From: an uncultured Alteromonadaceae bacterium
GTDB lineage: Bacteria > Pseudomonadota > Gammaproteobacteria > Enterobacterales > Alteromonadaceae
Length of the DNA: 64,000 bases
Direction: 5' to 3'
NCBI GenBank assembly: GCA_938085045.1
Contig: CALKGI010000168.1
Location: forward strand, 1-64,000
This document shows, one piece after another, positions 1 to 64,000 of the stretch. Every line of letters starts with the position of its first letter. The stretch's first letter is position 1. The notes under the pieces are model-generated. The model did not search any database, had not been told where the DNA came from, and saw nothing but the letters and a program-made list of their open reading frames with translations. Made by a program: the position numbers and the translations under genes.

Positions 1-1
1 T

Positions 2-1075
2 GCGGTGAAATGGGCTGTGCGATTGGCCGAGGCTTTAGTGGTCACCCCTGCTGGCTCAAAGACCCCTTATTTTACTGATACATCACGGGGGTTTGTTGCC
101 AGTTTGATTCTGCATATCCTCAGTTTTCACGAAGAAAAAGATCACAATTTGGGCTTTATGCGGGAGCTTATCGTGCACGGCTTAAGGGTTGTTGATGAGC
201 ATGGCGAACTCGACACCTCACCAGAGGAAGCCCGCGAACTCCTATATAAATTGATGCGCCAGAACACCGCCCATCAGGGGGCAGTGGTCGGGGGCGCGGC
301 GGCTTTTGTTGAGGCCAGCGGGGAAACATCCGGCAATCTATTATCGACTTTGCAGGAGCAAACCAAATGGCTGGATTTACCCAGTGTGCGCCATATGCTC
401 AGCAAAACCTCGCGCCCATTATCAGACCTTAAAACCCGTGATGATGTCGTGTTTTCACTGTGTGCGCCTGTGTTATCCATTCGCGAAGAACTCAAACCAT
501 TGATGCGAATTTTTACCAATTTAACCGCTTACACATTTGAATCTGTGCGCGAGAAAAAAGGCCAGTGCCTTACGATTGTGGACGAGCTGCAAGCCCAAGG
601 CTACAACCAGACTTTAGAGGTCGTCTTGCCCGTTGGGCGTTCTTACGGGCAAACATTCGTTGGTATCGCCCAAGACGTAGAAGGCATGAAAGCAGCTTAC
701 CCAAATACGTACCAAGCGTTTACTGGCAATGCCGATGTGGTGCTGTTCATGGGCAGCAATCACCCCTCAAACCTTGAATATCTCAGTACGGCATTGGGAC
801 AAAAAACACATGTCACCAAAGACCGCCGCACACGGCAAAAATCTTACCGCGATGTTGCGGTGCTTAACCCCGAACAAATTGGCCGACTGTTACAGCCTGA
901 CAGCGGCAATATCATTGTTTTGCGTGCTGGCCGTAGAGCGCTGCGACTGCGAAACGACCCCTACTACACGGCCTTACCTGTTACCGAATATGATCCAGAT
1001 CCAGAGCATGGCGATAGCTTTTTACGCGGTATCACACGGTTTTTATTGAACCGCAAACCTAAAAAGTTGGTGTAA
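2..1075 (+). CDS. Type IV coupling protein (VirD4/TraG-like), C-terminal part
   Basis: C-terminal 356 or more residues of a conjugative coupling ATPase, which recruits the relaxase-DNA complex to a secretion channel at the inner membrane. The frame is open to the window edge, so the true start, the membrane segments and the Walker A loop lie upstream; the GTG at position 5 is not the start. A Walker B-like CLTIVDEL lies near residues 188-195 counted from position 5. Further on, a stretch resembling the conserved TraG/VirD4 C-terminal ATPase part includes TYQAFTGNADVVLFMG. The stop codon abuts the next start. The family call is firm; the substrate is presumably the relaxase at 2256. Confidence 0.8.
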   Translation, partial: AVKWAVRLAEALVVTPAGSKTPYFTDTSRGFVASLILHILSFHEEKDHNLGFMRELIVHGLRVVDEHGELDTSPEEARELLYKLMRQNTAHQGAVVGGAAAFVEASGETSGNLLSTLQEQTKWLDLPSVRHMLSKTSRPLSDLKTRDDVVFSLCAPVLSIREELKPLMRIFTNLTAYTFESVREKKGQCLTIVDELQAQGYNQTLEVVLPVGRSYGQTFVGIAQDVEGMKAAYPNTYQAFTGNADVVLFMGSNHPSNLEYLSTALGQKTHVTKDRRTRQKSYRDVAVLNPEQIGRLLQPDSGNIIVLRAGRRALRLRNDPYYTALPVTEYDPDPEHGDSFLRGITRFLLNRKPKKLV

Positions 1076-1333
1076 ATGATCACCAAAGCGGAGCTTAAGC
1101 GGTTGCGTAGCACTCGCCCCAGCCATAACCAAGAATTGCATTACACCATAGGCGGTGCAATCGAAGAACGGGTTCACTCATCTTTGGAGGCTGAACGCAT
1201 AGGCAAGCTAAACCAAGGCGATAGACGACTACAACAAGCATTGTCAGAGATGCGCCATGAACAAGCCTTTAGGACCCGTGAGGGTTTGGCCAAAGCACAA
1301 TTTAATCAAACACAAAGCCCTCCTATGGGGTAA
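1076..1333 (+). CDS. Small hypothetical protein of the mobilization module
   Basis: Eighty-five residues, charged and largely helical in appearance (many Arg, Glu, Gln), with no signal peptide or membrane segment. Its ATG directly follows the stop of the coupling protein gene, so the two are probably co-translated. I do not recognise the family. Its position suggests an accessory mobilization protein, but that is inference only. Confidence 0.55.
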   Translation: MITKAELKRLRSTRPSHNQELHYTIGGAIEERVHSSLEAERIGKLNQGDRRLQQALSEMRHEQAFRTREGLAKAQFNQTQSPPMG

Positions 1334-1573
1334 ATCAAGCGAGAAACTCGATTTTTTTGGTGCAAAAAATAACAATTTTGAAAAAGTTTTGAGGGGTATT
1401 TTTAACGGCCAATATTTCCATAGGCCGTGCTCAGCGTCCATTACGATAATATGCTTTTAAGCTAAATTAGAGACGAATTGTATACAACTTTAGCGATAGT
1501 TAATCTGGCCTTAACAACCATAGGGTTATTATGAAGATTCAACCCAAAATAAAGACAAAGCAGGAGGCTTTCA

Positions 1574-1840
1574 ATGACCGATAACAAAACACACAAAAAT
1601 AACCCTTTTAGAGATTTCGATGTTCACCTTCATATCGAAGATGAAGAACGGAATTACTTGCTCAAGATAGGCACGGTATTCGAGCGGATCAATGGCCAAT
1701 TAAGCGGCGAGACATGCCATGGGCGCTTGATATTAAAGCCGCATGGAGCAGCACCGCTACCTGATCGCTACCGCGATATACAAATCAAGGATGTTCATAA
1801 CATCACCCCGCCGATGGATGACTGGCGGCCAAACGCCTAA
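1574..1840 (+). CDS. Small hypothetical protein of the mobilization module
   Basis: Eighty-eight residues, soluble and acidic to neutral, preceded by a good ribosome binding site (AGGAGG about 8 bases before ATG). It lies between the coupling protein region and mobC, 38 bases upstream of the latter. The 240-base gap before it is AT-rich and would be a natural place for an oriT, but no convincing inverted repeat with a nic-like motif was seen. Family not recognised. Confidence 0.55.
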   Translation: MTDNKTHKNNPFRDFDVHLHIEDEERNYLLKIGTVFERINGQLSGETCHGRLILKPHGAAPLPDRYRDIQIKDVHNITPPMDDWRPNA

Positions 1841-1878
1841 TCGACGTGTGTAGTAACCCCAAGAATTGAGGTTTTGAT

Positions 1879-2259
1879 ATGAGTAACAAGCAATCAACAT
1901 TAAGCCCCTTTTGCGTTCGTTTAAGCGCTGATGAGCGCGAACAGTTAAAGGTTATGGCTGCGAATTTACGTGTCTCACAAGGTGCATTTATTCGGTCGTA
2001 TGTCTTTGGTGATATCGAGGCTATCAAACGCACACTCAATGCCAAAGCATCGACCCTTGACCATGAAGCGTTATCAAAATTGTTACTTTTGCTTGGTGAG
2101 TCAAGGATTGCCAACAACCTGAACCAATTGGCCATGCACGCAAACCAAGGCACGTTGGACTTACCAAGTGCTGAGATTGAGGAACAGCTCAACGAGTCTT
2201 ACTTGGCCATCCAATGGATGCGCAAAACTCTGATCAAGGGTTTGGGGTTAAAGCCATGA
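1879..2259 (+). CDS. MobC-like relaxosome accessory protein
   Basis: A 126-residue protein with a ribbon-helix-helix-like N-terminus (PFCVRLSADEREQLKVMA, then an ASQGAFIR-type helix) and, near residues 76-86, the RIANNLNQLAM segment typical of MobC-family mobilization proteins. Such proteins bind oriT, help melt it and stimulate the relaxase. A GAGG site precedes the ATG. Its stop overlaps the relaxase start as ATGA (2256-2259), so the two are translationally coupled, which supports a relaxosome pair. Confidence 0.75.
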   Translation: MSNKQSTLSPFCVRLSADEREQLKVMAANLRVSQGAFIRSYVFGDIEAIKRTLNAKASTLDHEALSKLLLLLGESRIANNLNQLAMHANQGTLDLPSAEIEEQLNESYLAIQWMRKTLIKGLGLKP

Positions 2260-3578
2260 TCTTGAAAGCTTCACAACGCGCAGGTGGCAAGCAATTAGCG
2301 CTTCATCTTTTGAATGATGAAAACGAGCATGTGGAAACACATCAAGTGCGCGGATTTGTTGCCAATGATGTTGCGGGTGCGCTCAATGAAGCCTACGCGG
2401 TGAGCCGTGGTACACGCTGTAAACAATATCTGTTTTCTCTCAGCCTCAACCCGCCACAAGACAAGACCGTGCCGATTGAAGACTTTGAAAATGCGATTGG
2501 CCGTATTGAGCAAGAATTGGGGTTACAAAATCAGCCCCGCTGTATTGTCTTTCATGAAAAAGAAGGTCGCCGCCATGCGCATTGTGTCTGGTCACGGATT
2601 AAAAACGATAACGGCCTTAAAGCCGTTCATCTGCCCTTTTTTAAGCGCAAGCTTAACACCATAGCCAAAGATTTGTTTATCGAACATGGCTGGAAACTCC
2701 CCAAAGGCTTTGAAGACAAACAAAGCCGCGACCCGCGCAACTTCACGTTAGCCGAATGGCAGCAGTCGAAAAGGCATAACCAAAACCCTAAGGCCATCAA
2801 AGCCGCCTTGCAACAATGCTGGCAAATGGCGGATAACAAGCAGGCCTTTACCAATGCCCTGACCGATGCGGGTTATATGCTGGCACGTGGCGATAAACGG
2901 GGCTTTGTGGCAGTTGATTGGCATGGCGAGATTTTTTCCTTGAGCCGTGCTACTGGCATCAAGGCAAAAGCATTGAAAGAGCGCTTGGGTTCGCCCGAAA
3001 CGCTACCCAGTGTAACCACCACAAAAGCCATGATGAGCAAAGAGCTTAAGGCTTTATATAAGCGCTATTCCGGCGAACTAAAAACCATTCACGACAAAGA
3101 GCAAAAGCCGTTCTTACAGCAAAAAGCAGTACTGTTGCAATCACAAAAGAAAGCACGGCAAACCCTTAAAATTACATTGAAAAATCGCAAATTAGAAGAA
3201 ACTAAAACACGTCAAAACAAAATGCGTAAAGGGTTGCGCCGCATATGGGATGCGATGACGGGCAAATCAAAAGCAACCCGTTTACAAAACGAGCGTGAAG
3301 CCAAAATCAGTCAAAAGCGCGATGCACAAGAAAAACAAGATTTGATTGATAGCCAGCTACAACAACGGCGCACCATTCAAAACCAGTTCGCCAAGTTACG
3401 CCACGCCCAGCAAGAGGACATGCAAACGCTCAGAGCTGGATTTATCAAAGTCCTTAAAGGCCATCAAAGCCTTGCTGATTTGCGCGTGACCTTTGGCCGT
3501 GCAGCCATGGATAAAGCACAACACGTACACCAGACATACACCAACGACAACAGGCCAAAACCGGAGCTAGGCCTATGA
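2256..3578 (+). CDS. Relaxase / mobilization nuclease (MOBP-like)
   Basis: A 440-residue relaxase that would nick oriT and carry the transferred strand. The ATG at 2256 is chosen because it overlaps the mobC stop; an earlier in-frame ATG at 2214 lies inside mobC. The metal-binding triad is visible as HEKEGRRHAHCVWSRI, with His100, His107 and His109, matching the HxxxxxxHxH pattern of the family. The nucleophilic tyrosine is probably in the first 60 residues (Tyr47 or Tyr58) but cannot be fixed by eye. The C-terminal half (about residues 255-420) is Lys/Gln/Glu-rich and probably coiled coil. There is no primase or helicase domain. Confidence 0.85.
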   Translation: MILKASQRAGGKQLALHLLNDENEHVETHQVRGFVANDVAGALNEAYAVSRGTRCKQYLFSLSLNPPQDKTVPIEDFENAIGRIEQELGLQNQPRCIVFHEKEGRRHAHCVWSRIKNDNGLKAVHLPFFKRKLNTIAKDLFIEHGWKLPKGFEDKQSRDPRNFTLAEWQQSKRHNQNPKAIKAALQQCWQMADNKQAFTNALTDAGYMLARGDKRGFVAVDWHGEIFSLSRATGIKAKALKERLGSPETLPSVTTTKAMMSKELKALYKRYSGELKTIHDKEQKPFLQQKAVLLQSQKKARQTLKITLKNRKLEETKTRQNKMRKGLRRIWDAMTGKSKATRLQNEREAKISQKRDAQEKQDLIDSQLQQRRTIQNQFAKLRHAQQEDMQTLRAGFIKVLKGHQSLADLRVTFGRAAMDKAQHVHQTYTNDNRPKPELGL

Positions 3579-3608
3579 GCATCAAGTTAACCAGAAAGGA
3601 AGAATATC

Positions 3609-4271
3609 ATGGATAGATACGCATTTTACGCCAGCAAATATCTGGACAAAGATTTTGAAGTGCCCATTAAAGAACAGTTTCGGGGGTGCTACCAAAAGCT
3701 AGACAGGCATGAATATGAACATGTGGGTTATTACAGTGACACACGGCATATCGCCTCACCCAATCGCCGCCGAGGCGTTATGAACCTGTTGCGGGATGCC
3801 AGAGCTGGTAAATTCGACGTTCTCATGACAAACGATATTGAGCGTTTAGCGCTCAATCGGGGCAATCTCCTTGAAATAGTTCGGCGGCTAAAATGCACGG
3901 GCGTAGAAGTCTATACCTGCATCGGTAACGGTGAGCCTTTAAGCCAGCAACTCGCGGATGAAATATACAATATCGAGCAAGAAACCATATTCAAAGCGGC
4001 AATGGAATGGGAAAAATACTGGGATGATCAAATGGAATTGGCGGAATCTGATTATCCGCAAGATAGCCCCCAACAATTTGAATTTGGGCAAGCCGTAGAG
4101 GGCATAAAAGCGCAAGACTTGAGTGGAAATTACGATTTTGAGCAAGCCTCAGATTTTATTGATGGGGCATATGAAGCCGATGAGGCCATGATAGATAAGT
4201 TCGAGCGCCATTGCGAGGTACGCAAAGCCGCCAACTCACAACAATCACAGCATCAGGATTTAGGCCTATGA
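3609..4271 (+). CDS. Serine-recombinase-fold protein with a degenerate active site
   Basis: A 220-residue protein whose first 110 residues align with the catalytic domain of the recombinase encoded just downstream (similar order FYA..., YSD, KFDVLMTNDIERL versus KFDMVVTESLDRI). The chemistry is lost: the catalytic Arg-x-Ser of the active partner (Arg10, Ser12) is Ser9 and Tyr11 here, and the second arginine of the DRxSR motif (Arg83) is Leu82. Arg79 is kept. There is no zinc ribbon or DNA-binding C-terminus, only an acidic tail rich in Asp and Glu. A good AAGGAAG site precedes the ATG. It could be a regulatory or directionality partner of the integrase, but this is inference. Confidence 0.65.
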   Translation: MDRYAFYASKYLDKDFEVPIKEQFRGCYQKLDRHEYEHVGYYSDTRHIASPNRRRGVMNLLRDARAGKFDVLMTNDIERLALNRGNLLEIVRRLKCTGVEVYTCIGNGEPLSQQLADEIYNIEQETIFKAAMEWEKYWDDQMELAESDYPQDSPQQFEFGQAVEGIKAQDLSGNYDFEQASDFIDGAYEADEAMIDKFERHCEVRKAANSQQSQHQDLGL

Positions 4272-4444
4272 GAGATGCGCGGACAGACAAAATCAATAGC
4301 GATTGGAAAGAGGCGCAAAACGATGCGCAGTGTGAGCAATCCAACCTGATTGAAATTGTCCGCTTCATGGCAAGACGCGCAGCCGAGCGCGATTTTAAAA
4401 CCCACAAGGAGGCACAAGAAAGGAAGGATTCCGATGACATATAG
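4268..4444 (+). CDS. Small 58-residue hypothetical protein between the recombinase genes
   Basis: Starts at the ATG overlapping the previous stop (ATGA at 4268-4271) and ends inside the first codons of the large recombinase (overlap 4434-4444). It is a very charged helical peptide with no recognised family. The overlap on both sides suggests that translation runs through it, so it may serve coupling, or act as a small recombination accessory protein. A longer frame from 4211 is rejected because it starts inside the preceding gene. Confidence 0.5.
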   Translation: MRDARTDKINSDWKEAQNDAQCEQSNLIEIVRFMARRAAERDFKTHKEAQERKDSDDI

Positions 4445-6068
4445 AGTTGCTATTTATGCAAGATATAGCTCAGAGCTTCAACGAGAAGCGAGCATAGAAG
4501 ATCAAATCAGGCAAGCCACAGAACACGCGCAGCGCATGGGGTGGACAATCCTAGAAACCTACAGCGATCATGCCATTTCTGGCGCATCCATGAACCGCCC
4601 TGGGCTGCAAAAATTACTTGCCGATGCTGCTGGCAAAAAGTTCGATATGGTGGTCACTGAAAGCCTTGACCGAATATCTCGCGACCAAGAACACGTTGCA
4701 GGTATTTTTAAGCGCCTCACCTATGCTGAAATTCCGATGTTTTCTCTGAGCAACAACAACATTGTCACGGATCTTGATATCGGTATAGGCGGCTATATGA
4801 ACGCCAAGTTCTTAAAGGACTTAGGTGTTAAGACAAGACGCGGCTTGCGTGGGCGTGTCGAGCAAGGAAAATCAGGCGGCGGCAAAGTTTACGGTTATGA
4901 TATCGTGCGACAATTCAACCAAGCTGGCGATCCTGTACGGGGTGAGCGCACAATCAACCCCATACAATCCGAGATTGTCAGGCGAATATTTGAAGAATAT
5001 GCCAACGGCAAAAGCCCAAGGTTGATTGCTATGGGCTTAAACAAAGAGGGTATCCCTTCCCCCAATAATAGAGGTTGGGCAGCCACCACGATCACCGGCA
5101 AGAAAAGCAAGGGCACAGGGATTGTTAATAATGAGCTTTTTATAGGGCGGATGGTTTGGAATAAAAACCGATATATCAAAGACCCGCTCACCGATAGGCG
5201 TGTTTCGCGCCCCAATCCACCTGAAGAATGGGTGATAAAAGACGTGCCAGAACTGCGCATCATTGCGCAAGATTTATGGGATAACGCCAAAGTAAGGCAA
5301 GAAGACACAGCCAAGCCGCAGCGGCCTGAGCAAGCGCGCAGACCTAAAACGCTGCTTTCTGGTCTAATTCAGTGCGGTTGCTGTGATGGCGGTTACAATA
5401 AAATGTCAGCAACGCGCTATTACTGCACAAGTGCCAGACGCAAAGGCACCTGTGATAATCACCTGTCCATACGGGTTGATGAATTAGAAAAAGCCGCATT
5501 TAGCGCGGTACAAAACAACCTCTTACAACCCGAATTGTTTAAAGCGTTTTGCGCCGAGTATGAAGCACAAATGAAAGCGCTCGCCGGACAACAAAGCACC
5601 AATACAACCCGCGCCACAGCCAAGCTTGAAAAACTTCAAAAAGAAGAATCTAACCTCATTGAGGCCATAACGCAGGGCATTATCAATGATAAGGTAAAAG
5701 AAGAACTAACCCGCATAACCGCCGAGATAGAACAAACACAAAGCGAACTTGATAGTCTATCTCAAGCCGCAGCCACGCTAAACCCCGATCTGGCCGAGCG
5801 CTACCGCGAGGAAATCACAAGACTGAGCGAAAGCCTGAACAATGAAAACACCAAACATGAAGGTGTTGAACTGGTGAGAAAGGTTATTGATAAAATAATC
5901 CTCACCCCCAATGAAGACAACACAGCGCTTTCAATTGATGTACATGGCAATCTTGAAGGGATGCTATCTGTAGCCAACGGCGAAGATAACCCCTTGCCTA
6001 ACATGGTGGGTTTTTACAGTCCCCAGTCACATACCAAAACTGACAATATCCCTACCTACAGGAAATAA
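4434..6068 (+). CDS. Large serine recombinase (site-specific integrase)
   Basis: A 544-residue large serine recombinase, probably the integrase/excisionase of this element. The ATG at 4434 (MTYRVAIYARYSSELQ) follows AAGGAAGGA and is preferred over the in-frame 4350 start. The catalytic domain has Arg10 and nucleophile Ser12 in YARYSS and a DRISR motif at residues 79-83. The recombinase domain follows (about 150-290). A zinc ribbon with Cys314, Cys317, Cys331 and Cys340 is next, then a long coiled coil (about 395-500), as expected for this class. It recombines short attP/attB sites without tyrosine-type direct repeats. It is the last gene of the module. Confidence 0.9.
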   Translation: MTYRVAIYARYSSELQREASIEDQIRQATEHAQRMGWTILETYSDHAISGASMNRPGLQKLLADAAGKKFDMVVTESLDRISRDQEHVAGIFKRLTYAEIPMFSLSNNNIVTDLDIGIGGYMNAKFLKDLGVKTRRGLRGRVEQGKSGGGKVYGYDIVRQFNQAGDPVRGERTINPIQSEIVRRIFEEYANGKSPRLIAMGLNKEGIPSPNNRGWAATTITGKKSKGTGIVNNELFIGRMVWNKNRYIKDPLTDRRVSRPNPPEEWVIKDVPELRIIAQDLWDNAKVRQEDTAKPQRPEQARRPKTLLSGLIQCGCCDGGYNKMSATRYYCTSARRKGTCDNHLSIRVDELEKAAFSAVQNNLLQPELFKAFCAEYEAQMKALAGQQSTNTTRATAKLEKLQKEESNLIEAITQGIINDKVKEELTRITAEIEQTQSELDSLSQAAATLNPDLAERYREEITRLSESLNNENTKHEGVELVRKVIDKIILTPNEDNTALSIDVHGNLEGMLSVANGEDNPLPNMVGFYSPQSHTKTDNIPTYRK

Positions 6069-6268
6069 CGGGGGTGGCGGGCACTCGTTTCATGTACACC
6101 ACTCGCCCAGCGAAGGTGGGTAACTTGTTTCACAATGCTATTTAATCCAAATACGCTCACAAATGAGATCAAGGCTCAAGTGTCTGATTCTAATACTATA
6201 AAATGTCCGTATTACGTAAATTGATTTAGCCAACTAAAAAAACGCATACTTGACTGTGTGGCCAAAAA

Positions 6269-6802
6269 TTAAGGTGTTTGATAATAAAGGAGTTCGATAT
6301 CGCCCATCGGGTCTTTGTGTATATCGGTTTTAAGATACTGCAAACCCAGTTTAGTCATTACGTTAACTGATGCGTCATTGCCGTCGATAACCAAAGCTGA
6401 AAACTGGGTGATCCCCTGTTGTTCAACCAACGCATTTTTGATGGCCAGTGCTGCTTCGGTGGCGTAACCCTTGCCCCAGGCTTTGCGCATTAAACGCCAG
6501 CCTAGTTCCAAATTATGTGGTTGGGGGTTGTCACTGAAAAAATCCATGGGCCGTACCAGTACCCAGCCGATGAATGTATTGTCTTCTTTAATAGTTAGCT
6601 TCCACATGCCCCAGCCGGTTTGAGGGTCGGTATAGCTCTTCAATCTAGGTAGAGATACTTCATGTATTTCTTTCATCGTGGTCATGTGGCCGCCGTTAAT
6701 ATACCGCATCACCTCGGGGTCTTGGTCGAGTTGAAACAATAATTCGGCGTCATCTTCGTTCATTAAGGCAAAAGCCAAGCGGCTGGTATCTTCTATTTTC
6801 AT
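6269..6802 (-). CDS. GNAT-family N-acetyltransferase (RimJ-like)
   Basis: A 177-residue acetyltransferase of the RimJ/RimL-like branch, which moves an acetyl group from acetyl-CoA to an amine. The start RLAFALMNEDDAELLFQLDQDPEV is typical. The acetyl-CoA loop is visible in the RKAWGKGYATEAA segment near residues 110-122 (the Q/RxxGxG/A motif), followed by the N-x-x-S-x-x-V-x-x-K-x-G pattern ending in KLGLQ. The substrate is unknown. It lies 18 bases downstream of the next gene on the same strand and may share its transcript. Confidence 0.8.
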   Translation of the reverse strand: MKIEDTSRLAFALMNEDDAELLFQLDQDPEVMRYINGGHMTTMKEIHEVSLPRLKSYTDPQTGWGMWKLTIKEDNTFIGWVLVRPMDFFSDNPQPHNLELGWRLMRKAWGKGYATEAALAIKNALVEQQGITQFSALVIDGNDASVNVMTKLGLQYLKTDIHKDPMGDIELLYYQTP

Positions 6803-6820
6803 CAGTGTTCTTTCGTGGTT

Positions 6821-7219
6821 TTAGGGTAAAGGGTTAATGTGTTTTAATTCGTCCTGACAAAAGGCCAACCATTGCAAAGCGGCTTTGCGGTTGTCGAATG
6901 TTTCGAATTGCCATGTCACTTTACGTGGCATATCGACTACAAATCGGGTGGCTTTTTCTGCTATGGAAGTGTAACACACGGCGGCTACTGCTTTGACTTT
7001 GTCGAGTTGGATTAAGTGTCGCTGAGCGTCAAAGCTATAAGTATATTGGTTGAGTTTATTGATCATTAAAAAGCATGGGTCGCTCATGTGTTGATCAATC
7101 CAATCGTGATATTGCTCCATCGCGGTGATGTCCATCTCGACCCCCTCGTTAATGATTACCTCAGCGAGATTGTCATCAAGTAGATAAATTAGGGCAAACC
7201 CCAGATCGAATTTTTGCAT
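6821..7219 (-). CDS. Hypothetical cytosolic protein, possibly SpoIIAA/STAS-like
   Basis: A 132-residue soluble protein with no signal peptide. Alternating strands and helices, and a C-terminal FDNRKAALQWL helix, resemble small STAS/SpoIIAA-like domains, but I cannot name a family with certainty. It begins with ATG after an AAGAG-type site and is followed on the same strand by the GNAT gene. No catalytic residues can be proposed. Confidence 0.5.
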   Translation of the reverse strand: MQKFDLGFALIYLLDDNLAEVIINEGVEMDITAMEQYHDWIDQHMSDPCFLMINKLNQYTYSFDAQRHLIQLDKVKAVAAVCYTSIAEKATRFVVDMPRKVTWQFETFDNRKAALQWLAFCQDELKHINPLP

Positions 7220-7265
7220 TGGACAGCTCTTTGCATTGTCGGTGTTAACTTAAAGCGTAGAGAGC

Positions 7266-8675
7266 TTAGGCAATATGATCAAAAAGATTTTCACAGATAT
7301 CGACATCTTCATTTTGTATTACACTGTCTTTTGCACCGCTAACATGGATGAAGGCCGTTTTAATACTTAACCCGGGGACTGGAGGGAAACGCTCTAATTT
7401 TTGTAACATATTACGCACCGCTTCAGGTCCGAGTGGGTCAAGTTGAAACTTCATTTCAACAATATAGAGATATCTACGTGTTTGGATCACTAGGTCGATT
7501 TGCAAACCTTTGGTTTGATAGGGGCCGCTTTGCAAGACGTGATCTTGATTGATACCCAAAATGGCATAAACCAGTTGCATATTTTGACGTAATACCGTTT
7601 CAAACTGAAGGCCCAAAAATGAATCAAGGTTTTTCGGTAGCGATGAATTTCCGCTTTGTATTTTTTCGCGGTTTGGTTCAATACACTTGAGATAAAATCG
7701 AAGATACGGATCGCTTAGGGTATATTGCCGGTTTCGTTGGCTTCTTTTGAGTGTTGAAAAGTCCCACATTGTCGTCTCTTGAATAAAACCACTCATGATC
7801 ATCATTTGCAGATCATCATAAAGATGACCGTTGGCCTTACTAACCCCTAAAGATTGAGCAATTTCGTCAGCCGTGCTTTTTTTGTTGCAAAGGGCTTCTA
7901 GTATACTCCTGATACGTTTGCCTTTGGTTCTGTATAAGTCGTTGAGCAGGCGTTCATATTCATTGAAAAAGTATCCTCCAGACGTAAAGGCATGGTGGGT
8001 CAGATTGTTTTCAAGAGATACTGCATAATCAAAGGCCAACAAATAGCTGGGTACACCACCGCTAATCATGAGGTAACGTAATTGTTCAAGTGGGGTTAAA
8101 CGTTTTCTGATGGAACTAGGGATAAACTTTAACGCATCGGGCAAGGGCATAGGTTGCAATACATGCTCCCAGGCAATGCGTCCATACCAAGCTTCGGACT
8201 TGAGAAAATGTTGGTCTATCCAACTGGCTAGAGAGCCGCTGAGTATCAAGGTAAAATTGGGCAGGTATTGAAGCTTATTTTCCCATAGCGTAAAAAGACT
8301 GCCCGAGATATTGTCATCGGTTTTACCAAACCAGTTGATTTCATCAATCAATAGTAGGCAATGACCGTTCTTGACGTAGCTGCCTATGGCGAACAAGGCC
8401 TCATTCCAATCATTAAGCTTTGGTGTGATCGTTTGGAACGTTTCGGCCATTTGTGTTGCGAGATTACTGAGTTCAGTTGATTTTCTATTTTGTGCCTGAG
8501 GCGGCATACCAACCAATTTATAGAACTGATTTTTATAAATATTTTGCCCATAATGATTGAGCAGTTTACTTTTTCCCACCCGCCTACGCCCAGTCAACAC
8601 TAGCAACTTTGCTGTTTTTTTCATGACCATCTGGTTTAAAACACCCAGCTCGGTTTTACGTCCAATGAATGACAT
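7266..8675 (-). CDS. AAA ATPase with C-terminal nuclease-like domain (archaeal-ATPase / DUF234 type)
   Basis: A 469-residue P-loop ATPase. The start at 8675 (MSFIGRKTEL) fits the family opening; the longer frame adds 25 hydrophobic residues unlike the family. Walker A is GRRRVGKS (residues 29-36), Walker B is LLLIDEINWF (about 115-124), and the sensor-like LILSGS follows. A winged-helix segment (about 265-320) leads to a C-terminal domain with QIDLVIQ...YIVEMKF, an Asp and Glu-x-Lys arrangement like the PD-(D/E)xK fold of DUF234. Such genes are widespread, often solitary, and poorly understood. Upstream lies the 55-bp-period repeat array. Confidence 0.75.
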   Translation of the reverse strand: MSFIGRKTELGVLNQMVMKKTAKLLVLTGRRRVGKSKLLNHYGQNIYKNQFYKLVGMPPQAQNRKSTELSNLATQMAETFQTITPKLNDWNEALFAIGSYVKNGHCLLLIDEINWFGKTDDNISGSLFTLWENKLQYLPNFTLILSGSLASWIDQHFLKSEAWYGRIAWEHVLQPMPLPDALKFIPSSIRKRLTPLEQLRYLMISGGVPSYLLAFDYAVSLENNLTHHAFTSGGYFFNEYERLLNDLYRTKGKRIRSILEALCNKKSTADEIAQSLGVSKANGHLYDDLQMMIMSGFIQETTMWDFSTLKRSQRNRQYTLSDPYLRFYLKCIEPNREKIQSGNSSLPKNLDSFLGLQFETVLRQNMQLVYAILGINQDHVLQSGPYQTKGLQIDLVIQTRRYLYIVEMKFQLDPLGPEAVRNMLQKLERFPPVPGLSIKTAFIHVSGAKDSVIQNEDVDICENLFDHIA

Positions 8676-8753
8676 TTGCTCAAATCTCACAACAATGAAA
8701 AGTCCTATCGCTTCATAATATATGAAAATAAGAATATTTAACAAGCACAAAAA

Positions 8754-8898
8754 CGGCGATAGTAAATAAAATACTGAAGTTATCGCCCTTAGATGTATCG
8801 CATGATTTGGGCGACAATGATAATAATTAACGTGTTATCGCCCATTTTGTGTAATCATCAAATGGGCGACAATAATATAAATTACTCAGTTGTCGCGG
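8754..8898. repeat. Three hairpin-ended 35-bp units at an exact 55-bp period
   Basis: Units at 8754-8788, 8809-8843 and 8864-8898 each start with cGGCGAtA or gGGCGACAA and end with agTTaTCGCCC or agTTGTCGCgg, so each can form a terminal stem. The two spacers are exactly 20 bases (8789-8808 and 8844-8863). The unit interiors are AT-rich and divergent. They lie immediately upstream of the AAA ATPase gene, where they could be repeated operator sites or structured RNA. See finding. Confidence 0.7.
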
Positions 8899-8951
8899 AT
8901 TATACGTCAAAATATAACTAAATATATAACCTTATTTATCGACAAAAAACC

Positions 8952-9054
8952 GTGTCCACAGGTGTCCGCAAGGTGTCCGAACGTAAAATACTGTTCACAA
9001 TCAAAATTTATATTCAATAAAAACAGTAAGATACACTTTGGCATGATCGTTGTA
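8952..9054 (+). promoter_or_regulatory. Sigma-54-like promoter with phased GTGTCC repeats upstream
   Basis: TTGGCATGATCGTTGTAA places GG at 9040-9041 and GT at 9052-9053, ten bases between, close to the sigma-54 pattern TGGCACG-N4-TTGCA except that the -12 GC is GT. Transcription would start near 9065 and give a leader of about 65 bases before the export operon at 9131. Three GTGTCC copies at 8952, 8962 and 8973 are spaced 10 and 11 bases apart, about one helical turn, where an enhancer-binding activator would sit. The rest of 8676-8950 holds the repeat array and AT-rich sequence. Confidence 0.45.
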
Positions 9055-9130
9055 ATACGGTTTGTATAGATGCTTGCAATTATGTGAGTTCAGGTGATTC
9101 GACAATTCGACGATAATCAGGTGAATAGCA

Positions 9131-10405
9131 ATGATAAAAGATACCTCCAGTCAAGACGTACAAGTAGCACCCGTAAGCAAATTGAAAAAACGTCTGACAG
9201 TAGGTTTGGCAACGGCGGTAGGTTTGAGTATTGCCGTTTGGTTTGCAGCCCCTGGGTTTTCTAGTCTTTATAGTTCTGATTTTACGGTGTCTGAACAAAG
9301 TCTGCGTTTTGCATCGGTCGTACGCGGTGATTTACAACGAGATTTGGCCGTGCAAGGTAAAATTGTGGCGGCGGTTAGTCCTACCTTGTTTTCTCCGTCT
9401 AACGGTACGGTGTCGCTCAATGTTCAAGCGGGAGATAGGGTTGAAAAAGGTCAGATTCTGGCAACCATCGAAAGCCCTGAACTGAAAAACCAGTTTGATC
9501 AAGAGTCAGCGCGCCAACAAGAAATGCAAGTAGAGGTTGGTCGACAAAAAATTGAAACAAAGGCGGCATTGCTCGATAACAGGCAACGAACCGAAATGGC
9601 CAGTGTTGATTTAGAAGCGGCCAATGCTTATTCAGTACGAGCCGAGGTCAGCATAAAAAACGCCTTAATTAGCAAAGAAGAATACGAGCAAGAAGTGGTT
9701 AAACTCAAAAAAGCCAAGTTGCAACATAACCATGCATTGCAAAACGAACAGCTGCAAAAAGAAAAACTCGAATTTGAACTCACCGCAAAAAAACTCCAAT
9801 TTGACCGCCAACAATTCGTGGTTAACGACCTTAAGCGTCAAATCGAAGCCCTTAACTTGCGTTCACCGCTCAACGGCGTGGTTGGTGCAGTTAACATCAA
9901 TGAAAAAGATGCGGTTAACAAAAACCAATCGTTAATCTCTGTTGTTGATTTAACCGCTTTTGAAATTGAAGTGAACATTCCTGAAAGTTACGCCGACGAT
10001 TTAGGTGTAGGCCTTGCCACCGAAATTTCGTTCAACGGCGAAAAACATATGGGTGAGTTAACAGCGATATCGCCCGAGGTCATTAATGGTCAAGTTGCCG
10101 GGCGCGTGCGTTTTAGCTTTGAAACACCCACAGGTTTGCGTCAAAATCAGCGAGTATCGGCTCGGGTATTAATTGAATCAAGAAACAACGTATTAAAAGT
10201 GCGGCGCGGGGCGTTTGTTGAGTCTGGTGGTGGCCGACTGGCTTATGTTGTTAATGAAAAAAGTGCCGTTAGGTCACAAATACAGGTAGGTGCAAAAAGC
10301 ATGGGTGAAGTCGAAATTGTCTCTGGCCTTAAAGAAGGTGACAAGATCATCATATCTAGTTTTAGTGAATTTAGTGACAAACAGCAGCTTTACATCTCGC
10401 AATAA
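9131..10405 (+). CDS. Periplasmic adaptor (HlyD/MacA-like) of an ABC export system
   Basis: A 424-residue membrane fusion protein. A single N-terminal anchor (about residues 24-41, VGLATAVGLSIAVWFAA) is followed by a lipoyl-type half (GTVSLNVQAGDRVEKGQILATIESPE), a long helical hairpin rich in Glu, Lys and Gln (about 115-235), the second lipoyl half (LNLRSPLNGVVG) and beta-barrel domains. It would link the inner-membrane ABC permeases encoded downstream to an outer-membrane channel. The ATG follows AGGTGA. It is the first gene of an operon 9131-13745; no TolC gene is present, so a distant one must be used. Confidence 0.85.
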   Translation: MIKDTSSQDVQVAPVSKLKKRLTVGLATAVGLSIAVWFAAPGFSSLYSSDFTVSEQSLRFASVVRGDLQRDLAVQGKIVAAVSPTLFSPSNGTVSLNVQAGDRVEKGQILATIESPELKNQFDQESARQQEMQVEVGRQKIETKAALLDNRQRTEMASVDLEAANAYSVRAEVSIKNALISKEEYEQEVVKLKKAKLQHNHALQNEQLQKEKLEFELTAKKLQFDRQQFVVNDLKRQIEALNLRSPLNGVVGAVNINEKDAVNKNQSLISVVDLTAFEIEVNIPESYADDLGVGLATEISFNGEKHMGELTAISPEVINGQVAGRVRFSFETPTGLRQNQRVSARVLIESRNNVLKVRRGAFVESGGGRLAYVVNEKSAVRSQIQVGAKSMGEVEIVSGLKEGDKIIISSFSEFSDKQQLYISQ

Positions 10406-10471
10406 AAAAGCTCAGTAACAACAATCGCAATAAAGAATCTCGTAATAAACAGCTCAGAATAAAGGAAAAAC

Positions 10472-11164
10472 ATGATGTTAAAAATGAACAATGTCAGCAA
10501 AATTTACCGCACCGAGTTGATTGAAACCCATGCTTTGCGGGATATGAACCTGCATGTTGAAGAAGGTGAATTCATTGCCATCACCGGCCCTTCAGGCTCA
10601 GGTAAATCGACCTTTTTAAACATCGCCGGATTGCTAGAAAATTACTCTCAAGGTGATTATTTTCTTGATGGCGAAAATGTATCTGGTCTGTCTGATGACA
10701 AGCTGTCGACCATTCGTAACGAAAAAATTGGCTTTATTTTTCAAGGGTTTAACCTTATCCCTGATTTGACGTTGTTTGACAATGTGGATGTCCCCTTATG
10801 TTACCGTGGCCTTAAAAGTGCTGACCGTAAAAAGCGTATAGAAGAAGCACTCGAAATGGTGGGCTTGGCATCAAGGATGAAACACTTTCCCGGACAACTC
10901 TCAGGTGGACAGCAGCAGCGTGTGGCCATTGCTCGTGCCATCGCCGGTAGCCCGCGTTTTTTACTGGCCGATGAACCAACTGGTAACCTCGACACCCTAA
11001 TGGCCAGACAAGTCATGGAATTGCTTGAAGACATCAATAAAAAGGGCACCACTATCATCATGGTGACCCATGACAATCAACTGGCTAAGCGAGCGCATCG
11101 TAACGTTCAAATACTTGATGGTCAGGTAAACGACATCAAACAGCGTGAAGCAATCGCAGTATAA
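10472..11164 (+). CDS. ABC transporter ATP-binding protein (MacB/LolD type)
   Basis: A 230-residue ATPase that powers the two FtsX-like permeases encoded next. Walker A is GPSGSGKST (39-47), the Q-loop is in [13 protein letters not shown], the signature is LSGGQ (143-147) and Walker B is FLLADEP with D-loop GNLD (about 163-174). This is the classic sequence of the MacB/LolD branch, in which the ATPase can be a separate protein. Two tandem ATGs follow AAAGGAAAAAC; either could start. It lies 66 bases after the adaptor gene and 11 before the first permease. Confidence 0.92.
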
Positions 11165-11175
11165 AAGGGGGCAGC

Positions 11176-12531
11176 ATGTTTAAATACAATTTAAAACTGG
11201 CATTCAAAAGCCTGCATTATCGTACCGGGCTGACTGCTTTGATGGTCGCCACCATTGGTATTGGCATTGGTATGTTAATGACCATGGTTACCATTGGTCA
11301 TCAGGCCAGAAAAGTGCCTTTGCCAGGATTGAGTGACCAACTGTTTTTGGTTCGAATGGACAGCCGTCATGCCGATGCTCGCGATGTTACTTTGCCCCAG
11401 CGCATGGTTAACCTGACTTATCGTGATGCACTTAACCTGTTTAATGCCAAAACCGTGGCGTCACAGCAAACGTTTAACTTTAAAGTTTTTCCTATTCTTG
11501 ATGCTCAAGAAGAGAGTTCTCGGCCAATTCAAGCCATGGTTGACGCCACTACCGCCAGCTTTTTTGATATGTTTGGCGCGCGATTTATCTACGGTAAGGC
11601 TTGGACAAAAAGTGAAAATGGTGCACCAGTCATTGTGATCAGTAAAAAAACCAACGACCAGCTTTTTGGTGGCCGCGACAGTATTGGTGAGCAAATAGTC
11701 GTAGGCACGGGTAAAGCAACAGTTGTTGGCGTGTTAGATGATTGGAGCACGCCAAGACGCATATTCGATGGTTCATACAGTTCTAGCCGCTTTGACGATG
11801 CATTTATACCGTATCAGTTTGCACTAGACATTAATGCCCAGCGTAGTCAAAGAATGAGCTGTCATCCGCAAGATGCAGGCAAACGTTTGGCTTTTACTAC
11901 CACTGACTTACAGGGCTTGTTGAGCTCTGAATGTACCTGGGTTAATTTCTGGGCGAAAATCGACAACCCGGCAGATGCACAGCAATACCGAGCGTTTGCC
12001 GAACAGTACGTTGTCGAACAAAAAGGTTATGGTCGTTTTCCTCGTCCTATCTTGAATTTTATTCTTAATATTGATGAACAATATGCAATGGCCCGCTTTG
12101 GTGGTGGCCGCCAAGAAACGCTTAACCTATTGGCTTATCTGTTCTTTTTTGTCTGCCTAGTTAATGCGGTGGGCATGTTGCTGACCAAGTTTTTATCAAC
12201 GTCAAAAGAAGTTTGCTTGCGCCGCGCCTTGGGTGCCAAGAAAAAAATTATCATGGGCCAATACCTGCTCGAAGTGATGATGATTGGTTTGATGGGGGGC
12301 TTGTTAGGTGTGGTGATGTCATTCGGTGGATTGACCTTAATGAAACATGTGCGTATGTATGCGTCTGATTATACTGCCGACATGGAAGTATTGAACTTGG
12401 CTTATCAGCTGGATTGGAGCATGGTTTCAGCCTCCATAGGGGTGGCTATTGCAAGTACCATAGTTGTGGGTCTTTATCCGGTGTGGCGTATTGTTAACGT
12501 CAGTCCAGCCAGTCAGTTAAAAGGGGCATGA
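11176..12531 (+). CDS. ABC permease, FtsX/MacB family (first of two)
   Basis: A 451-residue permease with the MacB layout: one N-terminal membrane helix (about 20-38), a large periplasmic core domain, and three C-terminal helices (LNLLAYLFFFVCLVNAVGML and two more), with the FtsX-type RRALGAKKKI coupling motif. Unlike MacB, it carries no fused ATPase. It pairs with the next gene as a heterodimer. The stop overlaps the next start (ATG at 12528, TGA at 12529-12531), so the two are coupled. Confidence 0.88.
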   Translation: MFKYNLKLAFKSLHYRTGLTALMVATIGIGIGMLMTMVTIGHQARKVPLPGLSDQLFLVRMDSRHADARDVTLPQRMVNLTYRDALNLFNAKTVASQQTFNFKVFPILDAQEESSRPIQAMVDATTASFFDMFGARFIYGKAWTKSENGAPVIVISKKTNDQLFGGRDSIGEQIVVGTGKATVVGVLDDWSTPRRIFDGSYSSSRFDDAFIPYQFALDINAQRSQRMSCHPQDAGKRLAFTTTDLQGLLSSECTWVNFWAKIDNPADAQQYRAFAEQYVVEQKGYGRFPRPILNFILNIDEQYAMARFGGGRQETLNLLAYLFFFVCLVNAVGMLLTKFLSTSKEVCLRRALGAKKKIIMGQYLLEVMMIGLMGGLLGVVMSFGGLTLMKHVRMYASDYTADMEVLNLAYQLDWSMVSASIGVAIASTIVVGLYPVWRIVNVSPASQLKGA

Positions 12532-13745
12532 TCATGCAAACTAAACAAGTTCTTAGCACCATCAGACGCAATAAAGCGACCTCATTGTTGGTTATTTTAC
12601 AGGTCGCACTGACCTTGATGATTGTATCCAATGCGGTATTCGAGACGATGACCAGTTTGGCGTTATGGAATCAACCAACGGGTCTTGCAGAAAAGCAATT
12701 GGTTGCGGTGCGCCATCAGGTGTTCGACCCTACCGTCAATGTAGGTGCAATGATTGATAAAGACATTGAAAGGCTCAATAGAATTGAAGGGGTTACAGCG
12801 ACTTTGTTAACCTCAGAGATTCCGCTCGACAGTCAGCGTAATAACATTCACACGGTTTATTTAACCAACAGTGCTGACGCCAAAGAAAACTACATAGAGC
12901 GCTTTGATAGCTCCGAAGCCCTGCTGGGCATGATTGATGCCACCGTTGTTGAAGGCCGCAACTTTAACCCTAGCGAAATTACACAAGGCCAATTTGGCCA
13001 AGTGAGCAGCAACGTTTCGGTGGTTATGGTCAGCGAGGCTTTTGCCAAAGCGACTTTTCCTGATGAAAGTGCTGTGGGTAAAACACTATGGCAGAGTCTT
13101 GGCGCAGAGCCTGTTAAAATTATTGGCGTATACAGCGACTTTTTAGCTGGTGAAACGTTAAGCAACTACCACACCATAATAAGACCATTGCTCATCTACC
13201 GAACCGATGCCGAACTTAACTACCTGTTAAAACTCAATGTCGATTGGACGAAACCATTATTAGATGAAATCACCGATGTGATGTATCAAACCCCGGGGCG
13301 TTATGTGTCTGTGGTTGAAGCACTGGCCAGACCGAAAAAGCGCATGTATGACGGTCGTGGTAGTCATTCGTTTACTTTGTTAGGTATTAGTGGGTTGGCG
13401 ATGTTGATCACCGGTCTTGGTATTTCAGGGTTGATCACCTTCACTGTTAATCAGCGTAAAAAACAGATTGGTATTCGAAGGGCACTGGGCGGCACTAAAA
13501 GACAAATCGTCAATTTTTTCATTATAGAGATCAGTTTGTTGACTGCTATGGGCGCGATGCTAGGCGTGGTATTAACATTCGGACTCAACTACCTAATGTC
13601 TGACCAATCTGGTACGCAAAGCGGTTTGAATTGGTTACCACTGATATTATTAATTGGTGCCATTTGGGCAGTGAACATATTTGCATCGTGGTTACCGGCT
13701 AAAAGAGCGAGCTTGATTGAGCCTGCTATTGTGACTCGAGGATAA
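12528..13745 (+). CDS. ABC permease, FtsX/MacB family (second of two)
   Basis: A 405-residue paralogue of the preceding permease: one N-terminal helix (SLLVILQVALTLMIVSNAVF), a periplasmic domain and three C-terminal helices, with the coupling motif RKKQIGIRRALGGTKRQI. Split MacB-like systems with two different permeases, a separate ATPase and an adaptor are common in Alteromonadales and are usually linked to sigma-54 activator/kinase pairs. Here such a pair lies 10 kb away at 23523. An alternative ATG at 12534 is possible. The exported substrate is unknown; peptides are plausible. Confidence 0.88.
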   Translation: MIMQTKQVLSTIRRNKATSLLVILQVALTLMIVSNAVFETMTSLALWNQPTGLAEKQLVAVRHQVFDPTVNVGAMIDKDIERLNRIEGVTATLLTSEIPLDSQRNNIHTVYLTNSADAKENYIERFDSSEALLGMIDATVVEGRNFNPSEITQGQFGQVSSNVSVVMVSEAFAKATFPDESAVGKTLWQSLGAEPVKIIGVYSDFLAGETLSNYHTIIRPLLIYRTDAELNYLLKLNVDWTKPLLDEITDVMYQTPGRYVSVVEALARPKKRMYDGRGSHSFTLLGISGLAMLITGLGISGLITFTVNQRKKQIGIRRALGGTKRQIVNFFIIEISLLTAMGAMLGVVLTFGLNYLMSDQSGTQSGLNWLPLILLIGAIWAVNIFASWLPAKRASLIEPAIVTRG

Positions 13746-13753
13746 CTCGGTAT

Positions 13754-13776
13754 GGGGAGCAAATAGGTGCTTCCCC
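13754..13776. terminator. Hairpin between convergent permease and LysR genes
   Basis: GGGGAGC (13754-13760) pairs with GCTTCCCC (13769-13776) with one bulged T, just after the permease stop and just before the convergent LysR stop. There is no strong T-run on either side, so it is at best a weak bidirectional terminator. Confidence 0.4.
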
Positions 13777-13787
13777 GTTATTTCCTG

Positions 13788-14690
13788 TCAATGGTTAATA
13801 AAGGGGTTTGCCCTGAGTCGTGCGACAGCTAAATCGATGAATGATCGAATCTTGGCGTTGGCCTGTCGTCCCTCCAAATGGATTATGTTAACGGGCAGTG
13901 AATCAGGCTCGTAGTCTCGTAAGATACGAACCAAATTCCCGGCCCGTATTTCCTCACCAACCTGGTAGGACATCAACCGGGTGATACCAAAATTCTGCTT
14001 AGCAGCCTCAATAGCCGCGCCGTTTTGATTACAATGTAAACGCGGAAAAAGCTTCACTGCCACCTTACCACCGGATGATTTAAACTGCCACGTAGTTGAA
14101 GATTCAGCAGTTGATGCGAGTATTATTTCATGGTCGGTTAGATCATTTGGGGTATCTGGTGTACCGTATTTTTTAAAGTAGTCAGGTGAACCACAAACAA
14201 CCTTCTGGATACTGCCAACCTGGGTGGCGAACATGTTTGAATCTTTCAAAGGGCCAATTCGGATTGCCACATCTAAACCCTCGTCAAGAATATTACCAAC
14301 GCGGTCATAGAATAAAGCCCTTACCTCGACTTCAGCATTTTGTTGTAAATATTCGGTCAAAATAGGGGCAATGTGTATTTGTCCAAACAAGACCGGTGCG
14401 GTGACAGACAGAACACCTTTGGGCGTGGTGTAACTGCCTGAAGCAGCAGCTTCAGCTTGCTCAAGATCTTCTAAAATTCGCTTGGTATCATCGAAAAAAC
14501 GTACACCAGAATCAGTCAGTCGAACATGCCGCGTAGTTCGATTGAACAGACGCACGCCTAAAGCGTGTTCTAATTGTGCTATCGACCGGGTGACGGCAGG
14601 CGGTGATAGGTCTAGTTTTCGGCTAGCAGCAACGAAGCTTTGACATTCTGCCGCTGCTACAAACACCCGCATTGTTTCAAATTTATCCAT
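13788..14690 (-). CDS. LysR-family transcriptional regulator
   Basis: A 300-residue LTTR. The start MDKFETMRVFVAAAECQSF at 14690 follows a GAGG site; a GTG six codons earlier is rejected. The N-terminal winged helix contains SFVAASRKLDLSPPAVTRSI, the family's recognition-helix region (about residues 18-45), followed by RLFNRTTRHVRLTDSG. The effector domain spans about 90-295. It is divergent from the DUF1348 / flavin-binding pair at 14841, which it most likely regulates from the 150-base spacer, a usual LysR arrangement. The effector is unknown. Confidence 0.88.
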   Translation of the reverse strand: MDKFETMRVFVAAAECQSFVAASRKLDLSPPAVTRSIAQLEHALGVRLFNRTTRHVRLTDSGVRFFDDTKRILEDLEQAEAAASGSYTTPKGVLSVTAPVLFGQIHIAPILTEYLQQNAEVEVRALFYDRVGNILDEGLDVAIRIGPLKDSNMFATQVGSIQKVVCGSPDYFKKYGTPDTPNDLTDHEIILASTAESSTTWQFKSSGGKVAVKLFPRLHCNQNGAAIEAAKQNFGITRLMSYQVGEEIRAGNLVRILRDYEPDSLPVNIIHLEGRQANAKIRSFIDLAVARLRANPFINH

Positions 14691-14840
14691 CGTACAGCGC
14701 CTCAACACTTAAGTTCTATTATTTCATTATTTGTAATAGATAATTCTAATATTACTCAATTATTTCAGTTTAGAACAATTGTATATTGAGCTTCGAGATC
14801 ACACAAGACCTTGAAACTCAATATCACTTTGGAGCAAAGT

Positions 14841-15305
14841 ATGTCTAGACCACCACTACCTCCGTTTACTGAAGCAACTGCCATCGAAAAAGTACGGCTT
14901 GCTGAAGATGGTTGGAATTCTCGCGATGCAGCCAAAGTTGCCACCGCTTATACGCTTGATACCAAATGGCGCAATCGGGCTCAATTTGCGAATAATCGCG
15001 CACAAGCTCAGGAATTCTTGACTGGGAAATGGATCAAGGAACAAGAATATCGGTTGATCAAAGAGCTATGGACATTCACGGGTAACCGTATCGCGGTGCG
15101 TTATGCCTATGAATGGCACGATGACAGCGGCAACTGGTTTCGTTCTTATGGCAACGAAAACTGGGAATTTGCAGAGAATGGTCTGATGCAAAACCGTTTC
15201 GCATGTGTCAACGATTTGCCGATTAAAGAGGAAGAGCGCAAATTCCTCTGGCCGCTTGGTCGCCGTCCAGACGACCACCCAAGTTTAAGCGATCTAGGTT
15301 TGTAA
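14841..15305 (+). CDS. DUF1348 family (NTF2-like fold) protein
   Basis: A 154-residue protein of the DUF1348 family. It opens with the characteristic [16 protein letters not shown] and has WNSRD, the [10 protein letters not shown] strand, [19 protein letters not shown] and [14 protein letters not shown]. The fold is a cone-shaped NTF2-like barrel that binds small molecules; no reaction is established. The start at 14841 follows GGAG; ten extra upstream residues in frame do not belong to the family. It lies 17 bases before the flavin-binding gene on the same strand and is probably co-transcribed with it under the divergent LysR gene. Confidence 0.85.
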
Positions 15306-15322
15306 TTGATGAGGCAATTAAG

Positions 15323-15946
15323 TTGAATTATTCGAGTGATATTGCGTTTACTGAAAAGGTGAAAGCTATTCAAACCCGCAAGGGGTCAAGGGGGGCTTAC
15401 GCCCGAATGGAAGAAAACGGTGGCTGGGATACTGAAATCATACCTAGTATCGCAGCCTATATTGCGGCACAGCGGAGCTTTTTTCTGTCAACCGCCAATG
15501 CCGAGGGTCAACCTTATATTCAACATCGAGGTGGTCCACCGGGTTTCCTAAAAGTACTCGACGAGAAAACATTGGCGTTTGCCGACTATAAGGGCAACAG
15601 GCAGTTCATCAGTCAGGGAAATTTGCTTGAAAATACCAAAGCATTCATCTTTTTAATTGATTACACCAATAAATCTCGGGTAAAAATCTGGGGTACTGCT
15701 GAGGTCATCGAAGATGACTCTGACCTGCTAGAGCGATTGATGCCCGGCCGCAAGGAATATAGGGCACTACCTGAGCAGGTTATTAAATTTACAGTTGAAG
15801 CAATTGACCGTAATTGCCCGCAGCATATTCCGCAACGTTTTGAAGTAGAAGACGTTGAGCGTGTTCTCAGTCAAAGAGATGCTCGAATTGAGCAACTTGA
15901 AGGTCAGGTGCGGGAGTTAACAGAGCAAGTTAGGACAACTAGCTAA
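15323..15946 (+). CDS. Pyridoxamine 5'-phosphate oxidase-fold flavoprotein
   Basis: A 207-residue protein of the PNPOx-like split-barrel family, which binds FMN or a related flavin and often reduces or detoxifies small molecules. Diagnostic strings are FFLSTANAEGQPYIQHRGG, the LAFADYKGNRQFIS phosphate-contact region and the VKIWGTAEV strand. The C-terminus (about 180-205) is a short coiled coil. The start is a TTG at 15323 preceded by GAGG; a later ATG would truncate the domain. It is the second gene of the LysR-linked pair. Confidence 0.8.
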   Translation: MNYSSDIAFTEKVKAIQTRKGSRGAYARMEENGGWDTEIIPSIAAYIAAQRSFFLSTANAEGQPYIQHRGGPPGFLKVLDEKTLAFADYKGNRQFISQGNLLENTKAFIFLIDYTNKSRVKIWGTAEVIEDDSDLLERLMPGRKEYRALPEQVIKFTVEAIDRNCPQHIPQRFEVEDVERVLSQRDARIEQLEGQVRELTEQVRTTS

Positions 15947-15975
15947 CACACATCTTTAAACTCAGGGTTTGCAAA

Positions 15976-16143
15976 TTAATCAACTTTTTGCAGGAAATCG
16001 CTGTGAAGTTGGGTGAGCCCTTTTTCTGGGCCGTCTGTATGCTCAAAGCAAACCCTGTTCAGAGTCAATATATCCATATTTCCCGTTTTCGAACCTCCAA
16101 CCGCTGTACTCAAAACGGCATAACTATTCAACAGAACATCCAT
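15976..16143 (-). CDS. Possible 55-residue protein or gene remnant
   Basis: An open frame beginning ATG at 16143 after a CGGGGA-like site and ending TAA at 15976. The product opens MDVLLNSYAV and ends with SDFLQKVD; its composition looks coding (few low-complexity runs), but I recognise no family. It may be a remnant of a larger gene, since the frame is closed only a few codons upstream. A perfect 10-bp inverted pair (CAGGGTTTGC at 15963-15972, GCAAACCCTG at 16048-16057) spans its 3' half. The remainder of 15947-16526 shows no other gene. Confidence 0.3.
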   Translation of the reverse strand: MDVLLNSYAVLSTAVGGSKTGNMDILTLNRVCFEHTDGPEKGLTQLHSDFLQKVD

Positions 16144-16526
16144 TAATCCCCGATAGCAAAACGATGTTTGTCTCCACTTTAATAACCCCCATATGGGTTA
16201 GCTTGATGTTTCTAATCCTTAGTCTAGTATTTATTTACTCACGGAAGAGCGACGCTTAATTTTACGCAAAAATCTGTTTAATAAAAGTGCAAGAAACAAG
16301 GAAATGACAAAAATAAATCGTTTTATAACAACTGTATGGTAACATTCGCGCCGTTAAATAATTAAGAATACCGATAATACATGGCGCCGTTTTGGGTGTC
16401 GGTACGAAGGTATCAGGAAGTCGCCTTTTGGTGGATAATATGGATGAATAAATACACACGGCAGTGTATGAGGCTTACTTACGTATGACGACAAAAGACA
16501 ATCCTTTACTATATTCAGGAAGAACA

Positions 16527-17066
16527 ATGAGTAGTATAACTGAGACAAAAACTGATAAGCCGTGCGAGTCGCGGCGAAATTTCTTATTGGCAGGTGCCAC
16601 CACCTTTGTAATGGCCAGTATGCCTGGTATGGCAAGCGCAGCTAATTTGCTTGTAAAAGAATACCCACGGCACAAAATTGGTCAAATCAGCCAACTTCAA
16701 ACCAACAAACCAATGGACTTCCAGTTCCCACTTGATAATCCGATCTCAACCTTCGTGTTGGTCAAGCTCGGTGAACGAGCCGGAGCCGGTGTCGGCAAAG
16801 ACAAAGACATTGTTGCCTTTAGCAATCTATGTACCCACATGGGCGGCCCGTTGAACGGCTCTTATAAGTCTGAGCATAAAGCAATGGGACCTTGTCCTTT
16901 GCATTTGACAACCTTTGATTTGACCCGCCATGGCATGGTGATCGCCGGACACGCAACTGAAAGTCTGCCACAAGCAAGACTCGAAGTTGACGGTGATGAT
17001 ATCTATGTAACCGGGATTATGGGTCTGATATACGGCACCCAAAGTAACCCAATGGCCTGGACGTAA
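16527..17066 (+). CDS. Arsenite-oxidase-type Rieske small subunit (AioB-like)
   Basis: A 179-residue periplasmic Rieske protein. The start at 16527 follows AGGAAGA. A twin-arginine signal is clear (SRRNFLLAGATTFVMASM, cut near ASA), so the folded complex is exported by Tat. The [2Fe-2S] ligands are in CTHMGG and CPLHLT (Cys-x-His twice). The extra cysteines that normally form the Rieske disulfide are Gly and Leu here. In the AioBA family this subunit takes electrons from the molybdenum subunit and passes them to a cytochrome or azurin. The large subunit gene follows after 12 bases and has no signal of its own, as expected for hitchhiking export. Confidence 0.85.
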   Translation: MSSITETKTDKPCESRRNFLLAGATTFVMASMPGMASAANLLVKEYPRHKIGQISQLQTNKPMDFQFPLDNPISTFVLVKLGERAGAGVGKDKDIVAFSNLCTHMGGPLNGSYKSEHKAMGPCPLHLTTFDLTRHGMVIAGHATESLPQARLEVDGDDIYVTGIMGLIYGTQSNPMAWT

Positions 17067-17078
17067 GGAATTTAAACA

Positions 17079-20009
17079 ATGAGTGAGAAACCCCATTACG
17101 TACCCCCAGCGTACGTACCCATACCACCGAAAAATGCTGAAGTTTTTACCACTGCGTGCGACTACTGCATTGTCGCCTGTGGTTATAAAGTCTATCGTTG
17201 GCCTGTAGGCAAAGATGGCGACGAAAAAGGCAACAATGCCTTTGACGTAACGTACCCAGCAATGCCAATGACCGGTTCTTGGGTTAGCCCAAACCAGCAC
17301 AACGTGGTAACCCATAACGGCAAACCTTACAACGTTGCGATTGTTGGTGATAAAGACACCAAAGTTGTTAATGTTGGCGGCGACCACAGTATTCGTGGTG
17401 GCACCATAGCCAAAAAATGTTACAACCCAGATTCAGACACCAGAGACCGTTTACTTTATCCCCAAGTTCGAGTTGGCGGTAAATTGCACCGGATCTCATG
17501 GGACGACACCATGGACATCATGGCTGAAGTTTCTAAGTATGTTATTGAGAAAAAAGGCAAAGCCGGTTGGGGCATGAAAATGTTCTCCTACAACTTCTGG
17601 GAAAACACCCACGCTTTGACCAAACTGGCCTTTCGCGGTGTAGATACACCAGCATGGGCTGTACATGACCAACCTACTGGTCACGGTCCGGATACCCCGG
17701 GCATGTCTGATGCCGGTATCGATAACTTCTCTGCAAGTTACGAAGATTGGTCAAAAGCTGACGTTATCATGATGGTTGGCACCGATCCGTTTGAAGCCAA
17801 AACCATCATATTCAACCAATGGATACTCAAAGGCATTCGCGAAAGGGGCATGCGAGTCATCTCTGTTGTTCCGCGCAGAACTCAGGGCGTTGCTTATGCT
17901 GAGCAAAACAATGGTATGTATCTCGAAATCAATCCGGGTACCGATGTGTTGTTGCTTAATGCCATGGCTCGCATCATTGTCGAGAACGGTTGGGAAGATA
18001 GCGAGTTCGTTAGTAAATGGATTAACAACAAGGCCGAGCGCGATAAAGAAGTGTTTCAGGCTGATGGTTTTGAAGATTTCAAAGATTGGATCCTCAAGTA
18101 CAAATATGCCCGCTTGGACATAGCCGCCGAAAAAACCGGTATTCCGGCTGAGAAAATTCGCGAAGCCGCTGAGATTATTGCCAAACCTAATGGCGATGGC
18201 ACACGTAAGAAAACCTCTTTTGCTATCGAAAAAGGCCTGTATTGGTCTAACAACTACGGTAACACCGCAGCTGTTACAGCCCTTGGTTTGATTTGTGGTG
18301 CTGGTAACCGTCCGGGTCAGGTTATTTCTCGCTTTGGTGGACATCAACGCGGCATGATGCCAGGTGGTCAGTATCCAGAGCATGCAGCCCCAGAAAAATT
18401 CCCGGGCTGGCGTAAACAAGGTCTTGATGTTGACCGTTGGGCAGAAGAAGGCAATCTTGGTTTTGTTTGGGTCATCGGCACCAGCTGGATCCAAGCCATG
18501 ACAGCTTCACGCAGATTGGAAGAACGGCTTCGTCGTTTCACCCATCAGCACAGCGTACAAGCAACAAGAGTAGACAAGCAACACCTCATTGACACCTATA
18601 AAAGAAGGGTCGATGAGGGTGGCATGATGATGGTTAACCAGGATATATACCCGGTTGAGCCAATCAACACTGAACTTGCCGATTTGGTTTTACCTGCCTC
18701 AGGTTGGGGTGAAGAAGACCTAACTCGTGCCAATGGCGAACGTCGAATTCGTTTGTATTCTAAGTTTAACGATTCTCCGGGCGAGTCTTTGCCAGATTGG
18801 AAAATCGCTGCCATGTTTGCCCAAAAAATGGGTTACGAAGGCTTTGACTGGAAAGACAGTAACGAAGTGTTTGAAGACGCAGCGTTTTACAACAAAGGTC
18901 GCCGTACAAGTTATGTCGCCTTGGTTGAATACGCTCGCTTGCATGGTCGCCGCGCGCATGAAGTATTGCGTGATTATGGCACAACCGGTATTCAAGGGCC
19001 GATTCGTTGGGAAAACAACAAATTGGTAGGTACCGCACGTTTGCACGATTCAACACTAAAAACTGGCACCGCTACAGGTTTGACGGCTATCGACCCACGT
19101 TGGTTGCGCAAGTTCAAAACCAAAACGGGTCGTGCCAACCTATTAAAAGCCACTTGGGAAACCTTTGGCGATTACTGGGAATTCATGAAACCCAAAAAAG
19201 ACGAACTGTGGGTAACCTCAGGACGCATCAACGAAATTTGGCAATCAGGTTATGATGACCAAATTCGTCGTCCGTACTTGCGTCAACGCTGGCCTGACAA
19301 CTGGTTGGAAATCCATCCAGATGATGCCAAAGCGCGTGGCATTGAAAACGGCGACATGTTAGAAATTTCACATGACCAGATTCCAATAGAAGTTGGTGGT
19401 TACAGCCATTCTGAAGCCGACCGTAAACTGCAAGGGGCAACACCGTTCCGCGCAAATGCTGATATTGATACGACAGATGAGTTAGCCCAAATGGTTGACC
19501 CAGATCATACGTCATCAAGAGGTATTTCAGCTTTGTCGATGGATAACGCCGATTTGACTGAGCCTGATGAACTGTTGAGCATGGTCGCACCGGTTGAAGC
19601 CAAAGTTGTTGATAAGCTTAAAGAGCCTGATACGGTTTCAGACCCAAGCCAAGACTTGGACGATCCGTTGATGAACAATCTTGAGTCTGGGTTGGGTTTA
19701 CGTTGGGGTGATGTTAAACCGATGTTGTTCAGCGAAATGATGAAAAATGGTCAAATCGAAATGGACAGCGCCAGCTTTAAAGCCGTGGCACTCGTTACCG
19801 ACAACGTTAAAAAAGGCGTGACATTCACCTACTTTAACGTAACGACTAAAGGTCGTTCGGCTAACTCATTGGCTGGTAGGGTGAACGACCCGATTAGCCA
19901 ACGTCCGCGCTATAAAATCGCTCGCGGTGTGGTTAAGAAGATTGGTGAGTCTGACTTTAAACACTCAGCTGAGATGATGAGCTTTAAATCAAGGGCAATC
20001 AAATCATGA
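17079..20009 (+). CDS. AioA/IdrA-family molybdopterin oxidoreductase, large subunit
   Basis: A 976-residue bis-MGD enzyme of the DMSO reductase superfamily, closest by eye to arsenite oxidase AioA. The N-terminal cluster motif Cys27-x2-Cys30-x3-Cys34 with Ser104 in HSIRGG replacing a fourth cysteine is the 3Fe-4S signature of that family. The C-terminal GVTFTYFN...ANSL...VNDP also matches. Two of the four residues lining the AioA arsenite pocket are kept (Arg418 and His422 in RFGGH), but the segment that should carry the pocket His and Glu (about 200-217) differs. An acidic insert of roughly residues 775-890 makes it about 120-150 residues longer than typical AioA. The substrate is therefore uncertain: arsenite, another oxyanion such as iodate, or something else. 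Confidence 0.8.
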   Translation: MSEKPHYVPPAYVPIPPKNAEVFTTACDYCIVACGYKVYRWPVGKDGDEKGNNAFDVTYPAMPMTGSWVSPNQHNVVTHNGKPYNVAIVGDKDTKVVNVGGDHSIRGGTIAKKCYNPDSDTRDRLLYPQVRVGGKLHRISWDDTMDIMAEVSKYVIEKKGKAGWGMKMFSYNFWENTHALTKLAFRGVDTPAWAVHDQPTGHGPDTPGMSDAGIDNFSASYEDWSKADVIMMVGTDPFEAKTIIFNQWILKGIRERGMRVISVVPRRTQGVAYAEQNNGMYLEINPGTDVLLLNAMARIIVENGWEDSEFVSKWINNKAERDKEVFQADGFEDFKDWILKYKYARLDIAAEKTGIPAEKIREAAEIIAKPNGDGTRKKTSFAIEKGLYWSNNYGNTAAVTALGLICGAGNRPGQVISRFGGHQRGMMPGGQYPEHAAPEKFPGWRKQGLDVDRWAEEGNLGFVWVIGTSWIQAMTASRRLEERLRRFTHQHSVQATRVDKQHLIDTYKRRVDEGGMMMVNQDIYPVEPINTELADLVLPASGWGEEDLTRANGERRIRLYSKFNDSPGESLPDWKIAAMFAQKMGYEGFDWKDSNEVFEDAAFYNKGRRTSYVALVEYARLHGRRAHEVLRDYGTTGIQGPIRWENNKLVGTARLHDSTLKTGTATGLTAIDPRWLRKFKTKTGRANLLKATWETFGDYWEFMKPKKDELWVTSGRINEIWQSGYDDQIRRPYLRQRWPDNWLEIHPDDAKARGIENGDMLEISHDQIPIEVGGYSHSEADRKLQGATPFRANADIDTTDELAQMVDPDHTSSRGISALSMDNADLTEPDELLSMVAPVEAKVVDKLKEPDTVSDPSQDLDDPLMNNLESGLGLRWGDVKPMLFSEMMKNGQIEMDSASFKAVALVTDNVKKGVTFTYFNVTTKGRSANSLAGRVNDPISQRPRYKIARGVVKKIGESDFKHSAEMMSFKSRAIKS

Positions 20010-20503
20010 GCACCTTAAAAGCCCAAAGCACTTTTAAAACACGACACTTACTGCTCGCGGTAAGCGTTGTGTCGATGCTGGGTTGTGCTGCAACATCTGA
20101 AGACGAAAAAGTCGATTACGGTGACGAAGTCGACACACCAGATGTGATGATCCAAGACACTGATGGTAAAACTACTCAGTATGGTGACAAGAACTACGGT
20201 TTGGCCGCTGATGCTAAAGAACATGATCAGCAAAATGAACCTGATCAGCTCGAAGCTGGGTTGGCCAGAAACGCCGTAGCAAAGACAGCGCATCAGCCAG
20301 AGCAGTCGGTAACACCGACAGCTCCAGCCAGAAGCGAAGTCAGTGTTGCCGCGCAGGTAGCACCAACACCTGTCAAAGCTGAGTCGGTTGCCAAAGCGAA
20401 AAAGCCAAAACAACAGCCAAAAGTAACCCAGGAACAAAGGCGCAGACAAGATAGTGCGCTGGAAGTGGCCGACCCGTTACTAGGCGAAGTTGATCCTAGC
20501 TAA
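20006..20503 (+). CDS. Small putative lipoprotein of the oxidoreductase operon
   Basis: A 165-residue protein whose ATG overlaps the large-subunit stop (ATGA), so it is translated with it. The N-terminal hydrophobic stretch ends in VSMLGC, a plausible lipobox with Cys27. The rest is low-complexity and disordered: an acidic segment, then an Ala/Pro/Lys-rich stretch. That could span periplasm or peptidoglycan. No family recognised. Tight coupling to the enzyme suggests a role in its assembly, anchoring or electron transfer, but no redox motif is present apart from the lipobox cysteine. Confidence 0.65.
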   Translation: MSTLKAQSTFKTRHLLLAVSVVSMLGCAATSEDEKVDYGDEVDTPDVMIQDTDGKTTQYGDKNYGLAADAKEHDQQNEPDQLEAGLARNAVAKTAHQPEQSVTPTAPARSEVSVAAQVAPTPVKAESVAKAKKPKQQPKVTQEQRRRQDSALEVADPLLGEVDPS

Positions 20504-20597
20504 GCAAAGAACGCTTAACTGTTTCAATAAAAAGATAATAAGTGCCATCACAATAAAGATGGCAACAATAAAAGATTAGACAAGAGAGAAAATAAGA

Positions 20598-21683
20598 ATG
20601 AACTTCAATCGCAATTGCGTTACACCTGTTGCTGCAGGCATATTATTGGCAATGACAAGTGGTGTTGCACACGCTAAATCTACCATTGGTGGCATAGTAT
20701 TTACCAACTACTACATCCAACAGCTTGAAAATGCTAGTGGCAACAAAGTCACTAACTCAGTTTTAGACGTGGCTAACAACTCACGTTTTAGAATTCGTTG
20801 GGACAATGAAGATAGCGTTAGCATGTACATCGAAATGTCACTTCGTGACGAAGACAAAGACACTTTGCGCCACGCCTACGGTAAATGGGATATCAGCGAA
20901 ACGCATCAACTGTTGGTTGGTCAAACGTCGACGCCATTTGCACCGTTGAACCCTAACGTAGCAATGGTTAACAACTCAGGCCAAGGTTACGGTAGCGTAT
21001 CACCAAGTCGCCCTTCGCAAATTCGTTACACCTACAAGTTTTTGAACAAACAAGGCGCGTTAGCTGTCGCTTTGGTTGATCCAAACAAAGGTGAAAAAGC
21101 CGCAGGTGCAGGTAGCCGCGAAAGCAAAATGCCACGTTTAGACATTGGTATGGCATACAAAACCTTCAATTGGCAGGTTTTCCCAAGTGTATTTGTACAT
21201 AGCCAAGATTACGACGGCGGTGACGATTTGGCCTCTTACGGTTATTCATTGGGTGCCAAAACAGCCAAAGGTGCGTTCACATTCGCAGCTGAAATCGGTG
21301 GCGGTCGTAACTGGGGTAACACCAGAATGTCTCTGTCAGGCTCTGATGCAGGCAACAACGCTGGTGCCATCTATGATGCTGGCGGCAACAGAATCGAAGA
21401 CAACGACAACTTAGGTTACTGGCTTGACGCGGGTTACCGTTTCACAGGCGAAAACACCAAAGGTTCAGTACACTTTGTTTACGGTTCACTGCAAAGTGAA
21501 GCTGGCGGATTACGTGACTTAGAAAGCACCATGGTTGGTATCAGTGCACCAATCGATTTGCCATGGATTGCTAGAGGCTTCCGTATTCGTCCAGAGATCT
21601 TCCGCTTTGAAGACAAAGACAATTTGACGGGTTCTGAGCGTACTAACACTATCGTTGGTGTACAACTCCAGTACACTTTCTAA
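20598..21683 (+). CDS. Outer-membrane porin-like protein
   Basis: A 361-residue protein with a signal peptide (cut near AHAKS, residue 27) and an alternating-strand pattern rich in aromatic girdle residues, ending VGVQLQYTF with the terminal Phe typical of outer-membrane beta-barrels. It contains Gly/Asn/Asp-rich loops. It lies 95 bases after the lipoprotein gene and before a strong terminator, so it closes the operon. A specific pore for the enzyme's substrate or product is the simplest reading, but the porin could also be general. Confidence 0.75.
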   Translation: MNFNRNCVTPVAAGILLAMTSGVAHAKSTIGGIVFTNYYIQQLENASGNKVTNSVLDVANNSRFRIRWDNEDSVSMYIEMSLRDEDKDTLRHAYGKWDISETHQLLVGQTSTPFAPLNPNVAMVNNSGQGYGSVSPSRPSQIRYTYKFLNKQGALAVALVDPNKGEKAAGAGSRESKMPRLDIGMAYKTFNWQVFPSVFVHSQDYDGGDDLASYGYSLGAKTAKGAFTFAAEIGGGRNWGNTRMSLSGSDAGNNAGAIYDAGGNRIEDNDNLGYWLDAGYRFTGENTKGSVHFVYGSLQSEAGGLRDLESTMVGISAPIDLPWIARGFRIRPEIFRFEDKDNLTGSERTNTIVGVQLQYTF

Positions 21684-21713
21684 TAGTTATTGCGCCTTAG
21701 GGCGTAGAAATAT

Positions 21714-21764
21714 AGCCCCACCGCTATTGCAACAGAATGTCGCAATAACGGTGGGGCTTTTTTT
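21714..21764 (+). terminator. Strong intrinsic terminator of the AioBA-like operon
   Basis: AGCCCCACCGCTATTGC pairs with GCAATAACGGTGGGGCT almost without mismatch, followed by seven T residues (21758-21764). It lies 31 bases after the porin stop. Confidence 0.9.
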
Positions 21765-21848
21765 GTGGATTGTTGAAATCGATGTTTATATTAATGTTGG
21801 GAGCGAGGTGTGCGAGGCTGCTGGTTTAATCGAAAAAGGGTGCGGTAG

Positions 21849-21934
21849 GGGTAGACCCCCGTGTCTACCCTTTTTAATTTTTTAAATTATTTCAACATAT
21901 TACGTAATTAAGGGCAATCACAGGGGATTGCCCC
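21849..21934. repeat. Two short extragenic palindromes
   Basis: GGGTAGAC (21849-21856) pairs with GTCTACCC (21863-21870) and is followed by TTTTT. GGGCAATC (21912-21919) pairs with GATTGCCC (21926-21933) and is followed by CTACG. Both have the look of dispersed extragenic palindromes; the first could also be a backup terminator. They fill the 300-base gap between the porin gene and the convergent EAL-HDOD gene. Confidence 0.6.
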
Positions 21935-21986
21935 TACGATGGTTTCATCATTTTTGATGGTTTGATATGCCAGTGAATTTGTGGTT

Positions 21987-23207
21987 TTACCGCGTCACCG
22001 TATTCTGCACGGTAGTCAACCACTTAAAGGCATCATTACAGGCATTAATAAGATAATTCGGTTTAATTTGATGACGCTCGGCAAATTCACAAACCTCATC
22101 CCACTCTCCATCCAAATAGCAGACTGTTACCCTAAGGCATTCAGCCAATGCACCTTCTTTGTTGAGCAATGCTGCTTTAATGGTTGGTGCTAAGGGGAGG
22201 GTGTCGAGTATGTCTTGCATCGAACGGTCGAGAATAGCGTCTATGGTAGAGAACAAGCCAGTTAAAAAGGCAGAGTCACATTCTGACAGCTTCATCTTTT
22301 TTGCTAATAATTCACATAAGCGGGCTCTTATGACGGTGTTTTGCACCAATGCTGCGGGTTTGTTTGGGTTGATTTGGGCAGTAACAATCAAACAGATAAA
22401 TTTGCGTAATTGCGTTTCGCCAAGAAAAATCATGGCTTGTTTAAGCGAGGTAATTTCGTGCTTGATATCAAATAGACTGGAGTTAACAAAACGCATTAAT
22501 TTGTAAGTTAGCGCCATGTCTTGTTCAAAATAAGTTTCTAAGGTTTGATAACTAAAGTCATCTTTCATGACTTCGCCATAAATCGACAGTAAAAAATGTT
22601 GCGAAGCCTCAACATCGTTGGCCACCATAACCTCAGGTGTAAACAAAAAATAACCCTGAAAGTAATCAAAACCTAGCGCTTTGGCTTCTTCGAATTCTTC
22701 GTGAGTTTCAATTTTTTCGGCCAATAATTTGATTTTAGATTGGCGTAACTTGTCAATCAACGGAAGAATGGTGTTTAACGGGGTTTGAATAATGTCGATT
22801 TTAATCAGTTTGATAAACGGCAAAAACCTGTCCCAGCGTTCATCATAAATAAAATCATCTAGCGCCAGCTTAAAGCGTTTATGAAACAGCGTACGTAACA
22901 AGTCGAAATTTTCATCGGTGGGTTCTACGGTTTCGAGCACCTCAACCACAATATTTTTATACGGCACCATATGAATTAAATGTTCGGTCAACATTTGCTG
23001 TGGAAAGTTAATAAACGCGGGCTTGCCTTCGGTTATTGCCTCCAGCCCCATGCTTAAATAACTGTTCACCAACAGCTTAGCGGTAGCCGCATCGGCGGGG
23101 ATATGGGCAGGAAAACAATTCTGCTTGGAGTCTCTGAACAGCAACTCGTATGCGACGACCTTCTTCTTGGCATTTAAAATTGGCTGACGGGCTGTATAAA
23201 CTTGCAT
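21987..23207 (-). CDS. EAL-HDOD signalling protein (CdgJ/YuxH-like)
   Basis: A 406-residue protein with an N-terminal EAL-like domain (about 1-200) and a C-terminal HDOD domain (about 205-390). The EAL signature is replaced by YELLFR (residues 20-25), and the catalytic metal site is largely missing, so it probably does not hydrolyse cyclic-di-GMP, although EVLETV, LALDDF and KIKLLAEKIE keep the fold. Relatives such as CdgJ affect motility and biofilm. The ATG at 23207 is used. Two inverted repeats lie directly upstream. Confidence 0.85.
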   Translation of the reverse strand: MQVYTARQPILNAKKKVVAYELLFRDSKQNCFPAHIPADAATAKLLVNSYLSMGLEAITEGKPAFINFPQQMLTEHLIHMVPYKNIVVEVLETVEPTDENFDLLRTLFHKRFKLALDDFIYDERWDRFLPFIKLIKIDIIQTPLNTILPLIDKLRQSKIKLLAEKIETHEEFEEAKALGFDYFQGYFLFTPEVMVANDVEASQHFLLSIYGEVMKDDFSYQTLETYFEQDMALTYKLMRFVNSSLFDIKHEITSLKQAMIFLGETQLRKFICLIVTAQINPNKPAALVQNTVIRARLCELLAKKMKLSECDSAFLTGLFSTIDAILDRSMQDILDTLPLAPTIKAALLNKEGALAECLRVTVCYLDGEWDEVCEFAERHQIKPNYLINACNDAFKWLTTVQNTVTR

Positions 23208-23522
23208 TAAAAGGCAAACTACTGGCTTGAGAACGATGGTATAAGCATAGATTACTTATCGTTCTTAAACAATCTTCTACGGTTGTTTAAGGGCACATTT
23301 GCAAAGAAGTAAATGCAACTTCTTTCATATTTTCAACAGGTTAAAAATAGCACTACAATACTTTTGAGTATCATACACCCGCAGATGTGCAGCCTCCTTG
23401 CTCGTCGTTCATGCATTGCATCGACAGTGCTCGAATACTGCGTATATGAATGGGCACCTTCAAACGGTTTTGCTATAGTCTCAACAACGCAAGCGCCTAT
23501 CTTTGACCATGGAAAAGCCCAA
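23208..23522. promoter_or_regulatory. Shared upstream region with two inverted repeats
   Basis: This divergent spacer between the EAL-HDOD gene and the NtrC-type regulator holds an exact pair AGAACGAT (23230-23237) / ATCGTTCT (23258-23265) and an exact pair TTAAACAA (23265-23272) / TTGTTTAA (23283-23290). They may be operators for either gene. The rest, 23300-23522, is open in the regulator's frame but does not look like receiver-domain sequence, and nothing else is seen. Confidence 0.4.
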
Positions 23523-24854
23523 ATGAATGCAAAAGTTCTGATCATCGACGACAATCCAGACGTTTTGAAGTCATTGTCAATTTTGTTCAAGCTAAATGAC
23601 CTCGACTCAGCCACCGCAGCCTCACCCGCACAAGGTTTAGTTTTGCTGGCTGAAGACGAATTTGACTTAGTGATTCAAGATATGAACTTCGTTAGCGACA
23701 CCACATCAGGTGAGGAAGGGGTGGCGCTGTTTCATCAGATAAGAGAGCGTCACAGCCACATGCCAGTGATACTACTGACGGCATGGACTGATTTATCGAC
23801 GGCAGTGGATTTGGTTAAAGCGGGTGCGGCAGATTATCTTGGTAAACCTTGGGATGACCAAAAATTACTGATAACCGTTAATAACCTGATCAAACTCCAT
23901 CACTTGCAACGCTCACAAGACACCATCACCAAAAAGTACTCGAAAAAGCGCCTTGCCTTAGAGCAAAAATACGATTTGTGTGGCATATGCTTCCAAAGCA
24001 GCGAAATGTTGCAAGTGCTTGAGATGGCTACCCAAGTTGCCCATGCCGATGTGCCAATTCTTGTCACCGGCCCTAATGGCGCAGGCAAAGAAAAAATCGC
24101 CGAAGTCGTGCAAGCCAATTCCAGTTGCAAAAATGCGCCATTCATTAAGGTAAATGTAGGCGCATTGCCTGAAAACCTGATAGAAGCAGAATTGTTTGGC
24201 GCAGAAGCGGGCGCTTATACCGGCGCAACCAAACGTAGAACAGGTCGTTTTGAAGCCGCTCATACTGGCACCTTATTTTTGGATGAAATTGGTAACTTGT
24301 CGATGGAAGGGCAGCGCAAATTACTCAGGGTATTACAAACAGGCGAATTTGAACGGCTCGGCAGCACCGAAACCCAAAAAGTGAACGTGCGAATGATCAG
24401 CGCCACCAATGTTGATTTGGCCAAAGCTATAGAGCAGGGCACTTTTAGAGAAGATTTATACTATCGCCTTAATGTTATCGAGCTAAAACTCGCGCCGCTT
24501 GAAGAGCGCAAAGAAGATGTATTGCCGCTGGCGCAGTTGTTTCTCGACGAAGGCTATTCGCTGGCTCCTTGCGCCAAACGCAAATTAAAACAATATCATT
24601 GGCCGGGTAATGTTAGGCAACTAGAAAACACCTTAAAAAGAGCGATGTTATTGTGTCAGGAGCACAAAATCAAAGCTGTAAACCTTGGTTTAGAGGTCGA
24701 TTTAACCCGCAATGTCGCCCCGCCAGAACCTTCAGCCGATGACATTGAGCGAGCGCTTGAAAATGCCGATGGCGTGATAGCCACAGCGGCCAAAACACTG
24801 GGCTTGAGCCGGCAGTCGTTGTATCGACGAATGGAGAAGTTAGGGCTTTCATGA
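23523..24854 (+). CDS. Sigma-54-dependent response regulator (NtrC family)
   Basis: A 443-residue activator that remodels sigma-54 holoenzyme. The start at 23523 (MNAKVLIIDDN) follows GGAAAA; the frame 70 codons longer upstream is rejected. The receiver domain (1-125) has IIDDNPD and the phospho-acceptor in VIQDMNF. The AAA+ domain (about 155-380) shows GPNGAGKEKIAE (a degenerate Walker A), the sigma-54 contact loop GAYTGA (instead of GAFTGA), FLDEIG (Walker B) and RRTGRFE. A Fis-type HTH closes it (VIATAAKTLGLSRQSLYRRM). The stop overlaps the kinase start. It is a candidate regulator of the export operon at 9131. Confidence 0.9.
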   Translation: MNAKVLIIDDNPDVLKSLSILFKLNDLDSATAASPAQGLVLLAEDEFDLVIQDMNFVSDTTSGEEGVALFHQIRERHSHMPVILLTAWTDLSTAVDLVKAGAADYLGKPWDDQKLLITVNNLIKLHHLQRSQDTITKKYSKKRLALEQKYDLCGICFQSSEMLQVLEMATQVAHADVPILVTGPNGAGKEKIAEVVQANSSCKNAPFIKVNVGALPENLIEAELFGAEAGAYTGATKRRTGRFEAAHTGTLFLDEIGNLSMEGQRKLLRVLQTGEFERLGSTETQKVNVRMISATNVDLAKAIEQGTFREDLYYRLNVIELKLAPLEERKEDVLPLAQLFLDEGYSLAPCAKRKLKQYHWPGNVRQLENTLKRAMLLCQEHKIKAVNLGLEVDLTRNVAPPEPSADDIERALENADGVIATAAKTLGLSRQSLYRRMEKLGLS

Positions 24855-26176
24855 ATTTTTTAATGCTAAGGCAGCTATTGCTGCTGGTTTTACTGGTATT
24901 GGCTTTACAGACTGCGGGCCATCACTTGCTGCAAAAATTTGGTTTCAACAATGCGCTTTGGCCGTTGCTGCTTAACCTTGCGACCATTTTGATTGTTTGG
25001 GTGGTATTTAGCATCTTCACTCGCTCAATAAAACAAGTGGTCGACACGTTAGAGCTGGGCGTAAAGTGTTTTGAAGACAACGATTTTAGCATTACCATTC
25101 AAAACAAAAGACATGATGAATTGGGCCGCATTATCGATGCTTACAACAACGTAGCCCAAACCATTCGCAAAGAAAGAATGAATCTCTATCAGCGCGAAAT
25201 ACTACTCGACACCATTATCCAACAAACCCCACTGGCGCTAATTCTCACCGATATGAGCGGCGTGGTTGTGTATTCAAATGAAGCGGCGCAAGGCTTGTTT
25301 AAACAAAAAGAACCACTAGACGGCATTATATTTTCAACGCTTATCAAAGCTCTGCCCGATGCCCTGAAACAAGCCACAATTGAAAAACACCAAGGTTTGT
25401 ATAGTCATCAAGACGAACAACACAAAATCGTTTACTACCTGAATTGCCAAATGTTTACCTTAAATGAGGCTGAGCATTATTTGTATTTGTACAAAAACAT
25501 GACCACCGAAATTTCACGCCAAGAAATAGACCTATGGAAAAACGCTATTCGCCTAATGAGCCACGAACTTAACAACTCATTAGCACCAATATCGTCACTA
25601 ACCAACTCAGCCAAAGACATACTCACAGAAAAACCGCACCACGCCGACATGCTGCCAGATATACTCGACACCATTAGCCAGCGCACCTCCCGCTTGCATA
25701 CTTTCATCGACCAATACGCCCGCTTCGCTCGGTTGCCGTTGCCAAGCTTGAAGACGGTTGATTTACGTGATTTTATCGCAATTATCACACGTTTATGTGA
25801 GTTTCAGTTGACGAGCCAGATACCAGATGTTCAGTTGTCTATCGACCAAGGCCAAATGGAGCAGGTATTAATTAACTTGCTGAAAAACGCCAAAGAGTCG
25901 GGTAGTGCGGTAGAAGATGTCGGTTTGTTGGTGGTTTTAGATGAACCCAATCACAATGTTGTATTTTCGATCACCGACCGAGGTCCGGGCATGAGCGAGG
26001 CGCAATTGCAGCAATCGTTATTGCCATTTTTTACCACCAAGCAACAGGGTACGGGGCTAGGATTGACGTTGTGTAATGAGATTGTAACGGCGCATGGCGG
26101 GGTTTTGCGGCTTAATAATCGTGAGGGTGGTGGGCTTGAGATTCGGTTTTCACTGGGGTTGGGTGTTTCGGCATAA
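24851..26176 (+). CDS. Membrane sensor histidine kinase, partner of the NtrC-type regulator
   Basis: A 441-residue kinase whose ATG overlaps the regulator stop. It has two N-terminal membrane helices (about 6-22 and 36-56) with almost no periplasmic loop, a HAMP-like segment (about 60-110), a PAS domain (about 118-215), the H-box RLMSHELNNSLAPISSL (His near residue 236), and an HATPase domain with NLLKNAKES, DRGPGMS and GTGLGLTL. The minimal periplasmic part suggests that it senses membrane state or an intramembrane ligand, as in kinases that monitor peptide-type stress next to ABC exporters. Confidence 0.9.
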   Translation: MNFLMLRQLLLLVLLVLALQTAGHHLLQKFGFNNALWPLLLNLATILIVWVVFSIFTRSIKQVVDTLELGVKCFEDNDFSITIQNKRHDELGRIIDAYNNVAQTIRKERMNLYQREILLDTIIQQTPLALILTDMSGVVVYSNEAAQGLFKQKEPLDGIIFSTLIKALPDALKQATIEKHQGLYSHQDEQHKIVYYLNCQMFTLNEAEHYLYLYKNMTTEISRQEIDLWKNAIRLMSHELNNSLAPISSLTNSAKDILTEKPHHADMLPDILDTISQRTSRLHTFIDQYARFARLPLPSLKTVDLRDFIAIITRLCEFQLTSQIPDVQLSIDQGQMEQVLINLLKNAKESGSAVEDVGLLVVLDEPNHNVVFSITDRGPGMSEAQLQQSLLPFFTTKQQGTGLGLTLCNEIVTAHGGVLRLNNREGGGLEIRFSLGLGVSA

Positions 26177-26194
26177 CTTGAAATTTCGATGTAG

Positions 26195-26211
26195 GGTGCG
26201 CCGGTCGCACC
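26195..26211. repeat. Short extragenic palindrome (GGTGCG family)
   Basis: GGTGCG (26195-26200) and CGCACC (26206-26211) around CCGGT, just after the kinase stop. Similar palindromes occur at 36901 and 38201. No T-run follows, so it is not a clear terminator. Confidence 0.5.
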
Positions 26212-26263
26212 GAATAAAGGTTGTGGTGTGCGGGGTGGAGATAACGACGAATTCTTCGATAAC

Positions 26264-26398
26264 GGTGGCTTCGTTAGGGGCTGGTGTAACGGAGGCTCCG
26301 CAATGGGGTCAGGTCAAAATCAGTGCAGGGACAGGCAAGCTGTCCACAGAACTTATTTTGAGCTTACCCCGGTTGGTGGTGGCTGGTAGAGGTGGTAT
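26264..26398. repeat. 135-bp direct repeat, left copy, containing a 66-bp hairpin
   Basis: Matches 29330-29464 over 135 bases without gaps, with about 11 differences. Within it, 26305-26370 is an imperfect inverted repeat (GGGGTCAGGTCAAAAT against ATTTTGAGCTTACCCC, with the inner stem GGACAG/CTGTCC). It overlaps the 3' end of the TPR gene, supplying its last dozen codons. Confidence 0.85.
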
Positions 26399-27932
26399 CA
26401 ATTTCGACCAATCGCTTATTTACCCAGTTTGTGCGCTTTTCTATATCTGGCTCCTCAGGGCTGACGGTTTTCAATTGTTCAATTACCTCAATACTTTCTT
26501 GGTAATAACCTTTTGCTATATCCATTGCTCCCAAGTGTTGATGAGAATGAGCAAGCTTGGTGAGTGAAGCAAATAGACCTCTTAACACCCCCGGTTGGTC
26601 ACCTTGAAATTGCTGAAATTGTCTGAATAGCGCCAAAGATTCAGTTAATTGTGCCAAAGCCTGATTTGAATGCCCCAACGAGTGGTTTATATCGCCCAGT
26701 TTTTCCAACGAAATACTGATATCCCTCAACATTTGTGGTTGGTCACCCAGCATTTGATGAAGCTGTCTGAATAATGCTAACGATTCAGAGAAGTGCGCTA
26801 AAGCTTGATTTGAATGGCCTAAGGATTGGTGGATATTGCCGAGTTTTTCTAACGAAACACCGATATCTCTTAATATACCAGGTTGGTCACCTTGTAATTG
26901 TTGTTGTTTTCTGAATAATGCCAAAGATTCAGAATAATGTGCTAAAGCCTGATTTTTATTGCCTTGCAATAGCTCTACATTGCCGATTTTATTCAATGCG
27001 ACGCTGATATCCCCTAACAAGTATGGTTGGTCACCCAGCAATGTTTGCAGTCGCCTAGCTATTGTTAAGGATTCTGAAAATGCTTCTTTTGCTTGTTGAA
27101 GTTCTCCCTCAAATTCAAGAATCTCTCCTTTGCAACTCAACGCAATAACCAAAGTTCGCAGCGAGTTGGGGTTTCCTCCTAATTTGTGAGCCATGAACAA
27201 AAGTGAATCCGCTAAGGGTTTGGCAATGTGATAAAACTGAGCATTAAAGGCAATATTAAAAGCATCAAACCCCGCATAGAAAACATCAATACCCTCAGCT
27301 TTTTTGTCAACTAACCTCTGCCATTCTTTTAAAGTTGGATGTTGTCGAATATCATCATATTTTTCAACTGTCACATCTGGTTTTTCGCTGGTGGCATCAG
27401 GAAACAACCCTATTTCATCAACAGCTTTTGGCAAAATAATAAAATCTGGCGTCAAAACCCGGCTATAACACCTCACAGACCACAAATCCGGAGAGATAGT
27501 CCTGAGCTCCTGCGCAAAATCACCATTCAACACAATAACAAACGGTTGAGGATGATGTTTTCTCAAACGATCTCGCCGTTCATTAAGACGCTCAATAAGA
27601 GACTTTTGAACCGGAGCCCATTGCTCACTCCATTGACTAACCTCAAGCCAAATTGGGCTGCGTTCTTCATCGGGCAAGTTTTCATTTTCTAGAGGCCGCA
27701 GAAAATCAAAAACATCGGCAATTAGGGTGTCTGGCGAAGTCGGTTCAAAATAGTGGATTGGAGGTTCATTACTTGAAAATATCAGGGTTACCCGCTCACG
27801 AATTATTTTTGCAATCAGCGGGTTGTGGGTAAACAAAATAAACAGTTCAAATTTGTCAGACCATTCGATGTGGGTTTGAAGTTCTTGCCAACATTTCTCT
27901 CCCTTTATGCTTAATTCGTGTTTTGACAGCAT
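26364..27932 (-). CDS. TPR-repeat protein of a two-gene AAA/TPR cassette
   Basis: A 522-residue protein. Residues 1-180 form a globular domain (FELFILFTHNPLIAKIIRERV at the start) that I cannot place. From about 255 on come tandem tetratricopeptide units of about 50 residues carrying near-identical phrases LGDQP, LEKLGNI and NQALAHFSESLALF, at least four copies. It starts six bases after the AAA gene's stop on the same strand, so the two are one operon. The last residues (TSTSHHQPG) come from the flanking direct repeat. The pairing with a P-loop ATPase recalls STAND-type sensing pairs and possible phage defence, but no known system could be assigned. Confidence 0.7.
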   Translation of the reverse strand: MLSKHELSIKGEKCWQELQTHIEWSDKFELFILFTHNPLIAKIIRERVTLIFSSNEPPIHYFEPTSPDTLIADVFDFLRPLENENLPDEERSPIWLEVSQWSEQWAPVQKSLIERLNERRDRLRKHHPQPFVIVLNGDFAQELRTISPDLWSVRCYSRVLTPDFIILPKAVDEIGLFPDATSEKPDVTVEKYDDIRQHPTLKEWQRLVDKKAEGIDVFYAGFDAFNIAFNAQFYHIAKPLADSLLFMAHKLGGNPNSLRTLVIALSCKGEILEFEGELQQAKEAFSESLTIARRLQTLLGDQPYLLGDISVALNKIGNVELLQGNKNQALAHYSESLALFRKQQQLQGDQPGILRDIGVSLEKLGNIHQSLGHSNQALAHFSESLALFRQLHQMLGDQPQMLRDISISLEKLGDINHSLGHSNQALAQLTESLALFRQFQQFQGDQPGVLRGLFASLTKLAHSHQHLGAMDIAKGYYQESIEVIEQLKTVSPEEPDIEKRTNWVNKRLVEIDTTSTSHHQPG

Positions 27933-27938
27933 AAGGGC

Positions 27939-29237
27939 TTACTTGTCCAATAATGATCTTAACAGGGGGTTTACACCATACCAGTCATCGCCATTGCGAT
28001 AGTTTAATACTAGGCCTGCGTCCAAGAAACGGGCGAATTGTGCCAGTGCTTCCTTGTTGGTCAGTTTGTGATTGCTGCTTTCGTCGATTTTCCTAAGCCA
28101 TACCATATCATCTTCGGGGATTAACATTTCGCGGCGAAACTGGTTAACAGCTTGCTCTAACAGTGCATCGTGCAGTGGTAAGTCAAAACCGGATGAAGAT
28201 GCCGCTTTAACCAAACATTGACGGACAAAGCGAAAGAAGTTGCGTAAGTCACCACCACTTAACTGGGCTAATTGTTTTATTTGGTCAGCGGTCAAGATTT
28301 CATCCAGCTCATTACAACGCCTTCTGAGAATATCCTGCATTATTTTGAGACCATTTTCATCGTCTTTGTTGTCTTGGGTGCGAACATGGATACTGGGTAA
28401 CGTCTGCACTGCATTGCCGCCCAAAACTCGCGCGACACCAGGGGCAAGTGCTGAGATATAAGGAGGAATCGTGTATACGATATGTAGCGTTGGAAAACGT
28501 AAATGGTCGGCATGAGCTGCGAACAAATTCTCGACACTTTCATAGACTATTTCGGCATCACTGCCGACGCCGCGAATTTGTTCTACCGAGTCGACCAGCA
28601 ATACCACTTTTTTATGTGGGTTGTTATTACGTTGGCGAATAAAAGCTACAACAGCCCCTGCATATTCATGGGCTTGTTTTACAATATGGCCCACATGACC
28701 TTTAAGGCTTTGTTGTAATTGAACTTTGAAACTGGGGTCATATTTTAATGAGGTTTTAATGGTGCCTACGTTGGATTTAAAACTGGCACTGTCAATCTTG
28801 ACTTCTTGGTTAATAAAGTCAGATAGTCGTTCGGTATAACTGCGTTCGCTAAAATCCTCGCCATATCGTTCTTCGACGGCGGTACTGAAGGCGGCCATCA
28901 CCGAGATTAAAAAGTCTGTTACATCGACCGCTGTCGTCAAGTTCATGTATTGACTCATGTCACAATGAAAGACTTCGCAATCATCCAAGGTCAAATTATG
29001 ACTAAGTCGAGTTAATTCTGTGCTCTTACCACTACCGCGTGGGCCAGTTAGCAAGTTGACACTAGTCGATTCACTAAAACCAATATTGATGGCAATATCT
29101 TTTATAGGGTCTTCAACCAACACACCATCGTCTCTTGAGAATACGTTTACGTAACGCTCATCATCAGGCGACAGCGAATAGTCATTGAGATTATTGTGAA
29201 AAGTTTTGAGCTGTTTCTTTTGTTCAGGCGTTAACAT
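27939..29237 (-). CDS. P-loop AAA ATPase of a two-gene AAA/TPR cassette
   Basis: A 432-residue ATPase, cytosolic. Walker A is GPRGSGKST (about residues 65-73), Walker B is KVVLLVDSVEQI (about 212-223), and a sensor-like HIVYTIPPY follows. A C-terminal helical/winged part contains LSGGDLRNFFRFVRQ, which is characteristic of ORC/STAND-like ATPases. The final segment WYGVNPLLRSLL looks like a winged helix. It is the first gene of the minus-strand pair with the TPR protein and lies inside the direct-repeat boundaries. Function unknown; a nucleotide-switch sensor is the best inference. Confidence 0.75.
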   Translation of the reverse strand: MLTPEQKKQLKTFHNNLNDYSLSPDDERYVNVFSRDDGVLVEDPIKDIAINIGFSESTSVNLLTGPRGSGKSTELTRLSHNLTLDDCEVFHCDMSQYMNLTTAVDVTDFLISVMAAFSTAVEERYGEDFSERSYTERLSDFINQEVKIDSASFKSNVGTIKTSLKYDPSFKVQLQQSLKGHVGHIVKQAHEYAGAVVAFIRQRNNNPHKKVVLLVDSVEQIRGVGSDAEIVYESVENLFAAHADHLRFPTLHIVYTIPPYISALAPGVARVLGGNAVQTLPSIHVRTQDNKDDENGLKIMQDILRRRCNELDEILTADQIKQLAQLSGGDLRNFFRFVRQCLVKAASSSGFDLPLHDALLEQAVNQFRREMLIPEDDMVWLRKIDESSNHKLTNKEALAQFARFLDAGLVLNYRNGDDWYGVNPLLRSLLDK

Positions 29238-29329
29238 ATTGATTTTGGTGTATTTGCAGATGTTTTTACCAGTATAACCATGGTGATTGTGATTTTCATG
29301 GTATTTCTTTAGTAACGTTGATGAGATAT

Positions 29330-29464
29330 GGTGGCTTCGTTAAAGGCCGGAGGAACGGAGGCTCCGCAATGGGGTCAGGTCAAAATCAGTGCAGGGACAG
29401 ACAAGCTGTCCACAGAACTTATTTTGAGCTTACCCCAGCTGGTGGCGGCTGGTAGAAGAGGTAT
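29330..29464. repeat. 135-bp direct repeat, right copy, containing a 66-bp hairpin
   Basis: Second copy of the repeat at 26264-26398. Its hairpin core is 29371-29436. It ends two bases before the ATG of the PLP enzyme gene and supplies that gene's AGAAGAGG ribosome binding site. Confidence 0.85.
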
Positions 29465-29466
29465 AA

Positions 29467-30387
29467 ATGAAACTTGCAAAAACCCCAGTAGAAAACATCA
29501 CCATTGATGGTTTCGACTTTTATCTAAAAAGAGACGACCTCATTCACCCGGATTTTTCCGGCAATAAGGCGCGTAAGTTCTATTATCTGTTGCAGCAGAA
29601 TTTATCTAACGTCGACAAGTTAATTGGTTTTGGCTCGCCTCAAGCCAATTCTTTACATTCTTTGGCGGTGCTTGCGAAAGATAAACAGGTCAAACTCGAC
29701 TTTTACGTCAATCATATTCCCTCATTTCTAAAGCAAAACCCGGCGGGCAATTATCTGGCTGCGTTAAATAATGACGCCAATATTATTGAGGTTGGACGGC
29801 TTGAAGACGGACAAACGTTAGAAAGCTATGTGAAACAACAAGTGCTGCCAAATGAATTCAATTGCCAGTATGTGCCTGAGGGGGGTCGATACCAAGATGC
29901 CGCTGTTGGCGTTAACCTGTTGGCCGATGAGATTGCCGAATGGGCAACTTCGCAGAACATTGAAAAGCTAAAAGTGGCGTTACCTTCGGGGACAGGCACT
30001 ACGGCGCTATTTTTGCAAAAACGTTTTGTGCAGTTATCGCTGCCATTTGAGGTGTTAACCTGCGCTTGTGTTGGTGGTGATGACTATTTGAAGGCGCAGT
30101 TTATTGAGTTGTCAGGTAATGAGCGTCATCATCCTGTGATTTTACCAACGGCTAAAAAATACCACTTTGGTAAGCTTTATCGTGAGTTTTATGAGATTTG
30201 GCAGCAGCTAAAGCAACAAACGGGGGTTGAGTTCGAACTGTTGTATGACCCGCTTGGATGGATGACGTTGTTGGAATACGTTAAGAAGACTTCAGGTGAT
30301 ACTCAAGTGATGTATATTCATCAAGGCGGGGTGCTTGGCAATGCGACTATGTTGCCACGTTATGTTCGCAAGTATCAACACCATTAA
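29467..30387 (+). CDS. PLP-dependent D-cysteine desulfhydrase / ACC deaminase family protein
   Basis: A 306-residue enzyme of the ACC deaminase / D-cysteine desulfhydrase fold. The PLP lysine lies in HPDFSGNKARKFYYL (Lys34), followed by GSPQANSLHSLAVLA (substrate loop) and the phosphate-binding PSGTGTTALF (about 178-187). Family members deaminate D-cysteine or ACC. It is slightly shorter than the usual 325-340 residues, and which substrate is used cannot be told. Its start and RBS abut the right direct repeat, so its original promoter may have been separated from it by the cassette. Confidence 0.8.
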   Translation: MKLAKTPVENITIDGFDFYLKRDDLIHPDFSGNKARKFYYLLQQNLSNVDKLIGFGSPQANSLHSLAVLAKDKQVKLDFYVNHIPSFLKQNPAGNYLAALNNDANIIEVGRLEDGQTLESYVKQQVLPNEFNCQYVPEGGRYQDAAVGVNLLADEIAEWATSQNIEKLKVALPSGTGTTALFLQKRFVQLSLPFEVLTCACVGGDDYLKAQFIELSGNERHHPVILPTAKKYHFGKLYREFYEIWQQLKQQTGVEFELLYDPLGWMTLLEYVKKTSGDTQVMYIHQGGVLGNATMLPRYVRKYQHH

Positions 30388-30610
30388 TGCCGCCAATATC
30401 ACCATGCCAACAAAAGATGATTTAACCCTGAACTTCGTAATGGTTTTAAGCTAAAATTAACTGTTCAGGGCAGTTTCAAAACTACATTTATAGAGCTTTT
30501 AAAAACAAGTCGTTACAGTTTTCTACAACGTTACAACATTGTTTTGGTTAGACTAACGCGCTGGAATTTTTCAATACTGACATCCAATTACATTTGCAGA
30601 GGGTACGCTC

Positions 30611-31798
30611 GTGGCCACCAAAAAACAAATTATCTATCCCATTGTCTTTATTCTCGTGGGCATCGGCGGATTTATTGCCTTAAAGTCGATGAAAAAGCCG
30701 CCAGAAGAAAAGAAAGTTGAGATTTCTGTCCCTGTTGTTTCTGTGGAACCATTAGAAATCGCGCCATTGCAATTAAAGGTAAGTTCACAAGGCGTGGTAG
30801 AAGCCCGATACGAAACCCGTATGGTGGCTCAGGTTAATGGTCAAATTACTGTATTGGCTGAAGAGTTTGTGCGAGGCGGATTTGTTAAAAAAGGCCAATT
30901 ATTGGCACGTATCGACCCCAGTGATTATGAAGCCGCATTGATTGAAGCTCAGGCCAATCATGCATCGGCTTTGGCATCATTAGAACAAGAGCAGGCCCAA
31001 GGGCATGTTGCCAAAGAAGAGTGGAAAAACGTATCTGACTCAGCGCCGTCTGATTTGGGTTTACGTCGTCCCCAGCTAAAACAAGAACAAGCCAAAGTTA
31101 AAGCTGCCATGGCATCGGTTAAAAGAGCCAAACGTAACCTCGAACGCACCGCAGTAGTCGCGCCTTATGATGCCCTTATTGATTCACGCAACATCGGTTT
31201 GGGTTCATATGTTGGCACCGGCACTGAATTGGGCAAATTGTTGAACACTGAGTTGGCCGAGATTCGTTTGCCTATATCTGCCAATGAATTGCAATATTTA
31301 AGCGATGGTGGTGTTAATGCCGAGGTAGAACTGGCGAGCACTGTGGCGGGTAAATCGGTGATTTGGAATGCCAAAATTGCTCGTAGTGAAGGGGTTATCG
31401 ACGCCAAAAGCCGGATGAGTTATTTGGTTGCAGAAGTACAATATCCGTATGGCGATGGCAAAGACACGCTAAGATTCGGCACCTATGTGACGGCTAAAAT
31501 CAACGGTCTTTTATTGCCTTCGGCGACTTTGGTGCCACGTCATCTTATTGTTGAGGGTAAAGTGGCCGTATTTAGTGATAACAATAAGCTGCATTTCAAA
31601 TCAGTTGTGGTGACAAGAGAGCAAGACCGTGATGCGGTCATCACCGAAGGTTTGGTCAGTGGTGATAACTTGATCACCTCGGCCATGGATTTTCCAATCG
31701 AAGGTATGTCATTGGCACTTAAATCTGATAAAGCACCGGGTAGTGACGATGATTCTGGTGACGCAGATAAGACACAACTGGCGATGAAAGAGGAATAA
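30611..31798 (+). CDS. RND efflux periplasmic adaptor
   Basis: A 395-residue membrane fusion protein. It starts with GTG after GAGGGTA. One N-terminal anchor (IIYPIVFILVGIGGFIAL) is followed by the lipoyl halves (GQITVLAEEFVRGGFVKKGQLLARID and RTAVVAPYDALID) around a helical hairpin, then barrel domains, with an acidic tail. It abuts the RND pump gene with a three-base gap and works with it. The outer-membrane channel gene is absent here. A 223-base spacer precedes it, with no divergent regulator. Confidence 0.87.
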   Translation: MATKKQIIYPIVFILVGIGGFIALKSMKKPPEEKKVEISVPVVSVEPLEIAPLQLKVSSQGVVEARYETRMVAQVNGQITVLAEEFVRGGFVKKGQLLARIDPSDYEAALIEAQANHASALASLEQEQAQGHVAKEEWKNVSDSAPSDLGLRRPQLKQEQAKVKAAMASVKRAKRNLERTAVVAPYDALIDSRNIGLGSYVGTGTELGKLLNTELAEIRLPISANELQYLSDGGVNAEVELASTVAGKSVIWNAKIARSEGVIDAKSRMSYLVAEVQYPYGDGKDTLRFGTYVTAKINGLLLPSATLVPRHLIVEGKVAVFSDNNKLHFKSVVVTREQDRDAVITEGLVSGDNLITSAMDFPIEGMSLALKSDKAPGSDDDSGDADKTQLAMKEE

Positions 31799-31801
31799 CC
31801 G

Positions 31802-34800
31802 ATGGATAATGCCAATAAAGGCTTGATAGCCTGGTTTGCCCGCAACAGTGTGGCAGCCAACCTGTTGATGATCTTCATTCTGGCTGGTGGGTTGCTGACC
31901 TATCACACCGTGATCAACAAACAAATGTTCCCCCAAGGCGAGTTTAATGTGGTCCGCGTCAGCGTTGGCTACCCCGGTGCTGCACCGCAAGAAGTCGAAG
32001 AAGGCATCACCATCAAAATCGAAGAAGCACTTAAATCGATGCAAGGTGTAGAACGACTGACGACTTATTCGAACCGTAATAGTTCGACGACATCAATTCT
32101 GATTGAAGATTCTTACGATGTCCAAGAAATGCTAAACGAAATTAAAGCGGCGATTGATTCTATCTCAACCTTCCCCGATGGCATGGAACCGCCCAGAGTT
32201 GAACGCGTTAAGCGCCGACAAGAAGTGATGTATATCAGCTTGTATGGCGACCTGAGCAACCGTCAGCTCAAAGAATTGGGCAGACAAATCCACGATGAAA
32301 TTCAAGCGTTGCCCTTAATCAGTATTTCTGAGTTCTACAGCGGTTTGGCTTACGAAATTGGCATTGAGATCAGCAAAGAAAAACTGCGCGAATATAATCT
32401 GTCGTTCAACGATGTGGCCAATGCGGTGAGAAACTCGTCGGCTAACCGCTCTGCTGGGCAGATTAAAGCTGAAAACGGTTATATCTCGTTACGAGTCGAA
32501 AATCAGGCTTATACCGGAATCGAGTTTGAAAGCTTGCCGTTGTTAAGTCTGGCCGATGGCACTCAAGTATTGGTGGGCGATGTGGCCACAGTACATGACG
32601 ATTTTACTGAGGGCATTCAGTTCTCTAAATTTAATGGCAAAAACTCTACCACTTTCTTTATTGGTGCGTCTAAAGACCAAAGTATTACTGACGTTGCTAG
32701 AGTGATGGACAGATTTGTTGCTAAAAAGCAGTTGGAATTGCCCGAAGGTGTTGAGCTAGAGACATGGGTCGACATGACTTACTACCTCAATGGTCGTTTA
32801 AACATGATGATCGACAACATGAAAACCGGTGGTTTACTGGTGTTCTTTATGTTGGCGATGTTCTTACGTTTACGATTGGCATTTTGGGTCATGATGGGAT
32901 TGCCTATCGCCTTTTTAGGCACGATTATGATACTGCCAATGGAGTTTGTTAACGTCACAATTAACGTGCTTAGTTTATTTGGTTTTATCTTGGTGTTAGG
33001 GATTGTGGTGGATGACGCCATTGTTATTGGCGAGAGTATTCACACTGAAATAGAAGAACAAGGTCCAGGTATTGATAATGTGGTGCGCGGTGCCAAGCGA
33101 GTGGCCATGCCTGCAACCTTTGGTGTATTGACCACAGTGGCGGCTTTTATTCCGATGATTTTATCTGATGGCCCCACCGCTGCCTTCCCACAAGCCATTG
33201 GGTTTGTGGTGGTGTTCTGCTTGCTATTCTCATTGATTGAATCGAAGTTAATTTTGCCTGCGCATTTGGCCAACATGAAAGTCGACAAACCCAATCCTCG
33301 TAATCCTATGTATCGATTTAGGGCTAAAGTTGACGGCGGTTTGAAAATTTTTATCAATAAATACTATAAACCGATGTTAGAAAAAGCCATTCACTATCGT
33401 TATGCCGTAATGATGGCGTTTATTGGCGTGTTGTTAATTAGCCTTGGCATGTTTGCTGGTGGTGTTGTTAGGTTTGTCGGTACTCCAAAAGTGCCTCATG
33501 ATTTTCCTCAAATAGAAATTGAAATGAATATTTCAAGCTCTGAGAAATCGACACTCTATGCCGTGCGCGCCGTAGAAAAAATGGTTTTTGCCGTAGATGC
33601 GCAAGTGACTAAAGAATATGGTCGTCCGATGATGTCGGATATGCAGGTGAGTCTTCGTTCACGTACCAGTGCTAGGGTGCAGGTCAAGTTGGTCGACCCT
33701 GAATTACGACCCATTGGTACTTTTGAGCTTTCTGACAAATGGCGTGATGCGATGCCGGTGATCCCTGGGGTTAAAACCCTCACCATTCGCGACAACATTT
33801 TTGGTGATGCAAGTGAAGATGCTGATATTAGCTTCCGCCTTAATGGTAACGATGCCAAACAGCTTAAAGCCGCAGCGGTAGAACTCAAAGCCAAGCTGAA
33901 ATCTCTCAACGGAGTGGGTGATATAAACGACAGTATGCAAAGCAGTACCGAAGAGGTTCAGTTGGTGCTCAAACCGTTGGCTTACAGCCTTGGTTTGAAC
34001 TTGTCGAACGTTGCAGCACAGGTGAGCTTTGGTTTTTACGGTATAGAAGCTCAGCGTATTATCCGCCTTGGTGAAGAGATTAAGGTGATGATCCGCTATC
34101 CAAAGTCGCAGCGTAACTCAATCAGTCAGGTTAATCACACCTTGATTAAAACCCCAGATGGTACCGAAGTGCCATTGTCTGAAATAGCGCAAATCAACAT
34201 AGTTGAAGGGGTCAGTGGTATCCGCCGTGAAGATGGCAAGCGCACATTAAGCGTTTGGGCTTCGGTTAATACTGCAATTGGCGAGCCGTTGACTATCACC
34301 AAAGAGATTCGAGATACTTATCTGCCTGAAATGCTTAAAAGTTACCCTAGAATAACTTCTGAGGTGTCGGGCAATATACAGGCTGAGATTGAGAGTCAAG
34401 ACAGTCAAATACGTGATTTTATGCTGACCTTACTGCTTATCTATGCGTTGCTGGCTATTCCACTTAAGTCTTATTCGCAGCCATTTATTATTATGTCTGT
34501 GATCCCGTTTGGGGTGATAGGTGCCATGTTTGGTCATATCATTTTGGGTATGGATATGAGCAGTCTATCGATATTTGGTATTATTGCCGCCGCCGGTGTG
34601 GTGGTGAACGACTCGCTGGTGATGGTTGATTTTGTTAACGATACAAGAAAGCAGGGCATCTCCACCAAAGTTGCCGTAGTGATGGCCGGTATGCGCCGTT
34701 TCAGAGCCATTATGTTGACCTCGGTAACCACCTTTATGGGATTGGTGCCCATCATCATGGAAACCAGCTTGCAGGCTCAAATTGTTATTCCAATGGCTGT

Positions 34801-34966
34801 ATCACTGGCGTTTGGCGTATTATTTGCGACTGTGGTTACCTTGGTATTGATACCTTGCTTGTACGTCTCATTGGAAGATTTTCACGAAGCCCGTGCTAGA
34901 AGAAAGCAACGTAAAGAAGCTGGTAAGGCTGATTTAGCACAAGGCGTAACCGAGGCTAAGACATAA
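31802..34966 (+). CDS. RND efflux pump, inner-membrane permease
   Basis: A 1054-residue proton-driven pump of the HAE-RND type, trimeric in the inner membrane. An N-terminal helix (AANLLMIFILAGGLLTYH) leads to periplasmic pore domains with QMFPQGEFNVVRVSVGYPGA. Two blocks of five membrane helices include the proton-relay aspartates in ILVLGIVVDDAIVIGES (about residues 395-412) and a related VVNDSLVMVDFVND in the second block. The ATG follows GAGGAAT. The substrate is unknown. Five loose copies of a GGTCATA-like decamer lie just downstream (34967-35015). Confidence 0.9.
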   Translation: MDNANKGLIAWFARNSVAANLLMIFILAGGLLTYHTVINKQMFPQGEFNVVRVSVGYPGAAPQEVEEGITIKIEEALKSMQGVERLTTYSNRNSSTTSILIEDSYDVQEMLNEIKAAIDSISTFPDGMEPPRVERVKRRQEVMYISLYGDLSNRQLKELGRQIHDEIQALPLISISEFYSGLAYEIGIEISKEKLREYNLSFNDVANAVRNSSANRSAGQIKAENGYISLRVENQAYTGIEFESLPLLSLADGTQVLVGDVATVHDDFTEGIQFSKFNGKNSTTFFIGASKDQSITDVARVMDRFVAKKQLELPEGVELETWVDMTYYLNGRLNMMIDNMKTGGLLVFFMLAMFLRLRLAFWVMMGLPIAFLGTIMILPMEFVNVTINVLSLFGFILVLGIVVDDAIVIGESIHTEIEEQGPGIDNVVRGAKRVAMPATFGVLTTVAAFIPMILSDGPTAAFPQAIGFVVVFCLLFSLIESKLILPAHLANMKVDKPNPRNPMYRFRAKVDGGLKIFINKYYKPMLEKAIHYRYAVMMAFIGVLLISLGMFAGGVVRFVGTPKVPHDFPQIEIEMNISSSEKSTLYAVRAVEKMVFAVDAQVTKEYGRPMMSDMQVSLRSRTSARVQVKLVDPELRPIGTFELSDKWRDAMPVIPGVKTLTIRDNIFGDASEDADISFRLNGNDAKQLKAAAVELKAKLKSLNGVGDINDSMQSSTEEVQLVLKPLAYSLGLNLSNVAAQVSFGFYGIEAQRIIRLGEEIKVMIRYPKSQRNSISQVNHTLIKTPDGTEVPLSEIAQINIVEGVSGIRREDGKRTLSVWASVNTAIGEPLTITKEIRDTYLPEMLKSYPRITSEVSGNIQAEIESQDSQIRDFMLTLLLIYALLAIPLKSYSQPFIIMSVIPFGVIGAMFGHIILGMDMSSLSIFGIIAAAGVVVNDSLVMVDFVNDTRKQGISTKVAVVMAGMRRFRAIMLTSVTTFMGLVPIIMETSLQAQIVIPMAVSLAFGVLFATVVTLVLIPCLYVSLEDFHEARARRKQRKEAGKADLAQGVTEAKT

Positions 34967-35141
34967 CTAAGGTCATATAAGGTTATAGCTAAGGTCATAG
35001 CTTAGGTCATGGTTAAGACACAGCTCGATAGATTGCTCTTCAATGGTAAGTAGGTTATCGTTATATCAATAATGCAAACTTGCATCGGCTTGATAAAAGT
35101 CGGTGCAAAGACCCGCAATTTTCGCTCTGAAAGAGGATTGA

Positions 35142-36002
35142 ATGTCGTCACTTAATTTACCCAGTCATGCTGTTTCTACTCATTGGTTGTCAGGCCATAT
35201 CAATCACCCACAAATCATATTATTTGATGCCAGCTTGGGCGTACCAGGTGGCAAGCCCATTACCGAAATGGCCGTTCAAATTGGCAATGCTCAATTTTTT
35301 GATATCAATAAAGTTTGTGACCCAGACAATTCGCTACCCCACATGATGCCCAGCACTGAACAATTCACCGAACAGGTGCAGCAAATGGGCGTCAATCAAG
35401 ACAGCGTCATAGTGGTATATGACGATAAAGGCATTTTTTCTAGCGCCAGAGTCTGGTGGATGTTTAAATCAATGGGCTTTGAACAAGTCGCGGTACTTGA
35501 TGGCGGTTTACCAGCGTGGATAAAGGCCGGTTATGACGTTGATAGAACCCCAACAGCAGTGCAGCGCACGCGAGGGGATTTTACAGCGGCTCATACGGAA
35601 GGTTTTTTCTGCGATGTAGAACGTGTGATGACTGGTTTGTCGGACCCTAGAATTAACGTTCTAGATGCCCGTTCGGCCAAACGTTTTTCGGGCGAAGAAA
35701 AAGATCCTCGTCCAGGAGTGCGCAGCGGACATATGCCGGGCGCAATCAACCTGCATTATGCCGAGTTGTTTGAGGCCGATGGGGTAAACGCAGGGCTGCT
35801 AAAATCAAAAGAACAGATGGCGTTGTTATTCAACCGCTTAAGCCCCCATCATAGGGCGTTAATATTCAGCTGTGGTTCTGGCGTAACCGCCTGTATCTTG
35901 GCGCTTGCAGCCACGATACTCAACCACAACGAAATCTCTGTTTATGATGGTTCGTGGAGCGAGTGGGGGAGTGTTCCCGAGTGTCCTGTGGTTTATACCT
36001 GA
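35142..36002 (+). CDS. Sulfurtransferase (3-mercaptopyruvate type, SseA-like)
   Basis: A 286-residue two-domain rhodanese. The first, inactive domain has VVYDDKGIFSSARVWWMF, and the second has the active loop CGSGVTAC (about residues 246-253), the CGSGxTA form typical of mercaptopyruvate sulfurtransferases rather than thiosulfate ones. LDARSAKRFSG...RPGVRSGHMPGAINL is also diagnostic. It moves sulfane sulfur from 3-mercaptopyruvate to thiol or cyanide acceptors. The ATG follows AGAGGA. It sits alone between an RND operon and engB. Confidence 0.87.
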   Translation: MSSLNLPSHAVSTHWLSGHINHPQIILFDASLGVPGGKPITEMAVQIGNAQFFDINKVCDPDNSLPHMMPSTEQFTEQVQQMGVNQDSVIVVYDDKGIFSSARVWWMFKSMGFEQVAVLDGGLPAWIKAGYDVDRTPTAVQRTRGDFTAAHTEGFFCDVERVMTGLSDPRINVLDARSAKRFSGEEKDPRPGVRSGHMPGAINLHYAELFEADGVNAGLLKSKEQMALLFNRLSPHHRALIFSCGSGVTACILALAATILNHNEISVYDGSWSEWGSVPECPVVYT

Positions 36003-36050
36003 AAAGCCGATATTGCTAGCACCGCTAATCTGTAATTAGCTAATGTGGAG

Positions 36051-36088
36051 GATGGGTTAGGCGTAAGCGAAGCTAGCCGTAACCCATC
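36051..36088. repeat. Extragenic palindrome GATGGGTTA / TAACCCATC, copy 1
   Basis: GATGGGTTA (36051-36059) and TAACCCATC (36080-36088) form a nine-base perfect stem. A second copy with a different loop lies at 50568-50601. It falls between the convergent sulfurtransferase and engB genes. Confidence 0.7.
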
Positions 36089-36146
36089 GGGCCCTAGCCG
36101 CAGTCAAAGACAGTCTCTGTATTGTAAGCGTCCTACGTGTTATCAA

Positions 36147-36794
36147 TCAGGTATTGGCATCGCCTTCAACACCAGCACCATCTTCAACTGGCACAGCGCC
36201 AAACCACAAATCCAACGTTTGAGCCAATTCATTAACCCCAGTGCCTTTAAGTGACGAAAAGGCATGAACAGTCACATCGCCTTCAAAGCTTTTGGCGGCT
36301 TGTCGAATCTTAGTGACTTCTTGCTTGCGTTTACCTTGCTTGAGCTTGTCGGCTTTGGTGAGCAAAATAAGCACCGGAATTTCATTATCTACAGCCCAAA
36401 AAACCAGGTCTTGATCAAGCTCTTTGAGAGGATGGCGGATATCCATCAACACCACTAACCCCTTGAGACTATCTCGGTTTTGCAGGTATTCGCCCAAAGA
36501 TTTTTGCCATTTTTTCTTCATTTCAATCGGCACTTTGGCAAAACCATAACCGGGCAGGTCAATCAGGCGGCGATTTTCACGAATATCAAACACATTAATA
36601 AGCTGGGTACGACCGGGGGTTTTACTGGTGCGGGCCAGCTTTTGATTGGTGAGGGTATTTAACGCACTCGATTTACCAGCGTTAGAACGCCCAGCAAAAG
36701 CCACCTCAATACCATCGTCATCGGGCATGGCTCTAATATCCGGTGCACTAGTAACAAAAGTCGCTACCTGATAGTTAATCAATGATTTGGTCAC
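36147..36794 (-). CDS. engB: Ribosome biogenesis GTPase EngB (YihA/YsxC)
   Basis: A 215-residue GTPase needed for 50S subunit assembly. The G motifs are complete: G1 [10 protein letters not shown]2 TPGRTQ, G3 DLPGYG, G4 TKADKL and G5 FSSLKGTG. The opening [28 protein letters not shown] is the usual EngB N-terminus, beginning here with GTG at 36794. The C-terminus has a short acidic extension (about 15 residues) beyond the fold. It is a core gene, so this part of the window is chromosome. Confidence 0.95.
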
Positions 36795-36900
36795 AGTAAA
36801 ATTCCGCTAAAAAGTTAAGGCAATTAAATTGCGGCCATTCTAACTCAAAGTGCAGGGGAATACGATGGGGCGTAGATTGCATTATGGGTTAAGTTCCTCG

Positions 36901-36923
36901 TACGGCGCGCAGAGCGCACCGTA
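36901..36923. repeat. Extragenic palindrome TACGGCGCGC / GCGCACCGTA
   Basis: A ten-base stem with one mismatch and the loop AGA, of the same GGTGCGC-type family as 26195 and 38201. It lies between the engB start and the stop of the first TonB-C gene. Confidence 0.55.
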
Positions 36924-36950
36924 TACACTTGTAAAAGCTAAGGAGGAAAT

Positions 36951-37997
36951 CTAAATACTCTTGGGCAACTCAACAATATCAAATGCGGTTTCTTTAGCCC
37001 CGTAAACATATAAAGAGCATTCTCCCCAAGATTCAGGGATTGTCCAAGAACTGTCGGCTGCGTAACTAAACGTGTTTTGTTTGTTTTCGCAGTAAACTTT
37101 AATCTTGTCGACCTGACCGTTGATTTTACTTAGTTCAAACTGGTTGCGAGCCAGTTTGTACTGGGCAAAACCGCGCTCGCCAATGGTTGCAGGCACCGAG
37201 AATACTTTTTCACTGTCGATTAAAGCCGTGATCTTTTGCTGATACGGTTTGAGGCGTTCTAGCGTTTTCTGATTATTTTCGGTTTTTTCGATCGTGGCGT
37301 AAGTCGATAGCGCTTCAGCCAGTAAGTTTTGTTTTAACTCCAATATGAAAATATTGTCCAATATTGATAGTTGAGATTCATCGACTACACCTGATATTCG
37401 ATAAATAGAACGATTGAAATTGATCAAAGCATTTTTCTCATCACCGAGGTACTGGTGATAATAACCTTTGAGTTGCCAAAACAACTTATCTTCATAAAGA
37501 GTGAATTTTTTTGATTCACTCAAACCATCCAACAATTGGCCGGCTTGCTCATAATCTTTGGTTTCAAAGGCGGCCAGTATCTTTTTATATTTGCTTCTGA
37601 ACCTGCCAGTAACACCGGGTGGTTTACCATCCCGATCTATAGAGTAGTCGAGTTGAATACTATTGACGCACTGCTGGATGGCATTGCCATTTTTGTCGAT
37701 AGCTGGGGTGTATTGCCACTTCTTGATGGCATTCATTGCCGACTTTTCAAATGATTTACGACCTGACGAATCAATTACAAAAGCGTTACTTACCGAGCCA
37801 TCGGGTTCAATAACATAGCTTAACTTCACCCAGCCTTCATGGCCTCTGCGGACTTCCGATGTGGGATATTTGGGTGCAACACGTTTAAGGGGTTCTGCAC
37901 GAACAATAGATTCGATCAATTTTGATGAGGGTTCAGGTACATCGGCATAAACCGAAGTGCTGAGTAAACTAGACAATATTAATAATTTGATTTTCAT
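36951..37997 (-). CDS. Exported TonB C-terminal domain protein with TPR-like region (paralogue 1)
   Basis: A 348-residue exported protein. The start at 37997 follows AAGGA and gives a clean signal peptide (MKIKLLILSSLLSTSVYA). Residues 35-125 form a TonB-C-like domain (PKYPTSEVRRGHEGWVKLSY...IEPDGSVSNAFVIDSS), here without the membrane anchor and Pro-rich linker of true TonB. The middle (about 145-270) is helical and TPR-like. The C-terminal 80 residues (VPATIGERGFAQYKLARNQ) contain two Cys that may pair. It may interact with the envelope or cell-wall machinery. A paralogue is encoded next to it. Confidence 0.7.
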   Translation of the reverse strand: MKIKLLILSSLLSTSVYADVPEPSSKLIESIVRAEPLKRVAPKYPTSEVRRGHEGWVKLSYVIEPDGSVSNAFVIDSSGRKSFEKSAMNAIKKWQYTPAIDKNGNAIQQCVNSIQLDYSIDRDGKPPGVTGRFRSKYKKILAAFETKDYEQAGQLLDGLSESKKFTLYEDKLFWQLKGYYHQYLGDEKNALINFNRSIYRISGVVDESQLSILDNIFILELKQNLLAEALSTYATIEKTENNQKTLERLKPYQQKITALIDSEKVFSVPATIGERGFAQYKLARNQFELSKINGQVDKIKVYCENKQNTFSYAADSSWTIPESWGECSLYVYGAKETAFDIVELPKSI

Positions 37998-38200
37998 AGG
38001 GTCTTCCTTGTTATTCAAAGGGGCTTCCCACAAACAGGGGTTAGCGCACGAGTAATCTATCAAAATAAGCCGAGAATGCAAAGGCGCTATTTTCAGCGCT
38101 GAGTTTATCTTACAGATGAATTAATAGACAAGGATTTTCCCGCGTCGATACAAAATGTCGCTAATTCGATACATAGAGACACCAAGTTGGAAAAGGGTTA

Positions 38201-38221
38201 GGGGTGCGCGGTGCGCACCCC
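38201..38221. repeat. Extragenic palindrome GGGGTGCGC / GCGCACCCC
   Basis: A nine-base perfect stem with the loop GGT between the two TonB-C paralogue genes. It is the best member of the GGTGCGC family in the window. Confidence 0.7.
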
Positions 38222-38249
38222 ATATTTAGACTTAACGGAGAACATAAAA

Positions 38250-39314
38250 TTAAATATTCTTCGGTAATTCAACAATATTAAACGCGGTATCTTTGTTACC
38301 AAAAACATACAATGAGCATTTACCCCAAGATTCAGGGATTGTCCATGCGCTGTCGGCTGCATAGCTAAAGGTGTTTAGTTTGTTGTCGCAAAGCACAGTG
38401 ATTTTGTCTACTTGACCTTGAACTTTGCCTATCTGAAACTGACTACGGGCCAGCTTGTACTGTGCGAATCCTCGTTCACCTATGGTTGCGGGCACTGCGA
38501 AAACTTTGTCACCGTTAACTACGGCATTGACTTTTTGTTGGTACGATTTGAAGCGTTCTACCGTTTTCTCACTGCCTTGCGTTTTTTCAAGCTTTTGGTA
38601 AGTTAACAGCGCGTCGGCGAATAGGTTTTGCTTAAGCTCTAAAATGAAAATATTGCTGAGTAACGTCAGTGCAAATTCGTCTTTTGAGTACTTGGGGTTC
38701 GAAGATGCCCGCTTAAAATTCGCTAAAGCGGTTTTATCATCACCGGTATACTGCGCTTGATAGCCTCTGAGCTGCCAGTATTGTCTGTCTTCATACAGCG
38801 AGAAGCGTTTCATATTGCTCATATCAACCAGCAGTTTTTCAGACTTTTCATAATCTTTGGCATCAAAAGCGGCTTGAATTTTTTTGTATCTTCCTCTGAA
38901 TCGACCAGAAGCACCTTCTGGTTTGCCACCGTTTCTTAAAGTGAAATCTAAGCGAAGGCTGTTCACACATTTTTGAATGGCGTTGCCGTTTTCGTCAACA
39001 ACAGGCTCGAATTTCCACTGATTTAAGGCTTTGAGCGCTGAGCCTTCAAAATCTTTGAAACCTGATGAGTCGGTGACAAAGGCATTACTGACAGAACCAT
39101 CGGGTTCGATAGCATAACTTAAGCTAACCCAGCCTTCATGGCCCCTACGCAGAGCGGAATTGGGGTAATCTGGTTCGACACGAAGGATAGGTTTAGCCAA
39201 GTCAGTCGATTCAATTAATTTTGAAGAGGGCACAGGTACTGATTTTCCAGCGTACACCGAAGTACTGAGCAAGCCTGATACTATTAACGGCAATAGGAGT
39301 GATTTAGATTTCAT
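38250..39314 (-). CDS. Exported TonB C-terminal domain protein with TPR-like region (paralogue 2)
   Basis: A 354-residue close paralogue of the preceding protein, with the same plan: signal peptide (MKSKSLLLPLIVSGLLSTSVYA), TonB-C domain (VEPDYPNSALRRGHEGWVSLSY), helical middle and a conserved end (VPATIGERGFAQYKLARSQ). The start at 39314 follows AAGGA. Long identical phrases (RRGHEGWV, IEPDGSVSNAFV, SYAADS.WTIPESWG) show a tandem duplication within the lineage. The two genes are separated by 250 bases and a palindrome, so each may have its own promoter. Confidence 0.7.
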   Translation of the reverse strand: MKSKSLLLPLIVSGLLSTSVYAGKSVPVPSSKLIESTDLAKPILRVEPDYPNSALRRGHEGWVSLSYAIEPDGSVSNAFVTDSSGFKDFEGSALKALNQWKFEPVVDENGNAIQKCVNSLRLDFTLRNGGKPEGASGRFRGRYKKIQAAFDAKDYEKSEKLLVDMSNMKRFSLYEDRQYWQLRGYQAQYTGDDKTALANFKRASSNPKYSKDEFALTLLSNIFILELKQNLFADALLTYQKLEKTQGSEKTVERFKSYQQKVNAVVNGDKVFAVPATIGERGFAQYKLARSQFQIGKVQGQVDKITVLCDNKLNTFSYAADSAWTIPESWGKCSLYVFGNKDTAFNIVELPKNI

Positions 39315-39556
39315 AGGAGGTTCCTTAATATTTATTTGAATTGTTAACTCCAAGGGATTTGAAGTCTATCAAAACCAACTGATAATGGTAAAGCGCAAAT
39401 TCGATGGGTCAGTGTATCTTGACGGCCAATAAACAAACAACGAATTTCAATCAAAGCTACAAAACACCTAAAAGCTGATACATAAAGAGCTGGTTTCGAG
39501 GCGTTAATCTGATACATTTAAAGGGGTTACAGTAAACAACGGGTGAGGGAGGTTAT

Positions 39557-42500
39557 TTGTTAAAAACAATGAGGATTAATGCGCATTTGCGTTTTATGCA
39601 GTGCTTGGCATGTTGTGCTGTGCTTATGAGCCTTTTATATCCCGTGTCTGTAATCGCGTCTATTTTGGTCAACCCGGGTCCTGTGGTCGAGAAAATTGAA
39701 AAAATCGCCGGACAAACACCCAAAGGCATCAAAACGCTCATTCAAGACCAATCAGGTTTTATGTGGCTGGCGACCAGCGAAGGGTTATTGCGATTTGACG
39801 GTCATTCAGTTAAACGTTTTGTTCATGATGTTAATAATCCTAAGTCACTGGCCCATAACGATATTCGCGGCATTGTTGAAGACAATAACGGTTACTTGTG
39901 GTTAATTACCAGAGGTGGAGGCTTAAGTCGTTTTACGCTAAAAACTGAACAATTCGATAATTTTGCCCATGTTCAGGGCGATATCACTACGCTCGACAGT
40001 AATCAGCTCAATGCCATTGCACTGGGCGACAACAATACTTTATGGATTGGCTCTAATCAGGGCATTAACCACTTTGACCGTACCACCTTAAAAAATAGTC
40101 GCTTCAATTCAGCCCTACAGCCGGGCGATGAAGCCGTGCGCGAGAATATAGACAAAATATTTGAGGATAAGCAACAGCGGTTGTGGTTTTCGCAGCGGCG
40201 TAAAGGGCTTTACCTGTATAACCCACAAAGCCAAAAGACCCAGCATTTTCAACATGATGCCAAAGACCTACACAGCCTTGACGCCAACATGGTTAGCGCC
40301 ATTTACCAGTCATCAGATGACAATATTTGGATTGGCACCTCGGTAAGTATCAATCGTTTCAATGCGGCTGCCTTTAATTTCGACCGCTTTGCCATACCAC
40401 TCAAAGAAAACAATAAGGTCAATCACGCCTCAGTCACTCGAATTTTTGAAGACGCTAACTTTGATATTTGGATAGGCACCTTTTATAACGGCGTGAGTTT
40501 GTTAAAAGCTGGCAGTCAAAACATTGTTAACCTAAATCAGTCTACCAAGCTCAAAGACAGCTTTGACGCGCTGCATATTAACGATATTTTTCAAGACCGT
40601 AGTGGCATATTATGGTTTGTTACCCCCAGAAAAGGTTTGGTTAAACTCAACCCCACAGCGATGAATTTTGCCCATAGATTAGTTAAGACCAAGGCGGCGA
40701 CTATCACCGCACTATTTGCTGACAGTAAAGGCGTTTTGTGGCTGGCGTCTCAAGGTAACCTCTACGCTCAGCAGCCCGATGCGCAAAGTGTTGAGCTAAT
40801 GGCGCAAAATGTTGGCCAAATTGAACAGCTTTATGAGAGTGAAAGCCATCACATTGTTTTTTACGTTAAAGACCAAGGTTATGTTAATTTTGACCCGCAA
40901 ACAAAACAGACCTCGCAATATAAAGGCGAGTATACCGGCGCTAATCCAGTAATGCCCGCTTCAATCCCGGTACGGATTGCGGGCACAGTGAATGTCAGCA
41001 TTGCCGATAAACAAGGGGTTTTGTGGCTGGGCACAAACACCGGATTGGTTCGCTTTGACCCAACTACCAACAAAACCACCACTTTTGGCCTGTTACAGGG
41101 GTTACGATTGGACTCGATAACCATGGGCACTATTTTGCCCTCGGGCGACGTTGTGATGGCAGGTAGTGCAGGGTTGGTGCGTTTTTCGCCGCAAAAGTCA
41201 GTGATATCCGGCGCTGCTAATACTGCAAAAGGCACCATAATGTTGTCTGATTTCAAACTGTTTAGCCAGTCGGTGCCATTACAATCTCAAGACGCCAGTT
41301 CACCGCTGGTTACCACCATCAACAAAACTGACGCCATTACGTTGTCGTACCAACAAAACTGGTTTTCTATCGCGTTTGCTAGCAGCTTTTATCAACAGGG
41401 CGAACAACAGCGATACGCTTTTAAAATGCAGGGCTTGTCTGAGCAATGGATTGAAACGGATGGCAATAATCGTATTGCCAACTTTACCTCGATAGCCCCG
41501 GGAGAATACGTTTTTAAAGTCAAAGTCGCCAAACCTGATGGCCGCTGGCACGATAATATTCGTTCACTTAATATCTCTATTACTCCGCCTTGGTGGCAAA
41601 CCAAACTGGCATACTTTTTATATATTGTTGCAGCGCTGGCGTTAATTGCGCTGTTTAACTCTTTGCGTACACGGCAACTAAGGCATCGTGCTACTAGGCT
41701 TGAAAAAGGCATTGAAGAACGCACCATTGAACTACGCCAACGCGCCGATACTATCGCCGGATTACTCGATGACAAAGACCGCTTAATTGCCAACATATCA
41801 CACGAGTTTAGAACACCGTTGACGTTGATCCTCGGCCCGTTAGCGGCTCAGATAAAAGCCGCCAGCAATGAACAATCCCAAGCGCAATTATCACTGGCAC
41901 AAGCCAATGCTCATCGTTTACTGGCGATGGTCGACCAATTGCTCGACATGGCTCGATTAAAAGACTTGCCCTCATCGAGCAAACAGCGCAAAGACGTGGC
42001 TAAAGTCTGCCAGTTTTTGGTGGGCTCGTTTACGCCACTGGCGCAAAATCGTGATATGGATTTACGGTTTGACAGTCATTTGACCCAAGCGATTCACGTC
42101 AACATGCAGCCCGATGGGTTAGAAAAAATTCTCTCTAATTTACTAACTAACGCGTTTAAATATTCAGGTGATAACACTCAAATTACCCTTGCTGTTACTA
42201 AATCAAAGGCGCTTGTTGAGATAAGCGTTAAAGACACTGGGCAGGGCATCAGTGAGCCAGATCAAAAGCAAATTTTCAAACGTTTCATTCGACTTAAAAA
42301 CAGTGCCGCCTACGTGCCCGGTGCCGGTATTGGATTGGCACTGGTTAAAGATTTGGTTGAACAGCATGAAGGTAACATCACAGTACACAGTGTTGTCGGC
42401 CAAGGCAGCACGTTTACTGTGGTATTGCCGATATCTAGCAGCAATCAAAGCGATAGCGAAGTGAACGAATCTGTGGTGATCTCGGCGGTAGAGCAGGTTA

Positions 42501-43426
42501 ATTCGAGTCAGCGTGAAGCGCTGACGGTTATTGAGCCATCTGAAAGTGAGTTAGACGACAGTGACAAAATCAATATCTTGGTGATAGAAGACAATCAAGA
42601 CATGCGCCAATACATAGTGTCGTGCCTTGGCGAGCGTTACTTGTGTGCACAAGCAGGTGACGGTGAAGAGGGGGTTGAAATGGCCCGAAAAAACCTGCCT
42701 GACTTAATTGTATCTGATGTCATGATGCCAAAAATGGATGGTTTTGAAGTCACTCAAACCCTTAAGAACGACCAAGCAACCAGTCACATTCCAATCATAC
42801 TACTTACCGCACGAGGCGACAGCGACAGCCGCATGAAAGGTTGGTCGCAAAGGGCTGACGAATTCCTTGAAAAACCGTTTAACACCATCGAACTATTGGC
42901 TAGAATCGACAATCTGCTGGCCATTCGCCGCCTGTTGCAACTGCGTTTTCAAGGAGAGTTTTCTAAGTTGGAGGCTGTAGTTGCAAGTAATTCAGAAAAG
43001 AATGCACAAAAGGGTGTAGAAAAGGGTGTAGAAAAGAGTGTAGAACAGACTGAAGTACCAGAGCAACAGCTCGTACAGACACCCGAACAAGCTCCGCCTG
43101 TTAACTTAGTGCATCAGGCTTTCGTTGAGCAGGCCAATCAAGTGCTTGAAAAATACTACGCCGATGAAAAGTTTGATGTCAGCCTGTTTGCCTCTGAAAT
43201 GGCGTTAAGCAGCCGTCAATTGGGCAGAAAGCTCAAAGCGCTGCTAGACATGACGCCTGCCGAGGCAATGCGTAACTTTCGCCTCAAAAAAGCCGCCGAA
43301 CAACTCAGTCAGGGCGTATCGCCAAGCGTGGTTTCTCACAAAGTTGGGTTTGGTACGCATTCTTATTTCACTCAATGTTTTAAAGCCAAATACGACTGCA
43401 ATCCTTCGGACTATTTTAAAGGATAA
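39557..43426 (+). CDS. Hybrid two-component sensor/AraC regulator (HTCS) with beta-propeller sensor
   Basis: A 1289-residue one-protein signalling system. An N-terminal signal/anchor is followed by repeated propeller units (GFMWLATSEGLLRFDG, GYLWLITRGGGLSRF, NTLWIGSNQGINHF and others) to about residue 550, a Y_Y_Y-type domain, a membrane helix (about 683-703), an H-box NISHEFRTPLTLILGPL (about 746-762), HATPase (DTGQGIS, GAGIGLALVK), a receiver with LIVSDVMMPKMDG (about 1053) and a C-terminal AraC HTH (about 1190-1289). Such proteins sense periplasmic ligands, often glycans. The start is TTG after GGGAGG; an ATG four codons later is possible. It points toward the lanthipeptide operon and could regulate it, but nothing proves that. 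Confidence 0.88.
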   Translation: MLKTMRINAHLRFMQCLACCAVLMSLLYPVSVIASILVNPGPVVEKIEKIAGQTPKGIKTLIQDQSGFMWLATSEGLLRFDGHSVKRFVHDVNNPKSLAHNDIRGIVEDNNGYLWLITRGGGLSRFTLKTEQFDNFAHVQGDITTLDSNQLNAIALGDNNTLWIGSNQGINHFDRTTLKNSRFNSALQPGDEAVRENIDKIFEDKQQRLWFSQRRKGLYLYNPQSQKTQHFQHDAKDLHSLDANMVSAIYQSSDDNIWIGTSVSINRFNAAAFNFDRFAIPLKENNKVNHASVTRIFEDANFDIWIGTFYNGVSLLKAGSQNIVNLNQSTKLKDSFDALHINDIFQDRSGILWFVTPRKGLVKLNPTAMNFAHRLVKTKAATITALFADSKGVLWLASQGNLYAQQPDAQSVELMAQNVGQIEQLYESESHHIVFYVKDQGYVNFDPQTKQTSQYKGEYTGANPVMPASIPVRIAGTVNVSIADKQGVLWLGTNTGLVRFDPTTNKTTTFGLLQGLRLDSITMGTILPSGDVVMAGSAGLVRFSPQKSVISGAANTAKGTIMLSDFKLFSQSVPLQSQDASSPLVTTINKTDAITLSYQQNWFSIAFASSFYQQGEQQRYAFKMQGLSEQWIETDGNNRIANFTSIAPGEYVFKVKVAKPDGRWHDNIRSLNISITPPWWQTKLAYFLYIVAALALIALFNSLRTRQLRHRATRLEKGIEERTIELRQRADTIAGLLDDKDRLIANISHEFRTPLTLILGPLAAQIKAASNEQSQAQLSLAQANAHRLLAMVDQLLDMARLKDLPSSSKQRKDVAKVCQFLVGSFTPLAQNRDMDLRFDSHLTQAIHVNMQPDGLEKILSNLLTNAFKYSGDNTQITLAVTKSKALVEISVKDTGQGISEPDQKQIFKRFIRLKNSAAYVPGAGIGLALVKDLVEQHEGNITVHSVVGQGSTFTVVLPISSSNQSDSEVNESVVISAVEQVNSSQREALTVIEPSESELDDSDKINILVIEDNQDMRQYIVSCLGERYLCAQAGDGEEGVEMARKNLPDLIVSDVMMPKMDGFEVTQTLKNDQATSHIPIILLTARGDSDSRMKGWSQRADEFLEKPFNTIELLARIDNLLAIRRLLQLRFQGEFSKLEAVVASNSEKNAQKGVEKGVEKSVEQTEVPEQQLVQTPEQAPPVNLVHQAFVEQANQVLEKYYADEKFDVSLFASEMALSSRQLGRKLKALLDMTPAEAMRNFRLKKAAEQLSQGVSPSVVSHKVGFGTHSYFTQCFKAKYDCNPSDYFKG

Positions 43427-43431
43427 GAATC

Positions 43432-43457
43432 AAGGGGTCAGAGACATTGAACCCCTA
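43432..43457. repeat. Short hairpin after the hybrid sensor gene
   Basis: AGGGGT (43433-43438) pairs with ACCCCT (43451-43456) seven bases after the stop. There is no T-run. The phrase GGGGTCAGAGACATTGA resembles the GGGGTCAGG start of the 66-bp hairpins at 26305 and 29371, so it is more likely a dispersed palindrome than a terminator. Confidence 0.45.
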
Positions 43458-43512
43458 AGAATTTAATTTAAATCAAAGTCTTAAAATCAAGGGGCCATAG
43501 AGAGGCCTATTT

Positions 43513-43672
43513 ATACCAATGACATTAATTCACTGGTCTGATTTTGGGCAGCGAAAATAAGCAGTAGCAAGGCATTAATCGCCGCCACTAGTCACTCTAA
43601 TGGCAAGGTTAATAACGAAGCTAATGCTTATTTTAGCCAGCAAAATGACCAGTTAATTAATGGAGTTGGTAT
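43513..43672. mobile_element. MITE-like element with ATACCAA terminal inverted repeats, copy 1
   Basis: A 160-bp element whose ends (from ATACCAATGACATTAATTCA and the complement of TTAATTAATGGAGTTGGTAT) match over about 50 bases as an imperfect inverted repeat, including ACTGGTC, ATTTTG and AAAATAAGCA. The same ends occur at 54431-54516. There is no coding capacity. It occupies the spacer before the lanB operon. Confidence 0.7.
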
Positions 43673-43855
43673 TAACTGCTTAAGATTCAATACGGGTCTA
43701 TTTAAACGAATTATGCCAAACCATTTATGTCACTCTCAAGCCAATTATTTGTAAAAAGATGACAGTGTTTTTCTTGTTCATTTCATAACGTAATGAGTTA
43801 TAACGATTAATTTATTTCATTTAAACTTTGAAGAACCACCATAAAACCTGCGCTA

Positions 43856-43884
43856 TTGGCTCATGGGGCGAATTTGACTATACT
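43856..43884 (+). promoter_or_regulatory. Candidate sigma-70 promoter of the lanB operon
   Basis: TTGGCT (43856-43861) and TATACT (43879-43884) are separated by exactly 17 bases. Transcription would start near 43891, giving a leader of about 95 bases that contains the 14-codon upstream reading frame. Apart from this and the two palindromic elements, 43427-43985 shows no gene. Confidence 0.5.
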
Positions 43885-43927
43885 AATGCACCACAATTAC
43901 AAGCAATATAAGCTTCAGGAGTGCGTT

Positions 43928-43972
43928 ATGCAGTACAAGCGCCACACGCACTGGAATGGGAAGTGTTTTTGA
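43928..43972 (+). CDS. Possible 14-residue leader peptide upstream of lanB
   Basis: ATG at 43928, six bases after a good AGGAG, encodes MQYKRHTHWNGKCF and stops at 43972, 13 bases before the lanB ATG and just ahead of its own AAGGAA site. The strong site and the position suggest a leader that tunes lanB translation, but 14 codons can arise by chance. Confidence 0.3.
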   Translation: MQYKRHTHWNGKCF

Positions 43973-43985
43973 TAAGGAATAAAGT

Positions 43986-46900
43986 ATGACTAAGAATTTT
44001 GCTTCTAGTGTAAAGCCAGCAGACTTTTTTATTTTGCGCACCGCCGCCCAATCGGTGCAGGCGCTGCGTGACTGGCAAGGCGAAGACCGCCAGACGCTGA
44101 TTGACCAACTCAAAGACTGGTTGAGTCAAGATGACGTTAAAGAAGCTCTTTATATTGCCTCCCCCTCTTTGGTTGACCGCATTCATTACTGGCATAAAGA
44201 CCCTGATTCTAAACAAGGCAAAAAAGTCGAAGCAGCGTTGGTTAAATATTTTACCCGCATGACCAGCCGTTCAACCCCTTTTGGTTTGTTTGCTGGGCTT
44301 GGTTGCGGCAAAATCAGCGAAACCAGTCACTTAGATTTAGATGAGTCGACTAAGATTCAACGCAATAGTCGTATCGACATGGGCTTTTTGGCCACACTGC
44401 AAGAGTCATTATTAAAAGACCCTAAAATATACAATAAACTGCCACTGAGCCCCAATCAAAGCTTGTACAAAATGGGCGAACAGTGGCGTTTTATCGAAAG
44501 TACCACCAAAAAAAATAGCCGCCAATACCGCTTGAGCAATGCCCAAAGCGACTGCTTTCTCGACAGTGTGCTTAACAACGCCAAAGGCAAGTTAACGGCT
44601 GGCGAACTGGCGAAATTGTTGTGTGATGAAGACGACGAAATCGAGCTTGAAGATGCGGTTGAGTACATAACCTCATTGATTGAAGAGCAGTTATTAATCC
44701 CCAATTTGCCGCTAAACATCACCGGCGACTGCCCTAATCAACAATTTTCCGACACCTTGTTAAAGCTTGGCCTGACAGAACAACACACCATTTTACAACA
44801 GGGCATTGACGATATTGCCAAGCTAGATGAGGACGGTCACAACGCTGGCGAAGACTATCAAGCCATTATCGACAATTTAAAAGCATTAGTGCCTGATTTA
44901 AGCCGCGATAAACTCTTTCAAGTCGATTATTTTCAGGCCAACGACCAACTGGCGTTGTCAAAAAACGTGACACAAGCCTTGCTCAAAGATTTGGCTAAAC
45001 TTGACCGCCTCAAAACTAAAAGTAAAGGCAATACTAAGCTCAAAGATTATATCCGCAAGTTCAACAATCGTTACGAAGGTCAGGCGGTGTCGCTTAGCCA
45101 GTTACTTGATGACGAAATGGGCCTGACGCTGCAAAGCAACACAGGTTACGAATCGCCCTTAATAGGCACTTTGCCGTTTAAAGACACCCCCGACACCCGG
45201 GCCAGTGCCGACCTAAAATGGAGCAGACTCGACAGTTTGCTTATGGACAAAGTGATTGCGGCAAGTGCCAGTGGTGCCAGCGAAATTGAGATCACCGACA
45301 AAGACATTAAAGACTTTCCTGAAAATAGCATAGCCGGCATGCCCCATTCATTTTCAACGCTGTGCTCTTTATATGCCAACAGTAATGAAGACCTCGATAG
45401 CGGCAAATTCAGCGCTAGGTTAAGCAGTTTTGGCGGTTCTACTGCTGGCAGCATGTTGGGGCGTTTTTGTCATTTGGATGAAGGTTTGCGAAACAACGTT
45501 CGCAATTTGCTTGAAGATGAACAAACCAGCAACCCCGAGGCTGTATACGCCGAGGTGGTGCATTTACCCCAAGGTCGTATCGGCAACGTTATTGCCAGAC
45601 CAGTATTACGCGAATACGAAATCCCCTTTTTAACCAGTAGCGGGGTCGACGAAGAGCATCAGATTAACATTGACGATTTATGGGTTTTTGTTGCTTATAG
45701 CCGTGTGGTTATTTGGTCGAAACGGCTCAAAAAAGAAGTTATTCCAAGGTTGTCGAGCGCCCACAATTATTCTGCACATGCGCTGAGTGTTTATCACTTT
45801 TTGTGTAGCCTGCAAAGTCAAACGTATCGCTTTTGCGGTTTTGGCTGGAGCGGTGCTTTTGGCAAATTAGACTATTTACCCCGAGTAAGATTGGGCCATT
45901 TGATTTGCGCACCACAATTGTGGCGTTTATCGTCAGATTTATGGTTGGCTTTCAAAAAAGTCAGTGCAGCTGATTTTGCCACCAAAATGGCGGCGTTTAG
46001 ACAAAAATACAAATTGCCCCAATGGATACTCTACAGTGTTGGCGACAACAACTTGCAAGTGAACTTGGCAAATCCTGTCGCCGTACAAACCTTTTTGAAC
46101 GAACTGAAAAAAGACCAAACCATCACGGTAGAAGAAGTGCTATCAGAGTCGTTTAAACTGGCTGCACAAACCAAAGGTCAGCCGGTTGAGCATGAGTTAT
46201 TATTGCCGATGGTGTGTCACCACGACAAGCCTAGTGGCTCAGTCAGGTCAGTTAAGCCTCCTTTTAATTTTGAACAAAAAGCGACAGGCACCCGCCAGCA
46301 TATACCGGGCGGGCAGTGGTTAATGCTTAAAATCTACACTGGCAACACCACTAGCGATTACTTGTTGCGCGACAAAATTGCACCACTGCTTAAAGAAGTG
46401 CTGCAACAAGCGTCTGTTAAGAGCTGGTTCTTTATGCGTTTTGGTGACCCTGATTGGCATATTAGGTTACGATTCAATGCAGCGCCCGAGGTGTTGTATG
46501 GCACTTTAATGCCTCAGCTGAATGCGTTGTTGCAACCTTTGTATCAGCAGGGGTTGGTCAATAAAGTTGAAGTAGTCACATACGAGCAAGAGCTCGAACG
46601 TTATGGCGGTGAGCAATGCATGGCGCTCAGCGAAAAAATGTTTCAGCATGATTCACAGGCCTGTTTGTCGTTACTTCAATTGCTTGAAGAGCAACCGGCT
46701 GATGTACGCTGGCAGGCGACTTTACTGGGCTGCGATTACTTGGTCAAAGACTTTGGTTTGAACACCGAGGCGTGTCATCAGTTGTTTAAAAGTCAGCGCG
46801 ACAACTTTGCCAAAGAATTTAATGAAACCTCGGTGTTGCGCAAAGAAATGGGCAAAAAATATCGGTTGCACGAAACCCACTTGCAGCAAATTTTGTTATC

Positions 46901-47153
46901 AGAAGAACAACCCCAGCTGTGGCAAGCCATTCATCAAGTTTTTGCTCAGCGAAGCAAGGACACAATTGAGGTTATTGCCTCGATACGTGAGTTAGAGCAG
47001 GCCCGCAAGTTGTGCATTAACGTCGAAATGCTGATTAGAAGTTACCTTCACATGTTTATGAATCGAATGTTTGTTTCCAACGCCCGACAGCAGGAGTTAT
47101 TGGTCTATGAATTTCTCAATCGAGTGTATGACTTTGCTAAGTTTCGGCGTTAA
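43986..47153 (+). CDS. Class I lanthipeptide dehydratase (LanB)
   Basis: A 1055-residue full-length LanB, which uses glutamyl-tRNA to glutamylate and then eliminate Ser/Thr in a precursor core, giving Dha/Dhb. The N-terminal glutamylation domain is recognisable by FILRTAAQS near the start and YFTRMTSRSTPFGLFAGLGCG (about residues 90-110), the diagnostic TPFG phrase of the family. The C-terminal elimination (SpaB_C-like) domain spans about 770-1050, starting GGQWLMLKIYTGNTTSDYLLRD and including WFFMRFGDPDWHIRLRF. It is cytosolic. The gene starts after AAGGAA and is followed by the adaptor gene after three bases, so it heads an operon of three. The split LanB forms used for thiopeptides are not seen. 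Confidence 0.92.
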   Translation: MTKNFASSVKPADFFILRTAAQSVQALRDWQGEDRQTLIDQLKDWLSQDDVKEALYIASPSLVDRIHYWHKDPDSKQGKKVEAALVKYFTRMTSRSTPFGLFAGLGCGKISETSHLDLDESTKIQRNSRIDMGFLATLQESLLKDPKIYNKLPLSPNQSLYKMGEQWRFIESTTKKNSRQYRLSNAQSDCFLDSVLNNAKGKLTAGELAKLLCDEDDEIELEDAVEYITSLIEEQLLIPNLPLNITGDCPNQQFSDTLLKLGLTEQHTILQQGIDDIAKLDEDGHNAGEDYQAIIDNLKALVPDLSRDKLFQVDYFQANDQLALSKNVTQALLKDLAKLDRLKTKSKGNTKLKDYIRKFNNRYEGQAVSLSQLLDDEMGLTLQSNTGYESPLIGTLPFKDTPDTRASADLKWSRLDSLLMDKVIAASASGASEIEITDKDIKDFPENSIAGMPHSFSTLCSLYANSNEDLDSGKFSARLSSFGGSTAGSMLGRFCHLDEGLRNNVRNLLEDEQTSNPEAVYAEVVHLPQGRIGNVIARPVLREYEIPFLTSSGVDEEHQINIDDLWVFVAYSRVVIWSKRLKKEVIPRLSSAHNYSAHALSVYHFLCSLQSQTYRFCGFGWSGAFGKLDYLPRVRLGHLICAPQLWRLSSDLWLAFKKVSAADFATKMAAFRQKYKLPQWILYSVGDNNLQVNLANPVAVQTFLNELKKDQTITVEEVLSESFKLAAQTKGQPVEHELLLPMVCHHDKPSGSVRSVKPPFNFEQKATGTRQHIPGGQWLMLKIYTGNTTSDYLLRDKIAPLLKEVLQQASVKSWFFMRFGDPDWHIRLRFNAAPEVLYGTLMPQLNALLQPLYQQGLVNKVEVVTYEQELERYGGEQCMALSEKMFQHDSQACLSLLQLLEEQPADVRWQATLLGCDYLVKDFGLNTEACHQLFKSQRDNFAKEFNETSVLRKEMGKKYRLHETHLQQILLSEEQPQLWQAIHQVFAQRSKDTIEVIASIRELEQARKLCINVEMLIRSYLHMFMNRMFVSNARQQELLVYEFLNRVYDFAKFRR

Positions 47154-47156
47154 CTG

Positions 47157-48416
47157 ATGTTCAGAAAAGCGGTTTTAAACAAAGAAAAAGACAGCGCATG
47201 GGGCGACATTATTTTGTTACCCCCGGCCAGTCTATACATCAGCACTATGATGGTGGCGTTAATCGTTATTTTGTCGCTGGTGTTTGTCAGCCTTAACGAT
47301 TATGAGAAAAAACAACGCGCTTTTGGTGTATTGGCCCCCGACAAAGGTCTGGTTAAGGTCTTTTCGCCGCGTAATGGTTTTGTCAAACAGCTGTTAATTG
47401 GCAAGGGCGATGTGGTCACTCAGGGACAGATTGTTGCGCTGGTGCAGGCACAATCGAGCGACAGCGAAGGCCGTCAGACTAATGTGCAATTAATTAACGA
47501 GTACAAAACCCAAAAAGACCATTTACTTGGCGAGCTGGGTCATGTCACAAAATTGTCTGATCTGAAAAAAGCCAACCTCAACTTAGCCATCACTGGCACA
47601 CAAAGCGAGATGAAGGTGCTCAACAGTCAATTGGCAATTGAGCAAGACAAGCATCAGCTAGCAGATTCTCGCTATCAGCAAAAAATAGCCGTGGGCGAGA
47701 AAAAATATCTCTCGGGCGATGACTTAGCCAGCGCCAAGCAAGCCGTGTTGAGCATTGCCGCTAGGGTGGCGCAAATTCAACTGCAACTGACTCAACAGCA
47801 AAACAAGTTGGCCGGTGACAAAATGCAACTTAGTCAGGTTGATGACAAAGCCACACAAAGCCAACTGGCGATAAAGCTGAGATTATCAGAATTGTCACAG
47901 CGAATTATTCAGGCCCAAAGTGAGCACTCATTTACCGTCAAAGCACCTATAGCTGGCACTGTGTCGTCGTTACAAATTGTGCAGGGTAATAACATTACTA
48001 GCCAAACACCGTTGCTGTCGATAATTCCTGAAGGGGCCGTACTTGAGGCAAAATTGTTGGTACCTAGCCGCGCAATCGGCTTTATGAGCCCGGGGCAAAC
48101 GGTTCGGTTACGTTATGACGCTTTTCCGTTTCAGCGCTATGGTACTTACGTGGGTCAAGTGCTGACCATTTCAAAAAGTACCTTGTCGGCTAGTGAATTG
48201 ACCCAAAGTTTAGGGGTGAGTGAATGGCCCAGACAAGAGAGTGAAGCGGTTTATTTGGTGGATGTTAGTCTGCAATCCCCAGTTGTTACCGCCTATGGTA
48301 GAGACATCGATTTACAGGCTGGTATGTCGTTAAATGCCGACATCATTTTGGAGAAACGCTCATTGATGCAATGGTTGCTTGATCCCCTATATAGCATTAG
48401 CGGACGAATAGAATGA
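47157..48416 (+). CDS. HlyD-family adaptor of the lanthipeptide exporter
   Basis: A 419-residue membrane fusion protein with one N-terminal helix (MMVALIVILSLVFVSL, about 26-41), two lipoyl halves (GLVKVFSPRNGFVKQLLIGKGDVV and FTVKAPIAGTVSSLQIVQG), a helical hairpin (about 115-240) and a C-terminal barrel, as in CvaA/RaxA-type bacteriocin export adaptors. It has no strong RBS of its own; translation probably couples to lanB (gap of three bases). Its stop overlaps the exporter ATG (ATGA). It connects the C39 exporter to an outer-membrane TolC encoded elsewhere. Confidence 0.88.
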   Translation: MFRKAVLNKEKDSAWGDIILLPPASLYISTMMVALIVILSLVFVSLNDYEKKQRAFGVLAPDKGLVKVFSPRNGFVKQLLIGKGDVVTQGQIVALVQAQSSDSEGRQTNVQLINEYKTQKDHLLGELGHVTKLSDLKKANLNLAITGTQSEMKVLNSQLAIEQDKHQLADSRYQQKIAVGEKKYLSGDDLASAKQAVLSIAARVAQIQLQLTQQQNKLAGDKMQLSQVDDKATQSQLAIKLRLSELSQRIIQAQSEHSFTVKAPIAGTVSSLQIVQGNNITSQTPLLSIIPEGAVLEAKLLVPSRAIGFMSPGQTVRLRYDAFPFQRYGTYVGQVLTISKSTLSASELTQSLGVSEWPRQESEAVYLVDVSLQSPVVTAYGRDIDLQAGMSLNADIILEKRSLMQWLLDPLYSISGRIE

Positions 48417-50515
48417 AAACAGATATTTCCTTGTTAAATTTTGGTAGTGGCAACCGCTTACCGGCGATTTTGCAAACCGAAGCGGCCGAATGTGGCTTGA
48501 CCTGTTTGGCGATGGTGCTCAACTATTACGGCCACAAAATTGATTTGGCGGTATTGCGCGAAAGGCACAGTGTATCGCTGCACGGCATCACCCTAATTGG
48601 GCTGATGGACATTGCCGAAAGTATGCATTTGTCGAGTCGACCGCTCAAGCTTGGCTTGGGCGCTTTGGCTAAACTGCAAACACCGTGCATTTTGCATTGG
48701 GATATGGACCACTTTGTGGTGCTCAAAAAGGTTACGCGCAAAGGTCTGGTCATTCATGACCCTGCCAGTGGCGAGCGAACCGTGTCTTTTGAAAAAGCCG
48801 ACAAGCATTTCACTGGCATTGCTCTAGAGTTGTTTCCAACCGAATCATTTGAAGAAAAGAGCGAAACACGGCGTTTGTCGTTAGAAAAACTGTGGAATAA
48901 AACCCTCGGATTAAAGCGTTCTTTGTTTAACATTATTGTGCTGTCGGCAGTATTGCAGGTATTTGCGCTGGTACTGCCGTTTTATAGTCAGCTGATATTT
49001 GATGACGTGTTGATTAGCGTCGACATGGATTTATTGACGGTGCTGGCCAGTGGTTTTTTACTGATTGAATTACTCAAAGGGGCCACCAATTTTATTCGCT
49101 CGTACGCCGCTTTGCACCTGAGCAGCAAAATGAGCTTTCAGTTGTCGCTTAACATCTTTCGGCACCTTATACGCTTGCCGGGCGACTTTTTTGGCAAGCG
49201 CCATATTGGTGATGTGTTGTCGCGGTTTATGTCATCCCACCAAATTCGTACGTTGCTTACCGATGGCGTAGTTACGGTGCTGATTGACGGCATTATGGCC
49301 GTCACTACATTGATTTTAATGTTTGTTTACAGCCCTACGCTAACGTACGTATCGTTATGCGTGATGTTGCTTTACTTTGTGATTCGCCGAGCTGCCTATC
49401 AGCTCACTCGCGATGCGATGGAAGAGTCGATAGTGGCTAAGGCCGAAGAAAACAGCAACTTTTTAGAGACTGTACGGGCCATCAAAGGGATTAAAACCTT
49501 TGGTAAAGAGAATGACCGCACCAACGTATGGCAGCAAAAGCTGGCACGAATGATTAACGCCGACATTAAGGTTAACAAACTTAAAATTGGCTTTAGCACT
49601 GCCCATGAAATTTTGTTTGGCATCGAAACCGTTGTCGTCATGTACTTGGGCGCTAAGCTCATCATGAACAACGAATTGTCGGTGGGTATGTTAATTGCGT
49701 TTATCGCCTACAAGAGCAACTTTTTGCAGCGCGGTTACAGCCTGATAGAAAAATTCCTTGAATTCAAAATTCTCGGCCTGCACTTAGAACGCTTGGCTGA
49801 CATTGTTATGCACCCCCAAGAAGAGACGGGCACGCTAAACCGTAATACCGAGATTAAAGGCGAAATTAACTGTAAAGACATCAGCTTTCGCTATGCCAGT
49901 AATGAAGCTGACGTACTGAAAAAACTCAATTTTAAAGTGGGTGTTGGCGAATCGGTGGCTATCACGGGGCAGTCGGGCTGCGGTAAAACCACGCTGATGC
50001 AATTGCTGGTGGGTTTGTATCAACCAACATCAGGCAGCATCGAGATAGACGGCGAAGAGCTGTCGAGCGTTGGCCTTGGCAACTACCGCAGGCAAATTGC
50101 AGCGGTGCATCAAGACGACCAATTACTGTCGGGCACTATTGCCGACAATGTCAGTTTTTTTGATCCAACACCAGACACCGAACACGTCAGCAAATGTTGC
50201 AAAATGGCGGGTATTCTTGCTGACATAGAAGCTATGCCAATGAAGTTCAATACCTTGATAGGTGATATGGGCTCGGCACTGTCGGGCGGTCAAAAACAGC
50301 GTATTTTCCTTGCTAGGGCATTATACAAAAATCCCAAAATCATCATCCTCGATGAAGCAACAAGCCACCTCGACCACAACGCAGAGAGCATAGTGAACGA
50401 TGCGATAAAGTCGCTGAACATCACGCGAATTATCATAGCCCATCGTAAAGAAACCATTGCAAGTGCAGATAAGGTGTTTGAAATGTCAGATGGGGTGATG
50501 GTAGAGAAGGTCTGA
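48413..50515 (+). CDS. Peptidase-containing ABC exporter (C39, LanT/CvaB-like)
   Basis: A 700-residue bacteriocin-type exporter. The N-terminal C39 cysteine protease (1-125) has all catalytic residues: Cys27 in AAECGLTCLAMV, His100 in MDHFVVL and Asp116 in IHDPASG. It cuts after a Gly-Gly leader and matches the VAGG leader of the precursor at 53263. Six membrane helices (about 165-440) are followed by the ATPase with GQSGCGKTT (about 520), LSGGQ (about 622) and ILDEATSHLD. It acts in the inner membrane with the HlyD adaptor to mature and secrete the product. Confidence 0.92.
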   Translation: MKTDISLLNFGSGNRLPAILQTEAAECGLTCLAMVLNYYGHKIDLAVLRERHSVSLHGITLIGLMDIAESMHLSSRPLKLGLGALAKLQTPCILHWDMDHFVVLKKVTRKGLVIHDPASGERTVSFEKADKHFTGIALELFPTESFEEKSETRRLSLEKLWNKTLGLKRSLFNIIVLSAVLQVFALVLPFYSQLIFDDVLISVDMDLLTVLASGFLLIELLKGATNFIRSYAALHLSSKMSFQLSLNIFRHLIRLPGDFFGKRHIGDVLSRFMSSHQIRTLLTDGVVTVLIDGIMAVTTLILMFVYSPTLTYVSLCVMLLYFVIRRAAYQLTRDAMEESIVAKAEENSNFLETVRAIKGIKTFGKENDRTNVWQQKLARMINADIKVNKLKIGFSTAHEILFGIETVVVMYLGAKLIMNNELSVGMLIAFIAYKSNFLQRGYSLIEKFLEFKILGLHLERLADIVMHPQEETGTLNRNTEIKGEINCKDISFRYASNEADVLKKLNFKVGVGESVAITGQSGCGKTTLMQLLVGLYQPTSGSIEIDGEELSSVGLGNYRRQIAAVHQDDQLLSGTIADNVSFFDPTPDTEHVSKCCKMAGILADIEAMPMKFNTLIGDMGSALSGGQKQRIFLARALYKNPKIIILDEATSHLDHNAESIVNDAIKSLNITRIIIAHRKETIASADKVFEMSDGVMVEKV

Positions 50516-50567
50516 TTTTGTTTGATATTTTAGATCATTACAACTCGACTTAACGCCCGGTTTGGAG

Positions 50568-50601
50568 GATGGGTTAGGCGAGGTACGAGCCGTAACCCAT
50601 C
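50568..50601. repeat. Extragenic palindrome GATGGGTTA / TAACCCATC, copy 2
   Basis: The same nine-base stem as at 36051-36088, with a shorter, different loop (50577-50592). It lies after the exporter stop. The rest of 50516-50747 holds only the Hsp20 terminator. Confidence 0.7.
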
Positions 50602-50693
50602 GGTTATTTGATGCCGACAGATCACCTTGTTCTATGTCCAAATTCGGCAATCCTTCCTTCATTTGAGATTTGAACAAGCCCCCTCGTAAAACC

Positions 50694-50719
50694 AAAAACA
50701 CCCAGCAAAGCCGGGTGTT
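50694..50719 (-). terminator. Intrinsic terminator of the Hsp20 gene
   Basis: On the minus strand AACACCCGGC pairs with GCTGGGTGTT (one G-T wobble) around a TTT loop, followed by a run of T residues. It lies 29 bases after the stop of the Hsp20 gene. Confidence 0.75.
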
Positions 50720-50747
50720 GTTTGAATCAAACCGTTAACTCAAAAGT

Positions 50748-51188
50748 TTAACCGTCGATTAATTTGCCTTTCTTGTTGATGGCAATTTTGCGCGGTTTCA
50801 ACGCTTCGGGTACTTCTCTTAACAATTCGATGTGCAACAGGCCGTTTTCGATGTTGGCATCGATGACTTTAACAAAGTCGCCTAGCTGGAATTTGCGTTC
50901 GAAGTTTCGTTCGGCAATGCCCTGATACAGAAATTCTTTTTCCTGTGTTGGTTTGGCTTTGGTGCCTTTGACGATTAGGTGGTTTTGTTGTGATTCAATG
51001 TCTAACTCTTCTTCTACAAACCCGGCCACAGCCATGGTGATGCGGTATTTGTCTTCGGCCAGTAACTCAATGTTGTACGGCGGGTAAGAAGGTTGTTTTT
51101 CTTGACGTGAGGCGTTATCAACCATAGAAGCGAGATGATCAAGGCCAATAAATGAACGGTACAGTGGAGATAAGTCTAAATTACGCAT
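50748..51188 (-). CDS. Small heat shock protein, Hsp20/IbpA family
   Basis: A 146-residue alpha-crystallin chaperone that holds unfolding proteins for the DnaK/ClpB machinery. MRNLDLSPLYRSFIGLDHLA is the IbpA-type start; the crystallin domain (about 35-125) includes YPPYNIELLAEDKYRITMAVAG and GLLHIELLREVPE, and the C-terminal I-x-I anchor is KIAIN. The Glu-Lys-rich end is normal. It lies between the two strands of the lanthipeptide cluster but has its own leader and terminator, so it is probably not part of the pathway. See the leader feature for a possible RNA thermometer. Confidence 0.92.
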   Translation of the reverse strand: MRNLDLSPLYRSFIGLDHLASMVDNASRQEKQPSYPPYNIELLAEDKYRITMAVAGFVEEELDIESQQNHLIVKGTKAKPTQEKEFLYQGIAERNFERKFQLGDFVKVIDANIENGLLHIELLREVPEALKPRKIAINKKGKLIDG

Positions 51189-51194
51189 AGTGAT

Positions 51195-51255
51195 ACCCTT
51201 AAAATAAGCAATATTTAATTTTGTGCTCTTCTGACCAGATTACGTGTAATTCTGG
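51195..51255 (-). promoter_or_regulatory. Hsp20 leader with ROSE-like hairpin over the ribosome binding site
   Basis: On the minus strand TTGCTT (plus 51206-51211) can fold back on the Shine-Dalgarno-like AAGGG (plus 51195-51200), leaving G-G and U-U type mismatches, as in ROSE thermometers of ibpA genes. A second hairpin, ACCAGAATTA / TAATCTGGT, lies just upstream (51233-51255). Together they suggest heat-controlled translation. The region 51256-51647 beyond it is AT-rich and shows no further gene. Confidence 0.45.
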
Positions 51256-51647
51256 TGCTGCGAACGAGCGATTTGTGTCTTTAAATTAACCGCTTGATAT
51301 GCCCTTATGGCCAAGTGGTTTTGGTTAGGCTCCTGTCGGCAACCTGTAAATAGATTTGAGGATGAGGAAATGGTTTTTCAAGTAAAAAGATAAAGAAAGT
51401 TTTAAATTATATTTATAGTTGTTTAAAATCAATTGGTTACAATCGTAAATAAATTAACTTTATTTAAATGGTTATTTACATCACAACAAAAAAAACCTGC
51501 ATTTGTCGTATATCTACGATTTTTTGTCGAGTATGAAAGAACCTGAAAGCGCTGTTTTGGATAAAATGGTTTCAAGTTATCGGGTTGGACAAGTTATTAA
51601 CCAAACCGGCACTTCAATCACTAATAAGCAACCAAGGGTTAATCACA

Positions 51648-51761
51648 ATGAAAGCTGTTATCACTGAAAATATGAATTGTTTGGCTGAAACCACTGCTTT
51701 AACCGGTTTGTATTGTGCTTTGTTGTATATGGGCAGTCAGTTTGTTATGGCGATTATTTAA
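51648..51761 (+). CDS. Possible 37-residue membrane peptide
   Basis: ATG at 51648 after AAGGGTT encodes a 37-residue product that opens MKAVITENMNCLAETTALTG and has a hydrophobic C-terminal half (LYCALLYMGSQFVMAII). It could be a single-pass small membrane protein. It lies between the divergent Hsp20 gene and the convergent lanC stop. The family is unknown and it may be chance; if expressed, an immunity or regulatory role for the lanthipeptide cluster is a guess. Confidence 0.3.
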   Translation: MKAVITENMNCLAETTALTGLYCALLYMGSQFVMAII

Positions 51762-51908
51762 TTTCAATGCCGTCGATTGTCAAATCGAATGCTGGAAAGA
51801 TTTGCTACTGTTTTTACTGATGACTTTGGCGATATTCCCAAGTATTCTTCTATATTCCTCTTTAGGAATACCTAGTTTTTCCCGTATTTGCAGCCAAATC
51901 ATTCGCCA

Positions 51909-53138
51909 TTAACCCAACATCAATACTTCATCCCAGTCTGGTTCTTTGGTTTGTATTGCGGCCAGTAATGCCAGACCAATACCGGCAAAACCTTCAAGAA
52001 AACCGAGGTCTTCTTCAGCTGCGTTGTTTCTACCTCTAAAGTAGTTAAATCCGCTGAGATCTTCATCACTGTCAACAAGTTCAAGGGTTTGTGCTAACCA
52101 GTACTGGGCTGCTGTTGTTAAGGTTTCGTCTCCACTGTAGAAAGATAAGCGTTGATACATAAACATTATGCCGCTGCTACCGTGACAAAAACTGGCATCG
52201 ACCATGCCCGATTGATCTTTTTTACGTTCACAAGTGGTTATTGCAATAGACAAGGCTGCATCAGCTAACGCTTTGTTTTGTAGAACTAAACCTGCTTTAT
52301 ACAACACGTAGGCATTGCTTAAGTCGCCATAACACCAACCAAGACGACTTTCGCATTGTTTGAGGCTGTTGTAAGAGAAATAACTTTGTGATGGGTCATC
52401 ATTTTTTTGGGCCAATAACCAATCGCAGGCACTTTGTAGCAAAGGGGCGGTTTGTGTTAATAACACATGTTTTTTAACGGCCTTACTTAACAAAGCAATG
52501 ACGCCTGTGGTGCCATGCGCCAATCCTAGGTTAACTTCTTCGGTATTCTTATCGCCTTGCCTGTAAGCTGAACCGGTATCAGTCACCCAATAAGTACCAT
52601 TGCTGTCGGTGCATTTGTTTTTTATTAAGTGATGAATGACTTTTTCTGCAATTCTTTTGCCACTGTCGATATCACAACGACCCAAGCCGTAAAGCCCTAT
52701 ACCACACAGGCCGCTGATCAGCTCATATTCGCCTGTCCATCGGGTTGTAGATAGCAATTGCTCAAAATGTTGATCTAATTCTTCATTATAATCTTCGAAT
52801 GGTTCGGGGCTGTTGTGTTGTAAGTAATCTACTGTCCAGGCAATACCAGCCAGACCATTGTAAAGAGAAGGAGTCACTTGATTGCCTTCAATTACTTGAT
52901 AAACCATTTGCCAGCCTGCGTTAATGACATCTGTACAATCTTGAGGGTTTTCAATAAGTCTTTGATAATTAGTCAGAAAAAGACTAATTCCTGGGATGCC
53001 GCTTGCCAAACTAATATTTTTTTCTAGTACTGATTTTTCGGCTAAACGTTTGGCTAGAGCTCTGATTAGATTGATTATTTTAGTGGTTTGCATTTCATTG
53101 GCTACAGGGGACCACGTAATCGTATGTTGTGTTGGCAA
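51909..53138 (-). CDS. Lanthionine synthetase C-like cyclase (LanC)
   Basis: A 409-residue LanC, the zinc cyclase that adds Cys thiols to Dha/Dhb in the precursor. The zinc ligands are Cys269 (GWCYGD), Cys318 and His319 (SFCHGSSG); the catalytic His208 sits in LGLAHGTTG. Repeating GxxG phrases (SGIPGISLFL, NGLAGIAW, SGLCGIGLYGLG, EGFAGIGLALL) mark the alpha/alpha toroid. The start TTG at 53138 is chosen because AAGGAG lies six bases upstream; the ATG at 53093 has no good site and the frame upstream crosses a terminator stem. It lies downstream of the precursor gene on the same strand, behind that terminator, so read-through sets its level. Confidence 0.9.
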   Translation of the reverse strand: MPTQHTITWSPVANEMQTTKIINLIRALAKRLAEKSVLEKNISLASGIPGISLFLTNYQRLIENPQDCTDVINAGWQMVYQVIEGNQVTPSLYNGLAGIAWTVDYLQHNSPEPFEDYNEELDQHFEQLLSTTRWTGEYELISGLCGIGLYGLGRCDIDSGKRIAEKVIHHLIKNKCTDSNGTYWVTDTGSAYRQGDKNTEEVNLGLAHGTTGVIALLSKAVKKHVLLTQTAPLLQSACDWLLAQKNDDPSQSYFSYNSLKQCESRLGWCYGDLSNAYVLYKAGLVLQNKALADAALSIAITTCERKKDQSGMVDASFCHGSSGIMFMYQRLSFYSGDETLTTAAQYWLAQTLELVDSDEDLSGFNYFRGRNNAAEEDLGFLEGFAGIGLALLAAIQTKEPDWDEVLMLG

Positions 53139-53156
53139 AACAGGCTCCTTAAAACC

Positions 53157-53191
53157 AAAAAAGAACCCACGACAACAATTTGCCGGGGTTC
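53157..53191 (-). terminator. Strong terminator/attenuator between precursor and lanC genes
   Basis: On the minus strand GAACCC-CGGCAA pairs with TTGTCG-T-GGGTTC around the tetraloop ATTG, a stem of twelve pairs with one bulge, followed by six T residues (plus 53157-53162). It would stop most transcripts after the precursor gene and let a fraction reach lanC, whose ribosome binding site begins seven bases beyond the T-run. Confidence 0.85.
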
Positions 53192-53262
53192 TGATAGTAT
53201 AATCGTTGGTGCCGCATTTCAAATAGTTTGTGTCACAGCACTAGTGGCCTATAGCCCTACGA

Positions 53263-53442
53263 TTAGCTTTCTTGAGGTGGGTAGCAAATCTGACCAGTGA
53301 TGCCGTGACAATCAGCAATACAAGTCAAATATGTTGGGATACCACCAGCAACTTTAGCTGTATCTTCCATTGGCAAAGATTCGATATCTGCTGACAATTC
53401 CATTACCTTTGCTTTTTTCAGTTTCAATTTCTTGAATTCCAT
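53263..53442 (-). CDS. Lanthipeptide precursor (LanA-like, double-glycine leader)
   Basis: A 59-residue precursor. The start at 53442 follows TAGGAG with perfect spacing; a frame extending 66 codons upstream is AT-rich noise. The leader (1-34) is Lys-rich then acidic, MEFKKLKLKKAKVMELSA..., and ends VAGG, a C39-type cleavage site. The 25-residue core begins IPTYLTCIADC and ends YPPQES, with Thr37, Thr40, Thr49 and Ser59 as dehydration sites and Cys41, Cys45 and Cys53 as thiols, enough for three thioether rings. It stands first on the minus strand, ahead of a terminator and lanC. No second precursor was found nearby. Confidence 0.85.
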   Translation of the reverse strand: MEFKKLKLKKAKVMELSADIESLPMEDTAKVAGGIPTYLTCIADCHGITGQICYPPQES

Positions 53443-53475
53443 AATTACTCCTAAGTCTTTGTTTATTAGTTGAAT

Positions 53476-53487
53476 TCCCAAATGGGA
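53476..53487. promoter_or_regulatory. Small palindrome upstream of the precursor gene
   Basis: TCCCA-AA-TGGGA, a perfect five-base dyad, lies 34 bases upstream of the precursor start in its promoter region. It is a possible operator; no regulator can be named. Confidence 0.3.
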
Positions 53488-54020
53488 TAGCAAGTGTACT
53501 GAAAATATTTTTGGATTACAAATCATCAAAAATTGGCTGTTTTTTGTATTTATTAATAAAAAACAATAAGTTACATTTTTCGTGTGGGTACGAAGAGAGC
53601 TTCTTGGCCGGGCGTTGATAATTATCGTCTTGTTATTCATAAAATTGGTGCGACGTTGTGCCTATACAAAGTGTCAATTTCAATGAAAATGGACAAAATT
53701 AGTCATTGTTAAAATCTGGCCTCGGCTGTAAAAAACTGAACTCTATCGAATTATAAAGTAACAAATAATCGTGTAACTCACTGATATTATGAAATATTAT
53801 TGTTGTCGTCTTTTTATTGATATAATTTGGCTTATTATTGATAACGCTTTTACCCAGTAATCATTAATATGTGTAACCAGTTACCGAGCAGAACAAACGT
53901 TAAAAAGGAAGTTGTTTAAAAAAGGATGGCAATCAGTGAAACGGACGTTGTATCAATCAGGAATGTTAGCTGTATAAAAGGAACTAGGATATAAACGGAT
54001 TGCATGGGTAATGGGAATTA

Positions 54021-54108
54021 GTTAAAACGGAAGCGGTAAAACAGGATAGCGTGTAAAGGAAGCTGTTAAAACGGAAGCGGTAAAACAGGAAAGCGTGTAA
54101 AGGATAGG
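54021..54108. repeat. 44-bp tandem repeat in purine-rich DNA
   Basis: Two adjacent 44-bp units (54021-54064 and 54065-54108) share GTTAAAACGGAAGCGGTAAA and ACAGG.AAGCGTGTAAAGGA. Degenerate phrases (GGAAGCTGTAAAATAGGAAG, GGAAGTTGTTTAAAA) spread from about 53905 to 54165. The plus strand is strongly purine-rich. There is no coding evidence on either strand. The remainder of 53443-53900 is AT-rich promoter-like sequence ahead of the precursor gene. Confidence 0.65.
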
Positions 54109-54269
54109 TGTTAAGGAAGTCGTTGAACAATGGAAGCTGTAAAATAGGAAGATTGTATAAAAGGGTTGTTTGGCACTCTCGGGGTTGCCAGGAAATATGT
54201 AGGGGTTCACGTGCATGGAATGACGCAATGTGGCAATGACGGAGCATATTGTCTTGGGATTTACGTGGG

Positions 54270-54416
54270 TTAATAAAAATTCGGGTTCCTGCAAATTTTT
54301 ATTAAGATAGGTGGATTTAAAGGGGTAAGTAGATTGCCCTTGTGGTGACCACCAAGAGTGTCATTTAACAGTTAAACATGTAAGCCGGTGGTTCCGTAGG
54401 GACCATCGGCTTTTTT
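54270..54416 (+). ncRNA. Candidate structured RNA ending in an intrinsic terminator
   Basis: A perfect 12-bp stem, TTAATAAAAATT (54270-54281) with AATTTTTATTAA (54294-54305), is followed by a smaller hairpin near 54339-54356. A strong terminator then follows: AGCCGGTGGTTCC with GGGACCATCGGCT (54383-54411) and six T residues to 54416. No gene on the plus strand precedes this terminator within 3.9 kb, so it presumably ends a non-coding transcript. No known RNA family was recognised. Confidence 0.4.
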
Positions 54417-54430
54417 GTTGCGGTGAAGTA

Positions 54431-54516
54431 ATACCAAATCCATTCATTAACTGGTCATTTTGCAATTGGTCCGACACATCGGCAAAATCAGACCAATGTA
54501 TTAATGTCATTGGTAT
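54431..54516. mobile_element. MITE-like element with ATACCAA terminal inverted repeats, copy 2
   Basis: An 86-bp element: ATACCAAATCCATTCATTAA with ACTGGTCATTTTG at the left, and the complement at the right (CAAAATCAGACCAATGTATT, ATGTCATTGGTAT). Its ends match those of 43513-43672; the inside is shorter and different. Confidence 0.7.
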
Positions 54517-54705
54517 AAACTGCCGGGCATAAACACTGTTAACAATGCTCAAAAAGAACAGTGTAAGGCAGGTCTCGTAGGCAAAACATCAATCTCGCAC
54601 ACGTTAGAGTAGCTTATAGCGATATTTGGCTTTAGTTACTGACATGAGGCTTCATAGTGGCTTGTCGCTCTGACTTTCTGTCCTTTACCATCAAAAAATA
54701 CCAAC

Positions 54706-54737
54706 AAAAAAGGTGCCATCGCTAGATGGCACCTTTT
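54706..54737 (-). terminator. Intrinsic terminator of the four-repeat secreted protein gene
   Basis: AAAAGGTGCCATC pairs with GATGGCACCTTTT around a four-base loop; on the minus strand a T-run follows. It lies about 50 bases after the stop at 54784 and would also work on the plus strand. Confidence 0.85.
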
Positions 54738-54783
54738 GTCTATAGCGCAGCCGATTAAGCGACTGTTTCAGCAATCAGTGTGA

Positions 54784-56523
54784 TTATTTGCTCGCATCGT
54801 ATACGGTAATACCGTAGTGCTGTTTGTCTGTCGGCGGATTGGCATTCCAATCTTCAAAAGAGTGGCTGCCGTCGGTGCGAAAGTAGAGCTTGTATTTGCC
54901 TTTTGGCAGGGTGACCACTTCATTGACCTGACGGTTTTTACCCGCGCCGCCGGCGTGTTCGGTTTCATCGGCAAACATGTACCAAACCCGTTTGCCGGTT
55001 TCGCTGTTTTTGATGTAACCGTAATCTGACATGTCACCAGAATCGCCCTCGCCGATGGCATAAATGCGGACTTTTTGTTCGGCCGTCAGTTCAAACTCTT
55101 TTGAACGGCGCTGTCCATCGCCAACCCGAACAATCTGGGCAATGGCGTTTGAATCTGCTGATTTAAGCATTTCAATTGATTTTTTGTCGAAGTCATTACC
55201 AACACCATACAAGCTGATACCCCATTTCTTTTCATCATGTGGACGCGATGCATTCCAGCCGCCATCGTATGAATGAGAGCCATCAGATTCATAATTAACA
55301 GTGTATTCACCCGCTGGCAAGTAGATTATCTCATCACTGATGCGGTTCTTGCTTGAACCACCAGCGTGCTCGGTATCTCGGACTTTCATACTCCAAACTT
55401 TTGAATGGTCTTTGCTGTTTACAATCCAACCATGGTCGGCCATGTTGCGGCTGCTAGCGCGTTCACCTAGGGCGACTACGCGAACATTAGTGGCTTTAGA
55501 TAGCTTAAAGTGTTTGCTTACATATGCATTGTCGCCAACTTTAGAAATGCTCAAAACTTTCAGTGCGTCGAGTCTTTCTTTGGGATTAAACATTTCAACC
55601 TTGGCTGCTTTGTCGGCATAAACGCTGACACCCCAAGCTTGTGGATCGTAAGGTGGTTGGCTGTTCCAATCGTTGTAGTGATGGCTACCATCACTAGAAT
55701 AACTCATCACGTATGAACCTTTGCTCACCGGAACTGTGCCCTTGAACTTGCGGTTTTTACGCGCGCCACCGGCAGCTTCGGTAGATTTTTTGTCCATCTT
55801 CCAAACAACTTCACCCGTATCTGCATTTTTTAACCAAGCAGAATCTGCCTCGTCTTTACCAGCAATTTCACCCAGTGCGTATATCGATAATTCAGTGTCT
55901 TTGGCAACGCTAAGGCCAAACTGCTCGAAGCGGTTTTTACGTACTTTGTGAAGGCTGACGACTTCTTTGGTGCCGGCAAAAGGGTTGAAAGATTTTTCAG
56001 GTGTGATTTTTTCGATGTCTTTGGCACGTAAATCGACATAAAAGCTCTCTATGTCTTCATGGGTGATTTTGTTGTCGTCACGCAGTAAGGTTGACAGCCC
56101 ATATAAGAAAAAGTCCATGCCGCTGTGGGATTCAGCTCGAAAGTTGTGGGTAGAGTAAAACATGCCGTAACGGCCTTTGTCGAGATTGACTTTGTCGCCA
56201 TAAACTTTGAGTCTGCGATTTTTACCCGCTTCTATTTCGTCTGCTCTGCGTGAGCGCCAGACGGTTTCGCGAGTGTTTAAATCGATGATCCAAACAAAAT
56301 CAGTGAGGTTACGATCGCCATTTCGGTCTTCGTCATAGTCACTTTCGATGACACTTTTGGGGGCTAGAAACTCGATTTCGACTTTCTGGTCTTCGCTCAG
56401 TTCAAAATAGCTGCTTTTGATGTCGTGGGCATCTAGTCGGCTAATGCTGACAGTTTCGGCAACGGCGTTGTGGGCAAACATTGTCGTGCCGAGTAGCCCA
56501 GCCAGTTTAACAAATCGATTCAT
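54784..56523 (-). CDS. Secreted protein of four related domains, unknown function
   Basis: A 579-residue exported protein with a signal peptide (MNRFVKLAGLLGTTMFAHNAVA) after an AGGGAA site. It is built from four related units of about 130 residues. Units 2-4 share a block reading roughly W/Y-x-K/R-N...E.AGG..KNR, then a strand ending Y-x-x-x-Y-x-SDGSH-Y-x-DWN-x-x-PP-D-x-x-x-WGI-x-Y. Unit 1 is divergent (KNRRLKVYG, MFYSTHNFRAESHSGMDFFLYG). The composition suggests beta-sandwich domains with conserved aromatic, acidic and Gly-Asn surface residues that could bind sugar or metal. I do not recognise the family. It is a single-gene unit with its own terminator. Confidence 0.7.
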   Translation of the reverse strand: MNRFVKLAGLLGTTMFAHNAVAETVSISRLDAHDIKSSYFELSEDQKVEIEFLAPKSVIESDYDEDRNGDRNLTDFVWIIDLNTRETVWRSRRADEIEAGKNRRLKVYGDKVNLDKGRYGMFYSTHNFRAESHSGMDFFLYGLSTLLRDDNKITHEDIESFYVDLRAKDIEKITPEKSFNPFAGTKEVVSLHKVRKNRFEQFGLSVAKDTELSIYALGEIAGKDEADSAWLKNADTGEVVWKMDKKSTEAAGGARKNRKFKGTVPVSKGSYVMSYSSDGSHHYNDWNSQPPYDPQAWGVSVYADKAAKVEMFNPKERLDALKVLSISKVGDNAYVSKHFKLSKATNVRVVALGERASSRNMADHGWIVNSKDHSKVWSMKVRDTEHAGGSSKNRISDEIIYLPAGEYTVNYESDGSHSYDGGWNASRPHDEKKWGISLYGVGNDFDKKSIEMLKSADSNAIAQIVRVGDGQRRSKEFELTAEQKVRIYAIGEGDSGDMSDYGYIKNSETGKRVWYMFADETEHAGGAGKNRQVNEVVTLPKGKYKLYFRTDGSHSFEDWNANPPTDKQHYGITVYDASK

Positions 56524-56748
56524 GGTGTTCCCTTAGTAGTATTGGTAACGGCAAATAGTCAATGGTATTAGCAAGATCATGACCAATTGTTTTTTTCGCT
56601 CGGCATATATACCAAAGGGCCCATTGCGCGTGCTCTACAAAGGCGTTGGGGCTATCCGGCATTCGTTATTGTCGGCTGTTAGCGATCAATGCTGTGATGA
56701 CAGGATATCGCTAAAGTGGTCAAATCTCACATGTTATCGTCAAAAAGG

Positions 56749-57015
56749 CTATTGCAACAGTGGGTGATCTTTTGGCAGTTTATGAGAGATCCATACCGCC
56801 AGTTTATGTTTCATGTTGACGCTGTTTTCTTGATCTTCCGGTAAAGGATGGATCATTTTGTCTTGAACTAACAATCGATAAATACACTCGATTTTGTCTT
56901 TTTGGGCATCGGTGGATTTAAATGGTGGAAATCCTCGGTTTTTGGCGTATCCCTGACCAATTTCCAGTGCAGTTTTTAGTAATTCTTTTTCATTTTTTAT
57001 TTTTTTTATTGCCAT
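56749..57015 (-). CDS. DUF5062 family protein
   Basis: An 88-residue cytosolic protein. The order KNEKELLKTALEIGQGYAKNRGF, then KDKIECIYRLLVQDKMI, then MKHKLAVWISHKLPKDHPLL matches the DUF5062 family of marine gammaproteobacteria, whose function is unknown. It starts with ATG at 57015, alone between the repeat-protein gene and the CheY-like gene. The family and the sequence make it a useful lineage marker. Confidence 0.75.
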   Translation of the reverse strand: MAIKKIKNEKELLKTALEIGQGYAKNRGFPPFKSTDAQKDKIECIYRLLVQDKMIHPLPEDQENSVNMKHKLAVWISHKLPKDHPLLQ

Positions 57016-57343
57016 CTATAATTGTGTCTCGTGTTATGCCTAGTGACGGTTAACATAACCCAGTTTTAGGCCACTGGCAATAACCGAATTCATCAGCGGC
57101 GGATGCCACAAAGAGGCTGATAATAGTGTGGTTAACGCAATTAATATCGGGGGAAATGATGAATTGTTGTCATTTGCTATAACAGCTTCATAGATTGTCA
57201 CTTGAGATATTCAGTCTGCATGGCTACAGTAAAAGACAAAGAACGAGTCTAAAATCTGCACTTGCAATAAGGGAACCCTATTTTCTCCCTCTTGACAGTT
57301 TTTAGGCGAATAGTTTAACCAAAATCATCAAGAGAGCCCCCCC
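57016..57343. other. Intergenic region before the CheY-like gene
   Basis: No gene, hairpin or repeat is evident. TTGACA at 57292-57297 is a perfect -35 hexamer, but only a weak -10 (TTTAAC) follows at 16 bases, so a promoter for the plus-strand receiver gene is possible but not firm. Confidence 0.4.
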
Positions 57344-57721
57344 ATGAAACCATTGAATATTCAAATTGTTGATGATTCTGAATTGACCGCTAAAAAACTC
57401 AAACAAATGTTAGAGAAGCTCGGACACCACGTTATTCAAGTGTCTTCGTCGGGTAAAGTGGCCATATTCGATTATTCTTACGTCAAACCAGACGTTATTA
57501 CCATGGACATTACCATGCCCGATATGGACGGTATTGAGGCAACTCGCCGCTTAAAAGAAGCCGATAAAGACGTTAAAATCATTATGGTTTCTGCGGTCAC
57601 CGAAAAAGACAAGGTGATGGATGCTATTAGGGCAGGTGCTGTGGGTTATGTCACCAAACCGATAGAAATCGAAAAGTTGAAAATTGCGATAAAACGGGCC
57701 TATCAACATGGTAAAAAATAG
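57344..57721 (+). CDS. CheY-like single-domain response regulator
   Basis: A 125-residue receiver domain without an output domain. The acidic pair is in IVDDSELTA (Asp10-Asp11), the phospho-acceptor in VITMDITMPDMDG (about Asp55), the switch Ser/Thr in IIMVSAVTEKD (about 85) and the conserved Lys in GYVTKPIEIEKL (about 107). It probably passes a phosphate or binds a partner protein; the kinase is not nearby. Single-gene unit. Confidence 0.9.
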   Translation: MKPLNIQIVDDSELTAKKLKQMLEKLGHHVIQVSSSGKVAIFDYSYVKPDVITMDITMPDMDGIEATRRLKEADKDVKIIMVSAVTEKDKVMDAIRAGAVGYVTKPIEIEKLKIAIKRAYQHGKK

Positions 57722-57744
57722 GCGCATGGTAAAAAATAAACTTC

Positions 57745-59328
57745 TTATTGTTTCTGCTCCAAAATCATCACTTGTCCTCGTGCTTTAGCCAACTTTTGTG
57801 TTTGCTTCAAAACTAAAGCTTTAAAAGCAGGCAAGGTCGTTAACTCACTAGACAATATGGCATTACCTTGCAAATAAAACGGCCTGAGTCCCGCGTCAAC
57901 GGCTTGGCCGAAACTCAATATCGCCCTGTCATTATCTTGATTGGCTAATGCCAACAAACCTTGAGCATAAATTAACTCTGGCCATTGATTGCCTTGGGCT
58001 ATGGCGCTGTTGGTCTGTTCTGCCAGTTGTAATAACTGTGGGTTATCTTGGCGCAAAACAGCCAAATAGATTTGGGCGATGAGCAGATGACGCCCGCCTA
58101 AAGTAGCAGTTTGTGTAAAGTGTTCGATTGCTTTTACTTTGTTACCCATTTGCAATTGAATGTGAGCGTTGAGCCAGTGAGCGAATTGATTTTGTGTTGC
58201 CCTAGCAATGGTTTTTTCAACCATAAGTAACGCCTGTCGATAGTCACCCACCGACAAATAGTATTCGGCTAGATAATTTTGTGCCAGTAGATAATCGGGT
58301 TTTAACTCTATTGCGCGATTAAAGGCTTTAAGTGCATGAGCGGCCATGCCCAAATCGCGATAGACCAACCCTTGAAACAAATAAGGGATGGGGTCTTTGG
58401 TGTCCATTTTTATCGCGGTTAACACCTGTTGATAAGCCTTAACTAATCGTCCGGCCTCTTGATGCACAAAAGCGCTGTTGTTGACTGGTGATGACCACCA
58501 AGGTGCGCGTTCTATTGCTTTGTCGTAAGCCGCAATGGCAGCGTTAAAGTGACCACTCAAATGGTAGGTCAGCCCCAGCGACTTATAACCCCAAGCTTGA
58601 TTTGGCGCGATTTCGATGGCGCGGTTAGAATACTTAATGGCTTGTTGCAGGGCATCTTCGCCTTGACCGTATTGGTAATAAGCTTGGGCATGAGCATTGG
58701 CCAATCCTGCGTAGGCAAAGCTGTAATTAGGGTCGGTTTCTATGGCTTTTTGATAAAGGTCAATTGCGGTGAAGTTGTCACTCGGTTTGAAGCGATAATA
58801 GTATTGCTGTGCTTGGTTTGAATAATCAACGGCGGTGAATTCGCCGACTTTAGCAACGGGTATTGGCTCAACCGGATTCATCATCATTGTTGCAATGAAG
58901 ACAATAATACCAAGCACAATGATACCAAGGGCACCGATGATTTTTGTTTTGTGAGCTTGCCACCGCGTAGGCATTGCGACTGGTTTCGCCTCAACCTTTA
59001 CTTCAGTTTCAACTTGAGACTTAACCGTAGCGATACAGCGATAACCCAAGCCACGTTCGGCGACAATATAATTGGGTTTGTCTGATGGGTCATCAAGTGC
59101 CCGTCTTAATCGAGAGATTCGTTGTTTTAAGTTTTCATCACTTATCACCCTGTCGGGCCATACTGCTTTAATCAAATCATCGTGGCTCACGATGTTGGGT
59201 GCCGACTCAACCAAGGTCAAAAGCAATCGGTAAGAACGCTCGGGCAGCGATAATTCGACGTCATGCTTAAACACGCGCCGTTTTGCTACATCGATCATCA
59301 AGTCGTTGCCGACTAAAATCGTGGTCAT
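57745..59328 (-). CDS. CadC-like winged-helix regulator with periplasmic TPR domain
   Basis: A 527-residue membrane-bound regulator. The start at 59328 follows AAGGGAGC; the longer frame is rejected. The N-terminal OmpR-type winged helix (about 8-100) has VELSLPERSYRLLLTLVESAP and the ERGLGYRCIA wing. A single membrane helix follows (about 130-150, IIGALGIIVLGIIVFIATMM), then about ten TPR-like units (AIDLYQKAIETDPNYSFAYAGLANAH and so on) in the periplasm. Such proteins act as one-step sensors linking periplasmic state to transcription. The divergent operon at 59475 is a likely target. Confidence 0.85.
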   Translation of the reverse strand: MTTILVGNDLMIDVAKRRVFKHDVELSLPERSYRLLLTLVESAPNIVSHDDLIKAVWPDRVISDENLKQRISRLRRALDDPSDKPNYIVAERGLGYRCIATVKSQVETEVKVEAKPVAMPTRWQAHKTKIIGALGIIVLGIIVFIATMMMNPVEPIPVAKVGEFTAVDYSNQAQQYYYRFKPSDNFTAIDLYQKAIETDPNYSFAYAGLANAHAQAYYQYGQGEDALQQAIKYSNRAIEIAPNQAWGYKSLGLTYHLSGHFNAAIAAYDKAIERAPWWSSPVNNSAFVHQEAGRLVKAYQQVLTAIKMDTKDPIPYLFQGLVYRDLGMAAHALKAFNRAIELKPDYLLAQNYLAEYYLSVGDYRQALLMVEKTIARATQNQFAHWLNAHIQLQMGNKVKAIEHFTQTATLGGRHLLIAQIYLAVLRQDNPQLLQLAEQTNSAIAQGNQWPELIYAQGLLALANQDNDRAILSFGQAVDAGLRPFYLQGNAILSSELTTLPAFKALVLKQTQKLAKARGQVMILEQKQ

Positions 59329-59474
59329 TAATTTTAAGCTCCCTTTTAGTAAGCGCCATATAATACAAGGGTTACAGACAGGTGTCACCTTGTGTCACCC
59401 TAAGTTACCGGCTTTTTCATGCTTGTCATCGATGGGCATTGTACAGTGCTTCAAAACTTATAGGGGCAACAACA

Positions 59475-60221
59475 ATGCACATTACATTTGGGCAGCTTAT
59501 TATCACGATTTTATTACTCTTACCGCTTAGTTCGATGGCCGGACAAACCAAATTGGCTGTTTATGTTTTGGCACAAGACGCTAAGTTTATCGGTGACTAT
59601 ACAGGCGGAGCGCTGGTCACTATTAAGCATCGTGACAGTGGTGAAATACTGGCGCAAGGATTGACCACCGGTGGTACAGGTAATACCGACAAAATTATGA
59701 ACACCACAACCAACAGCCTAAAAATAGATAAGTCGTCGGCGTTTTTTCTGGCCGATTTATCTATTGATGTAGCAACGCCGGTTGTTATTGAGGCAACAGG
59801 TCCAATGGATTACTTGAATTCAGCCCAACAGGTGAGTGTGTCGAGCTGGATATATCCAGACCAAATGGCTAGGCCTGTAGTTATAGAATTACCGGGATAT
59901 ATTGTTGAGGGAGATTATCAATTAGATAACAAAAATCAATTGAGTATCAGTGCCAAAGTCCGTATGTTGTGCGGTTGTAAATTAAGCCCACAAGGCCATT
60001 GGCGCAGCGGTGATGTTTATGTGTGGGCACAGTTACGACAAGGCAGCAACACATTGGCCAGTGTTGAATTAAGTTATGACAACGACAGCCGTTTTGTCGC
60101 ATCGTTCGATATCGACAACGTGACTTTTTTACAAAAAGCCGAATTGATCATATACGCCAGAGCGAAAGACGGTTTGCATACCGGACGCTGGACACAAACA
60201 CTGACGTTGAATAAGGAATAA
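59475..60221 (+). CDS. Exported hypothetical protein
   Basis: A 248-residue secreted protein with a clear signal peptide (MHITFGQLIITILLLLPLSSMAG) after an AGGGG site. The start of the long frame at 59382 is rejected since its first 31 residues are not a signal. The mature part is beta-rich, perhaps an immunoglobulin-like pair: residues 25-125 (TKLAVYVLAQDAKFIGDYTGGALVTIKHRD) and a second half with an SAKVRMLCGCKLSPQGHW core. Family not recognised. It lies five bases before the membrane protein gene and divergent from the CadC-like gene, so all three may form one module. Confidence 0.6.
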   Translation: MHITFGQLIITILLLLPLSSMAGQTKLAVYVLAQDAKFIGDYTGGALVTIKHRDSGEILAQGLTTGGTGNTDKIMNTTTNSLKIDKSSAFFLADLSIDVATPVVIEATGPMDYLNSAQQVSVSSWIYPDQMARPVVIELPGYIVEGDYQLDNKNQLSISAKVRMLCGCKLSPQGHWRSGDVYVWAQLRQGSNTLASVELSYDNDSRFVASFDIDNVTFLQKAELIIYARAKDGLHTGRWTQTLTLNKE

Positions 60222-60226
60222 CCCCC

Positions 60227-61402
60227 ATGACTGACACTCTACAAAAACGCTTAGTCTCGATTGATATATTGCGTGGGCTTATCATTGTATTGATGGCATT
60301 AGATCACACCAGAGATTTTTGGGGCGCTGCCGGGTTTAGCCCAACAGATTTGAGTCAAACAACACCTGCGTGGTTCTTAACAAGATGGATCACCCACTTT
60401 TGCGCCCCCTTGTTTGTTTTTCTAACAGGCGTAAGTGCGATGTTATACAGTCAAAAGCTCGAATCTAAAGCGCAATTGCGAAATTACCTGCTCAGCCGTG
60501 GTGTATGGTTAATCATACTGGAACTCACTGTGGTCAATCTGAGTTGGCAGGTGGGTTATGCCGTGACTTTTATACAAGTTATTTGGGCAATAGGCTGTTC
60601 AATGGTGATATTGTCGGGGCTGATTTACCTGCCCAAACGTTGGATATTAGCTGTTACGTTGCCATTTTTGTTATTGCACAATGCCATTGACGATGCAGTA
60701 CTGAGCGCCCTGTTTGGTCAGGTAGATTGGTTGTGGAAAATATTTCATCTAAGTAGTTGGATAGGCTTTAACGACACCAACTATGGCATTATTGTTGTTT
60801 ATCCGCTGTTGCCATGGTTCTCGGTTATGGCATTGGGGTATGTACTTGGAGAGCTGTTTTTAAAACCACAACCCCAACGACAAAAAACGCTATTGTTGCT
60901 AGGTAGCACTATGGTTTTGGCTTTTATCGCGCTGCGGGCGACAGGCATTTATGGCGACCCAAGTGCTTATCAAGGTCAAGATACAGTATTGTTTTCTATT
61001 TTGTCGTTTATCAATACCACTAAGTATCCGGCATCGCTTCAGTTTATTTTAATGACCATTGGACCGGGATTAATGTTGCTGGCGTTGCTCGATAAAGTTA
61101 GCGTTGAGGGCAAAATTTATCCCGCTGTGCACTGGCTAAAAGTGCTGGGTTCAGTACCTTTGTTCTTTTACCTCATTCATGTGCCTGTGATTAATCTCAC
61201 GGCACATTTATATACTTTTTTACGATACGGCGAGGCGGTCAATTTCTTTGGCGGCATGAGGGTTGCGCCACAGGGTTATGAGCCAAGTTTGTTGCTGGCA
61301 TATACAGCTTGGATTACGATAATTGCGTTGCTTTATTATCCATGTAAGCAGTTTGGTTTGCTTAAAAGGCGCTCCAATAGTGTGATTTTGAGTTACTTGT
61401 GA
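60227..61402 (+). CDS. DUF1624 / HGSNAT-like acyltransferase membrane protein
   Basis: A 391-residue polytopic inner-membrane protein with about ten helices. The start RLVSIDILRGLIIVLMALDHTRDFWG is the heparan-alpha-glucosaminide N-acetyltransferase (HGSNAT) / DUF1624 signature, with the Asp-His pair of the presumed active site (LDHTRD, residues 24-29), and PLFVFLTGVSAMLYS follows. Members transfer acyl groups across the membrane onto sugars. It starts five bases after the exported protein gene, so the two are co-transcribed; the exported protein may be a partner or substrate carrier. Confidence 0.75.
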   Translation: MTDTLQKRLVSIDILRGLIIVLMALDHTRDFWGAAGFSPTDLSQTTPAWFLTRWITHFCAPLFVFLTGVSAMLYSQKLESKAQLRNYLLSRGVWLIILELTVVNLSWQVGYAVTFIQVIWAIGCSMVILSGLIYLPKRWILAVTLPFLLLHNAIDDAVLSALFGQVDWLWKIFHLSSWIGFNDTNYGIIVVYPLLPWFSVMALGYVLGELFLKPQPQRQKTLLLLGSTMVLAFIALRATGIYGDPSAYQGQDTVLFSILSFINTTKYPASLQFILMTIGPGLMLLALLDKVSVEGKIYPAVHWLKVLGSVPLFFYLIHVPVINLTAHLYTFLRYGEAVNFFGGMRVAPQGYEPSLLLAYTAWITIIALLYYPCKQFGLLKRRSNSVILSYL

Positions 61403-61498
61403 CTCCACCGACAAAAACGGACCATTCGTCGAACATCCGTTTTAACGTGCAAAAAAAGTGGCTAGGATAAAATCCTAATCGATTTTGAAGGACTTATT

Positions 61499-62488
61499 GT
61501 GTTATTCACTCATGTAAAATCAGACGAAATTCAAGGGCCGCATATCGACCACGTTAAGTGTGAAAAATGCAGTGAAACTGGCTTTCATCTGTGTGGCAAG
61601 GTTAAATACCTAGCTTTCGAACTGATGGATATTCCGATGTTTGTCATCAATCGACAATACCAATTTAAATGTGACTGTGGTCATTGTCAGCCTCCTTGCG
61701 TTAAACCTAAGCTGCTTAGGGCGTTGAAGCGTCAAATGCTACCTTGGAGCTATTTCGCCGCTAAGCATGTCGGCATTGTTGTTTTAATGCTGTTTGCCGT
61801 TATGAACTGGAATGATTATCGCCAAGCACTTGAAGCTGAACATCAACTGGTGACTGAACCTAAAATCAACGACTTTTATTTTGTCGATTATTTTGCTTAT
61901 GATGATCAAGCTCACCCCAAATTTCGTTATACCGTGCTCAAAGCCATTGAGGTCAACGAACATAATTTGACGTTGCAAGTGGGCAATATCTACAAAAGCC
62001 GTAAAGGCAATGCTCACGACCAAATCAAATCTGACCGGGCGATGCTCGATGGTTTTTTCTCAAAGAAAAAAATCACTGTTAGCCGTGATGAATTGCTTGC
62101 GATGGTAGCGGCAGATACTATTTATGAAGTTAGAAGACCCAAAAACCTCAAAATAGATGGCTGGATAGTGATCCCCCGTGCGACAGTCGAGGAATACCAA
62201 CATTACGTCAACCCAGATAATCAAGAAGGCATAGCGATGTATCGTGGTGAAGACGGTTATTATCGCGATTATGAAGGTGCGTTTGAAGCTTTTACCAAGG
62301 CGGCGCTTGCGGGTGATGCCGCAGGGCAATTGAACCTAGCCCAGATGTACCGCGATGGACTGGGCACAGAACAGGATGATCAAAAAGCATTACACTGGTT
62401 TAAAGCCGCTGCCGATAAAGACTATTCTAATGCACGGCAAGAATACGACGCGCTTTGCGCTAAGGTAAACAATTGCGGTTCTATCTAA
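61499..62488 (+). CDS. Sel1-repeat protein with an N-terminal CxxC domain and membrane helix
   Basis: A 329-residue protein starting with GTG after GAAGGAC. Residues 1-75 hold paired cysteines (VKCEKCSETGFHLCG and KCDCGHCQPPC) that look like a zinc-finger or metal site. A single membrane helix follows (about residues 86-101, AKHVGIVVLMLFAVMN). Next is an unknown globular domain, and a Sel1-like repeat (AGDAAGQLNLAQMYRDGLGTEQDDQKALHWF) lies near the C-terminus. The function is unknown; Sel1 units usually bind partner proteins. No operon partner. Confidence 0.65.
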   Translation: MLFTHVKSDEIQGPHIDHVKCEKCSETGFHLCGKVKYLAFELMDIPMFVINRQYQFKCDCGHCQPPCVKPKLLRALKRQMLPWSYFAAKHVGIVVLMLFAVMNWNDYRQALEAEHQLVTEPKINDFYFVDYFAYDDQAHPKFRYTVLKAIEVNEHNLTLQVGNIYKSRKGNAHDQIKSDRAMLDGFFSKKKITVSRDELLAMVAADTIYEVRRPKNLKIDGWIVIPRATVEEYQHYVNPDNQEGIAMYRGEDGYYRDYEGAFEAFTKAALAGDAAGQLNLAQMYRDGLGTEQDDQKALHWFKAAADKDYSNARQEYDALCAKVNNCGSI

Positions 62489-62648
62489 TGTTTTGTTGGT
62501 AACCGGGTGTTACCTCTACCTTTTTAACCTGTTCGTAACATCCTGTGCTATGGTTATTGAATGTGTTGTTATTGACACATAACTTTACTGGTGGCAGCGA
62601 TAACGACCACTTAAGCGCATTTGGTATTGATGCAGGTGAAAAATCGCG

Positions 62649-62954
62649 ATGCAAGATTTAACATGGGTTAAAGAAAACAAAGTATTTACTGTGACTATTA
62701 AAGGCGCTTTTAACGCGCATTTAGTACAGCATTTTCGCAAGGTTTTTCTTGAAGTTGAAGCGCCAGATACGACCTTTATCATTGACTTGGCTGACGCTGA
62801 ATTCATCGACAGTGCGGCGTTGGGTTTAATGATTCATATGAAGAAAAAATTCAAAGGTACCCCACTTCAAACCATCAAAGTCATCAATTCAAATGAACGT
62901 GTTCTCAAAGTTTTTCAAATCATGCGATTTCACGATATGTTTGAAATTAGCTGA
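62649..62954 (+). CDS. STAS-domain protein (anti-sigma-factor-antagonist type)
   Basis: A 101-residue STAS domain, similar to anti-anti-sigma factors. The conserved phosphorylatable serine lies in AEFIDSAALGLMIHMKKK (Ser57). TFIIDLADAEFIDSAALG is the diagnostic strand-turn. It starts after AGGTGA at 62649. No cognate kinase or anti-sigma gene is nearby. A hairpin overlaps its stop. Confidence 0.85.
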   Translation: MQDLTWVKENKVFTVTIKGAFNAHLVQHFRKVFLEVEAPDTTFIIDLADAEFIDSAALGLMIHMKKKFKGTPLQTIKVINSNERVLKVFQIMRFHDMFEIS

Positions 62955-62968
62955 TGAAAATCAGCTAA
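62947..62968. terminator. Hairpin between convergent STAS and rsmD genes
   Basis: TTAGCTGA pairs perfectly with TCAGCTAA around TGAAAA, covering the STAS stop and ending just before the rsmD stop. No T-run follows on the plus strand, so it is a weak bidirectional terminator at best. Confidence 0.4.
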
Positions 62969-62969
62969 A

Positions 62970-63599
62970 TCAACTATTTTGATATAAACGAAAACTGACC
63001 TGTCCGGCGGTTTTTTCCTTCAATAACTGCCAATTGGCAGGCACTGTCAAATCTGTTAACTCACTCTCTATTTCGACATAAATTAATGCTGATGGCGTTA
63101 ATAACCCTCTACTTTGTAATAATTCACAAACAGGCTCAGCCAAGTTTTTGCGAAAGGGCGGGTCGATAAACACCAAATCATAGGGGGTTGTTTGAGTTGA
63201 CAAATAACTCAGGCAGTCGTCTTTGACGATTTGGGCGCCAAACTCTTCGGTATTGCCTGCTGACAATAATGTAACATTCTCGGCCAGTTGTTTGGCGGCC
63301 TGATGGTCTTTTTCAATCATGGTAACCGATGTTGCGCCTCGAGATAAAACCTCAAAACCTAACGAACCGCTACCGGAAAAACAGTCGAGACATCGAGTTT
63401 GGTCAATTTCATTCATTAACCAGTTAAATACGGTTTCTTTAACTCGGTCTGTGGTGGGGCGAAGACCTTCAATATCGTGCACTGGCAACCTGCGACCGCG
63501 CCATTTTCCGGCGATGATGCGGATCATGCCCGTAGTGGCTTGGGGCTTTTTTTTGTGTTGACTTGACTTGGCTAATGAACGGTTGAACTTTCTAGTCAT
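62970..63599 (-). CDS. rsmD: 16S rRNA m2G966 methyltransferase RsmD
   Basis: A 209-residue SAM-dependent methyltransferase that modifies G966 of 16S rRNA. MIRIIAGKWRGRRLPV, then RPTTDRVKETVFNWL, the SAM motif LDCFSGSGSLGFEVLSRGA, and the catalytic DPPF (in VFIDPPF) are all present. An N-terminal basic extension of about 24 residues (MTRKFNRSLAKSSQHKKKPQ...) precedes the usual start, so an internal start at MIRIIAG is possible. It is divergent from ftsY, the conserved arrangement in gammaproteobacteria. Confidence 0.95.
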   Translation of the reverse strand: MTRKFNRSLAKSSQHKKKPQATTGMIRIIAGKWRGRRLPVHDIEGLRPTTDRVKETVFNWLMNEIDQTRCLDCFSGSGSLGFEVLSRGATSVTMIEKDHQAAKQLAENVTLLSAGNTEEFGAQIVKDDCLSYLSTQTTPYDLVFIDPPFRKNLAEPVCELLQSRGLLTPSALIYVEIESELTDLTVPANWQLLKEKTAGQVSFRLYQNS

Positions 63600-63666
63600 T
63601 ATTTTAAGGTTGTTCTATTTTTATCAAAAGTTAGTGGTATTATGTGCGCATGATTAGCGTAATACT

Positions 63667-63718
63667 AGGGCCTGTTTATCTTTGAGCCGTTGGCCAACAC
63701 ATAAAGATAAACAGACCT
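63667..63718. repeat. Inverted repeat in the rsmD-ftsY spacer
   Basis: AGGGCCTGTTTATCTTT (63667-63683) pairs with AAAGATAAACAGACCT (63703-63718) around a 19-base loop. The form (GGCCTGTTTATCTTT and its complement) resembles short dispersed inverted repeats of marine gammaproteobacteria, but it also lies in the ftsY leader, where it could affect expression. Confidence 0.6.
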
Positions 63719-63748
63719 CAATAAATCGATAGGGTGGTTATTAGTTAA

Positions 63749-64000
63749 ATGGCGATTAAAGACAAGTTTTTTTCGTGGTTCGGCAAAGGCAAAAAGTCTA
63801 ATGAAGACGAAACTGAAACAGTTGAAACCCCTCAAGAAGACGTCACTGAGGCGCAGACATCAGACACCCAGGAAAAATCAGAGTTAGCACCAGAATTAAA
63901 ACCAGAGTTAGAACCAGAGTTAGAACAGCCTTCTATTGATGTAGCCCTTAAGTCATCAGAAACTGCGCCTGAGCAAGATGAAATGGCAGCCATGTTTGAT
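63749..64000 (+). CDS. ftsY: Signal recognition particle receptor FtsY, N-terminal part (runs off the window)
   Basis: The first 84 codons. MAIKDKFFSWFGKGKKS followed by an acidic Glu/Pro-rich stretch is the usual FtsY A domain; the GTPase domain lies beyond the window. The position, divergent from rsmD, is that of ftsY in E. coli and most relatives. ftsE, ftsX and rpoH would be expected next. The identification rests on the start and context only. Confidence 0.8.
   Translation, partial: MAIKDKFFSWFGKGKKSNEDETETVETPQEDVTEAQTSDTQEKSELAPELKPELEPELEQPSIDVALKSSETAPEQDEMAAMFD

Follow-up and report, generated by a model that had tools for sequence, protein, structure and literature searches.

The window, the whole 64,000-nt stretch of DNA that was analysed, belongs to the genome of an uncultured Alteromonadaceae bacterium and carries two converging groups of genes, lanB-hlyD-abc on the plus strand and lanA-lanC on the minus strand, with a small heat-shock gene in between (Table 1). 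The dehydratase LanB is full-length and has both domains expected of a class I system (PF04738, E 9.8e-143, and PF14028, E 1.5e-64), each covering almost the entire profile. Its alignment with NisB, MibB and 9g04 showed that the catalytic motifs are intact, and four motifs could be matched to NisB. A thiopeptide reading of this protein (TIGR03891) was rejected, since the TIGR03891 domain is the LanB C-terminus and a LanC is present. A 14-residue frame directly 5' of lanB was also dropped, given its many amino-acid changes with respect to the related locus of Algicola sp. DT_2 (L006). The periplasmic adaptor matched TIGR01843 with E 2.2e-37, under the curated cut-off. The exporter combines a Peptidase_C39 domain (E 3.4e-34) with ABC_membrane and ABC_tran domains, and its translation contains Cys, His and Asp motifs.

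Table 1. Predicted genes and features at the lanthipeptide locus of the window
Feature	Position	Strand	Description
Hybrid two-component regulator	39557..43426	+	Reg_prop, HisKA, HATPase_c, Response_reg, HTH_18; upstream of lanB
lanB	43986..47153	+	1055 aa, full-length glutamyl-tRNA-dependent dehydratase
HlyD-type periplasmic adaptor	47157..48416	+	419 aa; PF13437, E 7.6e-18
ABC exporter with C39 peptidase domain	48413..50515	+	700 aa; PF03412, PF00664, PF00005
IbpA-like small heat-shock gene	50748..51188	-	PF00011, E 9.4e-20; separates the two groups
lanC	51909..53138	-	Cyclase, 409 aa counted from TTG at 53138
Hairpin and T-run, lanA/lanC spacer	53157..53192	-	Same hairpin in L006 (Algicola sp. 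DT_2)
lanA precursor	53263..53442	-	59 aa; AGGAG upstream

On the minus strand, LanC is a stand-alone cyclase (PF05147, E 2.4e-44 for the longer frame) with the motifs GLAHG, WCYG and CHG; the zinc motifs are retained in the alignment with NisC and 8byk, WCYG and CHG aligning with NisC, and a Glu occupies the position of the acidic residue found in YDVIEG of NisC. The longest frame opens at TTG 53222, and the TTG at 53138, which is preceded by AAGGAG, is the likeliest start. This is the single LANC-like match in the window's genome, and no LanM, LanKC or LanL was seen in this assembly, which is 81% complete. The precursor consists of a 34-aa leader ending in Gly-Gly, MEFKKLKLKKAKVMELSADIESLPMEDTAKVAGG, followed by a 25-aa core with three Cys and four Ser/Thr, IPTYLTCIADCHGITGQICYPPQES, the combination of leader and Ser/Thr/Cys core typical of a class I substrate, and it matched our leader profile with E 2.0e-12. 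The FxLD motif of nisin-type class I leaders is absent from the window leader, which has LxLxKx5L and the double glycine. The hairpin and T-run in the spacer is likely a partial terminator. The fold z-scores were -2.71 and -3.77, computed on whole stretches of 118 and 101 nt, and a consensus scan found three terminator-like sites in the region for 1.8 expected; promoter-like sites between 51700 and 53900 were at chance level (6 vs 6.1 expected).

The nearest relative is the metagenome-assembled genome Algicola sp. DT_2, of the NCBI order Alteromonadales, which agrees with the Alteromonadales-like host proposed in the preliminary description. Since DT_2 keeps an identical gene order, a LanB with 88% identity in the best segment and a precursor with 49 of 59 residues identical (leader and core Thr/Cys positions included), the locus is more than a product of chance. 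The hybrid two-component gene also precedes lanB there, and may be considered a possible regulator of the locus. The IbpA-like gene (E 6.9e-55 to the IbpA model, below the cut-off) is regarded as lying outside the lanthipeptide pathway. All five genes that had been named at the outset, LanB, HlyD and C39-ABC on the plus strand, LanC and the 59-residue double-glycine precursor on the minus strand, were found in their places, and the domains and motifs uphold the class I assignment with a Gram-negative export set. The locus is therefore confirmed, at the level of sequence, as a predicted class I lanthipeptide locus with a complete gene set.

The most interesting feature is invisible within the window, namely the precursors located far from the enzymes. 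The same leader as in lanA appeared on an orphan precursor in another contig (C35) of the window's genome, which has in total two leader matches (the assembly being 81% complete), one adjoining lanC and one remote; DT_2 has three. A scan of genome contigs for LanB, which depends on exact matches of short peptides, recovered only the relative L006 and was replaced by searches of whole genomes. These led to a genus (g12) that appears to be Pseudoalteromonas, related to the window's host. LanB was found in 51 of its 108 genomes and the leader in the same 51, which share common ancestry. The co-occurrence is with the entire locus and extends, by synteny, from LanB to LanC and the exporter. All but one of these 51 genomes contributed nothing to building the leader profile. 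They hold from 1 to 69 leader matches each, with a median of 19. In one complete g12 genome the 65 matches fall into about 50 groups, of which the nearest lies at a distance of 20 kb from LanB; in other genomes some of the leader-bearing precursors adjoin it. In the sample of the order, none of the 244 genomes without LanB had a leader match at E <= 0.001. The preliminary description had regarded such clusters as uncommon outside Bacteroidetes, which is too strong given their frequency in g12 and the class I lanthipeptides of Alteromonadales already in print, although in the broader samples LanB was limited to 3 of 247 genomes of the order and 3 of 369 of the class (the window's own genome included in both, and one match of the class sample weak and partial). 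The two LanB matches of genome G096 are probably a single LanB split across two contigs. A plasmid search with a g12 LanB gave best matches of ~31% to Spirosoma and Hymenobacter, which we take to be Bacteroidetes. Plasmids and phages searched with a single precursor of G673 gave no match at E 1.

Leaders are more conserved than cores. The strict LxLxKx5L was present in 28 of the 55 leaders read, all 55 fitting only a looser pattern devised here, and none of seven precursors reached the 22-bit cut-off of the NCBIfam model lant_leader_L1a (NF038153), the best being one of G533 with 12.6 bits. The cores read are hypervariable and Cys-rich, Cys making up 9-13% of core residues vs 0.9% in the background. 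Taken together, g12 displays many scattered precursors with a conserved leader and a variable core.

From the genes, motifs, leaders, co-occurrence and scatter observed, we consider it probable that one class I enzyme set modifies both local and scattered leader-tagged precursors, in a prochlorosin-like manner. LanB would use glutamyl-tRNA to dehydrate Ser/Thr in the cores of leader-bearing precursors, and LanC would add Cys thiols to give (methyl)lanthionine rings. The C39-ABC exporter would then cleave behind the Gly-Gly, and release would follow through the HlyD adaptor and an outer-membrane channel; both export and the outer-membrane partner are inferred. The leader would act as an address tag, so that precursors need not adjoin the enzymes. 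In the window's genome the enzymes may serve at least two precursors, one by lanC and one on another contig, and in g12 one LanB-bearing locus would be paired with up to 69 leader-bearing precursors of hypervariable core. That each scattered peptide is modified, and by one enzyme set, we infer from leader and co-occurrence. The weakest step would be a role in competition among marine bacteria or in signalling between them.

We also lean, with less assurance, towards a broader proposal, that the LanB/LanC pair recognises hypervariable precursors genome-wide by their leader (about 69 at most in a genome), an independent, previously undescribed class I counterpart of the prochlorosins in marine gammaproteobacteria, of which the window is a modest form. 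It is possible, if somewhat unlikely, that scattered class I precursors are already described in print. Among the literature matches listed (titles and starts of abstracts) there was no such description; passages of two recent papers (PMC12328550, 2025; PMC11251773, 2024) mention systems with multiple or scattered precursors under class II, and the P. viridis account, as far as it goes, reports a single class I region. We think it improbable that the C39 transporter exports the scattered double-glycine peptides without modification, in linear or disulfide-linked form, with LanB and LanC acting on a few. The leader might be a tag for the exporter only, the presence of LanB and that of the exporter were not separable in the searches made, and a few cores are Cys-poor (one of G244 without Cys, two of the 55 with one), but the cores abound in both Cys and Ser/Thr, 54 of the 55 read containing the two together, and the leader is of the type reported for class I precursors of Bacteroidetes (PMC7268733). 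Least probable of all is an ordinary one-product cluster with the in-cluster precursor as sole substrate and orphans as decaying or incidental copies, for which the few leader matches in the window's genome and DT_2 and the broken copies in G244 and G533 might speak, against the C35 orphan kept in DT_2 (13 synonymous vs 3 nonsynonymous leader changes), the 19 of 20 G244 loci read that are open frames, almost every one bearing a purine-rich ribosome site, and the 39 of 51 g12 genomes with at least 10 matches.

In the literature consulted, natural libraries of lanthipeptides from one tolerant enzyme are described for cyanobacterial class II enzymes and have no known function. Shared use of one class I enzyme set by scattered precursors may be a second natural route to peptide libraries. 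If true, a class I system of this kind in marine bacteria that can be cultured would mean that the library arrangement arose more than once, and would offer peptide engineering a dehydratase and a cyclase that are both tolerant and separate. It would also make the purpose of such libraries testable via a single lanB deletion. Mining confined to the neighbourhood of LanB/LanC would miss most of the scattered peptides.

A class I cluster in Alteromonadales is, as such, of an already known kind. Class I lanthipeptides of marine members of the order include thalassomonasins A/B (Thalassomonas actiniarum), the viridisins (T. viridans) and Pci (Pseudoalteromonas citrea DSM 8771), whose PciA has been modified in E. 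coli, the tRNA-Glu of that host being sufficient for the P. citrea enzymes (PMC9993889). Thalassomonasin A has a 29-residue leader and a 25-residue core with three Cys (PMC11433236), core length and Cys number coinciding with those of the window's precursor, a likeness at the level of description. These systems share with the window the class I enzymes and the order; unlike the scattered precursors, theirs are placed in the cluster by the accounts, as far as these go. The class I precursors of Bacteroidetes are reported to combine an LxLxKx5L leader, Gly-Gly and a C39 protease (PMC7268733), and the window has the exact motif, the GG end and a C39 exporter. The differences lie in the gammaproteobacterial host, in the strict motif being limited to 28 of 55 leaders and in lant_leader_L1a being unreached by the seven precursors. 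The closest parallel in organization is with class II systems of cyanobacteria, where ProcM has 29 precursors (PMC12328550), SyncM up to 79, and prochlorosin/SyncA precursors are scattered over the genome (PMC11251773). Both arrangements have a conserved leader, a hypervariable core and many scattered precursors per enzyme; they differ in leader, in hosts, in the separate LanB and LanC vs LanM, and in the zinc motifs, which are C, C, H in the window LanC vs C, C, C in the prochlorosin/SyncA enzymes as reported (PMC11251773). The system of the window and g12 thus resembles the prochlorosin system and is not a member of it, its enzymes being LanB and LanC instead of a class II LanM synthetase.

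The preliminary description had claimed a plus-strand operon of a full-length LanB dehydratase, an HlyD adaptor and a C39-peptidase ABC exporter; coordinates and domains bore this out, the locus being real and complete. The minus-strand LanC cyclase with an intact zinc site and the 59-residue double-glycine precursor (lanA) that it had also proposed were recovered as well; LanC keeps the motifs GLAHG, WCYG and CHG, aligned opposite those of NisC. The two groups of genes converge and are separated by an IbpA-like gene. The window LanB carries the motifs RMTSRSTPFGLF, RIDM, HIRLR, YEQELERYGG and LHMFMNRM, the first four of which align opposite their NisB counterparts. The acidic residue of the NisC motif YDVIEG, a catalytic residue of that enzyme, corresponds in the alignment to a Glu in the window LanC, the sole LANC-like match in its genome (assembly 81% complete).

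Features of the lanthipeptide locus and of other parts of the window
Feature	Position	Strand	Remark
HlyD-type adaptor and AcrB-type pump	30611-34966	+	resembles an ordinary RND efflux system
LanB	43986-47153	+	first gene of a tight operon; spans nearly all of both Pfam domains
HlyD	47157-48416	+	second gene of the lanB operon
C39-ABC exporter	48413-50515	+	third gene of the lanB operon
LanC	51909-53138	-	grouped with the precursor
59-aa precursor (lanA)	53263-53442	-	grouped with LanC
579-aa frame	54784-56523	-	unmatched in Pfam and NCBIfam at E 0.01

Judged from the sequence, lanC most likely begins with the TTG at 53138, which follows AAGGAG by six bases. Both here and in Algicola sp. DT_2 (the nearest relative, a metagenome-assembled genome), the space between lanA and lanC holds a hairpin and T-run, which may let lanA be produced in excess of lanC; a scan for the terminator consensus stayed near chance (3 sites vs 1.8 expected). 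Short repeated units like CTTCCGTTTTAAC lie upstream of lanA in the window (about 53990-54150) and in the DT_2 stretch L006 (19880-19982).

The gene order of L006 is that of the window, and 49 of the 59 lanA residues are identical. Codon differences between the two number five synonymous and two nonsynonymous in the leader, and five and eight in the core, where T3, T6, C7, C11, T15, C19 and S25 are kept despite the nonsynonymous changes. L006 has an additional precursor (9470-9655, plus strand) between the hybrid regulator and lanB; none is present in the corresponding gap of the window (43427-43985), whose sequence looks unrelated. Another contig of the window's genome, C35, holds an orphan precursor, MNFKKLKLKKTRIMALSNDIEALPLEATTQVVGG|IMTTKCQTEEQVGTDPEVTMQDCS, whose ortholog sits on contig C547 of DT_2 (13 synonymous and three nonsynonymous differences between the leaders). 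At E <= 0.001 the window's genome has two leader matches and DT_2 three, these two genomes being the whole sample of the genus.

Scattered precursors were much more numerous in G244, a genome of the window's family, whose operon reads HlyD, C39-ABC, LanC, LanB. The profile search gave zero leader matches in the 19.5 kb around this operon, the closest lying about 3.3 kb upstream of HlyD, and 20 in the genome, on at least seven contigs; the loci examined comprise 19 open precursors and one frame-broken (C4:66926-67003). The frame change falls in an A-rich stretch and may reflect decay or sequencing error. In G673, a complete genome of the same genus (two contigs), 65 leaders match at E <= 1 and 62 at E <= 1e-4, distributed 19 and 46 between the contigs in 50 groups (2 kb gap), the closest 20,191 bases from LanB. 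All of the 30 best-scoring cores among these 65 carry two or more Cys along with Ser/Thr, and Cys makes up 12.7% of the G673 cores examined vs 0.9% of 16,522 residues in nearby long ORFs. Cys together with Ser/Thr was found in 54 of the 55 cores of all precursors examined, the exception being a Cys-less core of G244. Ten genes that flank precursors at seven loci in G244 and G673 are of diverse kinds (beta-lactamase, FKBP, phosphatase, glyoxalase, flavin oxidoreductase, spondin domain, aspartoacylase, phospholipase, TonB plug and one unmatched), with no common partner among them. We infer that the scattered peptides are modified by the class I enzymes; presumably they are also exported and have a biological role.

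Across the 108 genomes of this genus, LanB was found in 51, and leaders (E <= 1e-4; profile built from 21 leaders of the window's genome, DT_2, G244 and G096, a genome of the window's order) also in 51; in the genomes listed, the two sets are identical. The chance of so exact an overlap would be about 5e-32 if genomes were independent, a figure far too small for literal use because the 51 share ancestry. Leader matches total at least 1,270 (median 19 per genome, range 1 to 69; at least ten in 39 genomes), the counts of six genomes, each drawn from 75 candidates, being minimum values, possibly low; most are profile matches, since the sequences inspected came from G244 and G673 only. Several genomes, e.g., G652, G654 and G683, have a precursor near LanB. 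Two others, G632 and G688, each carry a second, divergent LanB gene (41% and 34% identity, respectively, with the G244 LanB). In a sample of 247 genomes of the order, LanB and leaders occurred in the same three; the 244 with neither are the informative part, because the three positives helped to build the profile. Among 14 LanB-less genomes of G244's family, seven had no leader match at E 10, and the matches in the other seven were partial, with E no better than 0.004.

For Pseudoalteromonas viridis BBR56, a class I region has been published (1,199,639-1,224,010 on the 4.2 Mbp chromosome 1 of a 5.5 Mb genome; available text of PMC11015633). Its first base precedes the LanB frame of G718, a genome of G244's genus, by exactly 10,000 bases; G718 is probably BBR56, and G244's genus Pseudoalteromonas. 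That text reports a single class I region; G718 has 28 leader matches, at least one within it. Farther afield, the precursor of G096 sits between exporter and LanC, and G533, from the window's class, carries two precursors, one open and the other damaged, ahead of LanC, LanB, HlyD and ABC. The LanB match of G442, also of that class, is weak and partial.

The window cluster itself is a further case of already known class I lanthipeptide loci. Alteromonadales peptides of this class in the accessible literature are Pci of P. citrea (PMC9993889) and the thalassomonasins and viridisins (as cited in parts of PMC11433236 and PMC11015633). Bacteroidetes class I leaders are described, in the available portion of PMC7268733, by LxLxKx5L, Gly-Gly and a C39 protease; the window leader matches LxLxKx5L exactly, and 28 of the 55 leaders examined fit it strictly. 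The accessible parts of PMC10456417 and PMC9576775 make no mention of scattered class I precursors, nor are these described in the literature matches listed, a scope mostly outside subscription papers. The scattered or multi-precursor systems named in excerpts of PMC11251773, PMC12328550, PMC9872173 and PMC10783134 have class II enzymes. The probable novelty lies in the organisation to which the window cluster belongs, a class I enzyme set with precursors scattered genome-wide and presumably addressed by their leaders.
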